From the NCBI GenBank assembly GCA_024645045.1, contig JAHEGO010000004.1, positions 1 through 59,805 of the forward strand: DNA of 59,805 bases, given 5' to 3'. The position numbers were made by a program, and so were the translations under genes. Source of the DNA: Sphingobacteriaceae bacterium. Its GTDB lineage: Bacteria > Bacteroidota > Bacteroidia > Sphingobacteriales > Sphingobacteriaceae. Below are positions 1 through 59,805 of this stretch, piece after piece (positions within the stretch are counted from its first letter, which is position 1; each line of letters starts with the position of its first letter). The notes below the pieces were generated by a model, which was given only the letters and a program-made list of their open reading frames with translations, did no database searches and was not told the DNA's origin.

Positions 1-351
1 ATGATGATTGGTGATGGCCTGAATGATGCTGGAGCATTAAGGCAGAGCGATGTTGGAATTGCAATAACAGACCAAGCAAATTATTTTTCACCTGCTAGTG
101 ATATCATCATGGATGGAAAGTCATTTGCAAATTTAGATTGTTATATCAAGTTTGCAAAACGAAGTAAAGTAATTATTGTAATGAGTTTTATAATTTCATT
201 GTTGTATAATGCCATAGGGTTATACTATGCTGTTCAAGGAAATTTATCGCCAGTTATTGCGGCTATTTTAATGCCGATTAGTTCCGTATCAATTGTATTA
301 TTTACCACAGTGGCTACTGCTGTTTCTGCAAGATTTTTAAAGGCTCATTAA
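1..351 (+). CDS. ccoI: C-terminal part of a copper-type P-type ATPase (CcoI/FixI-like), truncated by window start
   Basis: The frame is open from base 1, so the gene begins outside the window and the ATG at base 1 is internal. The visible 116 residues begin with the P-domain hinge motif GDGLNDAGAL, which coordinates Mg in P-type ATPases, followed by the DVGIAI segment and two closing membrane helices (about residues 58-80 and 85-110). This is the normal C-terminal end of heavy-metal (P1B) ATPases. Because ccoS, ccoNO, ccoQ, ccoP, ccoG and ccoH follow, CcoI, the Cu transporter needed for cbb3 oxidase assembly, is the best assignment. The metal-binding N-terminus and the CPC motif are not visible, so a general CopA cannot be excluded. 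Its stop overlaps the convergent haemoglobin gene by 4 bp. Confidence 0.8.
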   Translation: MMIGDGLNDAGALRQSDVGIAITDQANYFSPASDIIMDGKSFANLDCYIKFAKRSKVIIVMSFIISLLYNAIGLYYAVQGNLSPVIAAILMPISSVSIVLFTTVATAVSARFLKAH

Positions 352-752
352 GTTAAACTAGGGTCGGTCTCTTCCTTATTGAGTCGCATAAAGTCTAATT
401 TGTATTGAAAAATCGCACCTATACTTTCTGCACGTTGAATGGCCAATGCCGCTTTTTCTCCTTCAAAGTTTTCGTTTATTGTTTCTTTAAATAGGCTAAT
501 CCATCGCTGAAAATGTGCTGGAGAAATATGTTCAGCATGTTTAGCATGTGAATCAAATGGCCTACCTCTATATTCGCTGGTATCTAATAAAATTCCCGAC
601 CAAAATTGAACCATTTTAGGTAGGTGGCTTTCCCAATTAGTTTGTGCGTGTACATTGAAGACATCACTCAATAATTTATCCTGATTTACTTTGTCGTAAA
701 ATAGGCTTACCAAGCGTTCTACATCACCTAATTCCTCAATTTTCTTTTTCAT
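348..752 (-). CDS. Group III truncated haemoglobin
   Basis: A 134-residue globin of the 2-over-2 fold. Visible hallmarks are the helix-B Phe18-Tyr19 pair, a conserved FW (about 50-51), the GRPFDSHA stretch where His69 is the likely proximal haem ligand, and the HFQRWISLF segment whose Trp sits in the distal pocket of group III members. The match to Campylobacter Ctb-type proteins, from memory, is good along the whole length. Proteins of this group bind O2 or NO; a role in oxygen or NO handling under low oxygen is inferred. It lies on the strand opposite to the cbb3 cluster, between ccoI and ccoS, tail-to-tail with ccoI (4-bp overlap) and divergent from ccoS, so it may share the regulatory gap at 753-881. 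Confidence 0.85.
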   Translation of the reverse strand: MKKKIEELGDVERLVSLFYDKVNQDKLLSDVFNVHAQTNWESHLPKMVQFWSGILLDTSEYRGRPFDSHAKHAEHISPAHFQRWISLFKETINENFEGEKAALAIQRAESIGAIFQYKLDFMRLNKEETDPSLT

Positions 753-817
753 ACGCTGATTTTCAAGCAGATAATCAATTTTTTATTGCAAATATCATAT
801 AATAAAACTTATTAATT

Positions 818-835
818 ATATGATTTTAGTCATAT
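818..835. promoter_or_regulatory. Candidate CRP/FNR-family site upstream of ccoS
   Basis: A perfect 6-bp-arm palindrome, ATATGA-N6-TCATAT, contains the TGA-N6-TCA core shared by CRP/FNR-superfamily operators. It is centred about 55 bp upstream of the ccoS ATG in the 129-bp gap between the haemoglobin and ccoS. cbb3 operons are commonly FNR-controlled, which makes the site plausible, but the full FNR consensus (TTGAT-N4-ATCAA) is not matched. Confidence 0.35.
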
Positions 836-881
836 TTTAATATTTTTTTAAGTGTTTATTTTACACCTAGAAATAATAGCA

Positions 882-1046
882 ATGGCAGTATTAGTCCTTT
901 TAATCGGTATCAGTTTATTAGTCGCAATTGGCTTTTTGATGTCCTTTTTCTGGTCCGTGAAAGACGGTCAATATGACGACGATTATACACCATCGGTTAG
1001 AGTGCTATTTGACGATGAATTATTAGAAAATCAATCAAAAAAATAA
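882..1046 (+). CDS. ccoS: cbb3-type oxidase assembly protein CcoS
   Basis: A 54-residue protein with one N-terminal membrane helix (about residues 2-24) followed by the CcoS signature FFWSVKDGQYDDDYTPSVR and an acidic tail. The family is about 50-60 residues and is required for cofactor insertion into the cbb3 oxidase. The reading frame stays open up to a GTG at 852, but the ATG at 882 places the helix directly at the N-terminus, as in the family, so I chose 882. It sits 8 bp before ccoNO in the expected cluster order. Confidence 0.88.
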   Translation: MAVLVLLIGISLLVAIGFLMSFFWSVKDGQYDDDYTPSVRVLFDDELLENQSKK

Positions 1047-1054
1047 AAATTTCT

Positions 1055-3178
1055 ATGCAACAAGAACAGTTTTATTATGACAACAAAGTTGTGCGCAATT
1101 TTGCTTACGCATCAATTATTTTTGGTTTAATAGGCATGACCGTTGGATTGCTAATCGCACTTCAATTGGTATTCCCTAATTTAAACTTTGGCATTCCTTA
1201 TACTACCTTTGGTAGAATAAGACCTTTACACACCAATGCAGTAATTTTTGCATTCGTAGGAAATGGTTTATTTGCGGGTGTTTACTATTCATTACAAAGA
1301 TTGTGTAAATCTAGAATGTATAGTGATGTGCTCAGTAATATTAATTTCTGGGGATGGCAAATAATTATTTTAGCAGCTGCAATCACTTTGCCACTGGGGC
1401 TTACATCAGGAAAAGAATATGCAGAATTAGAATGGCCAATTGATATTGCTATTGCATTAATTTGGGTGGTATTTGGATGGAACATGTTTGGAACAATTCT
1501 GAAAAGAAGAGAGCGCCATTTATATGTTGCCATTTGGTTTTTCATTGCCACATTTGTAACTGTTGCGGTATTACATATTGTTAATTCTTTTGAAATGCCA
1601 GTTTCGTTTTTCAAAAGTTATTCATGGTATGCTGGTGTTCAAGATGCATTAGTGCAATGGTGGTATGGTCACAATGCAGTTGCGTTTTTCTTAACTACAC
1701 CTTATTTAGGTTTGATGTATTATTTCTTACCAAAAGCAGCAAACAGACCTGTTTATTCTTATAGACTTTCTATCATTCACTTTTGGGCTTTAATTTTCTT
1801 ATACATTTGGGCTGGCCCTCACCATTTATTATATACTTCATTGCCAGATTGGGCGCAGTCTTTAGGCGTTGTGTTTTCCGTAATGTTAATCGCACCTTCT
1901 TGGGGTGGTATGATTAACGGTTTGTTAACGCTTAGAGGTGCTTGGGATAAAGTAAGAGAAGATGTTATTTTGAAATTCTTTGTTGTTGCAATTACTGCAT
2001 ATGGTATGTCAACATTTGAGGGCCCGATGTTATCTCTTAAAAATGTAAATGCCATTGCCCATTTTACCGATTGGATTATTGCACACGTACACATTGGTGC
2101 TTTGGGTTGGAATGGTTTCTTAACATTCGGTATGTTATACTGGTTATTTCCGCGCATCTATGGAAAAGAATTATATTCTAAAAAACTGGCAAACTTCCAT
2201 TTTTGGATTGGCACATTAGGTATTTTATTTTATGCAATTCCGCTTTACTGGGCAGGTATTACACAAAGTTTAATGTGGAAAGAGTTTACAGTAGAAGGTT
2301 ATTTAAAATATCCAAACTTCTTAGAAACGGTTACACAAATTATTCCAATGTATGCATTGAGAAGTGTAGGTGGATTGCTGTATTTAGTTGGTGTAATTGT
2401 AATGACTTACAACTTAGTAAAAACAGCATTATCTGGTAAATTAATTGCGAATGAATTGGCTCAAGCGCCTGCATTAACAAAAGAGTATGGCGTAGCTAAA
2501 AATGAACACTGGCATCGCTGGATTGAACGTCGTCCAGTTCAATTAATGGTGCTAAGTTTAATTGTTATTTTAATTGGAGGTGCTGCAGAAATTATTCCAA
2601 CATTCTTAATTAAAAATAACATTCCAACCATTGCGAGTGTAAAACCATATACACCTTTAGAATTACAAGGAAGAGATATTTATATTAGAGAAGGATGTAA
2701 TACTTGTCACTCGCAAATGGTCAGACCATTTAGATCAGAAACAGAGCGATATGGTGAATATTCAAAAGCTGGCGAATTCGTTTATGATCATCCATTCTTG
2801 TGGGGCTCAAAAAGAACAGGTCCAGATTTACATAGAGTTGGTGGTAAATACCCAGATTCATGGCACTACAACCATATGTTAGAACCTTCGTCGATGTCTC
2901 CTGGTTCTATTATGCCAACCTACCCTTGGTTGTTGGATGACAATTTAGATACTGCATCAACCGCAGCTAAAATTAGGGCTATGCAAACAGTAGGTGTTCC
3001 ATATCCTCAAGGATACGATTTAATTGCAAACAATGATTTAATGCATCAAGCAGATTCTATAAAAAACACTTTAGCAGAATCGGGTATTAAAACAGCTTCT
3101 GATAAAGAAATAGTTGCATTGATAGCATACTTACAACGATTAGGTAAAGACATAAAATTAACAACTAAGGTTCAATAA
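1055..3178 (+). CDS. ccoNO: Fused cbb3 cytochrome oxidase subunits I and II (CcoN-CcoO)
   Basis: A 707-residue fusion. The first ~480 residues are the haem-copper oxidase subunit I: many membrane helices, an early haem-ligand His59 in RIRPLHTNAV, the helix-VI His206 in WWYGHNAVAFF, the Cu-B pair in GPHHLLY and the HVHIGALGWNG ligand region. From about residue 490 a new membrane helix leads into subunit II with one c-type haem site, C548-N-T-C551-H552, and a Met-rich SSMSPGSIMPTYPWL stretch supplying the axial Met. It catalyses the terminal reduction of O2 at the inner membrane. Separate ccoN and ccoO genes are usual in Proteobacteria; the fused form is typical of Bacteroidota. It is followed 15 bp later by the ccoQ-like gene. 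Confidence 0.96.
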   Translation: MQQEQFYYDNKVVRNFAYASIIFGLIGMTVGLLIALQLVFPNLNFGIPYTTFGRIRPLHTNAVIFAFVGNGLFAGVYYSLQRLCKSRMYSDVLSNINFWGWQIIILAAAITLPLGLTSGKEYAELEWPIDIAIALIWVVFGWNMFGTILKRRERHLYVAIWFFIATFVTVAVLHIVNSFEMPVSFFKSYSWYAGVQDALVQWWYGHNAVAFFLTTPYLGLMYYFLPKAANRPVYSYRLSIIHFWALIFLYIWAGPHHLLYTSLPDWAQSLGVVFSVMLIAPSWGGMINGLLTLRGAWDKVREDVILKFFVVAITAYGMSTFEGPMLSLKNVNAIAHFTDWIIAHVHIGALGWNGFLTFGMLYWLFPRIYGKELYSKKLANFHFWIGTLGILFYAIPLYWAGITQSLMWKEFTVEGYLKYPNFLETVTQIIPMYALRSVGGLLYLVGVIVMTYNLVKTALSGKLIANELAQAPALTKEYGVAKNEHWHRWIERRPVQLMVLSLIVILIGGAAEIIPTFLIKNNIPTIASVKPYTPLELQGRDIYIREGCNTCHSQMVRPFRSETERYGEYSKAGEFVYDHPFLWGSKRTGPDLHRVGGKYPDSWHYNHMLEPSSMSPGSIMPTYPWLLDDNLDTASTAAKIRAMQTVGVPYPQGYDLIANNDLMHQADSIKNTLAESGIKTASDKEIVALIAYLQRLGKDIKLTTKVQ

Positions 3179-3193
3179 TTTTAGATAACGAAA

Positions 3194-3388
3194 ATGAAAT
3201 TTATAAATTATTTAACATCGATTGCAGGGGTATCAATTTTTCCTTTACTGTCACTTATGATTTTTGTAACATTTTTCGCAGTGCTTATCATTTATTTAAT
3301 TAAATCAGATAAAGCATCGATGGAAAAATTGGGAAATATTCCTTTAGAAAAAAATGATGATCAATTAAATTTTAGCAAATATGAATAG
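3194..3388 (+). CDS. ccoQ: cbb3 oxidase subunit IV-like protein (CcoQ)
   Basis: A 64-residue protein with a single membrane helix (about residues 13-37), followed by a short charged cytoplasmic tail. Length, topology and position between ccoNO and ccoP fit CcoQ/FixQ, a small subunit that stabilises the oxidase. Sequence conservation in this family is low, so the assignment rests largely on context. Its last eight bases overlap the start of ccoP, which implies translational coupling. Confidence 0.75.
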   Translation: MKFINYLTSIAGVSIFPLLSLMIFVTFFAVLIIYLIKSDKASMEKLGNIPLEKNDDQLNFSKYE

Positions 3389-4523
3389 TCTAAAAAAAAT
3401 AACTAATAAAAAGCAAATACTCACTTTGCTATTTGCTTTTATAATTACCAATATAAATGCACAAAATACAGTGCAAACAGTTGCTGTAGCAACTGCACCT
3501 AGCATGTGGGCAAGTCCATTATTTTGGGTATTTGCTTTTGCAATTCTTGGCTTGTTGTTAGTTATTGTAGCAATAGGCGGAGTATTAGTTGGCTTGGTGA
3601 ATAATAAAATCGCCAAACAATTTAAAAACACTTTGCCAATTTTTCTTTTTCTTTTCTTTTTTGGCATAGGAAATTCGAATGCACAAACGGTTACAGCAAC
3701 TACTGCAGTTACACAATTAACTGGAGCACTTGACCCAAATACCATTATGATATTTTTGTTAGTCATTGGAATTGAACTTTTTGTCATTCTTTATTTATAT
3801 GCCATATTAGAAAAAATGCTTATTGCACTTGGCTATAAAACAAAAGAAGAGTCTAAGTGGACCTATGCTGCAATCATGAAGCGCATGACCAAAGCAATAC
3901 CATTAGATAGAGAAGCGGAAGTCGCAACCGATCACAATTATGATGGAATTGTAGAATTAGATAATAGTTTACCGCCTTGGTGGGTTTATTTGTTCTATGG
4001 TACCATAGCATTCGCAATGGTTTACTTAGTATATTTTAATTATTTCGATGGTCCAACCCAAAAGATGGAGTACGATACTGAAGTTGCGCAGGCATTGGTG
4101 AAGAAAAATGAATTGCTAAAAAAAGCTGCAGCAGCTGTAGATGAAACATCTGTTGTGGTGCTTTCCGACGATGCTTCGATAGCAAAAGGTAAGGGTAGTT
4201 TTGTAACCAAATGTGCTGCTTGTCATGGACAAAATGGAGAGGGATTGGTAGGCCCTAATTTAACAGATGAATATTGGATTCATGGAGGAGGAATTAAAGA
4301 TATATTCAAAACTATAAAATATGGCTGGCCAGAAAAAGGAATGATTTCATGGGAAAGTCAAATTCAACCTTTGGAAATGCAACAGATTGCAAGTTTTATT
4401 TATTCATTGAAGGGAAGCAAACCTGCTAATGCAAAAGCCCCTCAAGGAACAATTTATATTGAAACAGCGGCTGTTGATACTACAGCAAAAACAGCTATAA
4501 GCGATAGCACGAAAGTGTTGTAA
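3381..4523 (+). CDS. ccoP: cbb3 oxidase subunit III (CcoP), single-haem form
   Basis: A 380-residue membrane-anchored cytochrome c. The family marker YDGIVELDNSLPPWW lies before the last membrane helix (about residues 200-220). One haem-c site, C278-A-A-C281-H282, follows, with an axial Met probably in EKGMISWE. Proteobacterial CcoP carries two haem-c domains; only one is present here. The N-terminus is long: it has several hydrophobic segments and two signal-like stretches, each ending in an N-A-Q motif (about residues 26-28 and 100-102). It accepts electrons from the c-type pool for CcoNO. It overlaps ccoQ by 8 bp and precedes ccoG by 5 bp. Confidence 0.93.
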   Translation: MNSLKKITNKKQILTLLFAFIITNINAQNTVQTVAVATAPSMWASPLFWVFAFAILGLLLVIVAIGGVLVGLVNNKIAKQFKNTLPIFLFLFFFGIGNSNAQTVTATTAVTQLTGALDPNTIMIFLLVIGIELFVILYLYAILEKMLIALGYKTKEESKWTYAAIMKRMTKAIPLDREAEVATDHNYDGIVELDNSLPPWWVYLFYGTIAFAMVYLVYFNYFDGPTQKMEYDTEVAQALVKKNELLKKAAAAVDETSVVVLSDDASIAKGKGSFVTKCAACHGQNGEGLVGPNLTDEYWIHGGGIKDIFKTIKYGWPEKGMISWESQIQPLEMQQIASFIYSLKGSKPANAKAPQGTIYIETAAVDTTAKTAISDSTKVL

Positions 4524-4528
4524 GAAAA

Positions 4529-5941
4529 ATGAACGAAGAATTTAAGTACGAAGAAGAATTAGATCAACATTTTAGAGATAGGGTAGCAACTATTGATGAG
4601 AAGGGAAAACGTTTTTGGATTTTTGCAAAAAAACCAAAAGGTAAATTCACTAATTACAGAACGGTAGTTGCTACTTTTTTCTTGATATTATTAGCAGGCT
4701 TGCCATTTGTTAGAGTCAATGGTGAACCTTTCTTAATGCTCAATATTTTAGAACGAAAGTTTATTTTATTTAGCATCGTATTTGGTCCGCAAGACTTTTT
4801 CTTGTTAGGACTAACCATGATTACATTCATGGTATTTATTATTTTGTTCACGGTAGTTTTTGGAAGACTCTTCTGTGGTTGGGCGTGCCCTCAAACCATT
4901 TTCATGGAAATGGTATTTAGAAAAATTGAATATTTCATTGAAGGTGATGCGAACAAGCAAATTGCCTTAAACAAAGCGCCTTGGACGCTCGAGAAAATAT
5001 TTAAAAAGTCTATCAAGCATTTTATTTTTTATGTCTTGTCTTTTATAATCGCCAATATTTTCTTGTCTTACATCATCAGCACCGATGAGTTATATAGATT
5101 GATTAGCGAGCCAGTTGCAATGCACAAAGGAGATTTAGCGGCATTGATTCTTTTTACATATGTTTTTTATTGGGTCTTTGCATTTTTTAGAGAACAAGTT
5201 TGTACGGTTGTTTGTCCATACGGAAGATTGCAAGGGGTTTTATTAGACAAGCAATCTATAGTAGTTGCATATGATTACAAAAGAGGTGAACCCCGCGGAA
5301 AAATAAGAAAAGGAGAAGAAAGAATAATTGGAGATTGCATCGATTGTCATCAATGTGTAGCAGTTTGCCCAACAGGAATTGACATTCGAAATGGCACGCA
5401 ACTAGAATGTATAAATTGTACAGCTTGTATAGATGCATGTAATGAAATTATGGACCATGTTGGTTTGCCTCAAAACCTTATTAAGTATTCATCAGAAAAA
5501 GGAATTGCTGAAGGGACAAAACTTAAATTAAATGCTAGGATTATTGGGTATTCTGCAGTATTACTAATTTTAATATCAACTTTAACCTTTGCATTGTTAA
5601 GTAGAAGCGATACAGAGACAACAGTTTTAAGAACTCCTGGTATTTTATATCAAGAAAACAAAGACGGAACGATTAGTAATTTATATAACTTTAAAGTCAA
5701 TAATAAAACCCATAGGGAGTTGAATATTCAATTTAAGATATTAGATTCCGAAGCAAAAATTAAATTGATTGGAGACGGAAAGGTTATTTGTAAAAGTGAA
5801 AATGCAGCGGTTGGCACAATGTTTATTTACATCGAACAAAAAAACATTGTTAAACGCAGCACTAAATTAAAAATTGGTATTTATGAAGGCGATAAATTAT
5901 TGGAAACTACAAAGACCAGCTTCCTAGCGCCAGTAAACTAA
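4529..5941 (+). CDS. ccoG: cbb3 oxidase accessory iron-sulfur protein CcoG (FixG/RdxA)
   Basis: A 470-residue polyferredoxin-type membrane protein. Membrane helices lie in the first 230 residues and near residue 345. Cys-rich motifs GWACPQ and CTVVCPYGR are followed by two 4Fe-4S ferredoxin motifs, CIDCHQCVAVCPTGID and CINCTACIDACNEIM. The C-terminal ~110 residues form an Ig-like periplasmic domain typical of FixG. The family reduces copper during cbb3 assembly. Spacing to ccoP (5 bp) and ccoH (5 bp) shows a single operon. Confidence 0.94.
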   Translation: MNEEFKYEEELDQHFRDRVATIDEKGKRFWIFAKKPKGKFTNYRTVVATFFLILLAGLPFVRVNGEPFLMLNILERKFILFSIVFGPQDFFLLGLTMITFMVFIILFTVVFGRLFCGWACPQTIFMEMVFRKIEYFIEGDANKQIALNKAPWTLEKIFKKSIKHFIFYVLSFIIANIFLSYIISTDELYRLISEPVAMHKGDLAALILFTYVFYWVFAFFREQVCTVVCPYGRLQGVLLDKQSIVVAYDYKRGEPRGKIRKGEERIIGDCIDCHQCVAVCPTGIDIRNGTQLECINCTACIDACNEIMDHVGLPQNLIKYSSEKGIAEGTKLKLNARIIGYSAVLLILISTLTFALLSRSDTETTVLRTPGILYQENKDGTISNLYNFKVNNKTHRELNIQFKILDSEAKIKLIGDGKVICKSENAAVGTMFIYIEQKNIVKRSTKLKIGIYEGDKLLETTKTSFLAPVN

Positions 5942-5946
5942 CACAC

Positions 5947-6381
5947 ATGAATTGGGGAAATCGCATTTTATTACTCTATTTAGCTTTTGTAGCACTGATC
6001 ATTACATTGGTAGTAGTAAGTGTAAGGCAAAATATAGATCTGGTTGCGCCAGATTATTATGCTAAAGAATTGAATTTTGAAACAGATATTCAAAAAATGA
6101 AAAATGAAGCTGCTTTGGTTGAGAAGCCAAAAGTTTCATTAATTGATGGAAATATAAATATTGTTTTTCCTTCGATTTTTGCAAATAAAAACATAGAGGG
6201 GAAACTGCTCGTTTATAAACCTTCCGATGCCAAATCTGATTATACACAAACGATAGATTTAGCTAATGGTATGATCAACCTTCCTATAAAAGAATTTAGT
6301 GCCGGTATGCGAAAAGTAAAAATTGATTGGAAAGTAGATAGTATTTCTTATTTGACAGAAGCCGTAGTTGTAATCCCATAA
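5947..6381 (+). CDS. ccoH: FixH/CcoH family protein
   Basis: A 144-residue protein with one N-terminal membrane helix (about residues 5-27), the APDYYAKELNFE motif characteristic of FixH-like proteins, and a beta-rich exported domain. CcoH assists assembly or stability of the cbb3 oxidase. It lies between ccoG (5 bp) and the SafE-like gene (6 bp), which fixes the assignment. Confidence 0.85.
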   Translation: MNWGNRILLLYLAFVALIITLVVVSVRQNIDLVAPDYYAKELNFETDIQKMKNEAALVEKPKVSLIDGNINIVFPSIFANKNIEGKLLVYKPSDAKSDYTQTIDLANGMINLPIKEFSAGMRKVKIDWKVDSISYLTEAVVVIP

Positions 6382-6387
6382 ATACTT

Positions 6388-7095
6388 ATGCAATTAACCG
6401 CAGCATTGTTATTAGGTTTCTTGGGCAGCTTTCATTGTGTAGGTATGTGCGGCCCAATACTCATGTCTTTGCCGCAGAATCAAGAAAATAGCAGTACCAG
6501 ATTTTGGAAGCAACTTTTATATCATAGCGGCAGAATATCTGTTTATTTTATTTTTGGGTTGTTAATAGGATTGCTTGGTAAAGGATTTTTAATGATTCAG
6601 ATTCAGCAAGCCATGTCGATCGGATTTGGTATTATTTTATTATTAGTAACTGTATTTCCATTTGTTCTTCCAGATAAAATTAAGTCTTTTAACTTTTTTA
6701 AATTTTCTTGGTTTAGAAATAGCTTCACTCAATTAATCAATAGCAAAAAAACAATTGCTATTTATTTTCTTGGGTTCTTAAATGGATTACTACCGTGCGG
6801 ATTTGTTTATGTGGCATTAGCTGCAGCGGCCGTTACTGCAAGTCCAATGAATGCTGCTGGGTTTATGGCTTTCTTTGGTATTGGTACGGCACCAGCTTTA
6901 ATAATCTTAACTATGTTGGGAGCTATTGTTCAAGTTTCTATTCGAAATAAGCTCCGTAAAGTTTTGCCAGTTATTACCATTGTCGTTGCATTACTGTTAA
7001 TCTTAAGAGGATTAAATTTGGGCATTCCAATGTTGAGCCCTAAAATTAGCCATCAACATTCAAGCCCTGCACTAGATTGTTGCCACCGACCTTAA
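6388..7095 (+). CDS. TauE/SafE-like (DsbD_2-type) membrane protein of the cbb3 cluster
   Basis: A 235-residue, six-helix membrane protein. It begins with GFLGSFHCVGMCGP and has a second motif GLLPCGFVYVALA; these Cys-containing helices are typical of the UreH/SafE/DsbD_2 group found next to ccoI and ccoS in many genomes. The Cys pairs suggest a role in metal handling or thiol chemistry during oxidase assembly; this is inference from context. The His/Cys-rich tail (HQHSS...DCCHRP) could bind metal. It ends the cbb3 operon; no strong terminator is visible in the 61 bp before lpdA. Confidence 0.78.
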   Translation: MQLTAALLLGFLGSFHCVGMCGPILMSLPQNQENSSTRFWKQLLYHSGRISVYFIFGLLIGLLGKGFLMIQIQQAMSIGFGIILLLVTVFPFVLPDKIKSFNFFKFSWFRNSFTQLINSKKTIAIYFLGFLNGLLPCGFVYVALAAAAVTASPMNAAGFMAFFGIGTAPALIILTMLGAIVQVSIRNKLRKVLPVITIVVALLLILRGLNLGIPMLSPKISHQHSSPALDCCHRP

Positions 7096-7156
7096 AATCT
7101 ATCAATTTTCGTTTTTTTCGCTATTTCTTTCTTAATTTGGCCTAAAATTTAAGAAT

Positions 7157-8554
7157 ATGAAATACGATGTAGTTGTGATTGGGTCAGGCCCAGGTGGATA
7201 CGTTGCTGCTATCAGAGCAGCTCAATTAGGCTTAAAAACCGCAATCATTGAAAAATACGCAACCTTAGGTGGTACTTGTTTAAATGTTGGCTGTATTCCA
7301 TCTAAAGCATTATTAGATTCTTCTGAGCATTATCATAATGCGGCACATACATTTAAAACACATGGTATCGAATTATCAAATCTAAAAGCGAATTTATCGC
7401 AAATGATTAATCGTAAGAATGAGGTGGTAAAACAAAACACCGACGGGATTAATTATTTGATGAAAAAAAATAAGATTGACACGTTTCAAGGTCACGCTAG
7501 TTTTGTAAATAAAAATACCATTTTAGTTGATGGTCTAAAAAAGGCAACCATTGAAACAGATAAAGTGATCATTGCTACTGGTTCTAAGCCTAGTTCATTG
7601 CCATTTATTGAAGTGGATAAAAAAAGAATTTTAACTTCAACTGAAGCGCTAAACTTAAAAGAAATTCCTAAAAATTTACTTTTAATTGGCGGTGGTGTTA
7701 TTGGTTTAGAATTGGGATCGGTTTACGCAAGACTAGGTGCAAAGGTTACTGTTGTTGAGTTTGCGGATGGTATTATCCCAACAATGGATAAAGCATTAGG
7801 CAAAGAACTTCAAAAATCATTAAAGAAAATTGGCTTTGAATTTTTATTAAGTCATCAAGTTAAAAAAGTATCAAGCACTTCAAAAGAAGTAGTAGTTGAA
7901 GCGACAGATGCGACAGGTAAAACAATTTCAGTTAAAGGCGACTATTGCATTGTTGCTGTTGGAAGAACAGCTTATACCGAAGGATTAGGTTTAGAAAAAA
8001 TCGGCATTAAATTAGAAGAACGTGGTAAAAAAATTCCAGTGAACGATCATTTGGAAACTATAGTGCCAGGTGTTTTTGCAATAGGTGATGTAGTGAAAGG
8101 CGCAATGCTTGCACACAAGGCAGAAGAAGAAGGTGTTTATGTTGCGGAATTAATTGCGGGTCAAAAACCACATATTAATTATAATTTAATACCAGGTGTT
8201 GTTTATACCTGGCCAGAGGTTGCAGCGGTGGGTCAAACAGAAGAGCAATTGAAAGCTGCTGGTATTGCATACAAAATAGGCTCATTCCCTTTCCTTGCAA
8301 GTGGTAGGGCGCGTGCCAGTATGGATACAGATGGTTTTGTGAAAGTGATTGTAGATGCAAAATCTGATGAGATTTTAGGCGTTCACATGATTGGCCCAAG
8401 AGTTGCAGACATGATTGCGGAAGCTGTTGTTGCGATGGAATTCAGAGCCAGTGCAGAAGACATTGCTAGAATGAGTCATGCGCATCCAACATATACAGAA
8501 GTATTCAAAGAAGCTTGCTTAGCTGCAACTGGAAATAGAGCTTTACATATTTAA
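7157..8554 (+). CDS. lpdA: Dihydrolipoyl dehydrogenase (E3)
   Basis: A 465-residue flavoprotein disulfide reductase. It has the FAD-binding GSGPGGYVAAIRAAQLG, the redox-active disulfide C41-LNVG-C46, a second dinucleotide site GGGVIGLELGSVYARLG, and the C-terminal dimer motif HAHPTYTEVF carrying the catalytic His. It reoxidises lipoyl groups of 2-oxoacid dehydrogenase complexes and the glycine cleavage system. The length is normal. It is followed after 8 bp by murB, so the two are probably co-transcribed. Confidence 0.97.
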   Translation: MKYDVVVIGSGPGGYVAAIRAAQLGLKTAIIEKYATLGGTCLNVGCIPSKALLDSSEHYHNAAHTFKTHGIELSNLKANLSQMINRKNEVVKQNTDGINYLMKKNKIDTFQGHASFVNKNTILVDGLKKATIETDKVIIATGSKPSSLPFIEVDKKRILTSTEALNLKEIPKNLLLIGGGVIGLELGSVYARLGAKVTVVEFADGIIPTMDKALGKELQKSLKKIGFEFLLSHQVKKVSSTSKEVVVEATDATGKTISVKGDYCIVAVGRTAYTEGLGLEKIGIKLEERGKKIPVNDHLETIVPGVFAIGDVVKGAMLAHKAEEEGVYVAELIAGQKPHINYNLIPGVVYTWPEVAAVGQTEEQLKAAGIAYKIGSFPFLASGRARASMDTDGFVKVIVDAKSDEILGVHMIGPRVADMIAEAVVAMEFRASAEDIARMSHAHPTYTEVFKEACLAATGNRALHI

Positions 8555-8562
8555 CATAAACT

Positions 8563-9576
8563 ATGCAAATTCAAACTAATGTTTCTCTTTTACCATTTAA
8601 TACATTTAGGATAAATGTAAATGCGAAATATTTTGTTGAGGTTAAAAGCATAGTTGAATTGCAAGAAGTTTTAGCTTCGGATATTTGTAAGGAAAACAAA
8701 ATATTTGTGTTAGGCGGCGGAAGCAATTTGTTGCTAACAAAAGATTTCGATGGTTTAGTTATAAGATTAGGGATAAAAGGCATAACAGTCTGTGAGCAAG
8801 ACGGGGAAGTATTCGTAGAGGGTGGTGCAGCAGAAGTGTGGAACGATTTTGTTTCCTATTGTGTAGAAAAAGAATTCGCCGGTTTAGAAAACTTAACATT
8901 AATACCAGGCACTGTAGGTGCAGCACCCGTACAAAATATTGGCGCATATGGTGTAGAAATTAAAGATACTTTTCATTCTTTATTAGCTGTTGAAATAAAA
9001 ACAGGAATGTTAAAATCATTTAGTTTAGCAGAATGTAATTTTGAATACCGCGACAGTGTTTTTAAATCTGCTTTAAAAAATCAGTATATTATTGTTTCAG
9101 TAGTTTTTAAACTACAAAAAAATGCCGAGTTAAAATTAACTTATGGAGCCATACAAGATGAGTTAAAAAACAGAGGCATTGTAAATCCTACAATAAAAGA
9201 TGTAAGTGAAGTTGTGGCCAGCATTCGTGTGGCAAAACTCCCTGACCCAAGCACCATTGGGAATTCGGGTTCATTCTTTAAAAATCCAGTTATCAGCAAG
9301 GATGCTTTTCAGCAATTAATTTTAGCGTTCCCTGAAATGGTGAATTTTGCGCTACCAAATGGAAACTATAAGCTAGCTGCTGGATGGTTAATTGAGCAAT
9401 GTGGCTGGAAGGGAAAGCAAATTGGCAATGCCGGAACTTGGAAGAACCAAGCACTGGTGTTGGTAAATTGTGGTGGAGCAAGTGGACAAGAAATTTTTGA
9501 CTTCTCCTCGCTTATAATTCAATCTGTAAAAGAAAAGTTTGGCGTTATACTCGAGCGCGAAGTTAATATTCTATAA
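8563..9576 (+). CDS. murB: UDP-N-acetylenolpyruvoylglucosamine reductase
   Basis: A 337-residue FAD enzyme that reduces UDP-GlcNAc-enolpyruvate to UDP-MurNAc in peptidoglycan synthesis. Diagnostic segments are NTFRINVNAKYF near the N-terminus, the FAD-binding LGGGSNLLLTKDF, GLENLTLIPGTVGAAPVQNIGAYG, and IGNSGSFFKNP with the catalytic Ser. The size and the long C-terminal domain fit type I (E. coli-like) MurB. Co-directional with lpdA; the hairpin downstream has its T-run for the opposite strand, so it terminates csp rather than murB. Confidence 0.97.
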   Translation: MQIQTNVSLLPFNTFRINVNAKYFVEVKSIVELQEVLASDICKENKIFVLGGGSNLLLTKDFDGLVIRLGIKGITVCEQDGEVFVEGGAAEVWNDFVSYCVEKEFAGLENLTLIPGTVGAAPVQNIGAYGVEIKDTFHSLLAVEIKTGMLKSFSLAECNFEYRDSVFKSALKNQYIIVSVVFKLQKNAELKLTYGAIQDELKNRGIVNPTIKDVSEVVASIRVAKLPDPSTIGNSGSFFKNPVISKDAFQQLILAFPEMVNFALPNGNYKLAAGWLIEQCGWKGKQIGNAGTWKNQALVLVNCGGASGQEIFDFSSLIIQSVKEKFGVILEREVNIL

Positions 9577-9586
9577 AATTTTGGGC

Positions 9587-9614
9587 AAAAAAAAGCCCCG
9601 CATAAAGCAGGGCT
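9587..9614 (-). terminator. Rho-independent terminator of the cold-shock gene
   Basis: Read on the minus strand, an 8-bp stem with one mismatch (AGCCCTGC / GCGGGGCT, loop TTTAT) is followed by eight T residues. The plus-strand reading lacks a T tract, so it mainly serves the csp gene ending at 9636. Confidence 0.8.
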
Positions 9615-9635
9615 GGAATAAAGTCTTTTCGTATA

Positions 9636-9827
9636 TTAAGCTAACTTAACGTCTACTGCATTTAAACCTTTTTTTCCTTCTTTCAGTTCGAAAGTTACTT
9701 CGTCATTTTCTCTGATCTCATCGATCAAACCAGAAACGTGTACAAAGTACTCTTTTCCTGTTCCTTCTTCTTTAATAAATCCGAACCCTTTTGAGTCGTT
9801 GAAGAATTTTACTGTTCCGTTATTCAT
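9636..9827 (-). CDS. Cold-shock domain protein (CspA family)
   Basis: A 63-residue single cold-shock domain with RNP1 (KGFGFI, residues 14-19) and RNP2 (YFVHVSGL, about 27-34). It binds single-stranded nucleic acid and acts as an RNA chaperone. It has its own terminator downstream and a -7-like box, TATCTTTG, on the minus strand at 9862-9855. The implied leader is short (about 20 nt), unlike the long thermosensing leader of E. coli cspA. Confidence 0.95.
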   Translation of the reverse strand: MNNGTVKFFNDSKGFGFIKEEGTGKEYFVHVSGLIDEIRENDEVTFELKEGKKGLNAVDVKLA

Positions 9828-9854
9828 GATATTTTTAATAAAAATTTAATGTCA

Positions 9855-9862
9855 CAAAGATA
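9855..9862 (-). promoter_or_regulatory. Candidate -7 box of the csp promoter
   Basis: TATCTTTG on the minus strand matches the Bacteroidota -7 consensus TAnnTTTG exactly, 28 bp before the csp start codon. I could not find a well-spaced -33 TTG. Confidence 0.35.
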
Positions 9863-9903
9863 CCATAATTATATTAGAAATGCGTTTTATTTTGCGCTTA
9901 CAA

Positions 9904-9945
9904 GAATAAAGCCTACAAAACTATGTTTAAATAGCATTGTAGGCT
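9904..9945 (-). terminator. Terminator of the ECF sigma gene
   Basis: An inverted repeat at 9910-9945 has 9-bp perfect outer arms (AGCCTACAA / TTGTAGGCT), a 2x2 internal loop, a further 4-bp inner stem and a 6-base loop. On the minus strand it is followed by a T-rich stretch. It lies 30 bp past the sigma gene stop and before the csp promoter. Confidence 0.7.
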
Positions 9946-9974
9946 GTTAATATATTTATTGAAATTGTGTTTTT

Positions 9975-10523
9975 TTAAGCAAAAATCGAGTCTTCCTCGA
10001 TATTTGACTTATTTACATTTCTTTCATATGGTTTAAGATTCGCTTTTAATAGCTTTCTTGCCACATGAATTCTGGTTTTTACGGTACCGATTGGGATATT
10101 TAAGTAATCAGCTATTTCGTGGTATTTATAACCTTCAAAATACATGTTGAATGGGATTTTATAATCGTCACTCAAATGGTTTAATGCCCTTTGAATATCT
10201 TGCATGATGAACTTTCCAGTTGCATCATTAGCAGTAGAACTGAAATATAAATTAGCAGAACTAATTTCATCAGACTGTGTCACCAAAGTATTGATTTTAG
10301 TGATTCTGCGGTAGTTATTGATGAACGTGTTTTTCATGATGGTATATAACCATCCTTTCAAATTAGTGCCTTCAGCAAATTTATTATAATAGGTAATCGC
10401 TTTTAAAAGTGTGTCCTGAACTAAGTCGTCGGCATCATCTGCGTCATGCGTAAAATGATAGGCATAAGTTCTAAGAGAACTACTTTGTTTAATCACTAAA
10501 GAATCAAATTCTTGTTTGGTCAT
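9975..10523 (-). CDS. ECF-type RNA polymerase sigma factor
   Basis: A 182-residue sigma-70 family protein with region 2 (DADDLVQDTLLKAITYYN, then the GWLYTIMKNTFINNYRR segment) and region 4 ending in EIADYLNIPIGTVKTRIHVARKLL. The frame extends to a TTG at 10544, but that codon lies inside the predicted -7 box, so the ATG at 10523 is chosen. It is on the same strand as crtI and directly downstream of it; ECF factors near Bacteroidota crt genes suggest light or oxidative-stress control of pigment, but no anti-sigma factor is present here and the target is unknown. Confidence 0.9.
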   Translation of the reverse strand: MTKQEFDSLVIKQSSSLRTYAYHFTHDADDADDLVQDTLLKAITYYNKFAEGTNLKGWLYTIMKNTFINNYRRITKINTLVTQSDEISSANLYFSSTANDATGKFIMQDIQRALNHLSDDYKIPFNMYFEGYKYHEIADYLNIPIGTVKTRIHVARKLLKANLKPYERNVNKSNIEEDSIFA

Positions 10524-10541
10524 GTTGTTTGTTTTGCTAAA

Positions 10542-10572
10542 CAAATGTAAGCATGCTTTTAGTCAATCCCAA
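10542..10572 (-). promoter_or_regulatory. Promoter of the ECF sigma gene
   Basis: On the minus strand: TTG (10572-10570), 20-nt spacer, then TACATTTG (10549-10542), an exact TAnnTTTG match. Transcription should start near 10536, giving a leader of about 13 nt to the ATG at 10523 and ruling out the upstream TTG as the start. It indicates housekeeping-sigma transcription of the ECF gene, independent of crtI. Confidence 0.6.
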
Positions 10573-10600
10573 GTTTTGTTTAACTTTTATTTAAAATAAA

Positions 10601-10617
10601 TTAAACATCGTGTTTAA
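10601..10617. repeat. 17-bp inverted repeat between crtI and the sigma gene
   Basis: TTAAACA-TCG-TGTTTAA, perfect 7-bp arms, 29 bp upstream of the -33 element of the sigma promoter and 63 bp past the crtI stop. It could be an operator for the sigma promoter or part of a weak AT-rich crtI terminator (T-rich sequence follows on the minus strand). Confidence 0.4.
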
Positions 10618-10679
10618 ACATATATTAATGCCGTTTTAGGATATCCCTGATTGCTTTTTATTTCCTAAAATTTTTTTTA

Positions 10680-12164
10680 CTATGCTCGATCGAGGTATTT
10701 TAAGGCTTCTTTAGCGGCAACTTGGCCAGAAATGATGCTCGGAGGAACCCCTGGACCAGGTACAGTGAGTTGTCCTGTATAAAAAAGGTTCTTCAATTTT
10801 GCAGAACGCATTTTAGGTTTTAAAAATGCTGTTTGTAAAAGCGTATTTGCTAACCCATATGCATTGCCTTTATGTGAATGGTAATCTTTTACGAAATCAT
10901 TCATTGCATAACTTCGTTTAAATAAAATATTGTCAGCTATTTTTTCGCCCGTTATTTTTTCAAAACGATTTACCATCATTTGAAAATATTTTTCACGCAT
11001 TGCATCTGAATCTTCAAGACCAGGGGCTAGTGGTATTAAGAAAAATAAATTCTCTCCGTTTTCAGGTGCGCAATTAGGATCTGAAATTGAAGCAACGCTG
11101 GCATAAAACAGTGGCTTCTTTGGCCAGTTTGGTTTGGTATAAATTTCATACGCATGCTCGTCAAATGGCGCATCAAAAAATAAATTATGATGGATTACAT
11201 TTTTTAATTTTTTATTCAATCCAATATAAAAGAGTAAGCTAGAAGGGGAGAATGTTTTTTTGTCCCAATATTCAGCTGTATAGTTAGCGTCTTTTTTATC
11301 TAATAATTTTAAGTCGGTATGGGCATAATCTGCGCCCGAAACTACTGCATCTACTATATATTCAGCTTTGTTGCTAATTACTTTTGTGGCTTTAGATTTA
11401 TTTGTTTCAATATGGATGATTTCTTCGTTCAAGTGAATAATTACACCTTGTTCCGTGGCAACTTGGGTCATTGCTTTTACAATTTCGTGCATGCCTCCTT
11501 TTGGAAACCAAGTGCCTAATACCAAATCTGCGTAGTTCATTAGACTATAAAGTCCGGGCGTATTTTGAGGTGTAGCCCCTAAAAATAAAACAGGGAATTC
11601 TAGCAATTGAATTAGTTTTTCATTTTTAAAAAGTGCACGAACCTCATTGCTAACCGAACCGAATAGATTGATATTGAAAATAGATTTTAAAATTCTGACA
11701 TCAAAAAATTCTGTAATAGAATCTGACGGCTTCCAAACGAAATCGTTCATGCCAGTTTTATATTTGAAGGCTGCAACGTTTAAAAATTTTTCTAGTTTTT
11801 TACCACTCCCTTTTTCTATGCTTTCAAATAAATCTAATAACGATTGAAAGTTTGCGGGCACATCTAGTGCATCATTTTCTCCAAAATAGATTCTATAAGA
11901 AGGGTCTAATCTCTTTAATTCGTAAAAATCTGCTGTATTCTTGCCAAATTCTTTAAAAAAATTATCAAAGACTTCGGGCATCCAATACCAACTTGGTCCC
12001 ATATCAAAGGTAAAGCCCTCATTTTTCCAAATTCTTGCCCGTCCACCAGTTTGGTCATTTTTTTCAATTAAATGCACTTCATGGCCCGCTTGCGCTAGCT
12101 TTGCAGCAGCAGCCAATCCGGCAAATCCTGCGCCAATTACTACAATCTTTTTCGAATTCTTCAT
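10680..12164 (-). CDS. crtI: Phytoene desaturase
   Basis: A 494-residue FAD-dependent amine-oxidase-like enzyme. It has the N-terminal dinucleotide motif VVIGAGFAGLAAAAKLAQAG, the HLIEKNDQTGGRARIW segment and the C-terminal bacterial CrtI signature FYTGQLTVPGPGVPPSIISGQ. It converts phytoene to lycopene by successive desaturations. It is divergent from crtB across 114 bp, so both may be controlled from one region. The ECF sigma gene lies downstream on the same strand. Its length and motifs are normal; related CrtN or CrtD desaturases are less likely given the adjacent crtB and cyclase. Confidence 0.95.
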   Translation of the reverse strand: MKNSKKIVVIGAGFAGLAAAAKLAQAGHEVHLIEKNDQTGGRARIWKNEGFTFDMGPSWYWMPEVFDNFFKEFGKNTADFYELKRLDPSYRIYFGENDALDVPANFQSLLDLFESIEKGSGKKLEKFLNVAAFKYKTGMNDFVWKPSDSITEFFDVRILKSIFNINLFGSVSNEVRALFKNEKLIQLLEFPVLFLGATPQNTPGLYSLMNYADLVLGTWFPKGGMHEIVKAMTQVATEQGVIIHLNEEIIHIETNKSKATKVISNKAEYIVDAVVSGADYAHTDLKLLDKKDANYTAEYWDKKTFSPSSLLFYIGLNKKLKNVIHHNLFFDAPFDEHAYEIYTKPNWPKKPLFYASVASISDPNCAPENGENLFFLIPLAPGLEDSDAMREKYFQMMVNRFEKITGEKIADNILFKRSYAMNDFVKDYHSHKGNAYGLANTLLQTAFLKPKMRSAKLKNLFYTGQLTVPGPGVPPSIISGQVAAKEALKYLDRA

Positions 12165-12202
12165 TTATATATGGCTTAATATCGTATCCTTACGAATTTC
12201 TA

Positions 12203-12210
12203 CAAAATTA
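12203..12210 (-). promoter_or_regulatory. Candidate -7 box of crtI
   Basis: TAATTTTG on the minus strand is an exact TAnnTTTG match 39 bp upstream of the crtI ATG, within the crtI-crtB divergent gap. No correctly spaced TTG is visible, which could mean activator dependence or a false match. Confidence 0.3.
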
Positions 12211-12278
12211 TACTATTTTTAGTTCCTTATAAAAGAAACCAAAATATCTTTTTTCTGTTTTCTTTATTTGATAATATT

Positions 12279-13124
12279 ATGATGGAGCTATATAATACTA
12301 CTTGTTTTGAATGTAGCAAATTAATCACGCATAGATACAGTACTTCTTTCAGTTTAGGGATTAAGGCTTTTGCTGAACCCATGCGCGACCCAATTTATGC
12401 TATATATGGCTTTGTTAGATATGCCGACGAAATAGTAGATACTTTTCATGGTTATGATAAAGAAACATTAATCGCAGATTTTAAAAGCCAGACTTTCACT
12501 GCTATTCAAAATCAAATTAGTTTAAATCCTGTAATACATTGTTTTCAAGCAGTTGTGAATCGCTATCAAATTCCTATAGAATTAATTGATGCTTTTTTTA
12601 TAAGCATGGAAATGGATTTAACCGAGCAGGTTTATGATCAAGCGGCTTATGAAAAATATATTTATGGTTCTGCTGAAGTAATTGGGCTGATGTGCCTCAT
12701 GGTATTTTGCAATGGCGATAAAATCAAATACAGCGAGCTTAAACCAGCGGCATGTAAATTAGGTGCAGCTTTTCAGAAAATTAATTTTTTAAGAGATATT
12801 AAGTCGGATTATGAAGAGCGAGGCAGAACGTATTTCCCAAATATTGATTTTTTAAATTTTAATAATCAAGATAAAATGAATATCGAGCAAGACATTCGAG
12901 CTGATTTTGAAGAAGGATTTAAAGGCATCATGTTATTGCCTGTTTCAAGCAGGCTAGGGGTTTATATTGCATATCAATATTACATTGCATTGTTTGAAAA
13001 AATTAAAAAGTTAGATGCAAGCGTAATTGCAAATAAAAGAATAAGGATTTCAGATACCCATAAATTTGGATTGCTTCTCAGTTCAGTAATTAAAACCAAA
13101 TTAAACATCCTTAGCAGATCATAA
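12279..13124 (+). CDS. crtB: Phytoene synthase
   Basis: A 281-residue squalene/phytoene synthase family enzyme that condenses two geranylgeranyl diphosphates. Both Asp-rich substrate sites are visible: YADEIVD near residue 48 and the second motif DIKSDYEERGRTYFP near residue 173, preceded by KINFLRD. Two ATGs in tandem (12279, 12282) could start it. Its stop overlaps the next gene by one base, which continues as a tightly coupled crtB - unknown - cyclase operon. Confidence 0.95.
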   Translation: MMELYNTTCFECSKLITHRYSTSFSLGIKAFAEPMRDPIYAIYGFVRYADEIVDTFHGYDKETLIADFKSQTFTAIQNQISLNPVIHCFQAVVNRYQIPIELIDAFFISMEMDLTEQVYDQAAYEKYIYGSAEVIGLMCLMVFCNGDKIKYSELKPAACKLGAAFQKINFLRDIKSDYEERGRTYFPNIDFLNFNNQDKMNIEQDIRADFEEGFKGIMLLPVSSRLGVYIAYQYYIALFEKIKKLDASVIANKRIRISDTHKFGLLLSSVIKTKLNILSRS

Positions 13125-13636
13125 TGAGAAAAGGAATATTGTTTTTTTTATTGATGGCGCTATTTTCTATTGCAAAGGCTAATGTAAATTTAGAATTAGC
13201 TAGAAAGGAATTTAAAAATGCAGTTTACAACGACAAGTTAACAAATCAGTTATGTCAGGTATTAATAAGTAGCAAGCAGCAAGATGCGCTTACACAGGCT
13301 TACATTGCGTATTTCACAGCATTAAAAGCGAAACATGTAACTAACCCATACGCTAAAATCGAATATGTTCGCAATTTTGATAGAACGATTAAAAAAGCAA
13401 TTGAATTAGCACCAGATAATTTAGAAATTAGGTTTTTGCGCTTCTCCGTTCAAGATAATATACCTTTATATTTAGGGTTTAGTAATGAATTAGAAGTAGA
13501 CAAGAAAATTATTGTTCAGCAATTACAAAAAAATAGTACTGGGTTTTCAGGCACATTTAAACAAGATGTGAAAACAGTCTTGTTGAAATCAAAATCATTA
13601 AGTGTTTCAGAAAAAAAATTAATAGAAAAAAGTTAA
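13124..13636 (+). CDS. Exported protein of unknown function in the carotenoid operon
   Basis: A 170-residue protein with a signal peptide (residues 1 to about 19, ending KANV) and a helical, Lys-rich mature part. A TPR-like segment, KAIELAPDNLEIRFLRFSVQ, lies near residue 95. No enzyme motif is recognisable. Stop/start overlaps of one base on both sides (TAATG) place it inside the crtB-lycopene cyclase operon, suggesting a role linked to pigment production or placement, but I cannot assign one. Confidence 0.75.
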   Translation: MRKGILFFLLMALFSIAKANVNLELARKEFKNAVYNDKLTNQLCQVLISSKQQDALTQAYIAYFTALKAKHVTNPYAKIEYVRNFDRTIKKAIELAPDNLEIRFLRFSVQDNIPLYLGFSNELEVDKKIIVQQLQKNSTGFSGTFKQDVKTVLLKSKSLSVSEKKLIEKS

Positions 13637-14301
13637 TGGAAAAGTATTATTATTTATTAATTGATTTTTTTACCATTTTATTTCCTCTTTTATATTCTTT
13701 TGACAAAAGGGCTAATTATTATCAATGGTGGCCAAGGTTGTTTCCTGCGTTACTCTTTGGAGGAATTCCATTTTTAATTTGGGATCATTATTTTACCGTT
13801 AAATCAATTTGGAGTTTCAACGAAAAATATATTACTGGCATTAAATTATTTGAATTGCCAATTGAAGAAATATTATTTTTTCTTGTAGTGCCTTATGCCT
13901 GCATATTTATTTATGCTTGTATGAAATACTATTTTCCAAAGGCGGAAAATTTCAAATGGTCAAAAACGGTATGGTTAATACTTGCAGTTTTTTCAGCTGG
14001 AATGATTGCGTTTTTTTACCAGCAAATTTATACACTGGTTACTTTTTCTCTCTTAATATTATTGGCAGCATATTATTATTTGAATGTTAAAAAATGGCAC
14101 GGTTATTTTTTATTAGCCTATTTATTTTCATTGATTCCATTTTTCATTGTTAATGGTTTACTTACAGCAATTCCAATCGTGCAATATAATGATATAGAGA
14201 ACACAGGCTTTCGTTGGGGGACAATTCCTTTTGAGGACTCTTTTTATGGTTTAGCATTACTCATGTTAATCATGATTGTGCTCGAACGAAAGAAAGATTA
14301 G
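13636..14301 (+). CDS. crtYcd: Lycopene cyclase, fused CrtYc-CrtYd type
   Basis: A 221-residue polytopic membrane protein made of two related halves. Each half carries the short acidic signature of heterodimeric-type lycopene cyclases: LPIEEILFFLVVPY near residue 77 and a second copy, IPFEDSFYGLALLM, near residue 200. This family cyclises lycopene to beta-carotene and is unrelated to flavin-dependent CrtY. It ends the crt operon; the stop is 3 bp from the convergent phosphoesterase gene, leaving no room for a terminator. No hydroxylase or ketolase gene is present in the window. Confidence 0.88.
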   Translation: MEKYYYLLIDFFTILFPLLYSFDKRANYYQWWPRLFPALLFGGIPFLIWDHYFTVKSIWSFNEKYITGIKLFELPIEEILFFLVVPYACIFIYACMKYYFPKAENFKWSKTVWLILAVFSAGMIAFFYQQIYTLVTFSLLILLAAYYYLNVKKWHGYFLLAYLFSLIPFFIVNGLLTAIPIVQYNDIENTGFRWGTIPFEDSFYGLALLMLIMIVLERKKD

Positions 14302-14304
14302 TTT

Positions 14305-15906
14305 TTAGTGTTGTATCACAATTCTTTGATAGCGAACATTTGCTTTGTTTTTAACTATCAAGGTGTAAATTCCTTCTGGAATAAATTCAGTATTGATTAA
14401 ATTCGAACTTGTTTTTACCACACAGTTGCCTAACAAATCTATTATATAAAATTCGCTGTTATTTTCAGTGCTTTGAATTTGTATAATTTGATTTGCAGGA
14501 TTAGGATATGCAGTAAAATTATTTCCCTTAACGTTTATCCCCGTACTTGTATTGATAGCATATGAATAAGCAACTGTATTGTTTTTTCTACTTGTATTTT
14601 CTTCATTAGGCAAAAATGTTTTAACGTAATCTACTTTTGCACTATCTTGATTGATTTTAACTGAAATATAACCTCTGTTTCCTAAAAATACGCCATCTTT
14701 ATAACCATAAGCAGCTGGTAAATTCGTGCTATTTATATTTTTTGCTGAAGGTTGCGGAACTTCCTGGTAAATAACCCCATCTTTTATTTGTTTACCATAA
14801 AAATGATCATGTCCATGAAAGAATATATTTACATGGTTATCAACCATAAGTTGGTGTATTGATTTTCCCCAATTTGGTCTGTTGGTATTGAATCCAAAAG
14901 TACTATCTAAATTATATCCTCCATTTTCATAAAGGTGAGCAAACTCGGTTCCGCCTCTGCCTTCATTTCCATCTCCACCAACAAGTTGGTGAGAAAATAC
15001 AAATTTGTATTTTGCATTACTGGAGCTAATGGTGTTTTTAAACCAATCGTATTGTTCTTTCCCTAAAGTCCATCCCCATCCTGGTTTTTTCTTAGTATAC
15101 CAATAAGGGTCTATCACTACAAATAATGCATTACCCCATTCCCAAGCATAATAATTCCTTCTTAATCCAACATACTTTTCAATACTATTATTTCCAGAGT
15201 AAAAAGCATTTGGCGAAGGATTAGGATAATAGAGGTTTCTGGTATTAGCAGACATTGTGCTTAAGCTATTAATTCCTGTGTCGTTGGTTCTCCAACCTAA
15301 TTCGCCTTCGTGGTTTCCAAGTACTAAATAAAGTGGTGTAGACGGGCATGCTTCGTTAAAATAATTACGATATAATAAATGTCTTGCAGTAATTTCTGTT
15401 TGATTGATTACAGGTAATTTTTCTGACATGAAATTGTCACCTAAATCAATTAAGAAATCGTGTTTATTCGCGAGCATATTTTGAAGCGTAAGCGTATATG
15501 ATGCATAAATAGTGTTTGTGTCTAAATGTGGATCTGCTTCTACTGCAAAGCTAAACGATTCATTTAATGATCGGTTAGTTCTAAAATGATTAAAATTACT
15601 ATAATTAGTTTGACTAGGAATATTATACAATTTATATTTCAATCGATAGAAATATTCTGTATAAGCGTTTAGTCCTGTTAAATTTATTTCAATCGGAGTA
15701 TCTATTCTGGTGATGTATGAAGCACTTGTGTTGATTAAGTTTGATGGGTCTGGACCATATTCAACACTCACTTCAACAGGCAAACTAAATAGTGCACTTA
15801 TGGTAATGCTATTGTTTGTCGGTTTTCCGAGAACAATTGTATAAGATTGTGCAAATGCAAATAGCATTTGAAAAGTCAATATAAAACCTAAACTTATTTT
15901 TTTCAT
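14305..15906 (-). CDS. T9SS-secreted metallophosphoesterase, copy 2
   Basis: A 533-residue protein with a signal peptide, an N-terminal fibronectin-III-like domain (about residues 20-110) and a calcineurin-like phosphoesterase domain. Metal-ligand motifs are EADPHLD, LIDLGDNF, LVLGNHEGE, FSHQLVGG and FFHGHDHFYG. The last ~70 residues form a type A sorting domain beginning FTAYPNPANQ. The layout resembles purple acid phosphatases, but the substrate is unknown. It starts immediately after the stop of its paralogue (no intervening base). Confidence 0.88.
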   Translation of the reverse strand: MKKISLGFILTFQMLFAFAQSYTIVLGKPTNNSITISALFSLPVEVSVEYGPDPSNLINTSASYITRIDTPIEINLTGLNAYTEYFYRLKYKLYNIPSQTNYSNFNHFRTNRSLNESFSFAVEADPHLDTNTIYASYTLTLQNMLANKHDFLIDLGDNFMSEKLPVINQTEITARHLLYRNYFNEACPSTPLYLVLGNHEGELGWRTNDTGINSLSTMSANTRNLYYPNPSPNAFYSGNNSIEKYVGLRRNYYAWEWGNALFVVIDPYWYTKKKPGWGWTLGKEQYDWFKNTISSSNAKYKFVFSHQLVGGDGNEGRGGTEFAHLYENGGYNLDSTFGFNTNRPNWGKSIHQLMVDNHVNIFFHGHDHFYGKQIKDGVIYQEVPQPSAKNINSTNLPAAYGYKDGVFLGNRGYISVKINQDSAKVDYVKTFLPNEENTSRKNNTVAYSYAINTSTGINVKGNNFTAYPNPANQIIQIQSTENNSEFYIIDLLGNCVVKTSSNLINTEFIPEGIYTLIVKNKANVRYQRIVIQH

Positions 15907-17520
15907 TTAATTCTGAATAATAACTTTTTTGAAATATGCTAAATTATCCAATTTTATTTTTAAAATGTAAACACCATTCGCTAAGAATTCAGTGTTAATA
16001 TTTTTATCTTTCCCTGTTAAAATTTTTTCTCCGAATAAAGAAAAAATATTCCACTCTATTATTGTGCTATTGCATTGAATAGTTAAATTATCTTTAGCAG
16101 GATTAGGGTAAATACTTGGAACATCTTTAAACGATTCACTGATATTTGTATTTTTAGCATGCACAGTATAACTAAATGCAACTTCACCATTTTTATGTAA
16201 TCCATTTAAAGTATCTGCAGGCAAATAAGCTCTTACATAATCTACTTTAACCTCTTGTGCGCTTACACTTACCCTAATGTGTCCAGTACCGTCAAGTGTA
16301 TCTGATGTATATGCATCGGCATTGGCTAACTTTCCAATTTGATAAGTAGAGTCACTTGGCATCGGAACTGCTTGGTAGGTAATGCCATCTAGCACTTCAT
16401 GAGCGAAAACATGGTCATGCCCTTGAAAGAAAATATTTACGCCATTATCTATAAATAACTGGTGAATTGGTTTTGCAAAATTAGGCCTATTGCTTGCAAA
16501 AGTATAGCTTGTTCCATTGGCTTCGTATCCGCCCCATTCAAATAGTTTTGCATTGGTAATGCCTCCTCTTCCCTGACCTCTGATATGATGCGCAAATACA
16601 AATTTATATTTCGCTTGACTATTTTCTAATGTATTTTTAAGCCAATTGTATTGGGGTAATCCTAAAGACCATTCCCAGTTTTTTGGTTTTGCAGAGGTGT
16701 CGCATTGGTCACGATAAACATCTAAAACAATAAATAAAGCATCGCCCCAATTCCAAGCATAATAATTTTCTGGCAAGCCAACCCCATAAGGTTCAACTTC
16801 GGTATTGCCAGTATAAAAATTATTTGGGAAGGGGTTTGGATAATAATATTTTCTAGCAAGAGTAGCATTAATACTTAAGTTGTTTGGTGGAGTTTTTAAT
16901 TTGTAGAAGTCGTTTTCTCCTTCATGATTTCCAAGGCAAACATAAAATGGAACAGAGTGGCAAATGCTACCCAGATAAGGCCTATAATATTTGTGTAATT
17001 CATCTAGATCTGAAGCCGTGATGGTGTTTGGGTTATGGTCATCACCGAAAATATCACCAAGTGAGATCATAAAATCAGGTTTGTCTTTTGCTTGGTTTTT
17101 TAAGCAGAGATTATAAATACTTGGAATGCCTTTTTTATCATATAGGTGTTCGTCTGCTTCAATGGTAAATGTAAAACCATTGCCTTTTGCTTTTTGTGTA
17201 CTAAAAGTATATTCTGGTGTAAAATTATAAAAACTAGCAATTGGCGATTTATATTTTACTCGATAAAAATATCTTGTATTAGCATTTAAAGAAATTAAAT
17301 CTATTTCTTCTGGAATGTTAGCATTTGCTTGAAAGCTGACGGAATTAAATTGGTAAATACCTGCGCTAGTTCCATATTCAACAATAAATTCAGATGTTTC
17401 CCCAAATAGAATACTTAAAGTAATACTGCTGTCTGTTGGCCTTCCTAAAATAATATTTTGTGATTTGGCTGAAATGAAAATCACGGAAAGAAAAATTAAG
17501 AGAATGGTTTTTCTATACAT
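15907..17520 (-). CDS. T9SS-secreted metallophosphoesterase, copy 1
   Basis: A 537-residue protein with the same architecture as the gene after it: signal peptide, Fn3-like domain starting NIILGRPTDSSITLSILFG, phosphoesterase motifs EADEHLY, ISLGDIFGDD, CLGNHEGE, FAHHIRGQG and FFQGHDHVFA, and a sorting domain beginning PSIYPNPAKDN. The exported dinuclear-metal hydrolase probably acts at the cell surface after T9SS export. The two paralogues diverge substantially, indicating an old tandem duplication. Confidence 0.88.
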   Translation of the reverse strand: MYRKTILLIFLSVIFISAKSQNIILGRPTDSSITLSILFGETSEFIVEYGTSAGIYQFNSVSFQANANIPEEIDLISLNANTRYFYRVKYKSPIASFYNFTPEYTFSTQKAKGNGFTFTIEADEHLYDKKGIPSIYNLCLKNQAKDKPDFMISLGDIFGDDHNPNTITASDLDELHKYYRPYLGSICHSVPFYVCLGNHEGENDFYKLKTPPNNLSINATLARKYYYPNPFPNNFYTGNTEVEPYGVGLPENYYAWNWGDALFIVLDVYRDQCDTSAKPKNWEWSLGLPQYNWLKNTLENSQAKYKFVFAHHIRGQGRGGITNAKLFEWGGYEANGTSYTFASNRPNFAKPIHQLFIDNGVNIFFQGHDHVFAHEVLDGITYQAVPMPSDSTYQIGKLANADAYTSDTLDGTGHIRVSVSAQEVKVDYVRAYLPADTLNGLHKNGEVAFSYTVHAKNTNISESFKDVPSIYPNPAKDNLTIQCNSTIIEWNIFSLFGEKILTGKDKNINTEFLANGVYILKIKLDNLAYFKKVIIQN

Positions 17521-17607
17521 TGCTTCGGGTTTTTATTACAAATAATTAGAAGACAAATTATTAAAAAACCCTCATTTAAAATGTTAAAATCTCGAAAAAC
17601 AACGATT

Positions 17608-18219
17608 TTATTCTTTTCGTCCTATAAATCGTATAACAGAGCCTAATCCGACGTGAAAAGAGCCTTCAGAAAGTTCGACTTCTGTTTCGATTAATTCAAT
17701 AATTTCAAAACCTTGGAAGTCTTTTTTAATTTCTTCCAATGAAAATAATTGATTGAAATCTTTTGGACCACCTACTTTAGGGTTTTCACTATTATGTTTA
17801 AGATGATTTTTACTAAATGCCTCAAAAATAATTATACCACCAGGTTTTAAATAGGTAATTAATTGTTGATGGCATTTTGATTTTATGGAAGAAGGGAAAT
17901 GAGCATAAATCATAACTAATGCATCAAAACTATTTACGTCATATGCTAGCGTTTGAATATCTCCAACAGTATAATCAATACTAACTTGGTTTTTTTTAGC
18001 CAATTTTTCGGCTTTCATTTTTCCAAATTCACTTAAGTCAAATGCGGAAACATCCCATCCTAAACATGCAGCAAATACGGCATTTCTTCCTTCGCCTTCC
18101 GCTGCAAATAATGCTTTACCCGTATTAAACTGTGGCATTGTTTCTTTTAAAAAAACATTTGGATTTTCTCCGTAAGCAAAGTCTTCGCTGCTATAGCGTT
18201 CGTCCCAATGTGCTTTCAT
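17608..18219 (-). CDS. Class I SAM-dependent methyltransferase (TehB-like)
   Basis: A 203-residue protein with the start WDERYSSEDFAYGENPNVFL, common to a TehB/thiopurine-like methyltransferase group, the SAM-binding AAEGEGRNAVFAACLGWDVSAFD, and the YAHFPSS motif. The substrate is not evident; tellurite or small-molecule methylation is possible. The conserved N-terminus confirms the start at 18219, so it really overlaps the upstream gene by 29 bp and the two are translationally linked. Confidence 0.85.
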   Translation of the reverse strand: MKAHWDERYSSEDFAYGENPNVFLKETMPQFNTGKALFAAEGEGRNAVFAACLGWDVSAFDLSEFGKMKAEKLAKKNQVSIDYTVGDIQTLAYDVNSFDALVMIYAHFPSSIKSKCHQQLITYLKPGGIIIFEAFSKNHLKHNSENPKVGGPKDFNQLFSLEEIKKDFQGFEIIELIETEVELSEGSFHVGLGSVIRFIGRKE

Positions 18220-18709
18220 TTATTTCTTTTATAATTGGTGAAATTAATTCCGATTCATTTGTTCCGATTAAAATTTTACTGCCAGACTTTAAAGTTAATT
18301 GTATGCCCATATTTCCATACATATTATATGCCATGCCGTTCATTCCGAATCTAATTCCCCATCCACCATATTCTAGAATAGGTTTGTATTTTCGTATTTC
18401 ACAGCTAGCTACATCTTCCCAGTTAATTGTCTTTTTGATTTTTTTAAAGTTATTTAATTGTATTGTAATCGAATGCTCACTGATAATTGTTGTAAGACAA
18501 ATTCTACTAAATAAAAAACAAAAGACAAGGAAAAGTAAAGTGGAAATAATTAGTCCTTTGTCTCCTGTAGGATTATTACCGAACGGTATTTTAAAATACA
18601 ATTGTTGAATGATGCCATAAAAAAACACCAGGTTAATAGCTCCGAGTAAAATCCAAACCCATTTTTGTTTAAACTTTTGTTTTTCGACAAATAAGACTTT
18701 TGTTTCCAT
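18191..18709 (-). CDS. Small membrane protein with two helices and a PH-like domain
   Basis: A 172-residue protein with two membrane helices (about residues 17-35 and 50-72), followed by a beta-rich domain with the motif YKPILEYGGWGIRFGMNG and GIQLTLKSGSKILIGTNE. This pattern occurs in a family of uncharacterised bacterial PH-like membrane proteins; the function is unknown. It overlaps the methyltransferase start by 29 bp. Confidence 0.75.
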   Translation of the reverse strand: METKVLFVEKQKFKQKWVWILLGAINLVFFYGIIQQLYFKIPFGNNPTGDKGLIISTLLFLVFCFLFSRICLTTIISEHSITIQLNNFKKIKKTINWEDVASCEIRKYKPILEYGGWGIRFGMNGMAYNMYGNMGIQLTLKSGSKILIGTNESELISPIIKEINESTLGRTL

Positions 18710-18911
18710 AAAATAGTAATTCTAATATGTTCAAATTTAATCTTTTGTAAGAAAATAAATAGGAATTATTTTCCCTATTTAATATGGGCTAGCTAATTGG
18801 TTTAATGAATAAAAATTTTGGCATTATGTTAAACAATGATATTTATCAGGAAATTATATTATTTTAGACTTGGTATTTGAAACAATTTCTAGCCTATTAA
18901 ATAAAGAAAAA

Positions 18912-19445
18912 ATGAAAAGAAGGTTAATTTTTACGCTATTATTTATTTTAATTGTTAATGTAATTTTTGCACAAGGTATTTCTCCATCTAAGCTGGAAGA
19001 GCCAGGTTTTGCCATATATCTGAATGGACCAACGGGTTTTATTAGTAAAATTAGAGTTAAGGCAGAAATTCGAATGGATAACAAAACATCAATAATAGGT
19101 TCCTATTCTGATTATCATTTATGGGTTGGGAACCAGAGTTATTTAGAATTTAGAAAATACAAGTCAAAGGCAATGGGGGTGCAATCTTATCATTATGGTA
19201 AATTGGGAAGAGGTCAATCAAATGATGGTAGGTATATCTTAGCCGGATTTGGTTGGGGAACGCAAAGATTAATTGGCAAAGAAAAACGTTTTTTTATCGA
19301 CTACTCACGTGGCTTTAAATTATGCCCAAAAATAAATAATGGTGACTTGGAAAGGGATATGAATGGAGGTTTCAGAGGCTTGTTTTATTTATTAGGTCCA
19401 GGTGCAATCTATGATGTTAACATAAACATTGGATATCGCTTTTAG
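18912..19445 (+). CDS. Exported, probably outer-membrane protein of unknown function
   Basis: A 177-residue protein with a clear signal peptide (MKRRLIFTLLFILIVNVIFAQ). The mature part alternates aromatic and polar residues and ends in NIGYRF, the terminal Phe typical of outer-membrane barrels. The frame is open to 18870, but the ATG at 18912 gives the signal peptide directly. No family recognised. The stop overlaps the convergent SbtA-like gene by 4 bp. The 202-bp gap upstream shows only a short AT-rich inverted repeat and no convincing promoter. Confidence 0.65.
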   Translation: MKRRLIFTLLFILIVNVIFAQGISPSKLEEPGFAIYLNGPTGFISKIRVKAEIRMDNKTSIIGSYSDYHLWVGNQSYLEFRKYKSKAMGVQSYHYGKLGRGQSNDGRYILAGFGWGTQRLIGKEKRFFIDYSRGFKLCPKINNGDLERDMNGGFRGLFYLLGPGAIYDVNINIGYRF

Positions 19446-20404
19446 CAATTTTGAATTACTAGAAAATATAGTGGCATTCCAATAGTTATGTTTACAGGAA
19501 AAGTTAAAGCGAGTGCCATTGGCAAATACAACCCTGGGTTAGCTTTAGGAACAGATATTTTCATGGCTGCTGGAACCGCAATATAAGAAGCACTAGCTGC
19601 TAAAATTGAAAACATAAACCTGTTTGTTACATCTGTAGTAATTAAAGAACTTATGAGTGCAATTACACAGCCATTAATCAATGGGATTAAAATCGCAAAT
19701 AAAATTGGGAACCATCCAAATGAAAAGAATGACTTTAATTTTTTGCCACTTGTAATTCCCATATCTAATAGAAAAATTGCTAGAAATCCTTTAAATAGAT
19801 CATTAGTAAATGGCTTTATTCCTTCTGCTTGTTTTGCATTTGCAACAAAACCGATGAATAAACTTCCAAGAATTAAAAGCACGCTGCCATTTGTAAATGA
19901 ATGATGAATAGCATCTCGCTTTTTTATTATTTCATTTTCATCTTTATTAAATGTAGAGATGAGTAAAAGTCCCATGATTATAGCGGGTGATTCCATTAGC
20001 GCCATTATGGCAACCATTTGACCGTGAAGATTTAGTTGATGAGATTCGAGATATGAAACTGCGCTAACAAAAGTTACAGCGCTCACAGATCCATATGCGG
20101 CTGAGATTGCGCCTGAATCAAATACACTTAATTTTCTTTTTAAAATAAAGAAAGTATAAATTGGAATGATAAGTGAAATGAAAATTCCAAATAAAATTGA
20201 CAAACCTGTTTCACTTGTAATCGTTTCATGAGAGAGTTCTTGCCCTCCTTTAAAACCAATAGCAAATAATAAATATAGCGAAATGAATTTTGAAGAGTTT
20301 GGAGGTATTTCTAAATCGCTTTTTAAGTATACCGCTATAATGCCAAGAATAAAAAAAAGTAAAGCGGGATTAGTTAAGTTATCAAGAAGCAAATTGTAAT
20401 TCAT
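19442..20404 (-). CDS. SbtA-like sodium-dependent bicarbonate transporter
   Basis: A 320-residue polytopic protein with about ten hydrophobic segments. The features of the SbtA/DUF897 family are visible: NLTNPALLFFILGI at the N-terminus, AIGFKGGQEL, and the paired ISAAYGSVSAVTFVSAVSYLE and AASASYIAVPAAMK segments of the two inverted repeats. Cyanobacterial SbtA imports bicarbonate with Na; in heterotrophs it may feed carboxylation reactions, and other anions are possible. No SbtB-type PII partner is adjacent. Confidence 0.85.
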   Translation of the reverse strand: MNYNLLLDNLTNPALLFFILGIIAVYLKSDLEIPPNSSKFISLYLLFAIGFKGGQELSHETITSETGLSILFGIFISLIIPIYTFFILKRKLSVFDSGAISAAYGSVSAVTFVSAVSYLESHQLNLHGQMVAIMALMESPAIIMGLLLISTFNKDENEIIKKRDAIHHSFTNGSVLLILGSLFIGFVANAKQAEGIKPFTNDLFKGFLAIFLLDMGITSGKKLKSFFSFGWFPILFAILIPLINGCVIALISSLITTDVTNRFMFSILAASASYIAVPAAMKISVPKANPGLYLPMALALTFPVNITIGMPLYFLVIQNC

Positions 20405-20556
20405 ATCTTATTTGAAATAATAAAACCTTTTTTCTTCGGCTTAAAAATAAATGTGTTTTTAAAGCAAGGGTTTTGTTTTTTTACATTTTAGTACCGGATA
20501 AAGATATTAGCAAATCTTTTATTAAATAAATTTTGTTAAAAAATAATTACAACTAT

Positions 20557-20587
20557 TTGATATATAGTATTTTATATTTTTAATTTG
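20557..20587 (+). promoter_or_regulatory. Promoter of the tetR-ABC export operon
   Basis: TTG (20557-20559), 20-nt spacer, TTAATTTG (20580-20587; 7 of 8 positions of TAnnTTTG). The start of transcription would fall near 20594, inside the palindromic operator. Confidence 0.5.
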
Positions 20588-20590
20588 CAT

Positions 20591-20611
20591 TATAATAGTA
20601 TTACTATTATA
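20591..20611. promoter_or_regulatory. Perfect 21-bp palindrome, likely TetR operator
   Basis: TATAATAGTA-T-TACTATTATA has perfect 10-bp arms around one base. It begins 3 bp after the -7 box and ends 22 bp before the regulator's ATG. Position and symmetry are those of an autoregulatory TetR operator blocking transcription initiation. Confidence 0.7.
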
Positions 20612-20633
20612 TTTGTTAATATTACAATTACTA

Positions 20634-21314
20634 ATGGAAGATTTATTATCAAATTTAAAGATCGTTGTGAATGAAGGTTTATTTCAAATAGAACCTTCAA
20701 CAAGTAAAATTGGCAAGAAAATAGTGCTCAATTCTGTAGATATGATTGCAGAATTGGGTTTTGAAAAGTTTACTTTTAAAAAACTAGGTGAAGTAATTGG
20801 TTCGCCAGAAGCGTCTATTTACCGATATTTTAAAAGTAAAAATCAACTATTATCTTATTTGGTTTCTTGGTATTGGGCATGGATGGAGTACCAATTAGTG
20901 TTTGAAACCAAAAATATTGTTTCGCCAAATATTAGGTTAGAAAAATCTATTGCTTTAGTATTATCAAACACAACAGATAATTTTTCAGTTGAAGGTATTG
21001 ATCTTAAAAAATTACATCAAATCATAATTTCAGAGTCTATTAAGTCATATTTAACTAAAGATGTAGACATTGCAAATAAAGAAGGTGCATTCCAAAATTA
21101 CAAACAATTTGTAGAGCGAATTTCTAAAATTATTATAGAAATAAATCCAGACTACAAATATCCTCAAATGCTATTAACTACAATTATTGAAGGTGCTCAT
21201 TTGCAGGTTTTCTTTGGCGAACATTTACCTCGACTTACAAACAGACAAAAATCTGCAAGTTATATAACTAAATTTTACACTAATCTTGTTCAACAATCTA
21301 TTAAAGCTAAATAA
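20634..21314 (+). CDS. TetR/AcrR family transcriptional regulator
   Basis: A 226-residue protein with an N-terminal TetR DNA-binding domain: FTFKKLGEVIGSPEASIYRYFKSKNQLLSYLVSWYW is the helix-turn-helix and following helix (about residues 40-75). The remaining ~150 residues are the helical ligand/dimer domain. The frame is open to a TTG at 20613, but that is at the edge of the operator; ATG 20634 gives a natural leader. It ends with a 1-base overlap with the ABC gene, so it is the first gene of the export operon and probably represses it through the 20591-20611 palindrome. Confidence 0.9.
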   Translation: MEDLLSNLKIVVNEGLFQIEPSTSKIGKKIVLNSVDMIAELGFEKFTFKKLGEVIGSPEASIYRYFKSKNQLLSYLVSWYWAWMEYQLVFETKNIVSPNIRLEKSIALVLSNTTDNFSVEGIDLKKLHQIIISESIKSYLTKDVDIANKEGAFQNYKQFVERISKIIIEINPDYKYPQMLLTTIIEGAHLQVFFGEHLPRLTNRQKSASYITKFYTNLVQQSIKAK

Positions 21315-22972
21315 TGAAGACTTCATATCAAAGGTTATTATCATTGCTTAAACCAGACCGTAAAGAAATTTATCAAGTTTATACTTATGCATTCTTTAAA
21401 GGCATCATAGCCCTTTCTTTGCCATTGGGAATTCAATCAATAATTAATCTGATTCAAGGTGGAAGCGTTTCTGTTTCTTGGATTGTATTAGTATTTATTG
21501 TAATACTAGGCATTGCAATGGGTGGATATATTCAACTAATGCAAATGAGGATTACCGAAACAATTCAGCAAAATATTTTTACACGCGCTGCTTTTGATTT
21601 TACTTTTAGGATACCTAAAATTAAATTCGAGGAAATAAATAAATATTATGCACCAGAATTGATGAACCGTTTTTTTGATATATTAACACTTCAAAAAAGT
21701 TTATCTAAAGTTATAATTGATTTTTCAACTGCTATCTTACAAATTATTTTTGGGTTAATTTTATTATCTCTTTATCATTCTTTCTTTATTGTTTTTAGCT
21801 TTTTATTAGTTGTATTAGTTTATTTTATTATAAAACTAACAATAAAAAAAGGATTAGAAACAAGCCTAGCGGAGTCTAAATATAAGTATAAGGTTGTTTC
21901 TTGGTTTGAAGAATTAGCTAGAGCAAAAGATTCATTTAAACTAGCAGGTGAAACAAATTTACCAGAATTAAAAACAGATGAACGTGTTTTTGGATATCTA
22001 GAATCAAGAGAAAGCCATTTCCAAATTTTACAAAAACAATACAAACTACTTTTGTTTTTTAAAATTATAGTTGCTTTTGGATTGCTAATTGTTGGTGGGC
22101 TATTAGTATTGAATCAACAAATGAACATTGGACAGTTTGTTGCCGCTGAGATAATTATTCTTTTAGTAATTGATTCATCTGAAAAAATAATATTAAATCT
22201 AGAAAGCATATTTGATATTCTTTCTTCATTAGAGAAACTTGGACAGATTACAGATTTAGAATTAGATGGTCAATTCAACCATTCATCATTACAGAATGAT
22301 ATAACCAGCCCTATTCAAGTAGAATTAAAAAACCTAAACTTTACCTATCCAGGAAGGTCAAATGCAGTCATTAAAAACATAAATTATACTTTCGAGCCAA
22401 ATAAAATTTATAGTATCACAGGCAAAAATGGATCTGGAAAATCTACACTTCTGCATTTGATAAGTGGATTGTATCGCGCTCAGTCAGGAAGCGTTTGTAT
22501 AAATAACCTACCAATTTTAAATTATGACCTTTCAAAACTTTACAATGTAGTTGGTAATGCTTTGGAAGAAGAAACAATTTTTGAAGGAACATTTTTAGAA
22601 AACATCACATTAGGCAGATCGCATATTACAATTAATGATGTGATGTGGGCAATTGAAAATGTTTTTTTAAATGAATATGTCAAAGAGTTACCCAAAGGCT
22701 TAGATACCTTAATTGATGTTTCCGGGTCTAAGTTGTCTAAAAGTATCATTCAAAAAATAATTATTGCTAGAAGTATAGTGAATAAGCCTAAGTTGATTTT
22801 ATTTGAAAACAACATAGACTTAATAGAAGAAAATGAACGAAATATTATTATTGATTTTTTAACAAATAAATCGAATGGATGGACTTTAATTAGCAATACA
22901 GGAAATAAGTACTTTCAAGAAAAATCAGATAAGGTTATTTACATGAATGAAGGAGAGATTGTAGATAACTAA
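21314..22972 (+). CDS. ABC half-transporter with degenerate ATPase domain
   Basis: A 552-residue protein with a six-helix exporter-type membrane domain (about residues 1-300) and a C-terminal nucleotide-binding domain. Walker A is intact (GKNGSGKST, 370-378). Other catalytic elements are not canonical: the LSGGQ signature reads SGSKLSKS (470-477), the Walker B Asp is Phe497 (LILFEN, Glu498 kept), the H-loop His is replaced in ISNTG (Asn528), and the Q-loop Gln is absent. The frame is intact and tightly coupled to its neighbours, so it is not a pseudogene. It probably forms a type I-like export system with the HlyD and TolC proteins that follow; the substrate is unknown. Confidence 0.88.
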   Translation: MKTSYQRLLSLLKPDRKEIYQVYTYAFFKGIIALSLPLGIQSIINLIQGGSVSVSWIVLVFIVILGIAMGGYIQLMQMRITETIQQNIFTRAAFDFTFRIPKIKFEEINKYYAPELMNRFFDILTLQKSLSKVIIDFSTAILQIIFGLILLSLYHSFFIVFSFLLVVLVYFIIKLTIKKGLETSLAESKYKYKVVSWFEELARAKDSFKLAGETNLPELKTDERVFGYLESRESHFQILQKQYKLLLFFKIIVAFGLLIVGGLLVLNQQMNIGQFVAAEIIILLVIDSSEKIILNLESIFDILSSLEKLGQITDLELDGQFNHSSLQNDITSPIQVELKNLNFTYPGRSNAVIKNINYTFEPNKIYSITGKNGSGKSTLLHLISGLYRAQSGSVCINNLPILNYDLSKLYNVVGNALEEETIFEGTFLENITLGRSHITINDVMWAIENVFLNEYVKELPKGLDTLIDVSGSKLSKSIIQKIIIARSIVNKPKLILFENNIDLIEENERNIIIDFLTNKSNGWTLISNTGNKYFQEKSDKVIYMNEGEIVDN

Positions 22973-23015
22973 TCAATAAAAAATTATTTAATTACTTTAA
23001 AAAGAAATTTATTAA

Positions 23016-24341
23016 ATGGAGAAATATAAGTCATTTCAATTATTAGCTGAGCGAGTAAATAGCAGAATTTTAATCAAATCTCTCTATTATTTATTAGCTA
23101 TAATGCTTGTAATATTTTTTTTACCATGGACTCAAAATATTAGGTCTAATGCTAAAGTAACCTCTCTTCAACCAAGTCAAAGACCGCAAACCATTCATTC
23201 AATTATTGCTGGAAGAATTGAAAAGTGGTATGTACAAGAGGGGCAATTTGTGAAGCAAGGAGATACAATTCTATTTATCAGTGAGGTAAAAGCAGAATAC
23301 CTAGATCCTAATTTAATTGAAAATACAGATCAGCAGCTGAAGTCGAAAGAGTTTGCAGTAAAATCTTATATGGAAAAAATCAAATCGACAGACGTTCAAA
23401 TCGATGCGATTATCAATTCAAGAAAGTTAAAACTTGAACAAGCAGAAAATAAATTAATTCAAGCAAAATTAAAGGTTCAAAATGATAGCGTTAAATTATC
23501 TGCATCAATTATAAATAATAAAATTGCTAAAGAACAATTGATTCGGATGGAGGAACTTTATAAGGAAGGTTTGAAATCACTAACAGATTTAGAAGCAAGG
23601 AAACTGAAATTTCAAGAGACACAAGCAAAAGTTATTTCTGACGAAACAGTTTTAATTAGCAGTAAAAATGAAATATTGAATGCGAAGTTAGAGTTGCAGA
23701 GTATAAATGCTGATTTTCGAGATAAAATTGCAAAATCAGAATCAGATAAGTTTGCAACATTGTCTAATATGTATGATGCGGAAGCAGTTGTTTCTAAGCT
23801 GCAGAATCAATTTGTAAATTATAGTATACGCTCAGGTATGTATTATATTTTAGCTCCACAAGATGGGTATATTACTCAAGCAATTCAATCTGGAATTGGT
23901 GAAACGATTAAGGAAGGTGCCGAAATAGTAAGTATCATGCCAGCAGATTACGAATTAGCAATTGAAATGTTTGTAAATCCAATGGATATTCCATTGCTTG
24001 AGAAAGGGCAACATGTGCAAGTTCAATTTGATGGGTGGCCTTCAGTGATATTTTCAGGATGGCCTGGTATTTCATATGGAACATATGGAGGTAAGATTGT
24101 AGCTATTGATAATTTTATAAATGAAAGTGGAAAATATAGGGTACTTGTCTCACATGATAAGAACTACCCAAATTGGCCAAAAGAATTAAGACTAGGTGCA
24201 GGTGCTAGTGCAATGTCGTTGTTGAAAGAGGTTCCTATTTGGTATGAACTTTGGAGGCAGGTAAATGGATTTCCACCTGATTACTATAAAAATCAAACTT
24301 CAGATATTAAATTAAAAAAAGGAACTGATGATAAGAAGTAA
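23016..24341 (+). CDS. HlyD-family membrane fusion (adaptor) protein
   Basis: A 441-residue protein with one N-terminal membrane helix (about residues 24-42), a split biotinyl-lipoyl domain (first half SIIAGRIEKWYVQEGQFVKQGDTILFI, second half near YYILAPQDGYITQAIQSGIGE), a long coiled-coil hairpin (about 105-275) and a beta-barrel C-terminal part. It bridges the inner-membrane transporter to the outer-membrane channel. It lies 43 bp after the ABC gene and overlaps the TolC-like gene by 14 bp. Confidence 0.92.
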   Translation: MEKYKSFQLLAERVNSRILIKSLYYLLAIMLVIFFLPWTQNIRSNAKVTSLQPSQRPQTIHSIIAGRIEKWYVQEGQFVKQGDTILFISEVKAEYLDPNLIENTDQQLKSKEFAVKSYMEKIKSTDVQIDAIINSRKLKLEQAENKLIQAKLKVQNDSVKLSASIINNKIAKEQLIRMEELYKEGLKSLTDLEARKLKFQETQAKVISDETVLISSKNEILNAKLELQSINADFRDKIAKSESDKFATLSNMYDAEAVVSKLQNQFVNYSIRSGMYYILAPQDGYITQAIQSGIGETIKEGAEIVSIMPADYELAIEMFVNPMDIPLLEKGQHVQVQFDGWPSVIFSGWPGISYGTYGGKIVAIDNFINESGKYRVLVSHDKNYPNWPKELRLGAGASAMSLLKEVPIWYELWRQVNGFPPDYYKNQTSDIKLKKGTDDKK

Positions 24342-25737
24342 ACAGCTTTTTGTTTTTATAATTTTGTTGATTCCATTTATTTGTGCTGGCCAATCTAGTA
24401 GCACAAACATGTTGAGTTATGCTAATTTTCTACAATTAGTAAAACAAAATCACCCATTGGCTAAAAAAGCAAATTTAATTATACAATCAGCAGATGCTAA
24501 TACACTTATTGCACGAGGCAGTTTCGATCCAAAAATATTTTATGAGTTTAATAATAAGTTTTATAATGCTAAAAATTATTACCAATTAGGTGAAGGAGGT
24601 TTTAAGATACCAACATGGTTTGGTATAGAATTAAAAGGAGGCTTCGAACAAAATCAAGGGGAATTGTTAAATCCTGAAAACTTAACTCCTAAAAACGGTT
24701 TGGTTTATTCTCAAATTTCTTTACCCTTAATGCAAGGATTTGTAATTGATGAGAGAAGAGCTACACTTAAACAAGCGAAATTATTCCAAGAACTTTCAAA
24801 TTATGAAAAAATAAATGCCATAAACGAATTGCTTTATAACGCAGGAAAAGCTTATTGGGATTGGCAATTGTCATATTCAAATTTACAAATATATCAAATG
24901 GCTGTTTCCTTGGCAAAGGAAAGGTATGATGCCAATGTTAGATCATCTGCATTAGGAGATAAACCTGCAATTGATACAGTTGAAGCTGTCATCCAGCTTC
25001 AGGATAGAATTTTAAATATGCAACAAGCATTAATGGAATATAAAACAAAAACATTGTTTTTGTCTGGTTTTCTATGGTTAGAAAATGACACACCAATTGA
25101 GCTAACTGAAAATACTATACCGGATAGGTCTATTGAAGAAATTGAAAGTGGTAGCATTTCTTTTACTAATTATCAATTGCTAGATAGTTTGATTAATAAT
25201 CATCCTAGTTTAAAAATATATGATTTTAAGCTTAAGCAGTTAGCCATTGAAAAAAAATTCAAAAGCGACAAGTTAAAACCAATTTTAAATATTAATTATA
25301 ATCCAATCTATAATGCAGATAACATAATATTAAATTTTCAAAATAATTATAAGTGGGGTTTAGCAGTTGGATTTCCTATCTTCTTAAGAAAAGAAAGAGG
25401 TGATTTGCAATTAACTAAAATTAAAATTAATAATACGATGTATGAAAATGCAAATAAGCGTAATGAGCTAGTTGTTAAAGCAAAAGCAACTGTTAATGAA
25501 CTAAATACTTACAATAATCAAATTGAGACGTACATTAAGAATGTTAATAATTATGAGAGATTATGGAAATATGAAAAGCGATTATTTTCATTAGGAGAAA
25601 GTTCTTTATTCATGATCAATGCTAGAGAAGTAAGTTATTTAAATGCTAAAATTAAATACAATGATATTATATATAAAAATAATAAAGCAGTATTAGATGC
25701 AGAATACACATTAGGACTACTTAATTCATTATATTAA
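24328..25737 (+). CDS. TolC-family outer-membrane channel protein
   Basis: A 469-residue protein with a signal peptide (to about residue 21), followed by the two helical repeats of the outer-membrane factor family: FLQLVKQNHPLAKKANLIIQ early and LLDSLINNHPSLKIYDFKLKQL in the second half. It completes a tripartite exporter with the ABC and HlyD-like proteins. The start lies within the last 14 bp of the adaptor gene, showing coupling. The 67 bp to the convergent arsC gene hold no strong terminator. Confidence 0.9.
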   Translation: MIRSKQLFVFIILLIPFICAGQSSSTNMLSYANFLQLVKQNHPLAKKANLIIQSADANTLIARGSFDPKIFYEFNNKFYNAKNYYQLGEGGFKIPTWFGIELKGGFEQNQGELLNPENLTPKNGLVYSQISLPLMQGFVIDERRATLKQAKLFQELSNYEKINAINELLYNAGKAYWDWQLSYSNLQIYQMAVSLAKERYDANVRSSALGDKPAIDTVEAVIQLQDRILNMQQALMEYKTKTLFLSGFLWLENDTPIELTENTIPDRSIEEIESGSISFTNYQLLDSLINNHPSLKIYDFKLKQLAIEKKFKSDKLKPILNINYNPIYNADNIILNFQNNYKWGLAVGFPIFLRKERGDLQLTKIKINNTMYENANKRNELVVKAKATVNELNTYNNQIETYIKNVNNYERLWKYEKRLFSLGESSLFMINAREVSYLNAKIKYNDIIYKNNKAVLDAEYTLGLLNSLY

Positions 25738-25804
25738 AACTATAATATTCCAATTAAATTGATAATTGTAATTAGCTTAAAATCCAGTATATAATTTTTC
25801 GATT

Positions 25805-26218
25805 TTAGAAGTTGTCAGCTACAAATGCAGTGCAATAATCTTCAATCATTTTACGTACGCGTGCAAATTCTATTTTAACATCTTCTGCTGTACCTATTGC
25901 TTTTGCTGGGTCAGGGAAGTTTTGGTGAAACTTTATTGCATTGGAAGGGAAGTATGGACAACTTTCTTTTGCATGGTCACATACAGTAATGATAAAATCA
26001 AAATTAATGTTTTCGTATTCTGAAATATGATTTGATGTATGATTGCTTATGTCTATTCCTGCCTCTTTCATTGTTTCAATTGCTTTAGGGTTGACGCCAT
26101 GAATTTCAACGCCTGCACTATAAACAACCGCTTTATCTTTTAGCATTTTTCTTAAAAATCCTTCGGCAAGTTGACTTCTGCAACTATTACCTGTACACAA
26201 TACTAAAACGTTTTTCAT
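25805..26218 (-). CDS. arsC: Thioredoxin-coupled arsenate reductase
   Basis: A 137-residue low-molecular-weight phosphatase-fold enzyme. The P-loop C8-TGNSC13-R holds the nucleophilic Cys8, and C80 and C87 ([14 protein letters not shown]) supply the redox relay, matching the thioredoxin-linked ArsC type of S. aureus pI258 (Cys10/82/89). It reduces arsenate to arsenite for efflux by Acr3. It is the last gene of the ars operon and overlaps acr3 by 4 bp. Confidence 0.95.
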
Positions 26219-27249
26219 GAATGATATAATTTTGCTTTTAACCAGAACGCTACGTTTACTAAAATTATTAAGGCAGGTACTTCAACCAATGGTCCTATTA
26301 CGCCAGCAAATGCTTGCCCACTGTTTATTCCAAATACGCCAATTGCAACAGCTATAGCCAATTCAAAATTATTTCCTGCAGCAGTAAATGCAATGGATGT
26401 ATTTGTTGCATAATCTGCACCTAATTTTTTTCCAAGTAAAAAACTAATAAAAAACATAATGGCAAAATAGATTGCTAATGGTATTGCAATTCGAATTACA
26501 TCAAACGGAATACTCACAATTAATTTACCTTTCAGGCTAAACATAAATACGATTGTAAATAATAGTGCAATTAATGTAATTGGGCTTATAAATGGAATGA
26601 AACGATTATTGTACCATTCTTCTCCTTTGATTTTTATTAATGATAATCTAGATATATATCCTGCTGCAAATGGGATTCCTAAGTATATTCCAACGCTTTC
26701 TGCAATTGATTGAATAGATATTGCAACGATTTTACCTTCAAAACCAAACAGTGGTGGTAATACAGTTACAAATAAATAGGCGTATACACTATAAAGTAGC
26801 ACTTGAAAAATGCTATTTAGTGCAACTAATCCTGCAGCATACTCTCTGCTTCCATCGGCTAAGTCATTCCATACAATTACCATGGCAATGCACCTTGCTA
26901 AGCCTATCAAAATCAATCCTACCATATATTCTGGCTGATTGTGTAAAAATACAATCGCTAATAAAAACATGAGTATTGGACCAACAATCCAGTTTAAAAA
27001 CAAAGACATTCCCAGTACTTTGGCGTTGCTAAAAACTTCTTTTATTTTATCGTATCGTACTTTTGCAAATGGTGGATACATCATTAAAATTAAACCAATT
27101 GCTAATGGAATATTTGTTGTTCCTACAGACATTGATTGTGTTACAGCAAAATTGCTAAAATAACCTATGCATACGCCTGTTAGCATTGCGATAAAAATCC
27201 ATAGCGTTAAATTGCGATCTAAAAAAGATAGTTGTTTTTTTCTTGTCAT
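26215..27249 (-). CDS. acr3: Arsenite efflux transporter of the ACR3 family
   Basis: A 344-residue protein with about ten membrane helices. Characteristic ACR3 segments include [18 protein letters not shown], with the conserved Cys needed for arsenite transport, and [24 protein letters not shown]. It exports arsenite across the inner membrane driven by the proton gradient. Situated between arsM (12 bp) and arsC (4-bp overlap). The ArsB type is ruled out by the sequence pattern. Confidence 0.95.
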
Positions 27250-27261
27250 GGTTTCATTTTT

Positions 27262-28107
27262 TTAGCAGCATCCGCCACCTGGTATACATGTTTTTGAATT
27301 TAATGGTTTCTCCGCATACACAGTGATACTAAAAATGCCAGTATCACCATTTAAAAAATTAATAATTTCTGCAGGGCTTAAATAGTTTTTCAAGATATCT
27401 TCGGGTATGATGATGGGTTTTTCTTTTTGAACAACAATATTTTCGAACCCATTTTTTTGAATAAATTCGAGGTATTCTGTTTTTTGTATTGCTCCAGATA
27501 CACATCCTGCATACATTTCGGCATCTTTTGCCAAGCCTTCAGGCAAAGCACCTACAATTACAACATCTGAAATACTAAAATGTCCTCCAGGTTTTAACAC
27601 CCTGAAAATATCTTTAATAACATTGTCTTTATTTGGCACTAGATTTAATACACAGTTACTGACAACTACATCGGCAATGTTAGCCGATACTGGCATGTTT
27701 TCAATATCCCCTTGTCTAAATTCTACATTGTGAAAACCCCTTATTTCAGCATTTGCTCTTGCTTTTTCAATCATAGCAGGGGTGAAGTCTATTCCAATGA
27801 CTTTTCCTGTTTCGCCAGTTTCGTGTCTTGCTATAAAACAGTCGTTACCTGCGCCACTGCCGAGGTCAATTACCACATCTCCTTTTTTAATTTTTGCAAA
27901 TTGTGTAGGTAGTCCGCAACCTAAGCCCAAGTCTGCATCAGCATGGTAGCCGTCTAAGCTTGAATAATCATCAGACATGATATTGTATATTTCAGTTGAA
28001 CAACCTCCAGCACCACAGCAGCTAGACATATTTGTTTCTTTGTCTTGCAATGCAATTTCTGCATATTTTTGTTTTACAATTTCTTTTAATTCTATATCTG
28101 TTTTCAT
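27262..28107 (-). CDS. arsM: Arsenite methyltransferase
   Basis: A 281-residue SAM-dependent methyltransferase with the motif VIDLGSGAGNDCFIARHETG and the As(III)-binding cysteines of ArsM, placed in DLGLGCGLP, SNCVLNLVPNK and YAGCVSGAIQ. An N-terminal MSSCCGAGGC cluster and a C-terminal CIPGGGCC tail add further thiols. It methylates As(III), giving volatile or exportable species. The frame is open to 28128, overlapping arsR, but the ATG at 28107 fits the family start and lies 11 bp past the arsR stop. Confidence 0.94.
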   Translation of the reverse strand: MKTDIELKEIVKQKYAEIALQDKETNMSSCCGAGGCSTEIYNIMSDDYSSLDGYHADADLGLGCGLPTQFAKIKKGDVVIDLGSGAGNDCFIARHETGETGKVIGIDFTPAMIEKARANAEIRGFHNVEFRQGDIENMPVSANIADVVVSNCVLNLVPNKDNVIKDIFRVLKPGGHFSISDVVIVGALPEGLAKDAEMYAGCVSGAIQKTEYLEFIQKNGFENIVVQKEKPIIIPEDILKNYLSPAEIINFLNGDTGIFSITVYAEKPLNSKTCIPGGGCC

Positions 28108-28118
28108 GTTTTTTTTAT

Positions 28119-28451
28119 TTAGCAACATATATTTATAATAGGTTGATTTTTTTCAAATTGTTTAGAAAATAGTTGTTGTGCAAGTGCCCAATTCTTTTCG
28201 TCGATACAATAACAAACTGAAACGCCAGTTGTATTTCCTTTAATTAAACCGGCAGATTTTAATTCTTTTAAATGTTGTGATACGGTGCTTTGCGCAATTG
28301 GCAGCTCATCAACAATACTGCCGCAAATACAAGATTTTTTCTTAATCAATAGGTTGATGATCGCAATTCTTGCAGGATGGCCAAGTGCTTTGGCGAATTT
28401 AGCTAGCAAAATTTCCGATTTACTATAGTCGTTTTGAATGGCTTCTTTCAT
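28119..28451 (-). CDS. arsR: ArsR/SmtB family arsenic-responsive repressor
   Basis: A 110-residue winged-helix repressor; the recognition helix region is LPIAQSTVSQHLKELKSAGLI. Cysteine pairs C41/C43 (KSCICGSIVDEL), C80/C82 and the terminal C109-C110 are candidates for As(III) binding. It heads the arsR-arsM-acr3-arsC operon. The start codon touches a 28-bp palindrome overlapping the promoter, giving a leader of only a few nucleotides, so repression is autoregulatory and translation may start on an almost leaderless mRNA. Confidence 0.94.
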   Translation of the reverse strand: MKEAIQNDYSKSEILLAKFAKALGHPARIAIINLLIKKKSCICGSIVDELPIAQSTVSQHLKELKSAGLIKGNTTGVSVCYCIDEKNWALAQQLFSKQFEKNQPIINICC

Positions 28452-28477
28452 ATTAATCGTAAAATTACGATTAATAT
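28450..28477. promoter_or_regulatory. ArsR operator palindrome
   Basis: Perfect 13-bp arms (ATATTAATCGTAA / TTACGATTAATAT) around AA. The palindrome runs from the arsR start codon through the -7 element, ideal for repressing the ars promoter. Confidence 0.8.
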
Positions 28478-28489
28478 ATTGATTTGCAA
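28460..28489 (-). promoter_or_regulatory. Promoter of the ars operon
   Basis: On the minus strand: TTG (28489-28487), 19-nt spacer, TAATTTTA (28467-28460; 7 of 8 of TAnnTTTG). The -7 element lies inside the ArsR palindrome. Confidence 0.6.
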
Positions 28490-28550
28490 ATAAATTTCTT
28501 AAAGCAAATTATCGATCAAATGTTTATTTTTGGGGATTGACATATAAATT

Positions 28551-28973
28551 ATGAATAAATCAATTTATCCGTGCCTTTGGTTTGATGGCCAGGCATTATC
28601 TGCAGCTGAGTTTTATTGCAGTGTACATCCAAATTCGAAGATTTTATCTGCAAATCCAATGGCAGTGGTCTTTGAATTAAATGGTGCAAAATTTATGGCA
28701 TTGAATGGTGGTCCTGAATTTCATTTTACAGAAGCGACTTCATTTGTTATTACTTGTGAAACGCAAGAAGAAATTGACCACTATTGGGATAAATTAACCG
28801 AAGGTGGGTCTGAAGGCAAGTGTGGTTGGCTTAAAGATAAGTTTGGCGTTTCTTGGCAAGTAGTTCCTAGCATTTTAGGAAAGCTAATGAGTGATCCTGA
28901 AAAAGCACCCAAAGTGATGTATGCATTTATGCAAATGAAAAAGTTTAATATAGCAATGTTGTTACAAGCATAG
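28551..28973 (+). CDS. VOC-family (PhnB-like) protein
   Basis: A 140-residue protein of the vicinal-oxygen-chelate/PhnB-like group: YPCLWFDGQALSAAEFYCSV at the start, VVFELNGAKFMALNGGPEFHF in the middle, and CGWLKDKFGVSWQVVPSILGKLM near the end. Such proteins bind small molecules or metal, and the catalytic role is usually unknown. It is divergent from arsR across about 100 bp; linkage to arsenic (as with ArsI-type VOC lyases) is possible but not supported by visible As-binding cysteines. Confidence 0.88.
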   Translation: MNKSIYPCLWFDGQALSAAEFYCSVHPNSKILSANPMAVVFELNGAKFMALNGGPEFHFTEATSFVITCETQEEIDHYWDKLTEGGSEGKCGWLKDKFGVSWQVVPSILGKLMSDPEKAPKVMYAFMQMKKFNIAMLLQA

Positions 28974-29012
28974 TAATTATTGTTTTTTTAAAATATTGCA
29001 ATTTTCAATTTG

Positions 29013-29020
29013 TATATTTG
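29013..29020 (+). promoter_or_regulatory. -7 box placed 5 bp before a start codon
   Basis: TATATTTG is an exact TAnnTTTG match ending 4 bases before the ATG at 29025. If active, transcription starts at or next to the start codon (leaderless mRNA). The nearest upstream TTG (28996-28998) is only 14 bp away, shorter than usual. Confidence 0.35.
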
Positions 29021-29024
29021 TGGC

Positions 29025-29378
29025 ATGAGAATATTTTTATTTTTCTGTATAAGTATATTCATGGCTGTGCTTCAGCCTTCTATATCTGGTGCAAAGCCAA
29101 TTGATTTCTCTATTTCGCATGAAGTCATTCAGACTTCCCATGCAGAATTTTTACCAGCAACTCATTATCAATTACAAGATTATGTATTAAATTTTGTAAT
29201 CAATGAAGACGATTTTAGTGATTCAGACAATAGAGATATTCAGTCTGAAATTCAAAAGTCTAACTTTAGTAAATTTTTATTTTTAGAAGCTCCTTCTAAA
29301 AATTTGACAGCAAAATGGAGTGCTTTTAATTTTTCAAAGCATTCACTTTTTGTGCTGTATCGTGTGTTTAGAATCTGA
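29025..29378 (+). CDS. Small exported protein of unknown function upstream of the RND operon
   Basis: A 117-residue protein with a signal peptide (MRIFLFFCISIFMAVLQPSISGA). The mature part is acidic in the middle (VINEDDFSDSDNRDIQSEIQ) and ends in a basic aromatic segment, LFVLYRVFRI. No family recognised. It lies 123 bp before the adaptor gene of the efflux operon, and could be co-transcribed with it. The frame is also open from a TTG at 29010, but ATG 29025 gives the signal peptide. Confidence 0.55.
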   Translation: MRIFLFFCISIFMAVLQPSISGAKPIDFSISHEVIQTSHAEFLPATHYQLQDYVLNFVINEDDFSDSDNRDIQSEIQKSNFSKFLFLEAPSKNLTAKWSAFNFSKHSLFVLYRVFRI

Positions 29379-29400
29379 AACACAAAATATCTGAAACACT
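29374..29400 (+). repeat. Short direct repeat over a stop codon
   Basis: ATCTGAAACAC occurs at 29374-29384 and 29390-29400 (16-bp spacing). The first copy contains the TGA stop of the small exported gene. It may be a replication-slippage duplication. Confidence 0.5.
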
Positions 29401-29501
29401 ATAGTTTTCCTTGTAAATAAATACCAAACAATAATTAAGTATTTATATACATCATGTTTTGCCATTTCGGCATAATTAATCATTTGTTACAATTTAAGAA
29501 T

Positions 29502-30569
29502 ATGAATAAATCAATTTTATCGTTGAGCATTTTTGCTAGTTTATTGCTTTCTGCATGCGGTGCAAAGAAAGAAGAGAAAGAAGAAGTGGGTAAGTATACC
29601 GTAACCAATCCTCTTTTGATTGATACCACTTATACAAAAGAGTATGTGGCACAAATTCAGTCAATCCAAAATATTGAAATCAGGGCAAAGGTTGAGGGTT
29701 TCGTTGAGACTATTAATGTTGATGAAGGGCAGCAAGTAAAAGCAGGGCAGCTGATGTTTACAATAAGGCCAAGAGAATATGAAGCAGAGTTACAAATTGC
29801 AAGTGCAAAGGTGAAAACTGCCGAATTGGAAATGCAAAATGTTAAAACTTTAGCAGATAAGGGAATTGTTTCAAAAACAGAATTAGCATTATCAGTTGCA
29901 AAATTAAACGAAGTAAAAGCGGATGCCGCACTTGCCGAATTGCATGTAAGTTATACAAAAGTTTTCGCACCTTTTAATGGGGTGGTAGATCGTTTGAAGT
30001 TTAAAGTAGGGAGTTTAATTGATGAGGGCACTTTGCTTACTTCATTATCAAATAACAAAGAAGTATATGCTTATTTTAATGTATCTGAGCAAGAGTATTT
30101 GGATTTTAAAAGTCGTAAAAACAATAACTCAGAAGTGAGTTTAGTATTAGCTAATGGACAATTACATCAATTCAAAGGTAAAATTGAAACCATAGAAGGA
30201 GAATTCGATAATAGCACTGGAAGTATTGCTTTTCGTGCAAAATTTCCTAATCCGAATTTGTTGTTGAGACATGGTGAAACTGGTAAAATACAATTGAAAT
30301 TTAATTTAGATCATGCTATCATTATTCCTCAAAGAGCAACCTACGAGATTCAAGATAAAACATATGTATATGTTGTAGATGATAAAAATAAAGTGAGTAG
30401 TAGGTGTATTACTTTAAAACAAAAACTTGCAAATATATACGTCATTGAGTCGGGTTTATCGGTTAATGATAAAATTTTACTAGAAGGAATTCAATCGGTA
30501 AAAGAAGATGATGAAATCCAAACAATCTTTGTTCCTGCAAAAGAATCTTTGCAGGCATTCAATAAATAA
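29502..30569 (+). CDS. RND efflux periplasmic adaptor, lipoprotein
   Basis: A 355-residue membrane fusion protein. The N-terminus is a lipoprotein signal (SLLLSACGAKK, lipidated Cys at residue 18). It has a lipoyl half-domain (EIRAKVEGFVETINVDEGQQVKAGQLMFTI), a short helical hairpin (about 85-140), a second lipoyl half (VFAPFNGVVDRLKFKVGSLIDEG) and a beta-barrel. It links the RND pump to the outer-membrane channel. Start ATG 29502 is chosen over 29454 because it places the lipobox correctly. Confidence 0.93.
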   Translation: MNKSILSLSIFASLLLSACGAKKEEKEEVGKYTVTNPLLIDTTYTKEYVAQIQSIQNIEIRAKVEGFVETINVDEGQQVKAGQLMFTIRPREYEAELQIASAKVKTAELEMQNVKTLADKGIVSKTELALSVAKLNEVKADAALAELHVSYTKVFAPFNGVVDRLKFKVGSLIDEGTLLTSLSNNKEVYAYFNVSEQEYLDFKSRKNNNSEVSLVLANGQLHQFKGKIETIEGEFDNSTGSIAFRAKFPNPNLLLRHGETGKIQLKFNLDHAIIIPQRATYEIQDKTYVYVVDDKNKVSSRCITLKQKLANIYVIESGLSVNDKILLEGIQSVKEDDEIQTIFVPAKESLQAFNK

Positions 30570-30598
30570 TTTCAAACACATCATTTATAATTTAATTC

Positions 30599-33500
30599 AT
30601 GTTTACAAAATTCATTAAAAGACCAGTATTGTCGATTGTAATTTCCATTATGATCTTATTATTGGGTGTGTTGGCATTGGTGAAATTGCCTGTTACGCAA
30701 TTCCCATCAATATCGCCTCCGAAAGTTAATATTTCTGCTGAGTATCCAGGGGCCAACGGCGAACTAATGATTAAAGCGGTTGTGATTCCACTTGAAAGGG
30801 CAATTAACGGTGTGCCAGGAATGAAGTACATTGCCTCAGATGCAGGTAACGACGGCGTGTGTATGATACAAGTTGTTTTCGAACTTGGAACGGACCCTAA
30901 TATAGCTGCAATTAATGTTCAGAATAGAGTAGCTGCTGTTATTAATAAATTACCTCCACTAGTTGTAAAAGAAGGAGTGAAAATCACAAGGGAAGAATCT
31001 AATATGTTAATGTACGTTAACTTGTATAGTAAAGACCCAAACTTAGATGTTAACTTCTTATATAATTTTGCAGATATAAATATCCTTTCTGATATCAAAA
31101 GAATTGATGGTGTTGGTGTAGCAGATATATTAGGAGACAGAGAATATGCGATGAGAATTTGGTTGAAACCGGATAGGATGTTAGCATATAATATTTCATC
31201 CGAAGAAGTATTAAAAGCACTTGATGAGCAAAACTTAGAAGCAGCGCCTGGTAAAACGGGAGAGAGTTCAGGTAAAAGACCCCAATCGTTCGAATATGTT
31301 CTAAAATATCCTGGAAGATATAATTCAAAAGAAGGTTACGAGAATATTGTTTTAAAAGCAAGTCCGGATGGTCAAATATTAAGAGTAAAAGATGTGGCCG
31401 ATGTAGAATTTGGAAGTACCTATTACGATTTATATTCTAAATTAAATGGAAAACCTGCTGCATCTATTATGGTAAAGCAATCTTATGGTAGTGACGCTAC
31501 TGAAGTTATTGCGAATATCAAAAAGAAGATGGAGGAAATTAAAGCAACAAGTTTTCCTAAAGGCATGGATTATGAAATCAGTTATGACGTTTCAAAATTT
31601 TTAGATGCATCTATTGAAAAAGTAATACACACTTTAATAGAAGCATTTATTTTAGTGAGTTTGGTGGTGTTTTTGTTTTTAGGTGATTGGAGGTCGACTC
31701 TTATTCCAGCATTTGCAGTTCCTGTTTCCTTAATTGGCACTTTCTTTTTCATGCAATTTTTTGGCATCTCGTTAAATCTAATTACCCTTTTCGCATTAGT
31801 ATTGGCTATCGGAATTGTAGTAGATGACGCTATTGTTGTAGTGGAAGCCGTTCATGCTAAAATGGGTGATAAAAATTTACCTCCTAGGCAAGCAACTATT
31901 GAAGTGATGCACGAAATTAGCGGTGCTATTATTGCTATAAGTTTAGTAATGTCTGCAGTGTTTATTCCTGCAGCATTTATGACTGGTCCAGTCGGTATAT
32001 TTTATAGGCAGTTTTCAGTTACAATGGCAACTTCAATTATATTATCATGTATAGTTGCCTTAACATTGACTCCTGCTTTGTGTGCAATAATGCTAAAAAA
32101 TACGCACGGATTACCTGTAAAAAACACACCTGTTAATCGTTTTTTAACAGGATTTAATAATTGGTTTAACCGCGTTCTTGGAAAGTATAAAAAGAATTTA
32201 GCTTTAATAATTAACAGAAGGGTCGTTACATTTTTGACTTTAATTTTATTTTGTATTGGTACTTGGTTCTTAAGTGGAAGAGTCCCTTCTGGCTTTATAC
32301 CTAACGAGGATCAAGGCGTGTTTTATGCAATTGTATTAACGCCACCTGGATCAACTCTTGAACGAACAGATGCAATCTTATCAAAAATTCAAAAAGTAGC
32401 TAACTCTATGGATGAAATTCAATCGGTGTCATCTATTGCCGGTTTTGAAATTTTAACGGAGGGCACAATGGCTTGTTCAGGAACTTGCTTGATTAATTTG
32501 AAAGGTTGGGATGAAAGGAAGCATTCGGTCGAAGAGGTAATGAAAGAATTAGAGGAGAAAACTAAGGACATCAAAGGAGCGACAATTGAATTTTTCCCAC
32601 CTCCTGCAGTGCCAGGATATGGTGCTGCTGGCGGATTTGAGCTAAGGTTATTAGATAAATCTGGTAGCGGAGATTATAAAAAAATGGAAACTGTTAGTAA
32701 AGAATTTACAAAGGAATTAAATAAAAGACCAGAGCTAACATCCGTATTTACATTTTATAATGCAAGTTTCCCGCAATATATGTTACGTGTGGATAACGAT
32801 AAAGCTCAACAAAAAGGTGTAAGTATAGAAAATGCAATGGATAACCTATCCACTTTAATCGGAAGCAACTATGCTACTAGTTTTATAAAGTATGATCGTC
32901 AATATAAAGTAATGGTTCAGGCTTTACCTCAATATAGGGCTTTACCACAAGACATTTTGAAACTATATGTTAAAAATGATCGAGGAGAGATGGTGCCATA
33001 CGGCGCATTTATGACAATAGACAAAGTTTATGGGTTAGAAGAAATTACTAGGCATAATTTATATAACTCATCAGAAGTGAGTGGTGGAGCTGCTCCTGGC
33101 TATAGTAGTGGTAAGGCATTAGAAGTAATTACAAATGTTGCTAAAGCAAAATTGCCAAAAGGATTTGGAATAGATTGGGCGGGAATTTCTAAAGATGAAA
33201 TACGAAGTGGAAACCAAGCGCTATATATATTTATTATTTGTTTCGTATTTGTTTATTTAGTGTTGGCAGCTCAATACGAGAGTTTTATTTTACCGTTCCC
33301 AATTTTAATGTCATTGCCAATTGGAATTTTTGGCGCATTCTTTTTATTAGCCACCTTAGGATTAGAAAATAATATTTATGCTCAAATTGCGATGTTAATG
33401 TTAGTAGGTTTATTAAGTAAGAATGCAGTTTTGATTGTCGAATTTGCTGTGCAAAGACATCGTTCTGGGGCGACCGTTTTGGAAGCTGCAATTGAAGGTG

Positions 33501-33772
33501 CCGCTGTTAGGCTTAGGCCAATATTAATGACGTCGTTTGCATTTATTGCAGGGCTTATTCCACTTGTATTAGCAACTGGTCCAGGGGCAATAGGCAATAG
33601 GACCATTGGCGCTGCTGCAGCAGGAGGTATGTTGTTTGGTACGCTATTTGGCGTATTGATTATACCTGGTTTGTATTATGTTTTTGCAAGTATTTCTGAA
33701 AAGCATATCATAATTGAAGATGAAGACGAAAATCCAATTACAGAAGAAATAGATCATCACAATGAAAAATAA
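30599..33772 (+). CDS. RND-family (HAE1 type) multidrug efflux permease
   Basis: A 1057-residue inner-membrane pump. RND features include FIKRPVLSIVISIMILLLGV at the start, LPVTQFPSISPPKVNISAEYPGA, the proton-relay VDDAIVVVEAVHAKM in TM4, and LVLAAQYESFILPFPILMSLPIG in the second half. It captures hydrophobic or amphiphilic compounds and exports them with proton antiport; the HAE1-type pattern argues against a CusA-type metal pump. It overlaps the outer-membrane channel gene by 11 bp. Confidence 0.95.
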   Translation: MFTKFIKRPVLSIVISIMILLLGVLALVKLPVTQFPSISPPKVNISAEYPGANGELMIKAVVIPLERAINGVPGMKYIASDAGNDGVCMIQVVFELGTDPNIAAINVQNRVAAVINKLPPLVVKEGVKITREESNMLMYVNLYSKDPNLDVNFLYNFADINILSDIKRIDGVGVADILGDREYAMRIWLKPDRMLAYNISSEEVLKALDEQNLEAAPGKTGESSGKRPQSFEYVLKYPGRYNSKEGYENIVLKASPDGQILRVKDVADVEFGSTYYDLYSKLNGKPAASIMVKQSYGSDATEVIANIKKKMEEIKATSFPKGMDYEISYDVSKFLDASIEKVIHTLIEAFILVSLVVFLFLGDWRSTLIPAFAVPVSLIGTFFFMQFFGISLNLITLFALVLAIGIVVDDAIVVVEAVHAKMGDKNLPPRQATIEVMHEISGAIIAISLVMSAVFIPAAFMTGPVGIFYRQFSVTMATSIILSCIVALTLTPALCAIMLKNTHGLPVKNTPVNRFLTGFNNWFNRVLGKYKKNLALIINRRVVTFLTLILFCIGTWFLSGRVPSGFIPNEDQGVFYAIVLTPPGSTLERTDAILSKIQKVANSMDEIQSVSSIAGFEILTEGTMACSGTCLINLKGWDERKHSVEEVMKELEEKTKDIKGATIEFFPPPAVPGYGAAGGFELRLLDKSGSGDYKKMETVSKEFTKELNKRPELTSVFTFYNASFPQYMLRVDNDKAQQKGVSIENAMDNLSTLIGSNYATSFIKYDRQYKVMVQALPQYRALPQDILKLYVKNDRGEMVPYGAFMTIDKVYGLEEITRHNLYNSSEVSGGAAPGYSSGKALEVITNVAKAKLPKGFGIDWAGISKDEIRSGNQALYIFIICFVFVYLVLAAQYESFILPFPILMSLPIGIFGAFFLLATLGLENNIYAQIAMLMLVGLLSKNAVLIVEFAVQRHRSGATVLEAAIEGAAVRLRPILMTSFAFIAGLIPLVLATGPGAIGNRTIGAAAAGGMLFGTLFGVLIIPGLYYVFASISEKHIIIEDEDENPITEEIDHHNEK

Positions 33773-35192
33773 AAATCAAATAATTATAATATCAATGTTG
33801 TTTAGTCTAGTTTATAGTAGTTGCAAAATTCCTGCAACTACTGTAAACATAAATTCAAAAACATTGCCAAGTACATATGCAGTAGTTGGAGACTCAGTAA
33901 ATAGTGCGAAAATAAAATGGACAGATTTTTTCGCAGATAAATATTTGTCAAGTTTAATTGATACGGCAATAAAAAATAATTTAGAAGCATTAATTGTTGC
34001 GCAAGAAATACAAATTGCGAAAAATGATTTAAGGCTTAGGAAAGGCATGCTTTTTCCAAAAGTAAATATTGCGGGTGGAGCTGGTGTAGATAAAGTCGCT
34101 AGATATACTTCAACCGGAGCTGGAGATGCTTCTACAGAGATGACGCCAGGCCATATTGTTCCTGAAGTGCTACCAGATTTTAACGTTGGATTTCATGCAA
34201 GTTGGGAAGCAGATGTTTGGGGTAAACTTAGAAATGCAAAACGAGCTGCATATGCTAGGTATTTATCCAGTGTTGAAGGTAGAAATTTTGTCATTACAAA
34301 TTTAGTTGCAGAAGTTGCAAATGCCTATTATGAATTGCTTTCTTTAGACAATCAGTTGGCAATTATAAATGCAAATATACAGCTGCAAGAAAATTGTTTG
34401 CAAATTGTGAGAATACAAAAAGAAGCATCAATTGTAACCGATTTGGCAGTAAAGCAATTCGAGGCACAATTGTATAAATCTAAAAGCTTTGCGTTTGAAA
34501 CGCAGCAAAAAATTTCAATAACTGAAAATGAAATTAATTTTTTGCTTGGAAGATTGCCGCAACATATTAACAGGGATTCTATTGGCATTACAGAACTTTC
34601 TTTGCCTAATGTTAGTTTAGGATTACCTGCACAATTATTAAATAATAGGCCTGATATTAAACAAGCAGAGTACGATTTAATAGCTGCTAAATGTGATGTA
34701 AAAGTAGCTAGAATGGAATTTTATCCTTCACTTGGAATAGGTGCGGCTATTGGTTTTCAAGCATTTAAGAAATCATATCTTTTTACAACTCCAGAATCTT
34801 TAGCGTATTCGTTATTAGGAGATTTAACAGCTCCCGCAATTAATAGATCGGCTATTAAAGCTGAATTTAAAAATGCAAATGCAAGGCAAGTTCAAATGAT
34901 GTATCAATACCAAAAAGTAACTTTGAATGCATTTGTTGAAGTATCAAACGAACTTTCAAATCTTAAAAATCTTTCAGAGTCAACTCAATTAAAGGCAAAA
35001 GAAGTTTCAACGCTTAATGAATCTATAATGGTAGCGAATGATTTATTTAAAGCTGCCAGAGCAAATTATTTAGAAGTATTAATGACACAGAGAGAAGCAT
35101 TGTCTGCTAAGTTAGAATTAGTAGAATTGAAGAAGCAACAATTTTCCGCTATCACTAATATGTATAGGGCTTTGGGAGGTGGTTGGAATTAG
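33762..35192 (+). CDS. Outer-membrane efflux channel lipoprotein (NodT/OprM-like)
   Basis: A 476-residue outer-membrane factor. The signal peptide ends in a lipobox (LVYSSCKIPA, Cys20), and the body shows the two helical repeats, including WKLRNAKRAAYARYLSSVEG-like segment WGKLRNAKRAAYARYL and LLNNRPDIKQAEYDLIAAKCDVKVA. It is the exit channel of the RND pump encoded just upstream (11-bp overlap). The 62 bp after it contain only T-rich sequence. Confidence 0.92.
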   Translation: MKNKNQIIIISMLFSLVYSSCKIPATTVNINSKTLPSTYAVVGDSVNSAKIKWTDFFADKYLSSLIDTAIKNNLEALIVAQEIQIAKNDLRLRKGMLFPKVNIAGGAGVDKVARYTSTGAGDASTEMTPGHIVPEVLPDFNVGFHASWEADVWGKLRNAKRAAYARYLSSVEGRNFVITNLVAEVANAYYELLSLDNQLAIINANIQLQENCLQIVRIQKEASIVTDLAVKQFEAQLYKSKSFAFETQQKISITENEINFLLGRLPQHINRDSIGITELSLPNVSLGLPAQLLNNRPDIKQAEYDLIAAKCDVKVARMEFYPSLGIGAAIGFQAFKKSYLFTTPESLAYSLLGDLTAPAINRSAIKAEFKNANARQVQMMYQYQKVTLNAFVEVSNELSNLKNLSESTQLKAKEVSTLNESIMVANDLFKAARANYLEVLMTQREALSAKLELVELKKQQFSAITNMYRALGGGWN

Positions 35193-35254
35193 TAAAAAAT
35201 CAAGTTTTTGTTTTTTTTATTTTTTCATTAAATTTGATAAGTTAATGACCACAA

Positions 35255-36361
35255 ATGAAAAAAATCAGATTTATTTTAATTGCTTTTTTTATTACTTCTT
35301 TTGCTTTTGCGCAACTCCCTACTATAGGATTAAAAGCGCATTTTAAGTTTAATTATAATTTAATAGACTCTAGTGGAAATAATGTTTTAATAACAAATGC
35401 GCCAGGCACTACTCATGGCGGTGATCGTGCAAATAAAGTGAATAGCAGTTTATATTTCACCGGCACGAATTCTTATGCTACAATAAATAATTTATTTGAT
35501 TACAAGCAGAAGACAGTTAGTTTATGGTTAAGGCCATCAACAAATACCAACACGCAAATGTTAGTGGTTGCAGATAGATCTTCGCTGGTAAATGGTTTGT
35601 TTTACCTTTCGCTAATTGAAAATACAACTGGTCAAATGCGATTTGCGACAGGGAATGTTTCAGACACTATACAATTAGGCTCTGATGTATGGAATCATTT
35701 GGTTGTTACATTGGACACTATGAAGTATAAAATTTATGTAAATGGTGCATTGAAAAAGTCCGGTGTAAAAACGGCAAATATTACATCTGCAAGTGGAATC
35801 AACGGAACTGTTTTAGGCTCTGATAGGATTGCATCGGGAAGCTTTTATAGAGGGAATATGGACGATTTTAGGGTTTATAATAGGGTATTAAATAATTCTG
35901 AAATTTCGCAATTAGCTGCTGAAAATGGGGTGCCATTTGATACAACAATTGTGACTTCTTATGATACCATTCGTACCAATATTATTGACACCACATATTC
36001 TATTATATACGATACAGTAATTACAAATATTATAGATACAAATTTTGTTTCTGTTGCAGATACTTTATTTATTAAAGCACAAATTTCTAATATTGTTAAT
36101 CCAATTTTTGCAGATATTAAAGTGTATCCAAATCCAACAAGTAGCGATATTTTTGTTGAAGTTAATGATTTAGCTTTGTTGCAAGGTTCAACTTTTAAAT
36201 TAATTGCGATGAACGGCGCTACTGTTTATAACGGTAATTTCACTCAATTAAAATCTACTATTTCATTGAGTAGCTTAATGGGTTATGGGACTTATCAGTT
36301 ACTTATTCTGAATGCCCAGCAGCAAGTAGTATCAAATAAAAAAATAGTATTAGTCAAATAA
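35255..36361 (+). CDS. T9SS-secreted LamG/concanavalin-like domain protein
   Basis: A 368-residue protein: signal peptide (to about residue 19), a LamG-like jelly-roll domain (about 25-215; LKAHFKFNYNLIDSSGNN at the start and YRGNMDDFRVYNRVLNNSEI at the end), a short linker, and a sorting domain beginning IKVYPNPTSSD. The linker (about 225-270) is built from imperfect DT-Y-DTI repeats (SYDTIRTNIIDTTYSIIYDT), a low-complexity spacer seen in some Bacteroidota surface proteins. A carbohydrate- or surface-binding role is likely; no catalytic residues are visible. Confidence 0.85.
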   Translation: MKKIRFILIAFFITSFAFAQLPTIGLKAHFKFNYNLIDSSGNNVLITNAPGTTHGGDRANKVNSSLYFTGTNSYATINNLFDYKQKTVSLWLRPSTNTNTQMLVVADRSSLVNGLFYLSLIENTTGQMRFATGNVSDTIQLGSDVWNHLVVTLDTMKYKIYVNGALKKSGVKTANITSASGINGTVLGSDRIASGSFYRGNMDDFRVYNRVLNNSEISQLAAENGVPFDTTIVTSYDTIRTNIIDTTYSIIYDTVITNIIDTNFVSVADTLFIKAQISNIVNPIFADIKVYPNPTSSDIFVEVNDLALLQGSTFKLIAMNGATVYNGNFTQLKSTISLSSLMGYGTYQLLILNAQQQVVSNKKIVLVK

Positions 36362-36375
36362 AATAGTTGTATAAT

Positions 36376-36410
36376 AAAAAACCCCGCAAGCACAACTTGC
36401 GGGGTTTTTT
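36376..36410. terminator. Bidirectional rho-independent terminator
   Basis: A 15-bp perfect stem (A-run + CCCCGCAAG / CTTGCGGGG + T-run) around loop CACAA, between two convergent genes. A/T runs on both sides let it work in both directions. Confidence 0.92.
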
Positions 36411-36426
36411 ATTGAGTATTAATTAG

Positions 36427-37839
36427 CTATTTGATCAGCAATTTAGCAGTAACTCGTTCATTGATTACAGTAACTTCAATGAAATACATGCCTGGTTCAA
36501 TATTTGTTAAATCAAGCTTTAGTGTATGCTCGCCTTGCATTAATTCTTCATTCCATTTTGAAATCAATCGACCGTCTATCGAATATATTTTAACATTTGC
36601 AACCGCTGCTGACTTGCTGTTCAGCGTCATGTAGCTGATTCCTTTTGTGGGATTTGGGAATAGGTTTTTAATGTTTATATTTTTTGAATTATCTAAACCT
36701 AAAATTTTCATTCCACCATTAATAATTTCTACACGCTTACAAACTGTATCGCTACAATTTTGAGCGAAATCGTAAATTGTTAGGCATACATCAAAAACTC
36801 CTGTGCCATTAAATATATGTGTTGTGAATTGATTTGATGCGTATGTACCATCTCCGAAATCCCAAAAGTAACTCGAAGTTGGACTTTGGTATAAACTAGA
36901 AAAATACACAACATTTGCGCCCAATGTTACAGAATCTGGAATCATGAATAATTTATATTCAGCATTACAATTAGGTGTCACTCCTGAACCTACATAAACA
37001 ACATCACAAAAAGTAGTAAAGCAATTTTTAATAATATCAAAGTAGCCTAAGCATACATTATAAATTCCAGGTTGTGCGTAAATATGTGTGGTATAATTAC
37101 TACCGGTATATACTAGCCCATCGCCAAAGTCCCATGTGATAATACTTCCAGGCGCATTTAAAGTTTGTCCTGTGAAATATAACATATTCGCATTCGTACT
37201 ATCTTGGTAGTAGCTATAAGTTGCATAGCATTGAATAATTGCATTGCTTACTAATACAGAATCGCAATAAGTATATGTGCATGCACCTAATGAATCGGAA
37301 GTGGTTAGGCAAACAGTGTAAGAACCGGGGTTTGTATATACGTGGTCTACATAGGAACCCGTGCCTGAAGTCCCATCGCCAAATGTCCATAGGTAATTAG
37401 CAGCAGCGCTTACTTTGGTAGCTTTAAATTTAGCCATTAATCCAATACCAGGTATAGAATCAACGGATGCTGCAAAAGAATTTAGGCATACATTTACACA
37501 TTCTATATTTACAATTAAGTTGTAAAAACCTGGAAGGAATACGCCATAAACTTCTTGGGTAGCACCATAGCAATCGCTTGCTTTAACAATTACATATCCG
37601 TTGAAATTTGCAGCTGATAGGGTTGTGTTAAATGAATAGTACCCAAGATTATCAGTAAGGGTAGTGTCGCGCCCAATTATCGGGCTTAAAGAGTCTATTG
37701 AATGATAAGTAATGGTAACCTGTTGGTTAGTAACAGGAATTGCTTGATTCATGAAATTACCACTCACCGTTAATGTTTGCTGCCCTTTAGCTATCCAAGA
37801 GGAAGCCACGAAAAGCATTAGAAATAAAACTTTCTTCAT
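36427..37839 (-). CDS. T9SS-secreted PKD-repeat protein
   Basis: A 470-residue protein: signal peptide ending WIAKGQ, an N-terminal beta domain (about 20-120), then three PKD domains, each with the WxFGDG core (YLWTFGDGTSG, ITWDFGDGLVY, YFWDFGDGTYA) and a Cys pair in the C-terminal strand region (e.g. VCLTTSDSLGACTYTYC). A type A sorting domain starts at LFPNPTKG. PKD modules usually mediate binding or serve as spacers. ATG 37839 is chosen over 37863 because it starts the signal peptide. It is flanked by terminators on both sides, so it is a single-gene unit. Confidence 0.85.
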   Translation of the reverse strand: MKKVLFLMLFVASSWIAKGQQTLTVSGNFMNQAIPVTNQQVTITYHSIDSLSPIIGRDTTLTDNLGYYSFNTTLSAANFNGYVIVKASDCYGATQEVYGVFLPGFYNLIVNIECVNVCLNSFAASVDSIPGIGLMAKFKATKVSAAANYLWTFGDGTSGTGSYVDHVYTNPGSYTVCLTTSDSLGACTYTYCDSVLVSNAIIQCYATYSYYQDSTNANMLYFTGQTLNAPGSIITWDFGDGLVYTGSNYTTHIYAQPGIYNVCLGYFDIIKNCFTTFCDVVYVGSGVTPNCNAEYKLFMIPDSVTLGANVVYFSSLYQSPTSSYFWDFGDGTYASNQFTTHIFNGTGVFDVCLTIYDFAQNCSDTVCKRVEIINGGMKILGLDNSKNINIKNLFPNPTKGISYMTLNSKSAAVANVKIYSIDGRLISKWNEELMQGEHTLKLDLTNIEPGMYFIEVTVINERVTAKLLIK

Positions 37840-37904
37840 AGTTTGATGATTTTTGTTTTTCATCCATTAAACAATTGGAATATATTTTAGTTTTGGAAAA
37901 AATA

Positions 37905-37936
37905 AAAAGCCCCGAAAAAATCATTTCGGGGCTTTT
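37905..37936 (-). terminator. Terminator of katG
   Basis: A 13-bp perfect stem (AAAAGCCCCGAAA / TTTCGGGGCTTTT) with a 6-base loop, 44 bp past the katG stop and upstream of the PKD gene on the same strand. Confidence 0.9.
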
Positions 37937-37979
37937 AATTCAAGACTTAATAAAACCTCTATTTTAAAGGCGTGTTAAA

Positions 37980-41321
<3,342 letters not shown>

Positions 41322-41405
41322 TCCTACATTTGAAAGTATTGAAATTTCTGAAGAATTAGTACATTTAGATGTCTTTGGCTTTAAATTTTGAAGCAATATT
41401 TAAAA

Positions 41406-44400
41406 ATGAAAATTAACAAGGCATTATTTCTGGCTATTTATTTAATCATGAATATCTTTCTTAACAAGAGAGATGCGCATGCTTCGGTAACTATTGCACC
41501 AAGTTCATTATCACTTTGTCAGAATACCAGTGGCTTTTTTAGTGTTATCAATTCACAACCCGCAAGTTCAAATTATATTTGGCAAGATTCTACCACTTCA
41601 GGTTGGGTGAATATTACGAACAATACTTTTATTCAAGCAAACAGCGACACGCTTTATTTAAAAAATATCTCTACTGCATATAGTAATAAAAAATTTAGGT
41701 GTATAGTTGATTCCGCTGGAATGGGTTTGAAAAAAGACACAAGTGCGGCGGTTGTTCTAATTGTTTTTCCTGTTATGCCACATGGTTTATTAAATGGATC
41801 ACAAACGATATGCTATAACACAGCACCAGATACCATTCGCGCACTTAATTATCCAGTAAACGGATTGGGTTGGTATACATATCAATGGCAGATTTCAACA
41901 GATAGTCTTACCTGGACAAATATTTCTGGACAAACAACTGTAAAATTAAAATTAAATAAATTAACGCAAGATCAATTTATCAGAATACTAGCAACTACAA
42001 TTACAGGTTGCAAAAACGATACAAGCGATGTTATAAAATTAAATGTACTTGGTGTTTTAGTAAAGCCAATTATTAATGCTAGTCAAAGTATATGTTATAA
42101 TAGTATTGCAGATACAATTCGAGTGCAATCTTTAGCACAAGGTGGTGGAAATGTCTTTACTTACCAGTGGCAAAAATCGCTAAATGGCAGCACTTGGTCC
42201 GATGTGGTTGCTGCTACAGGTTTAAAGTATGCCCCTGGAATTTTACTATCCACAACTTATTTTCGCTTGAAAGCAATAGGAACAAAGGGTTGTGGTATAC
42301 TTATATCTGATTCAATTAAAGTAACTGTTTTCGGTGTTTTTAACCCTGGTGAGCTTAATGGGAATCAAACCATATGTTACAATACAATTCCAAATGCGAT
42401 TCAGTTTTTTACATTGCCAACTGGAGCGGGAACAAATTATACTTATCAATGGCAAGTTTCTACCGATTCCGTTAATTTTGTTGATTTTGCAAATTCAAAT
42501 GTTTTTTCATTTCAACCGAATAATTTAGCACAAACATTTTATTATCGTGTCCATGTGATTCCAAATACATCATGTGCTAACGGTTATACCAATATCATTC
42601 GTATAAAAGTTTATCCTTTATTTATTGGAGCCAGCATCAGCAAAAGTCAAATCATTTGCTACAATACATCTCCAGATACTATACGTATGTCAACCGTTCC
42701 TGTTGGCGGTAGTGGTGTTTACACATACCAGTGGCAACAATCTACAGACAGTATTAATTGGATCAATATCAATGGTCAAAATACCGCAAAATTAAAATTG
42801 CCTAATTTATTCCAAACAACTTACATCCGTTTATTTAATCAATGTAATGTTGGTTGTGGCATGCAAATTAGCAACGCAATCAAGATTAAAGTTTTCAGTT
42901 CGGTTTATACTAAACCAAGAATTACCCAAACGCAAAGTATTTGTTATAATACTATTCCAGATACATTAAGACTTCAAGCATATGCATCTGGTGCGGACAA
43001 CAAGTTTGTTTACCAATGGCAAAGTTCTATCAATGGTACTACTTGGATAGACGTAGCTGGTGCAACAGGATTATCTTATAAACCCGGTGTTTTAAAACAA
43101 TCTACATTTTATAGAATCAACGCCATTGCTACATTTGGCTGTAGGTCTATTGCTTCAGACTCCATTAAAATAACCGTTTATGATCAACTAGCAGCTGGGC
43201 AATTAAATAATAATCAGTCTATTTGTTATAATGGTTTTCCTGCCAGATTGCAATTTGCAATACCTCCATCTGGTGGCGGTGATGTATATGCATATCAATG
43301 GCAAATTTCCAGCGACTCTATTAATTATGTAAATATTAATGGAGCGCTTTTCGATAATTATCAACCTGGAAAATTAATACAAACTAATTTTTATCGGGTA
43401 AAAATAACTTCCATTAATGGTTGTGGAGAAGTCATCAGTGCAGCATTAAAGATTAAAGTATATCCAGTTTATAAAGGAGCTGAAATAAATGCTTCACAAA
43501 ATATTTGTTATAATTTAAGACCTAATAATTTAACACTTCGAACAGTACCTAGTGGAGGAGATGGCTATTATTTTTATCAATGGCAAATTGGGAAGTATGG
43601 CATTTGGTCAAATATAGATTCTGCAACAAAAGAAGTTTACATGCCTGAGCAAGTTAAAATGGAAACTTATTATCGCTTAATTAATTACGCAGGTTCAGGT
43701 TGCGGAAGAGATACTTCTAATGTTGTAAAAATAAGCGTATTGCCTTTGCCTGATACCACTCAAATTCTTGGAGTGACTACTGTATGCAGAAACCAACAAG
43801 AGGTAAGGTATGGTATGGCTCAAAGCAATTCTAATTATACTTATTTCTGGAGTACAAGTGGTGGTAAAATTGTCTCAAATCCAAGTGATCATGTTGTATA
43901 TATTAATTGGGGTTTGAGAGATGGTATAGATACCTTACGGTTAACTCAAATTAATAAATTGACTGGATGTTTGAATATAATAAAATTGCCCGTAAGAATC
44001 AAGTTTGGTCAAGCACCAACAAAATCTAAAATTCTTAGAAAAGAAAATTCTAATATTTTATTTTGTAGCGATTCTACTTTTGGTGTCGTATACCAATGGG
44101 GCTTCCTTACTAAAAGTAATAATATAGAAACAGACATTCCAAATGCTAATTTACGTTATGTAATGTTGCCGCATAATTTTGATACTACCTTATATGAATA
44201 TTATTTAAAAACCAGTTTAGGTGATTGCGAAACAAAAAGTTATTATAACAAAGCTAGTTTAACTGGAGTAGAGCTTACTAAATTTAATGGATTAGCGTTG
44301 TATCCTAATCCAACAACAGGCTTGTTAAATATTAGAAGTAATAGCGATGAAATTGAGACCATTAAGGTTTACGATCAACAGCTGCGCTTGTTAAGTATAA

Positions 44401-44525
44401 GAAATGCAATAGCTGCAAATAGTTATCAATTATCATTGGATTATTCTCCTGGCGTTTATTTTGTTGAGGTCAAGAATAAGCAATTGAGCAGTTTTTGGGC
44501 AAAAGTAATTTTAACGGGTAATTAG
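41406..44525 (+). CDS. T9SS-secreted protein of tandem Ig-like repeats
   Basis: A 1039-residue exported protein. After a signal peptide (to about residue 27) come eight Ig-like units, seven of them clear: about 94 residues each, with an N-terminal SICYN motif, a YQWQ core near position 31 and a second Cys near position 74. Units 2-4 are duplicated as units 5-7 (see repeat entries). A PKD-like region and a sorting domain (LALYPNPTTG) follow. It probably forms an extended surface rod or adhesin. The ATG at 41406 is chosen over an upstream TTG (41388) because it begins the signal peptide. It is followed after 5 bp by the outer-membrane-like gene and begins a packed run to 48453. Confidence 0.82.
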   Translation: MKINKALFLAIYLIMNIFLNKRDAHASVTIAPSSLSLCQNTSGFFSVINSQPASSNYIWQDSTTSGWVNITNNTFIQANSDTLYLKNISTAYSNKKFRCIVDSAGMGLKKDTSAAVVLIVFPVMPHGLLNGSQTICYNTAPDTIRALNYPVNGLGWYTYQWQISTDSLTWTNISGQTTVKLKLNKLTQDQFIRILATTITGCKNDTSDVIKLNVLGVLVKPIINASQSICYNSIADTIRVQSLAQGGGNVFTYQWQKSLNGSTWSDVVAATGLKYAPGILLSTTYFRLKAIGTKGCGILISDSIKVTVFGVFNPGELNGNQTICYNTIPNAIQFFTLPTGAGTNYTYQWQVSTDSVNFVDFANSNVFSFQPNNLAQTFYYRVHVIPNTSCANGYTNIIRIKVYPLFIGASISKSQIICYNTSPDTIRMSTVPVGGSGVYTYQWQQSTDSINWININGQNTAKLKLPNLFQTTYIRLFNQCNVGCGMQISNAIKIKVFSSVYTKPRITQTQSICYNTIPDTLRLQAYASGADNKFVYQWQSSINGTTWIDVAGATGLSYKPGVLKQSTFYRINAIATFGCRSIASDSIKITVYDQLAAGQLNNNQSICYNGFPARLQFAIPPSGGGDVYAYQWQISSDSINYVNINGALFDNYQPGKLIQTNFYRVKITSINGCGEVISAALKIKVYPVYKGAEINASQNICYNLRPNNLTLRTVPSGGDGYYFYQWQIGKYGIWSNIDSATKEVYMPEQVKMETYYRLINYAGSGCGRDTSNVVKISVLPLPDTTQILGVTTVCRNQQEVRYGMAQSNSNYTYFWSTSGGKIVSNPSDHVVYINWGLRDGIDTLRLTQINKLTGCLNIIKLPVRIKFGQAPTKSKILRKENSNILFCSDSTFGVVYQWGFLTKSNNIETDIPNANLRYVMLPHNFDTTLYEYYLKTSLGDCETKSYYNKASLTGVELTKFNGLALYPNPTTGLLNIRSNSDEIETIKVYDQQLRLLSIRNAIAANSYQLSLDYSPGVYFVEVKNKQLSSFWAKVILTGN
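41790..42635 (+). repeat. Higher-order repeat, first copy (Ig-like units 2-4)
   Basis: Three 94-codon units (846 bp). Unit 2 pairs with unit 5 (STDSLTW / STDSINW, KLKL), unit 3 with unit 6 (SLNGSTWSDV / SINGTTWIDV, ATGL), unit 4 with unit 7 (the SFQP / NYQP segment). Pairing at a distance of three units shows that a three-domain block was duplicated. Confidence 0.75.
42636..43484 (+). repeat. Higher-order repeat, second copy (Ig-like units 5-7)
   Basis: 283 codons (95+94+94) corresponding unit by unit to the block at 41790-42635. The protein similarity is moderate and the DNA has diverged, so the duplication is not recent. A further single unit (8) follows from 43485. Confidence 0.75.
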
Positions 44526-44530
44526 CATTT

Positions 44531-46108
44531 ATGAGAAAGTTTAAATCAATCTGCCTGTTATTTATTTTAAATCTGTTTTTGTATCAATTAGCAATTGCGC
44601 AAACCAATAGTGAATTGAAATTGAAAGCCATGCGATTCATTGATTATTATTCGGCTATAAATATCATTGAAGATAATGATGGTTTTAGGGCGTGTTTTAA
44701 AAACAGTCAAGTAACTATGCCCAATTTTATTATTCAACAAAACGCATATCAAGAAACCTTAACTCTTGACGAATATGTTTTCAAATACAATAATTTTGTT
44801 TATACAAAAGGTAATGCACCAACATTGCTGTCAGCTGTTCCTTTTGCTATTCGAATAGACACAGTCGATGCACAGAATTTAAGTTTTTCAATTGACGTTC
44901 AATTATACATAAGCGCTTTTAACAGCGATAAGCTAAAACTTACAGATACACTTGATATAAATTTTTCTTTAGATTATTTAATACAATCAGATGTTTTTAA
45001 AATATCTTCTATAACTCAAAATGTTGCAAGAGGAAAGTATTTAATTGTGAAAGCAATTCGAAAAAGGAATATATTCGATGGTTTTAAAAATCCTTCAGAT
45101 ACCTCTATCAATCAATTGTCACATTATGATTTATTGATTAATGGTAATATTTATAAAACAGATAGTAACGGAGCTGTTTATTTACGAGACATTCATTTGG
45201 CGAAAAAGCAAAGCATCAATATCAATACAGCAAATTTCGCAGACTTTGGAGGTCAGCGTTTTAGGTCAAATAGACTCAGAAGAATTTATTCAAAGCCTAA
45301 ACTGAACAACACTCAAGCTATTTTCTTTAGGAAACCAATATTTTTCTTAGAAAGTTATTTTGGGTTTAATTATTTTGTAGGTAGCAATGCTATTCAAAGT
45401 GCAAATTCAAGCATTGAAAATATTAATTTAAAAATAAATACAAAAGGGTTTGGTTTGGGTTTATTCCTATTTAATAAGAAAAAATGGGACATGACCTTAT
45501 CGGCGGGTTACGCAAATTATGCAATCGAAAATGCGAGTTATTTAAAAGAAGACATTAAGGTGGTTAATGCAATAGATCCAGATGGATCAAATTATGTTCG
45601 AATAAATACAATTTCAGAAATCAATGAATTTCAGCATTTAAGTTTCAACGCCATTGCTAGTAAATGGACTGTTGGCTTTAAGTTTAACAATAAAACAAAA
45701 TTAAACTTTAGTGTAAAAGCTGCGAAGAAAACCAGTGGTAATTTAGCTAGAGAAACAACTGCAAATGCACAATATAGTGGTTTCTATAAAGATTATTTTA
45801 ATGTTACAATAAGCGAAAATGGAGTATACGATTTTGGTAAGTTTCAATTAGAAGACACATCAAATTTAAGCCTCAATCAAGCTATTTCTTTCTATGGAAT
45901 TGGCATAGGCGTAGAGCAAAATGTAACTAAAAAAATAGCAGTAAATGTTGGATTAGAATGGTTGAAATCTAAAAGTGATTTGTTGATGCCTGAAAATAGA
46001 TTATTGAGCATTAGAAACGATCAATTGCAAAGTTTATTAACGATCAATGAAATTAGACATTATATTGCCTTTACAACTTTTCAAATTTCTTTAAAATATA
46101 AACTTTAA
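44531..46108 (+). CDS. Exported, probable outer-membrane protein of unknown function
   Basis: A 525-residue protein with a signal peptide (to about residue 23, AIAQ). The N-terminal ~230 residues include a small repeated-beta region (HYDLLINGNIYKTDSNGAVYLRDI). The C-terminal ~250 residues alternate aromatic and polar residues in strand-like fashion and end IAFTTFQISLKYKL, consistent with a beta-barrel. No family recognised. It lies 5 bp after the Ig-repeat gene and 3 bp before the next, so it may anchor or assist that secreted protein; this is inference from context. Confidence 0.65.
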   Translation: MRKFKSICLLFILNLFLYQLAIAQTNSELKLKAMRFIDYYSAINIIEDNDGFRACFKNSQVTMPNFIIQQNAYQETLTLDEYVFKYNNFVYTKGNAPTLLSAVPFAIRIDTVDAQNLSFSIDVQLYISAFNSDKLKLTDTLDINFSLDYLIQSDVFKISSITQNVARGKYLIVKAIRKRNIFDGFKNPSDTSINQLSHYDLLINGNIYKTDSNGAVYLRDIHLAKKQSININTANFADFGGQRFRSNRLRRIYSKPKLNNTQAIFFRKPIFFLESYFGFNYFVGSNAIQSANSSIENINLKINTKGFGLGLFLFNKKKWDMTLSAGYANYAIENASYLKEDIKVVNAIDPDGSNYVRINTISEINEFQHLSFNAIASKWTVGFKFNNKTKLNFSVKAAKKTSGNLARETTANAQYSGFYKDYFNVTISENGVYDFGKFQLEDTSNLSLNQAISFYGIGIGVEQNVTKKIAVNVGLEWLKSKSDLLMPENRLLSIRNDQLQSLLTINEIRHYIAFTTFQISLKYKL

Positions 46109-46111
46109 GTA

Positions 46112-46654
46112 ATGGGCAAAAAAGTTATATTATTTTTTACAATATTTTTTTGTTTAGCAAATTTGACAGTGAAATCGCAGACTGCAATTTATTATTTGGA
46201 TCAATCCAATTTATCAGATAGCATTTCGATTAAAAATTATTTCAATGAAATAGGAAGCAGGATTAAGCAAGATGCACATTTGTTTACTAGTTTGACAAAT
46301 AGACCTCAGTATTGTCAGGGCGCAGGCATTGACAGGTGTTTAGCGAGTCAACTTACTTTAAATAACTCAAATTCTTTCGGTGCAGACTCTTTTGCTTTGA
46401 ATTTAATGGTAAAAAAAGTAAATGAACTTATTAATCCAATCAACAATATTGATTTTTATTTTTTCCTGAATGCAGCGTCATTGAAAGACAATCGACTCAA
46501 TCAATTTATCAATCAATTGTTATTGGCTACGGATTTGTATGCAAACCCAAATACAACAGTTTATTTTTTATTAAAAGATCAAAAGCTTCAACAACAATTA
46601 ACTTTTTTAAAGACTAATAAAAACCACAAACAGTACCAGGTTAAATTTTATTGA
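46112..46654 (+). CDS. Exported protein of unknown function
   Basis: A 180-residue protein with a signal peptide ending VKSQ. The mature part contains two Cys (QYCQGAGIDRCLAS), possibly a disulfide loop, and is otherwise rich in Asn, Leu and Phe. No domain recognised. Spaced 3 bp after the outer-membrane-like gene and 1 bp before the small membrane protein, inside the same transcription unit. Confidence 0.6.
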   Translation: MGKKVILFFTIFFCLANLTVKSQTAIYYLDQSNLSDSISIKNYFNEIGSRIKQDAHLFTSLTNRPQYCQGAGIDRCLASQLTLNNSNSFGADSFALNLMVKKVNELINPINNIDFYFFLNAASLKDNRLNQFINQLLLATDLYANPNTTVYFLLKDQKLQQQLTFLKTNKNHKQYQVKFY

Positions 46655-46655
46655 A

Positions 46656-46916
46656 ATGTTAAAGGTATTAGTTAAAACCATCTTATATTTTGAGGCATTA
46701 TTGTTGTTGCCTTTTATAGCTAGTTTTCTTACTAAAGAGATTAATTGGTCGCTATTGGATTACATCATGATGGCATTACTTTTGGCTTTTTTTGCAACTG
46801 CAATTGTTTTCATTAAAAGTAAATTTGAAAATTTACTTGCAAGAAAAATTGCTATCATTATTATATTTTTAGTCTTTTTATTAATTTGGGCTGAATTGGC
46901 AGTCGGAATATTTTAA
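46656..46916 (+). CDS. Small three-helix membrane protein
   Basis: An 86-residue, very hydrophobic protein with three predicted membrane helices (about residues 5-25, 33-53, 64-84). No family recognised. Its start lies 1 bp after the preceding stop and its end 9 bp before the SRPBCC gene, so it is part of the operon. Confidence 0.6.
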   Translation: MLKVLVKTILYFEALLLLPFIASFLTKEINWSLLDYIMMALLLAFFATAIVFIKSKFENLLARKIAIIIIFLVFLLIWAELAVGIF

Positions 46917-46925
46917 CATATACAT

Positions 46926-47342
46926 ATGAAAAGAATAGTTGTAAAATCATTAATCAAGTCTAGTATTGCCCAGGTATGGGAGTGTTGGACAAATCCAGAA
47001 CATGTAATGAACTGGAATTTTGCTTCTCCAGATTGGTGTTGTCCCGAGGCAACTAACAATTTGCAGGAAGGTTCGGAATTTCATTATACCATGGCTGCTA
47101 AAGATCAATCAATGAGTTTTGATTTTTGGGGCACTTATCAGGAAATTTTAAAGCACCAAAATATTGAAATTATTTTAGGTGATGGCAGAAAAATGACGGT
47201 AACTTTTGAGTCTACAAACGATGGTGTAATAGTTACAGAATTGTTTGAACCTGAGTCTCAAAATCCAATTGAAATGCAACAAGCAGGATGGCAAATGATT
47301 TTGGATAATTTTACAAAATACGTAGCGGGATTATCAGTTTAA
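46926..47342 (+). CDS. SRPBCC (AHSA1/START-like) protein
   Basis: A 138-residue protein of the AHSA1-like START/SRPBCC fold: IKSSIAQVWECWTNPEHVMNWNFASPDWCCP at the N-terminus, FDFWGTYQEILKHQNIEIIL in the middle and GWQMILDNFTKYV at the end. These bind hydrophobic ligands in a cavity and are usually cytoplasmic; the function here is unknown. It precedes the AraC-type regulator by 1 bp, a common pairing in Bacteroidota. Confidence 0.85.
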   Translation: MKRIVVKSLIKSSIAQVWECWTNPEHVMNWNFASPDWCCPEATNNLQEGSEFHYTMAAKDQSMSFDFWGTYQEILKHQNIEIILGDGRKMTVTFESTNDGVIVTELFEPESQNPIEMQQAGWQMILDNFTKYVAGLSV

Positions 47343-47343
47343 T

Positions 47344-48453
47344 ATGAATTCAATATTACAACCAGCAGATAATTTAGAGTTGTTTGTCAGCTATCTTAAT
47401 CTTGTAACTATCGTATTAGGTAGCCTTGCTTTTTTTGATTTTTTAATAAAATTCAGAAGACCCTTAACTTTTAAGATATGCTATATTATATTAATTTCAA
47501 GTTTGCTTTATCTTGATATTTTATTTTGGTTGGACTTTACTTTTGCTGACATTTTGCAATATTCACCATTTATTAATTTTGGTATTTGGGGAGCGGGCTT
47601 GTATGCTTTGTCAATATTAAATTCAGGTAAAATTGAAAAGTGGGTATGGTGGAGCAGTGGTTTTATTTTTATACTCAATTTGAATAACTATTTCACGTTA
47701 ACTTCATTGAATACTACTAGCCATAATGGATATGTAGTTTTTTCGCTTCGATTAAAAGATCATTTAGATTTAATTAATATTACAAGGTATTTGCAGCGTT
47801 TTATCTTAATTTTTTCATTGTTTAAGCTGATAAAAACAATTAGGATTAATAAAGCTTTTAATAACTTATACCAATCTAAATTAGTTAATTGGGTAACGCT
47901 ATTTGTTGTGTTTACCTGTTGCTCAATTATTTTGAATGCAGTTATAACTAATTTGTTTTTTGCGAACAGTCATTATTTAAGCTTCTTATTTGTTTTGTAC
48001 AACTTGTTTTGCATTTCAGTTTTCTTATTGACCATTTATAGGCCTGCTTTTTTAAACAACCATGATATAGCAAAATTTGATTGGAAGAAGTTTAGCCAAC
48101 AAGATGCTCTTAAATTAGATGACCATAACTTTTACGCTCCTTTTTTTAGTAAATTTTATTATTTGAATAAAGAGGCTACCATTGAACATTTTTGTAAAGA
48201 AAATAACATTGAAGAAAAAGACATGTTCAATGAGCAAATCTTTAAATTATATCAAATGAATTTCAGTAATTTGATTAATAAAAAGAGGGTAGAATATTTT
48301 GTAGAGATTGCAAAAAACCCAAAATATGCACAATATTCAATTGAAGGGTTAGCTTTAGAAGCTGGTTTTAATTCTAGAACAGCACTATATAAGCCATTTA
48401 AAAAGTTTCATGGAGGTACGCCAATAGATTTAATTGAGTCTATAAGGCGTTGA
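47344..48453 (+). CDS. Membrane-anchored AraC-type transcriptional regulator
   Basis: A 369-residue protein. The first ~240 residues contain about six or seven membrane helices; the C-terminal ~110 residues are a DNA-binding domain, with the typical AraC second motif SIEGLALEAGFNSRTALYKPFKKFHGGTPIDLIE. Such proteins sense a membrane or extracytoplasmic signal and act on nearby genes. It is the last gene of the packed run and lies directly before the giant T9SS gene; the direct repeats at 48474-48500 are its likely binding site. Confidence 0.85.
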   Translation: MNSILQPADNLELFVSYLNLVTIVLGSLAFFDFLIKFRRPLTFKICYIILISSLLYLDILFWLDFTFADILQYSPFINFGIWGAGLYALSILNSGKIEKWVWWSSGFIFILNLNNYFTLTSLNTTSHNGYVVFSLRLKDHLDLINITRYLQRFILIFSLFKLIKTIRINKAFNNLYQSKLVNWVTLFVVFTCCSIILNAVITNLFFANSHYLSFLFVLYNLFCISVFLLTIYRPAFLNNHDIAKFDWKKFSQQDALKLDDHNFYAPFFSKFYYLNKEATIEHFCKENNIEEKDMFNEQIFKLYQMNFSNLINKKRVEYFVEIAKNPKYAQYSIEGLALEAGFNSRTALYKPFKKFHGGTPIDLIESIRR

Positions 48454-48473
48454 TAATCAATTGTCTCATTTTC

Positions 48474-48500
48474 TTAGACATCTTATTTATTTGTTAGACA
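48474..48500 (+). promoter_or_regulatory. Direct repeat, candidate AraC-type binding site
   Basis: TTAGACA at 48474-48480 and 48494-48500, each preceded by TTT[C/G], so 10 of 11 bases match. Spacing is 20 bp, i.e. two helical turns on the same DNA face, as for AraC-family sites. A degenerate inverted half (TGTCTCA, 48462-48468) lies just upstream. Confidence 0.5.
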
Positions 48501-48525
48501 CCCCATTTTAGCTTAACGCTTCTTT

Positions 48526-48555
48526 GTTGATTAAATTCATGAAAATTTAATCAAC
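48526..48555 (+). repeat. Perfect palindrome abutting the start codon of the giant gene
   Basis: GTTGATTAAATT - CATGAA - AATTTAATCAAC: perfect 12-bp arms, ending one base before the ATG at 48556. In mRNA this forms a hairpin directly at the initiation region; on DNA it could be an operator. Confidence 0.75.
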
Positions 48556-51500
48556 ATGAAAAAACTATTCTTCATTGTATTTTTTGCGCTTATTATTTCC
48601 AACGCTCAATCTCAAATAATAACCACTTTTGCTGGAAATGGCAGTAGTGGATTTAGTGGTGACAACGGACTTGCAACTGCAGCAAAAATTGGATTTCCTG
48701 GTAGAATTGCCATAGATGACACTGCCAATGTATATTTTGCAGATACCTATAACAATAGAATTCGCAAAATAAGTGCTGCTACAGGAATAATTACGACTGT
48801 AGCAGGTACAGGAACGGCTGGTTATAATGGAGATGGAGCTCTTGCTACTGCCTCACAATTAAATTACCCTTTTGGAGTAGCAGTTGACCATTCAGGAAAT
48901 ATATACATTGCAGATACCTATAACAATAGAATTCGTAAAATTTCTGCTACTACAAAATTAATTTCTACAATAGCAGGAACAACGTCATCTGGCTATAATG
49001 GTGACAATATTTCGGCTATTACTGCGCAATTAAATCAGCCTAACTCAGTTTGTTTAGATAATGCAGGAAACATTTATTTTACCGACCAGAGTAATAACCG
49101 AGTAAGAAAGGTTACAATTTCAACAGGAAACATTTCAACTGTTGCGGGAAGTGGTACTTCGGGTTATATGGGAGATAATGGCACTGCAATTTATGCACAA
49201 TTAAATTCGCCATCCGGAATTGCATTAGATGCCAATAATAACATTTACATCGCTGATTTAAATAACCATCGCATTAGGAAAGTTACCGTATCTACAGGGG
49301 TCATCACAACTATTGCAGGTAATGGAACGGGAGCTTATGTTGAAGACGGAGTTGCCGCAACGTTAACAAGTTTAAGTTTGCCGCAGGATGTTTTTGTGAC
49401 AACTGCAGGCCATGTTTTTATTGCTGATTATGGAAATGGCAGAATAAGAAAAGTCAATGCAAGTACTGGAATTATTTCAACAGTGGCAGGAGATGGAAGT
49501 GCATCATTTGCTGGAGATAATGGCCCAGCAACCAGTGCAAAATTTAATATGCCAATTAGTATTCGAGTTGATAATGCAGGAAATTATTTTATTTCAGATT
49601 ATTTTAATAGACGAATAAGAAAGGTTACGCAGCCTGTTTTTGCTAACAATACAATTAGTGGCGCACAAACTATCTGTGCAAAATCTTCGGCTACAATTTC
49701 TGGAACAATTCCAACAGGTTGTACAGGAGTAATTACATATACGTGGTTAAACTCTACTGTTTCTGCTACCTCTGGTTTTACGCCAATTGCAAATAGTAAT
49801 TCGCAAAATTTTACAACGACAAATTTAACACAGCATACATGGTATAGAAGATTGGCAAGTACTGCAGAATGTAGCGGTGATACGAGTAATGCAGTTTTGG
49901 TTTCCATTAATTTTCCTATTGGAAATAATGTAATTGGAAAGCCTGCAACAATTTCTAGAATTGCAGGTGATTACTATACAGATTTTGGTTTTTCAGGTGA
50001 TGGAGGAAACGCTCTGAATGCTCAGTTTTTTATTCCTATAGGAATTGCTGCTGATTCTGCTCAAAATATTTATATAGCAGATCAAAATAATAATAGAATC
50101 AGGAAAATAAATGCGACAACGAATGTGATCTCAACTATTGTTGGGGGTAGTTATTCAAATTACAATGGAGATAGTATTTTAGCTACAAGTGCAAATATTT
50201 ATCGACCTATAGGGGTGATACTTGATAGATTTGGGAATATTTATTTCGGAGACAGGAATAATAGAATTAGAAAAGTATCTAAATCTACAGGTTTAATTTC
50301 GACGATTGCCGGTACTGGTGTAGCTGGATTTTCTGGAGATGGTTTGCAAGCTAAAATTGCTACTATAAATAATCCGGCATTTTTAAATACAGATGCTGTA
50401 GGTAATATTTATTTTGTAGACTATAATAATAAACGAATTAGAAAAATAAATATTGCAACTGGTATTATAACTACAGTTGCCGGTACTGGTGTGGATTCAA
50501 GTGGGCCTAGTGGCTCACTTGCAACAATAACCAATATCATACCAACAGGTCTTGCAATAGACAAAAGTGGGAATATATATTTCTCAGAATCAATGAATAA
50601 CATTGTGAGAAAAATTGATGCTATCACAGGAGTTATTTCGACAGTTGCTGGAACAGGTGTGGCTGGGTTTTCTGGTGATGGAGGTTTTGCTATAAATGCT
50701 AAGCTGAATAGCCCTTATAGTTTGACTTTAGATAATATGGGTAATTTATTGATTGCAGATTATTTTAATATGAGGGTTCGAATGGTAAATTTAAAAAATG
50801 GCTTAATTCAAACAATAGCTGGGGGCGGGAACTATTCAATGGTAACTAATGCAGATCCACTTTCTGCTAGAATTGATGGTGTTTTAAGTTTAAACACCGA
50901 TTTTAATGGGAATATTTATTTATTAAAATATAATTCTAATGGTGTATATAAATTAAGCAATTTAACTAGTGAACAAACAATTTGTGCGGGAACTGTGCCC
51001 GATTCAATTGTTGCTTCTTTACCAATTGGTGGCAATGGAAGTTCCTATACCTATCAATGGTTGAAATCTACAACTAGTGCAACAACTGGTTTTACTGCTA
51101 TTACATCAAGTAATGGTAAAAACTATTCTCCAAGTGCATTGTCACAAACAACTTGGTTTAAAAGAGTAGTAACATCTGGCTCTTGTTTTTCGGATACGAG
51201 TATTGCTTTAAAAATCACTGTCCCAAATCCAATTACAAACAATACGATTACTAATGCAACTCAAATTATTTGTGCAGGTTCTGCGCCTAATACTATTACA
51301 GCATCTATTCCAACTGGCGGAATCAATACAGCATATAATTACACTTGGTTAAGTTCAACTAGCAGCGCAAGTTCTGGATTTACTGCAATAGCAAATTCAA
51401 ATACACAAAATTACTCGCCTGCTGTACTTTCGCAAAGTACTTGGTTTAAAAGAGCTGTTAGTTCAGGAGTTTGCGGATTCGATACAACAGCTGCAATTAA

Positions 51501-54294
51501 AATAATTGTTACGAATCCAATTACACTTAATACAATTACAAGTAATCCGCAAACGGTTTGCACAGGAAGTGTTCCATCGCAAATAATAGCAAGTCAGCCA
51601 ACAGGAGGTGATGGGGTAAACTATATTTATACTTGGTTAAAATCGACAACAAGCGCAAGTGCTGGTTTTACTTCAATTTCAGCCAGTAATGTGAAAAATT
51701 ATACTCCTGTTGCAATTACGCAAAACACTTGGTATAAAAGAGTGGTGAGTTCGGGTGCATGTGCTAATGATACTAGTGCTGCAATAAAATTATCAATAAG
51801 CAATCCAATTTCGAATAATGTAATTCTGTCAAGTTCACAAGTGATTTGTTCATCGACGATGCCTCCTCAAATTAATGCATCAGCAGCGGCTGGTGGTGAT
51901 GGAGTAAACTATACATATACGTGGTTAAAATCGACAACGAGCGCTTCTACTGGATTTACAGCAATAGTTTCAAGTAATGTTAGAAATTATTCTCCTACGG
52001 TAATTACGCAGAACACTTGGTTTAGAAGAGTAGTTAGCTCGGGTGTTTGTAACAATGATACAAGTGCTGCAATAAATATTTCAATTACTAGTCCAATTTC
52101 TGCTAACCAAATTACAAGTAATTCGCAAACGGTTTGCACAGGAAGTGTTCCATCGCAAATTAATGCAACACAGCCAACAGGAGGAGATGGCTTAAGTTAT
52201 AATTATACTTGGTTAAAATCGACAACAAGCGCAAGTGCTGGTTTTACTGCAATTACATCAAGTAATGTGAAAAATTATACTCCTGGTGCAACTACACAAA
52301 ACACTTGGTATAAAAGAGTGGTGAGTTCTGGCGCTTGTTCAAACGATACAAGTATGGCAATTAAAATTACGGTTACCAATCCAATTACAACTAACGCAAT
52401 TTTAAGTGGAACACAATCTATTTGCAGTGGAAGTTCGCCTTCACAATTTTATGCAAGTCAGCCATCTGGCGGAGACGGAGTAAATTATAATTATGTTTGG
52501 TTGAAGTCGACTACAAGTGCTACAAATGGATTCTCAGCAATTCAATCAAGTTATAGTATGCATTATTTACCTGGAGTAATTACCCAGAATACTTGGTTTA
52601 AAAGAGTGGTAAGTTCAGGTGCTTGTTTTAACGACACTAGTGCTGCACTATTAATAAGTGTTACCAATCCAATTTCATCAAATACAATTACAAGTAGTAC
52701 ACAAATAATATGCTCAGGTAGCATGCCTGCTCAAATAACAGCAAGTCAACCTGCAGGTGGAGATGGATTAAACTATAACTACACTTGGTTGTTTTCAACA
52801 ACAAATGCTTCAACAGGCTTTGTTGCAATTCAGTCAAGTAACACACAAAATTTTAACCCTGCCATAATTAACCAAGATACATGGTATAAAAGAGTGGTGA
52901 ATTCTGGATCTTGTGCTAGCGACACAAGTATTGCAGTTAAGATATCTGTAACTAATTCAATTTCTTCAAATAATATTATCAGTGCTCCGCAATCTGTTTG
53001 TATTGGAAGTATTCCTTCAGAAATTATTGCATCAAATCCAACAGGTGGAGATGGGTTAAGTTATACATATCAATGGATGAGTTCAACCGTTGGATCAAAT
53101 TCAGGCTTCAATATTATTGTAAATGCGAATTCAAAAAACTACTTCCCTACAGCATTAAATCAAGATACTTGGTTTAAAAGAATAGTTAGTTCTGGTTTAT
53201 GTATGAGTGATACAAGTAGTGTTTTAAAAGTTTCTGTAACAAATCCTATCAATAGTAATACCATTACAAATACTGCTCAAGTAATTTGTAAGGGGTCTAT
53301 GCCATTGCTTATTACTGCATCGATTCCAGCTGGTGGAGATGGAATAAATTATCAATACCAATGGTTAAGTTCAACTACAAATTCAACAACTGGATTTGTT
53401 GCGGTACCATCAAGTAACACACAAAATTTTCAGCCATCAATTTTAAACCAAAACACATGGTTTAAAAGAGTAGTTACCTCAGGGCTTTGTGCGGCTGATA
53501 CAACTGCCTCTGTAATTATTTTTGTAACACAGCCTGTCGCAAATAATCTAATAACATCTGCTACTCAAAATATTTGTGCAGGAAATCTTCCTTCAGAGAT
53601 TCTTGCGAAGAAACCAACCGGAGGCGATGGTGCTTTATATTTATACGAATGGCTAAGTTCCACTGTAGGTGCAGCTTCTGGATTTACAGTAATTCCTTCA
53701 AGTGGAACACAGAATTATATTCCAGGTATGTTAACGCAATCAACATGGTTTAAAAGAGTTGTAATTTCGGGTCCTTGTAATGCCGATACTTCTATGGCTG
53801 TTTTAGTTAAAATAGAAAAGAACCCTGCAAAACCGACTATTTCAGCAATTGCTGCGAATGAATTAAGCAGTTCATTAGCGCAAAGTTATCAATGGTATTT
53901 TAATAATAATGTAATTACAGGCGCAAATAATAGAAATTTAATCATTACAAAAAATGGAAACTATTCAGTAAAAATTGATAGTGTAAATGGCTGTAGTAAT
54001 TCGTCTAACCCTTATAATGTTAGTACATTAGGAGTAAATGAGCTTTCTAAAGATTCGAAAATTTCAATATATCCAAACCCTGCTACAAATGAAATCTTTG
54101 TTTCTTTAAATGCTTCTAATTTAATTGAAAATGCTTTAATAGAAATTTTTGATTTGAAAGGTGCAAAAATCTATAGCGAATCTCAGACATTGGATATAAA
54201 CAAGCCGTTAAAAATTGATCTTAAAGATTTGGTTAGTGGATTGTATTTTATAAGAATCAATCAACAAGCATTTAAGTTTGTAAAGGCTAATTAA
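48556..54294 (+). CDS. Giant T9SS-secreted NHL-repeat and Ig-like-repeat protein
   Basis: A 1912-residue exported protein: signal peptide (to about residue 20), an NHL beta-propeller block (about 22-360, units of the type GNIYIADTYNNRIRKIS...TVAG), one Ig-like unit (365-458), a second NHL block (about 465-800), ten tandem Ig-like repeats of exactly 96 residues (801-1760), a last Ig-like region, and a sorting domain beginning ISIYPNPATN. Each Ig-like repeat has conserved Cys10 and Cys77, probably a disulfide. It is probably a long surface fibre. The intact frame through highly similar repeats argues for selection. It lies 102 bp after the AraC-type regulator. Confidence 0.88.
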   Translation: MKKLFFIVFFALIISNAQSQIITTFAGNGSSGFSGDNGLATAAKIGFPGRIAIDDTANVYFADTYNNRIRKISAATGIITTVAGTGTAGYNGDGALATASQLNYPFGVAVDHSGNIYIADTYNNRIRKISATTKLISTIAGTTSSGYNGDNISAITAQLNQPNSVCLDNAGNIYFTDQSNNRVRKVTISTGNISTVAGSGTSGYMGDNGTAIYAQLNSPSGIALDANNNIYIADLNNHRIRKVTVSTGVITTIAGNGTGAYVEDGVAATLTSLSLPQDVFVTTAGHVFIADYGNGRIRKVNASTGIISTVAGDGSASFAGDNGPATSAKFNMPISIRVDNAGNYFISDYFNRRIRKVTQPVFANNTISGAQTICAKSSATISGTIPTGCTGVITYTWLNSTVSATSGFTPIANSNSQNFTTTNLTQHTWYRRLASTAECSGDTSNAVLVSINFPIGNNVIGKPATISRIAGDYYTDFGFSGDGGNALNAQFFIPIGIAADSAQNIYIADQNNNRIRKINATTNVISTIVGGSYSNYNGDSILATSANIYRPIGVILDRFGNIYFGDRNNRIRKVSKSTGLISTIAGTGVAGFSGDGLQAKIATINNPAFLNTDAVGNIYFVDYNNKRIRKINIATGIITTVAGTGVDSSGPSGSLATITNIIPTGLAIDKSGNIYFSESMNNIVRKIDAITGVISTVAGTGVAGFSGDGGFAINAKLNSPYSLTLDNMGNLLIADYFNMRVRMVNLKNGLIQTIAGGGNYSMVTNADPLSARIDGVLSLNTDFNGNIYLLKYNSNGVYKLSNLTSEQTICAGTVPDSIVASLPIGGNGSSYTYQWLKSTTSATTGFTAITSSNGKNYSPSALSQTTWFKRVVTSGSCFSDTSIALKITVPNPITNNTITNATQIICAGSAPNTITASIPTGGINTAYNYTWLSSTSSASSGFTAIANSNTQNYSPAVLSQSTWFKRAVSSGVCGFDTTAAIKIIVTNPITLNTITSNPQTVCTGSVPSQIIASQPTGGDGVNYIYTWLKSTTSASAGFTSISASNVKNYTPVAITQNTWYKRVVSSGACANDTSAAIKLSISNPISNNVILSSSQVICSSTMPPQINASAAAGGDGVNYTYTWLKSTTSASTGFTAIVSSNVRNYSPTVITQNTWFRRVVSSGVCNNDTSAAINISITSPISANQITSNSQTVCTGSVPSQINATQPTGGDGLSYNYTWLKSTTSASAGFTAITSSNVKNYTPGATTQNTWYKRVVSSGACSNDTSMAIKITVTNPITTNAILSGTQSICSGSSPSQFYASQPSGGDGVNYNYVWLKSTTSATNGFSAIQSSYSMHYLPGVITQNTWFKRVVSSGACFNDTSAALLISVTNPISSNTITSSTQIICSGSMPAQITASQPAGGDGLNYNYTWLFSTTNASTGFVAIQSSNTQNFNPAIINQDTWYKRVVNSGSCASDTSIAVKISVTNSISSNNIISAPQSVCIGSIPSEIIASNPTGGDGLSYTYQWMSSTVGSNSGFNIIVNANSKNYFPTALNQDTWFKRIVSSGLCMSDTSSVLKVSVTNPINSNTITNTAQVICKGSMPLLITASIPAGGDGINYQYQWLSSTTNSTTGFVAVPSSNTQNFQPSILNQNTWFKRVVTSGLCAADTTASVIIFVTQPVANNLITSATQNICAGNLPSEILAKKPTGGDGALYLYEWLSSTVGAASGFTVIPSSGTQNYIPGMLTQSTWFKRVVISGPCNADTSMAVLVKIEKNPAKPTISAIAANELSSSLAQSYQWYFNNNVITGANNRNLIITKNGNYSVKIDSVNGCSNSSNPYNVSTLGVNELSKDSKISIYPNPATNEIFVSLNASNLIENALIEIFDLKGAKIYSESQTLDINKPLKIDLKDLVSGLYFIRINQQAFKFVKAN
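49648..49929 (+). repeat. Isolated Ig-like unit between the two NHL blocks
   Basis: One unit of about 94 codons of the same type as the later array, with TICAK and AECSGDTSN carrying the Cys pair and an extra Cys in IPTGCTG. It separates the two propeller blocks and is more diverged than the array units. Confidence 0.7.
50956..53835 (+). repeat. Array of ten 288-bp tandem repeats (96 codons each)
   Basis: 2880 bp = 10 x 288 with no indel. Every unit keeps C10, GGDG-type loop, Y[TN]YTWLxST, a TW[FY]KR motif near 66-70 and C77. Units 3 and 5 of the array (from 51532 and 52108) share long identical DNA stretches 576 bp apart, showing recent exchange or duplication. Confidence 0.9.
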
Positions 54295-54300
54295 ACAAAA

Positions 54301-54334
54301 AAAAAGGAGGGGAAATTAACCTCTCCTTTTTTTT
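54301..54334 (+). terminator. Terminator of the giant gene
   Basis: A 12-bp stem with one G-U pair (AAAAAGGAGGGG / CCTCTCCTTTTT, loop AAATTAA) followed by T residues, 7 bp after the stop. Confidence 0.88.
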
Positions 54335-54353
54335 GTTTTGTTTAATATCAAAC

Positions 54354-54388
54354 AAAAAAAGCCTCCTATTGCTAGGAAGCCTTTAAAA
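54354..54388 (-). terminator. Terminator of the multicopper oxidase / thioredoxin-like operon
   Basis: On the minus strand: 8-bp stem with one G-U pair (GCTTCCTA / TAGGAGGC, loop GCAA), extended by an A/T stem over one bulge and ending in seven T. It lies 17-50 bp past the stop at 54405. Confidence 0.75.
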
Positions 54389-54404
54389 TTTAACCATTTT
54401 AACC

Positions 54405-55019
54405 TTATTTCCTGTAATAAATCCTACAACCAAAAGAATTTGTTTCTGGGTTGCTTGGTTCTTTATTTTCAAGTAATTCTTTTAATGAAATCTCGATAAA
54501 TGATTTTGCTAATTCTGGATGTTCTCCATTATCATCTATTGCGCCAGCATATTTTACAAGCCATTGATTGTTAGATTTCCAAATAATAAATGCATGAGGG
54601 GTATGGTCTGCATTAAAATTTTTGCCAACAACCTGATCCGCATCATATAAATAGGGGAAAGTGAATTTATCTTGATTAGCTTTTTCGCGCATCAACGCAA
54701 AACTTTCTTCATCATATACAGCTGTGTCCATCGAATTGATGGCTAAAAGCGGAATATCTAATGCGCTGTATTTTTCACTTAAACTATTCAATCTTTCTGG
54801 ATATAATTTAGCAAATGGACAATGGTTACATGTAAATACCACAATAAAACCTTTGGCGTTAGGATAGTTTTTTAAAGAAACAACCCGACCATCAACATTT
54901 AGCAAACTAAAATCGGAAATTACTTTTCCAATGTGTTTTTTTTGAATGTACTTATCCGATTTAAACCCCAAAAAGCTAAATAAAAATAGCAGCAAAAAAA
55001 TATTAGGCAAGCGTTTCAT
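54405..55019 (-). CDS. Thioredoxin-like exported protein (redoxin family)
   Basis: A 204-residue protein with a hydrophobic N-terminal segment (residues 5-19) and a thioredoxin/AhpC-TSA fold: GKVISDFSLLNVDGRVVSLKNY, then the redox motif C64-N-H-C67-PFAK, and HTPHAFII in the cis-Pro region. It probably acts as a periplasmic thiol-disulfide reductase or peroxiredoxin-like enzyme. Its ATG overlaps the stop of the multicopper oxidase gene by one base, so the two are made together; a role in copper delivery or thiol reduction for the oxidase is inferred. Confidence 0.85.
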   Translation of the reverse strand: MKRLPNIFLLLFLFSFLGFKSDKYIQKKHIGKVISDFSLLNVDGRVVSLKNYPNAKGFIVVFTCNHCPFAKLYPERLNSLSEKYSALDIPLLAINSMDTAVYDEESFALMREKANQDKFTFPYLYDADQVVGKNFNADHTPHAFIIWKSNNQWLVKYAGAIDDNGEHPELAKSFIEISLKELLENKEPSNPETNSFGCRIYYRK

Positions 55020-56725
55020 TACTCTTTAATAAATTTCTGAACACTTATTGATTTAGTTTCTTTATCCATCATTTGTAAAATATAGGCACCTTTTGCAAGG
55101 CTAGAAATATCAATGCCTTTTACTATTTCAGGCTGAGGAAGCATGATTAAAGCTTTACCATTTAAATTGAATATGGTAATATAATATGCAGTACTTTTCG
55201 CATCATTTATTTTTAAGAATAATTTTTCTTTAACAGGGTTTGGGTAAACAGTGAAACCTAAATTTGATTTTGTGTCATTGTTAATTCCGGTAGTTCCTGT
55301 AACAACAAACTGACCCATCATTCCGCCATCTTCGTGGTTTGTAAAATGGCAGTGGTACATAAATGGATGAATGGCATCTGAATAATCGTCGAATCGTGCA
55401 ACAAATGTTGCATTTTCATTGCGAGGTAAATAAAGTACATCTTTCCACCCAGATTCATATGCGCCAACAGCACTTGCAGATCCATTTCTTGCTACAATTT
55501 TAAATTCTACATCATGAATGTGAAAAGTATGTCCAAATACATTGCTATTAGTAATGGTCCATTTTTCAATCGAATTTAAATTGACTGTTTTATTAATATA
55601 GCTTAAATCAAATGATTTGTTATCGAAAGAAAATGGTGCCGAATTTGGTCCAGGCTGTCCACCTGTTACCGCTATAGCTCTATTCACCGTTGCGTCTGCA
55701 GCTGTCCAATAAGTGTTGTTTACTAAGCTTGTCGGTAAACTTTTTATTGCATTTGCGCTTGTTGCTGAAACGTTAATTCTTAAAATCGGAAAATCAACAT
55801 TATTTAATAGACTACCAAATTGGCCAGATGTTGCTGGCTCTCCACCAGGAAATCCAAATGCTTGACCAGAATTGAATGCTTTTAAATCTAGGGTACTGCC
55901 TATTGCATCGTTACCTAGGTTTACTAAAATTTCTACGCGTTCACCTACTAATAATTTTACTCGAGTAACAGGCACTGGTGCATTTAACAATCCGCCATCA
56001 TTTCCAATAATATAAAAAGTTCTGTTGTCGCTAAATCCTAAATCGTAGCCACGTTCTGTTTCTGCATTAAGAATTCTTAGACGTACATATTGTTTAGGTA
56101 AACTCACTTGTGCATTTGGCGTGCCATTGGTTAACACGTAATCACCGTATGCAACATTGTTAAATAAAAATTGATTATTTGCGTCATATCTTCTGCTAGT
56201 AACCATTAACGGAATATCATCTATTCCATAAGTTCTAGGTAAGGCTAAAGCCGCTTCGTCTGCATCACGAACAATTATAAATCCACCAATTCCTTTTGTT
56301 AAATGTTCTGTGGTCATTTCATGTAAATGTGGGTGATACCAGTAAGTGCCAGCCTGATTTTTTACCATCCAATATGGTTGCCAAAGCGTTCCTGGCGGAA
56401 TTACTTGATGTGGTCCGCCATCCATAACAGCAGGTAAATGCATGCCATGCCAATGGATCGTTGTGCTATCGTTTAATTTATTCCTCACATTCATGTGAAC
56501 CGTATCGCCTTTATTAATGAACAAGGTAGGTCCCCAAAAATTACCATTGATACCACCGGTAATAGTTTGATTACCTGTCCTCAGTTGTTTGATGGTGTCT
56601 TTGATGGTAAGGTTAAATTCAGTGCCATTCAAAGTGTCAGGAATCCATAGATTCTGATAAGTCTGGGCTTTTGATAGCACACTAATGCATAATACAAAGA
56701 TTAGCGTAAAAGAGATTTTTCGCAT
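55019..56725 (-). CDS. T9SS-secreted multicopper oxidase
   Basis: A 568-residue exported multicopper oxidase with a signal peptide ending SKAQ. Copper-ligand motifs are complete: HWHGMH (91-96), HPHLH (131-135), HTFHIHD near residue 400 and HPFMYHCHFTNHEDGGMM near 455, giving the trinuclear and type 1 sites. A type A sorting domain follows (FTVYPNPVKEK). It resembles CueO/bilirubin-oxidase-type enzymes and may oxidise metals or phenolics at the cell surface. It heads a two-gene unit with the thioredoxin-like protein and lies 64 bp after the small ABM-like gene. Confidence 0.93.
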   Translation of the reverse strand: MRKISFTLIFVLCISVLSKAQTYQNLWIPDTLNGTEFNLTIKDTIKQLRTGNQTITGGINGNFWGPTLFINKGDTVHMNVRNKLNDSTTIHWHGMHLPAVMDGGPHQVIPPGTLWQPYWMVKNQAGTYWYHPHLHEMTTEHLTKGIGGFIIVRDADEAALALPRTYGIDDIPLMVTSRRYDANNQFLFNNVAYGDYVLTNGTPNAQVSLPKQYVRLRILNAETERGYDLGFSDNRTFYIIGNDGGLLNAPVPVTRVKLLVGERVEILVNLGNDAIGSTLDLKAFNSGQAFGFPGGEPATSGQFGSLLNNVDFPILRINVSATSANAIKSLPTSLVNNTYWTAADATVNRAIAVTGGQPGPNSAPFSFDNKSFDLSYINKTVNLNSIEKWTITNSNVFGHTFHIHDVEFKIVARNGSASAVGAYESGWKDVLYLPRNENATFVARFDDYSDAIHPFMYHCHFTNHEDGGMMGQFVVTGTTGINNDTKSNLGFTVYPNPVKEKLFLKINDAKSTAYYITIFNLNGKALIMLPQPEIVKGIDISSLAKGAYILQMMDKETKSISVQKFIKE

Positions 56726-56789
56726 TTTTTAGATTTAATTTTATTCTTTGACGACGAACCAGATCAAATCCTTTGAAATAAAAAACGAA

Positions 56790-57119
56790 TTATACAATCT
56801 TTCCTTTTTCTTGTAATAATGCATAAGCATTCTCCCAGCTAGGAACTTCAACCGCTTCATATCCAAAAGTTTTTCCTGTCGCAATTTTGCTAAATGCTTT
56901 CATGGCTTTAAGATGCACGCCGCTTCGCATAAACACCAACATATCTTCTCTGCTTTTCCATGCTGTAATTGTACATTGGTTTCCGTGCATATTTTTCACT
57001 TCACAAAACAAAATGCCTTTAGCTTTCTTTGCTTCCTGAAAAGAAGGAATGGCTAAAAACCAAAACCTTAAAAAACTAAAAAAACCTTTTGGTTTGAGTG
57101 CGGTGAGTGATATGTGCAT
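56790..57119 (-). CDS. Small ABM-like (dimeric alpha/beta barrel) protein
   Basis: A 109-residue protein; segments FLAIPSFQEAKKAKGILFCEVK and CTITAWKSREDMLVFMRSGVHLKAMKAFSK resemble spheroidene-monooxygenase / antibiotic-biosynthesis-monooxygenase-like folds. No catalytic residues identified; the substrate is unknown. It lies between the TonB-dependent receptor and the multicopper oxidase, and the repeats at 57123-57154 sit directly upstream of its start. Confidence 0.65.
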   Translation of the reverse strand: MHISLTALKPKGFFSFLRFWFLAIPSFQEAKKAKGILFCEVKNMHGNQCTITAWKSREDMLVFMRSGVHLKAMKAFSKIATGKTFGYEAVEVPSWENAYALLQEKGKIV

Positions 57120-57122
57120 GCG

Positions 57123-57154
57123 ATTAAATTTACATAAATGTAATTAAATTTACA
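57123..57154. promoter_or_regulatory. Repeat and palindrome cluster before the ABM-like gene
   Basis: ATTAAATTTACA occurs twice (57123-57134, 57143-57154; 20-bp spacing) and overlaps a perfect palindrome TTACAT-AA-ATGTAA (57130-57143). A -7-like TACATTTA (minus, 57142-57135) lies inside. It looks like an operator over the promoter of the downstream genes. Confidence 0.45.
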
Positions 57155-57211
57155 GATTTTTATAATTATTCTTCTTTAAACATATTCAATTTTAGCTAGT
57201 TCATCTAAGTA

Positions 57212-59557
57212 TTAAAATTGCAACTTATATACAAGGTTTGGGAAAAATCCTAGCTGATAAGTGCTGTTAATATTTTGAGTTTTATTATCATAATTCTCAG
57301 AAAATATATTTTTATGGTTTGTGATGTTTTGTAGGTCTAATGAAAAAGTTTGAGCTATTTTATGTTTTTTGCTATTTAATACGAATCCAGCTTTTAGATC
57401 TATCCTGTAATAATTTTCATAAAAACTGCTATAAACATTTTCCGAAAGTTTTTCTCGACCGATTTCGTTTGAAGCGGCTAAGTCTATTGGAGTATATGCC
57501 CTTCCTCCAGCATTGGTAAATTTAGAATCTATCATAAATTTATTTCTTTTTTCAAAACCTACATTCCATTCTTTGCCAACTAACATATTAAATACATACT
57601 TTCCATTGAATGCTGTATTTCTTGTAATTCCATCACTACCCTTATAATTAGAATTATAAATCGAAGAAGTAAACAGGCCATAATAACCCGCACTAAAAAA
57701 CTTTTCAATTGTAAGTTCTAATCCATAGTTTTTTCCAGTTCCACCATTAACTAAACTATCTTGTAAGTCTGCTTTGAAAGTTGATCCAGTGTTTAGCATT
57801 GAATAATTGCTCGCATAGCTAGTAACCGGAACATTGAAAATTGATTGATAATAAATCTCCGATTTTATTCGCCAATCGTTCGAAGGTTGATAGTTATGTG
57901 CAATTACAAAATGATTACTTTTAGTAAAATCTAAATTAATGTTATTGTAATTTATAGCCCCATCGGGTTTTGTTGTTTGTAAAAAGTAAACGTTAATAGG
58001 TTGCATTTGAGCATGTAAGCCATATCCAATATTGAACGTGTTTTTAGGATTAACATAATAAGTTAAGCCAAGCCTAGGTTCTAATGAGCGTGAATTATTT
58101 AGGAAAAACAATTGAGAATGAATGCCACTATTTATTGTCCATTTTTCATTAAAAGTATATTTTAAATGTATGAAAGCTTGTGCTAGATTAGTGTTGCTAA
58201 TATAATCCCATATTTGAACATAATCCTCGTTGATTTGTCTTTTGGTTTTGTAAAATAAATTTAATTTTATTATTTCATCTTGCAGTCCAGCTTTTAAAAA
58301 TAATTTTGAATTAAATTTATGGTTATATGTACTACTCAGGTTTAGGCTAGTTTTAGACACATTGTTTACTTCTTTAATAAAGCTTGTATTGCTTTGTCTA
58401 TCGAAATCGTAGCTCGTTTGATAAGTACTAGCGTAGTTTAATCCTAATATTGAACTAATGAACGTGTTTTTATTTAGTTGTTTATGATGATTTATGCCAA
58501 CCATTCTGATCTTGCTAGCAAAATCTACTTGATTGCCATTCCCATATAGCGTATTTGAATTTCCCCCGCCAATTTCAATAGTGCTTTCTGCTAAAATTCC
58601 AAACATGGAAATTTTGCCATATTTACTCGTGCCGCTATTTAATTTGAAAGACAAATCTTGATAAGAAGGAGTCGCGGTTGTACCTATATCAATGCCCATT
58701 TTTTGAGCAACGCCTGCTAATGCATATCGGTAACCAATCAAGTATGAAGCATCACTTTTTTTGCTAAATGGCCCCTCTGCAGTTGCTTCTAATCCAGTTA
58801 TTACGCCCATTTGCAATGTAGTTTCGCTCTTTTTATGGTTCCCATCTCTAAAACCTAAATCGAAAACACCAGCTATTGCATTGCCATATTCTGCAGGAAA
58901 TGCCGATGTAAAAAAATCTGAGCTCTTTAATAAGTTTGTGTTAAGTGCGCTAACTGCTCCCCCTGTGGTGCCAACAGAGGCAAAGTGGTTAGGATTGCTG
59001 GTGTTCATGCCGTCAATTCTCCATAGCACACCAGTTGGTGAGTTTCCTCTAATAACAATATCATTTCTACTGTCGTCGGGGGCATTTACTCCGGCAAAAT
59101 TTGCAGCTAATCGAGCTGGGTCATTTCGTCCACCTGCATACCTATTTACCTCTTCCATTGAAAAAGTTCTGCTACTAACATTAGATAGTTTATTAATACT
59201 ACCCGCTTTGTTATTTGCATTTATTAAAACCTCTCCAACTTGATTGATAGATTCCTCTAATGCTATTTCTAAAATCACTTCTTTACCAGATGTGACAATT
59301 ACGTTTGGAATAGTTAATGTTTTATAGCCTAAGAATGTTGCAATAACATTATATCGATTTGGAGGGATGTTTGCTATTGCAAATTTACCTTGAACGTCAC
59401 TTATAGTCCATTTTTCTTTAAGGTCTATATTAATTAAAACCCCCGTTAGTGGAGCATTGGATAATTTATCTTTTACTTCACCTCTAATATTTTGGGTGTT
59501 ATTTTGCGCGAAAACAATGCATGGAAGCATCATTAATTTAAAAATTAATCTTTTCAT
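57212..59557 (-). CDS. TonB-dependent receptor
   Basis: A 781-residue outer-membrane receptor. Signal peptide (to about residue 18), a carboxypeptidase-regulatory-like domain (about 22-100; IRGEVKDKLSNAPLTGVLINI), a plug domain (about 120-235; NDIVIRGNSPTGVLWRIDGM) and a beta-barrel ending in FPNLVYKLQF with terminal Phe. No SusD partner is adjacent, so polysaccharide uptake is not indicated; a metal or siderophore ligand is possible next to the multicopper oxidase. Not closely coupled to the genes downstream (92-bp gap). Confidence 0.9.
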   Translation of the reverse strand: MKRLIFKLMMLPCIVFAQNNTQNIRGEVKDKLSNAPLTGVLINIDLKEKWTISDVQGKFAIANIPPNRYNVIATFLGYKTLTIPNVIVTSGKEVILEIALEESINQVGEVLINANNKAGSINKLSNVSSRTFSMEEVNRYAGGRNDPARLAANFAGVNAPDDSRNDIVIRGNSPTGVLWRIDGMNTSNPNHFASVGTTGGAVSALNTNLLKSSDFFTSAFPAEYGNAIAGVFDLGFRDGNHKKSETTLQMGVITGLEATAEGPFSKKSDASYLIGYRYALAGVAQKMGIDIGTTATPSYQDLSFKLNSGTSKYGKISMFGILAESTIEIGGGNSNTLYGNGNQVDFASKIRMVGINHHKQLNKNTFISSILGLNYASTYQTSYDFDRQSNTSFIKEVNNVSKTSLNLSSTYNHKFNSKLFLKAGLQDEIIKLNLFYKTKRQINEDYVQIWDYISNTNLAQAFIHLKYTFNEKWTINSGIHSQLFFLNNSRSLEPRLGLTYYVNPKNTFNIGYGLHAQMQPINVYFLQTTKPDGAINYNNINLDFTKSNHFVIAHNYQPSNDWRIKSEIYYQSIFNVPVTSYASNYSMLNTGSTFKADLQDSLVNGGTGKNYGLELTIEKFFSAGYYGLFTSSIYNSNYKGSDGITRNTAFNGKYVFNMLVGKEWNVGFEKRNKFMIDSKFTNAGGRAYTPIDLAASNEIGREKLSENVYSSFYENYYRIDLKAGFVLNSKKHKIAQTFSLDLQNITNHKNIFSENYDNKTQNINSTYQLGFFPNLVYKLQF

Positions 59558-59609
59558 ATCTCTATAAGAAGATTATTTTTTAATTATCCTTCGGTTTTTA
59601 TTAGTCAAT

Positions 59610-59805
59610 TTAAAACTGTTGAATTAATTTAAAATATTCAATTTTCTTGCTTATAGCGTAAAAAGGTAGTTTCTCCATTAACACTTTAACTTCATCTTCT
59701 GAAATGTCATTAAATAGTAGTACAGCACCATTTCTTTCTTCTCTCAAATATAAATGATTTATAATACCATTTGCTTTCCATTCGGCAACAATTGCTTGTT
59801 CTTGT
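59610..59805 (-). CDS. YCII/muconolactone-isomerase-like protein, C-terminal part
   Basis: An open frame enters from beyond the window end on the minus strand and gives 64 residues before the stop at 59610. The visible part (QAIVAEWKANGIINHLYLRE, then GAVLLFNDISEDEVKVLMEKLP, ending FKLIQQF) has the ferredoxin-like pattern of YCII or muconolactone-isomerase-related small proteins. No start codon is inside the window. The 52 bp to the TonB receptor start hold nothing recognisable. Confidence 0.55.
   Translation of the reverse strand, partial: QEQAIVAEWKANGIINHLYLREERNGAVLLFNDISEDEVKVLMEKLPFYAISKKIEYFKLIQQF

Follow-up and report, generated by a model that had tools for sequence, protein, structure and literature searches.

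Seven open reading frames follow one another between positions 41406 and 54294 of the window, the 59,805-nucleotide stretch analysed here. This contig belongs to a genome bin of 1.83 Mb (G000), whose congeners are uncultured bins. A sequence-only reading had proposed that these genes form a single surface-adhesin system controlled by an AraC-type regulator. The question raised by this locus is whether one co-regulated system is present or whether distinct units lie side by side. To answer it, we compared gene order, domain content and intergenic sequences between the window and its relatives; all the functions discussed are deduced from sequence, and the seven genes, with the domains and sites mapped on or between them, are located on the forward (+) strand.

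Two modules and sporadic neighbours

The existence of the seven open reading frames, their sizes (1045, 525, 180, 86, 138, 369, and 1912 residues), their order, and the intergenic gaps of 1 to 9 bp (5, 3, 1, 9, and 1 bp, followed by 102 bp upstream from the 1912-residue giant) were confirmed on the sequence. Domain searches also confirmed that the 138-residue product is an SRPBCC protein (AHSA1 family, 67.1 bits), and that both giants carry a sorting domain of the type IX secretion system (T9SS) and Ig-like repeats. Three proteins (525, 180, and 86 residues) had been described as lacking a recognisable family, and none of them matched a Pfam-type or NCBIfam model above its cut-off. An OmpL-like BBP2 porin gene that was absent from the sequence-only reading (positions 40233 to 41321) is located 84 bp upstream from the Ig-protein gene and is syntenic in two relatives. 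This porin gene is intact in G000, G001, and G005; a remnant matching its first 54 residues is present in G004 (locus L014, positions 8553 to 8717), apparently following a deletion.

Comparison with the congeners divides the seven genes into two modules and passengers. Module 1 (41406 to 46654), hereafter the core, comprises the genes for the Ig-repeat protein, the 525-residue outer-membrane protein (OMP), and the 180-residue exported protein. Module 2 (47344 to 54294) comprises the AraC-type regulator gene, the 102-bp gap with its repeat, and the gene for the second secreted giant. Two congeners, G004 and G005, have module 1 complete; in two others, G001 and G002, contig ends interrupt it. 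In G005, the three core genes are followed by a convergent AhpC/multicopper-oxidase pair. An AHSA1 gene follows the core in G002, and an 86-residue gene plus an AHSA1 gene in G004. Among the core loci, only those of G000 and G004 showed the gene for the 86-residue three-helix membrane protein (46656 to 46916), whereas the AHSA1/SRPBCC gene (46926 to 47342) was observed in G000, G001, G002, and G004. Both are sporadic.

A single seven-gene system under AraC control would account for the tight packing in the window and for contig 71 of G001, in which the core, AHSA1, AraC, and NHL-giant genes are also contiguous. Tight packing on its own is an ordinary operon feature. The 86-residue gene is present in two of the five core genomes, and the AraC and giant genes follow the core in two only, being absent downstream from it in G002, G004, and G005. 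The G002 ortholog of the regulator lies at another locus, upstream from a different giant, which argues against common control. In addition, the conserved repeat described below precedes the giant only, and the domain characteristic of the OMP-linked protein is missing from this giant. We therefore regard a single seven-gene system as improbable. What exceeds chance at this locus is the adjacency of the Ig-protein and OMP genes, which is kept across genera and families.

The Ig-repeat protein and its outer-membrane neighbour

The first gene of module 1 (41406 to 44525) encodes a secreted protein of 1039 residues if translated from the ATG codon at position 41406, a likelier start than the TTG codon at position 41388 from which the 1045-residue frame was listed. 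Seven repeats opening with Q-x-I-C-Y-N, preceded by a divergent first one, can be read from the sequence. Repeats opening with Q-x-[IV]-C are found in both giants, about eleven of them in the 1912-residue protein. Ig_7 domains were detected in both proteins, PKD_6 in the first (43755 to 43889), and NHL in the second. Both end in a type A C-terminal sorting domain (CTD) scoring above the TIGR04183 cut-off of 23 bits (32.6 bits for the Ig protein, in which Por_Secre_tail spans positions 44298 to 44510, and 38.6 bits for the second giant).

A pre-CTD domain of about 80 residues (44019 to 44261), located between PKD_6 and the CTD, is the best-conserved part of the Ig protein within the genus (identity per 50 residues of 0.85 to 0.89 versus 0.38 to 0.45 for the CTD). 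A profile of this domain matched 7 of the 11 genomes searched, in each case in the Ig protein encoded next to the OMP. One copy was found in each of G000, G002, G004, G005, G177, and G345; G001, with its pair of OMP loci, gave two. The profile was built from the same proteins and therefore matches them by construction, so that only the lack of additional copies in the 11 genomes is informative. The profile search did not detect the domain in the 1912-residue giant, in G027, where the contig is cut at the relevant place, or in the three genomes of family f54. Genomes with the pair encode dozens of type A proteins (60 CTD matches in G000, 74 in G027, 70 in G345, and 130 in G177), and the pre-CTD domain was nevertheless found only in the Ig protein that adjoins the OMP. 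The two giants had been noted to share one kind of Ig-like repeat; the domain that distinguishes the OMP-linked protein is not shared by the second one.

The product of the 525-residue OMP gene (44531 to 46108) had been described as a probable outer-membrane protein, a view supported by a predicted barrel. The structure model is modest (mean pLDDT of about 61). Its N-terminal part (residues 25 to 170, positions 44603 to 45040), predicted to be periplasmic, resembles NTF2-like domains over about 120 to 135 residues (Z of about 12 to 13), with no sequence match to the NTF2-like family. The C-terminal part (residues 271 to 525, positions 45341 to 46105) is predicted to form an 8-stranded barrel (271 to 523 in the model) closest to OprF and OmpA (Z of about 15). 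Chains of FadL were present among the weak Foldseek matches of this model, which itself is 8-stranded and OmpA-like. The window OMP did not match PF13568 (OMP_b-brl_2), and its relative in G345 scored 28.3 bits for a cut-off of 27. A SprF/PorP (TIGR03519) or FadL-type identity was considered, but the OMP gave no family match, while three true members of TIGR03519 score above the cut-off elsewhere in G000.

If an OmpA topology is assumed, extracellular loops 2 and 3 hold the motifs AIDPDGSNYVR and SENGVYDFG (45812 to 45838 for the latter). Of the 15 barrel residues that are invariant in six sequences drawn from three families, 13 are located in these two predicted loops, which cover 78 of the 255 barrel positions (hypergeometric p of about 6 × 10–6, an optimistic value since the regions were drawn after seeing the motifs).

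Searching a class sample of 395 genomes with an OMP profile produced matches in five genomes, G000 included, two of these being weak and partial. The matches in G272 and G117 were attributed to chance (58 positions inside frames of 1863 and 1482 residues), and a match in G779, a short piece lying where a contig ends, was left out. The OMP is encoded by four of the five congeners and by one other genus of the family. In the latter (G027), the contig opens partway through a type A tail scoring 39.1 bits, followed by genes for an OMP with 25% identity to that of the window and for an exported 194-residue protein. In G345 (family f53), an Ig protein with the pre-CTD domain, distributed over several frames, precedes an OMP located at the contig end. 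The order is reversed in G177 (family f39), where an exported 186-residue gene and then the OMP gene precede the gene for a 1245-residue Ig protein. The sorting tail of the latter remained just below the cut-off (20.4 versus 23 bits) in a contig stretch containing N gaps, and the NTF2-like domain was not seen in the G177 OMP.

Two side observations concern the assemblies. The split Ig-repeat gene of G345 (locus L028, positions 6361 to 9258) contains near-identical repeats and may reflect either an assembly error or a genuinely broken or phase-variable gene. The G001 bin contains two versions of the Ig-OMP locus (L015 and L013, on contigs 65 and 71); the OMP fragment on contig 65 is 99.7% identical to the G005 OMP, indicating strain mixing or a second copy.

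Every clear relative of the OMP, in families f1, f39, and f53, thus lies next to a T9SS protein with Ig repeats or a type A tail. Since type A CTD genes represent a few per cent of all genes, chance adjacency in all these lineages appears very unlikely. Weaker relatives consisting of a barrel of about 280 residues directly follow type A giants in three genomes of family f54 (group g82; G699, G710, and G589). These observations bear on the possibility that the OMP, a porin or stress-type barrel in that case, has no relation to the Ig protein and only shares its operon. PF13568-type barrels do form a broad family, and the OMP model resembles generic small barrels. The company kept by all clear relatives in three families, and by the 280-residue barrels of G699, G710, and G589, nonetheless makes an unrelated barrel a poor explanation, to which we assign little weight.

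The third core gene (46112 to 46654) encodes the 180-residue exported protein. Its model (pLDDT of 78) has a vWA-like fold (Foldseek E value of 3 × 10–4, Z up to 9.3). The DxSxS motif of the metal-ion-dependent adhesion site (MIDAS) is missing: its first strand is YYLDQSNL in the window protein, versus YYLSKANI and FYLGESNK in relatives. No sequence relative was detected when the remaining 394 genomes of the class sample were searched, and comparison with the exported proteins encoded beside the OMP in G027 and G177 gave hhalign E values of 0.22 and, with a low probability, 6 × 10–4, respectively. The latter proteins are therefore considered as positional counterparts only. The proposed link between the 180-residue protein and the adhesin is supported within the genus, where this protein accompanies the OMP; outside the genus, no relative can be recognised by sequence. 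Of the three family-less genes for which a neighbourhood search had been suggested, the 525-residue gene gave clear relatives that all lie beside Ig or type A T9SS proteins, but the 86-residue gene proved sporadic. The suggestion that the barrel and the exported protein anchor or mature an adhesin is accordingly reasonable as far as the OMP is concerned, its relatives in the three families being neighbours of such proteins.

The AraC-type regulator and the second giant

The regulator gene (47344 to 48453) encodes a membrane protein in which an AraC-type helix-turn-helix (HTH) is recognisable (E value of 1.3 × 10–5), but the match falls below the curated cut-offs (25.8 versus 33.6 bits for HTH_18 and 17.0 versus 26.6 bits for HTH_AraC). 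A genus-wide search detected close orthologs (67 to 68%) in G001 and G002 only. The 102-bp gap separating this gene from the gene for the 1912-residue NHL/Ig type A protein (48556 to 54294) has the same length in G000 and G001, and the first 102 bp downstream from the G002 regulator gene are 98% identical to the G001 gap. Between G000 and G001, the gap is less conserved (68% identity) than the AraC gene (76%). Within this diverging gap, the TAGACA repeats of a candidate operator (TAGACA-N13-TTAGACA, 48475 to 48500) stand out in the alignment as conserved blocks. A pattern search of seven genomes located this sequence once in each of G000, G001, and G002, always between the AraC gene and the giant, and not in G003, G004, G005, or G027. 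With the pattern reversed as a control, none of the seven gave a hit. The G001 and G002 regions are near-identical and count as one copy, so that about two independent copies are available overall. The repeat was not found upstream from the Ig protein.

A 13-bp inverted repeat (48525 to 48556) abuts the start codon of the giant. It was not matched in any of 2000 mononucleotide shuffles, and its RNA fold gave z scores of –3.4 in the window and of –1.2 and –0.8 in relatives. One stem pair is altered on both sides between G000 and the relatives. This element could possibly be a translational hairpin or a second operator.

In G002, the AraC ortholog and its near-identical control region are located on another contig (C128; locus L051, positions 2493 to 3790), 128 bp upstream from a different giant, a PATR-repeat protein of more than 830 residues whose C-terminus is cut off. 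By our own reading, the sequence upstream from this AraC gene resembles the 3' end of AHSA1, with no intact gene, suggesting that the regulator and its control region were copied or moved in front of another giant. A gene for a protein with a PID-CTERM sorting domain (33.4 bits for a cut-off of 26; L051, positions 3924 to 4301) lies just upstream from the relocated AraC gene. Distant relatives of the regulator (27 to 31% identity) in contig C46 of G002, in G004, and in G005 are not immediately followed by a giant gene in the same orientation, so the pairing of regulator and giant appears limited to the close ortholog group.

Module 2 is most likely a local regulator-target pair, and control of module 1 by AraC is not supported. 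From the repeat and its occurrence at a single site per genome, we infer that the regulator would bind the TAGACA repeats of this gap and would thereby control the giant encoded downstream.

Proposed roles and known systems

We propose, with a probability of about one in two, that the locus consists of two adjacent units, an adhesin with its own docking complex at the outer membrane, and a local AraC switch over a second giant. According to this proposal, the Ig protein would be exported by the T9SS via its type A CTD. The OMP would be a small outer-membrane barrel with its best-conserved residues in predicted extracellular loops 2 and 3, and these loops may hold the adhesin, most likely through the pre-CTD domain. 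The NTF2-like domain and the vWA-like 180-residue protein would form a periplasmic base. Physical contact, anchoring, and the periplasmic complex are in this respect what we infer from the linkage, the domain content, and the conservation and distribution of the pre-CTD domain. In plain terms, three genes of these lake bacteria probably specify a long adhesive protein of the cell surface, together with a membrane barrel to hold it and a helper located underneath; next to them, as an independent unit, a switch gene precedes the gene for a second giant surface protein.

The main alternative is a transient role, the OMP and the 180-residue protein being assembly factors that assist the folding or release of the Ig protein, or adjust its export, without providing a lasting anchor. 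In favour of this role, binding is a common task of NTF2-like and vWA-like domains. Type A cargo is, moreover, normally anchored through A-LPS, which makes a permanent protein anchor unnecessary (PMC9143113). Conservation is however concentrated in the predicted extracellular loops rather than in the periplasmic domain, and we consider an assembly role to be possible but rather doubtful.

The docking proposal has a broader implication, which we put forward tentatively: some type A adhesins may have a private outer-membrane receptor (an NTF2-like domain plus a small OmpA-like barrel, with a vWA-like partner) that recognises the pre-CTD domain. This would be a third anchoring route in the T9SS, in addition to A-LPS attachment for type A (PMC9143113) and SprF/PorP binding for type B proteins (PMC12618676). 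Type A substrates are known to be collected by the general shuttle PorV and to require no partner of their own, which counts against the docking proposal (PMC12618676, PMC10994853). Our literature search, whose coverage mostly excluded subscription papers, gave no article describing an OMP partner of this kind for type A cargo, and NTF2-like domains were not mentioned in the top papers of a further search. The prevailing view is that a single general route serves all type A proteins; if the proposal is true, cargo-specific carriers or anchors would extend beyond type B, and the pre-CTD domain would serve as a marker of privately partnered type A proteins. The AraC unit, for its part, is compact and may serve as a switch for a giant of the cell surface.

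The latter unit resembles membrane-bound AraC-type regulators by its multi-helix N-terminal part, its C-terminal HTH_18-type domain, and its tandem candidate half-sites about 20 bp apart. Unlike them, it has a candidate site found just once in a genome, and its regulator lies beside a different giant in a relative.

For module 1, three comparisons are relevant. PorV collects type A CTD cargo from SprA (PMC10994853), and the Ig protein carries such a CTD; PorV is general, whereas the locus encodes an additional OMP that would be private. The PF13568 barrels of f54 g82 directly follow a type A giant, which in G699 and G589 contains SprB repeats as well as Ig repeats, as the related OMP does here, but they comprise about 280 residues, lack the NTF2-like domain, and are accompanied by proteins in which the pre-CTD domain was not detected. 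The closest parallel in organisation is provided by SprB-SprF and PG1035-PorP-PorE, which combine a type B substrate, a cognate 14-strand OMP, and the periplasmic protein PorE (PMC12618676, PMC9143113, PMC12635249). In these sets, the type B substrate has its private carrier and anchor in the SprF/PorP-type protein (PMC12618676, PMC9143113), and a Cys-X-Cys tail ties SprF to GldK (PMC12635249). In module 1 also, a surface-protein gene adjoins its own OMP gene and that of an exported partner. In contrast, the substrate has a type A rather than a type B CTD, and the OMP, which does not belong to TIGR03519, is predicted to be 8-stranded with an NTF2-like domain and ends in ISLKYKL without a Cys-X-Cys tail. 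The 180-residue partner is vWA-like, unlike PorE. The type A substrate, the distinct OMP family, the missing tail, and the apparently smaller barrel therefore place module 1 outside the SprB-SprF/PorP group. By analogy, it is likely to be a dedicated surface anchor or assembly partner comparable to SprB-SprF-PorE and built from different folds.
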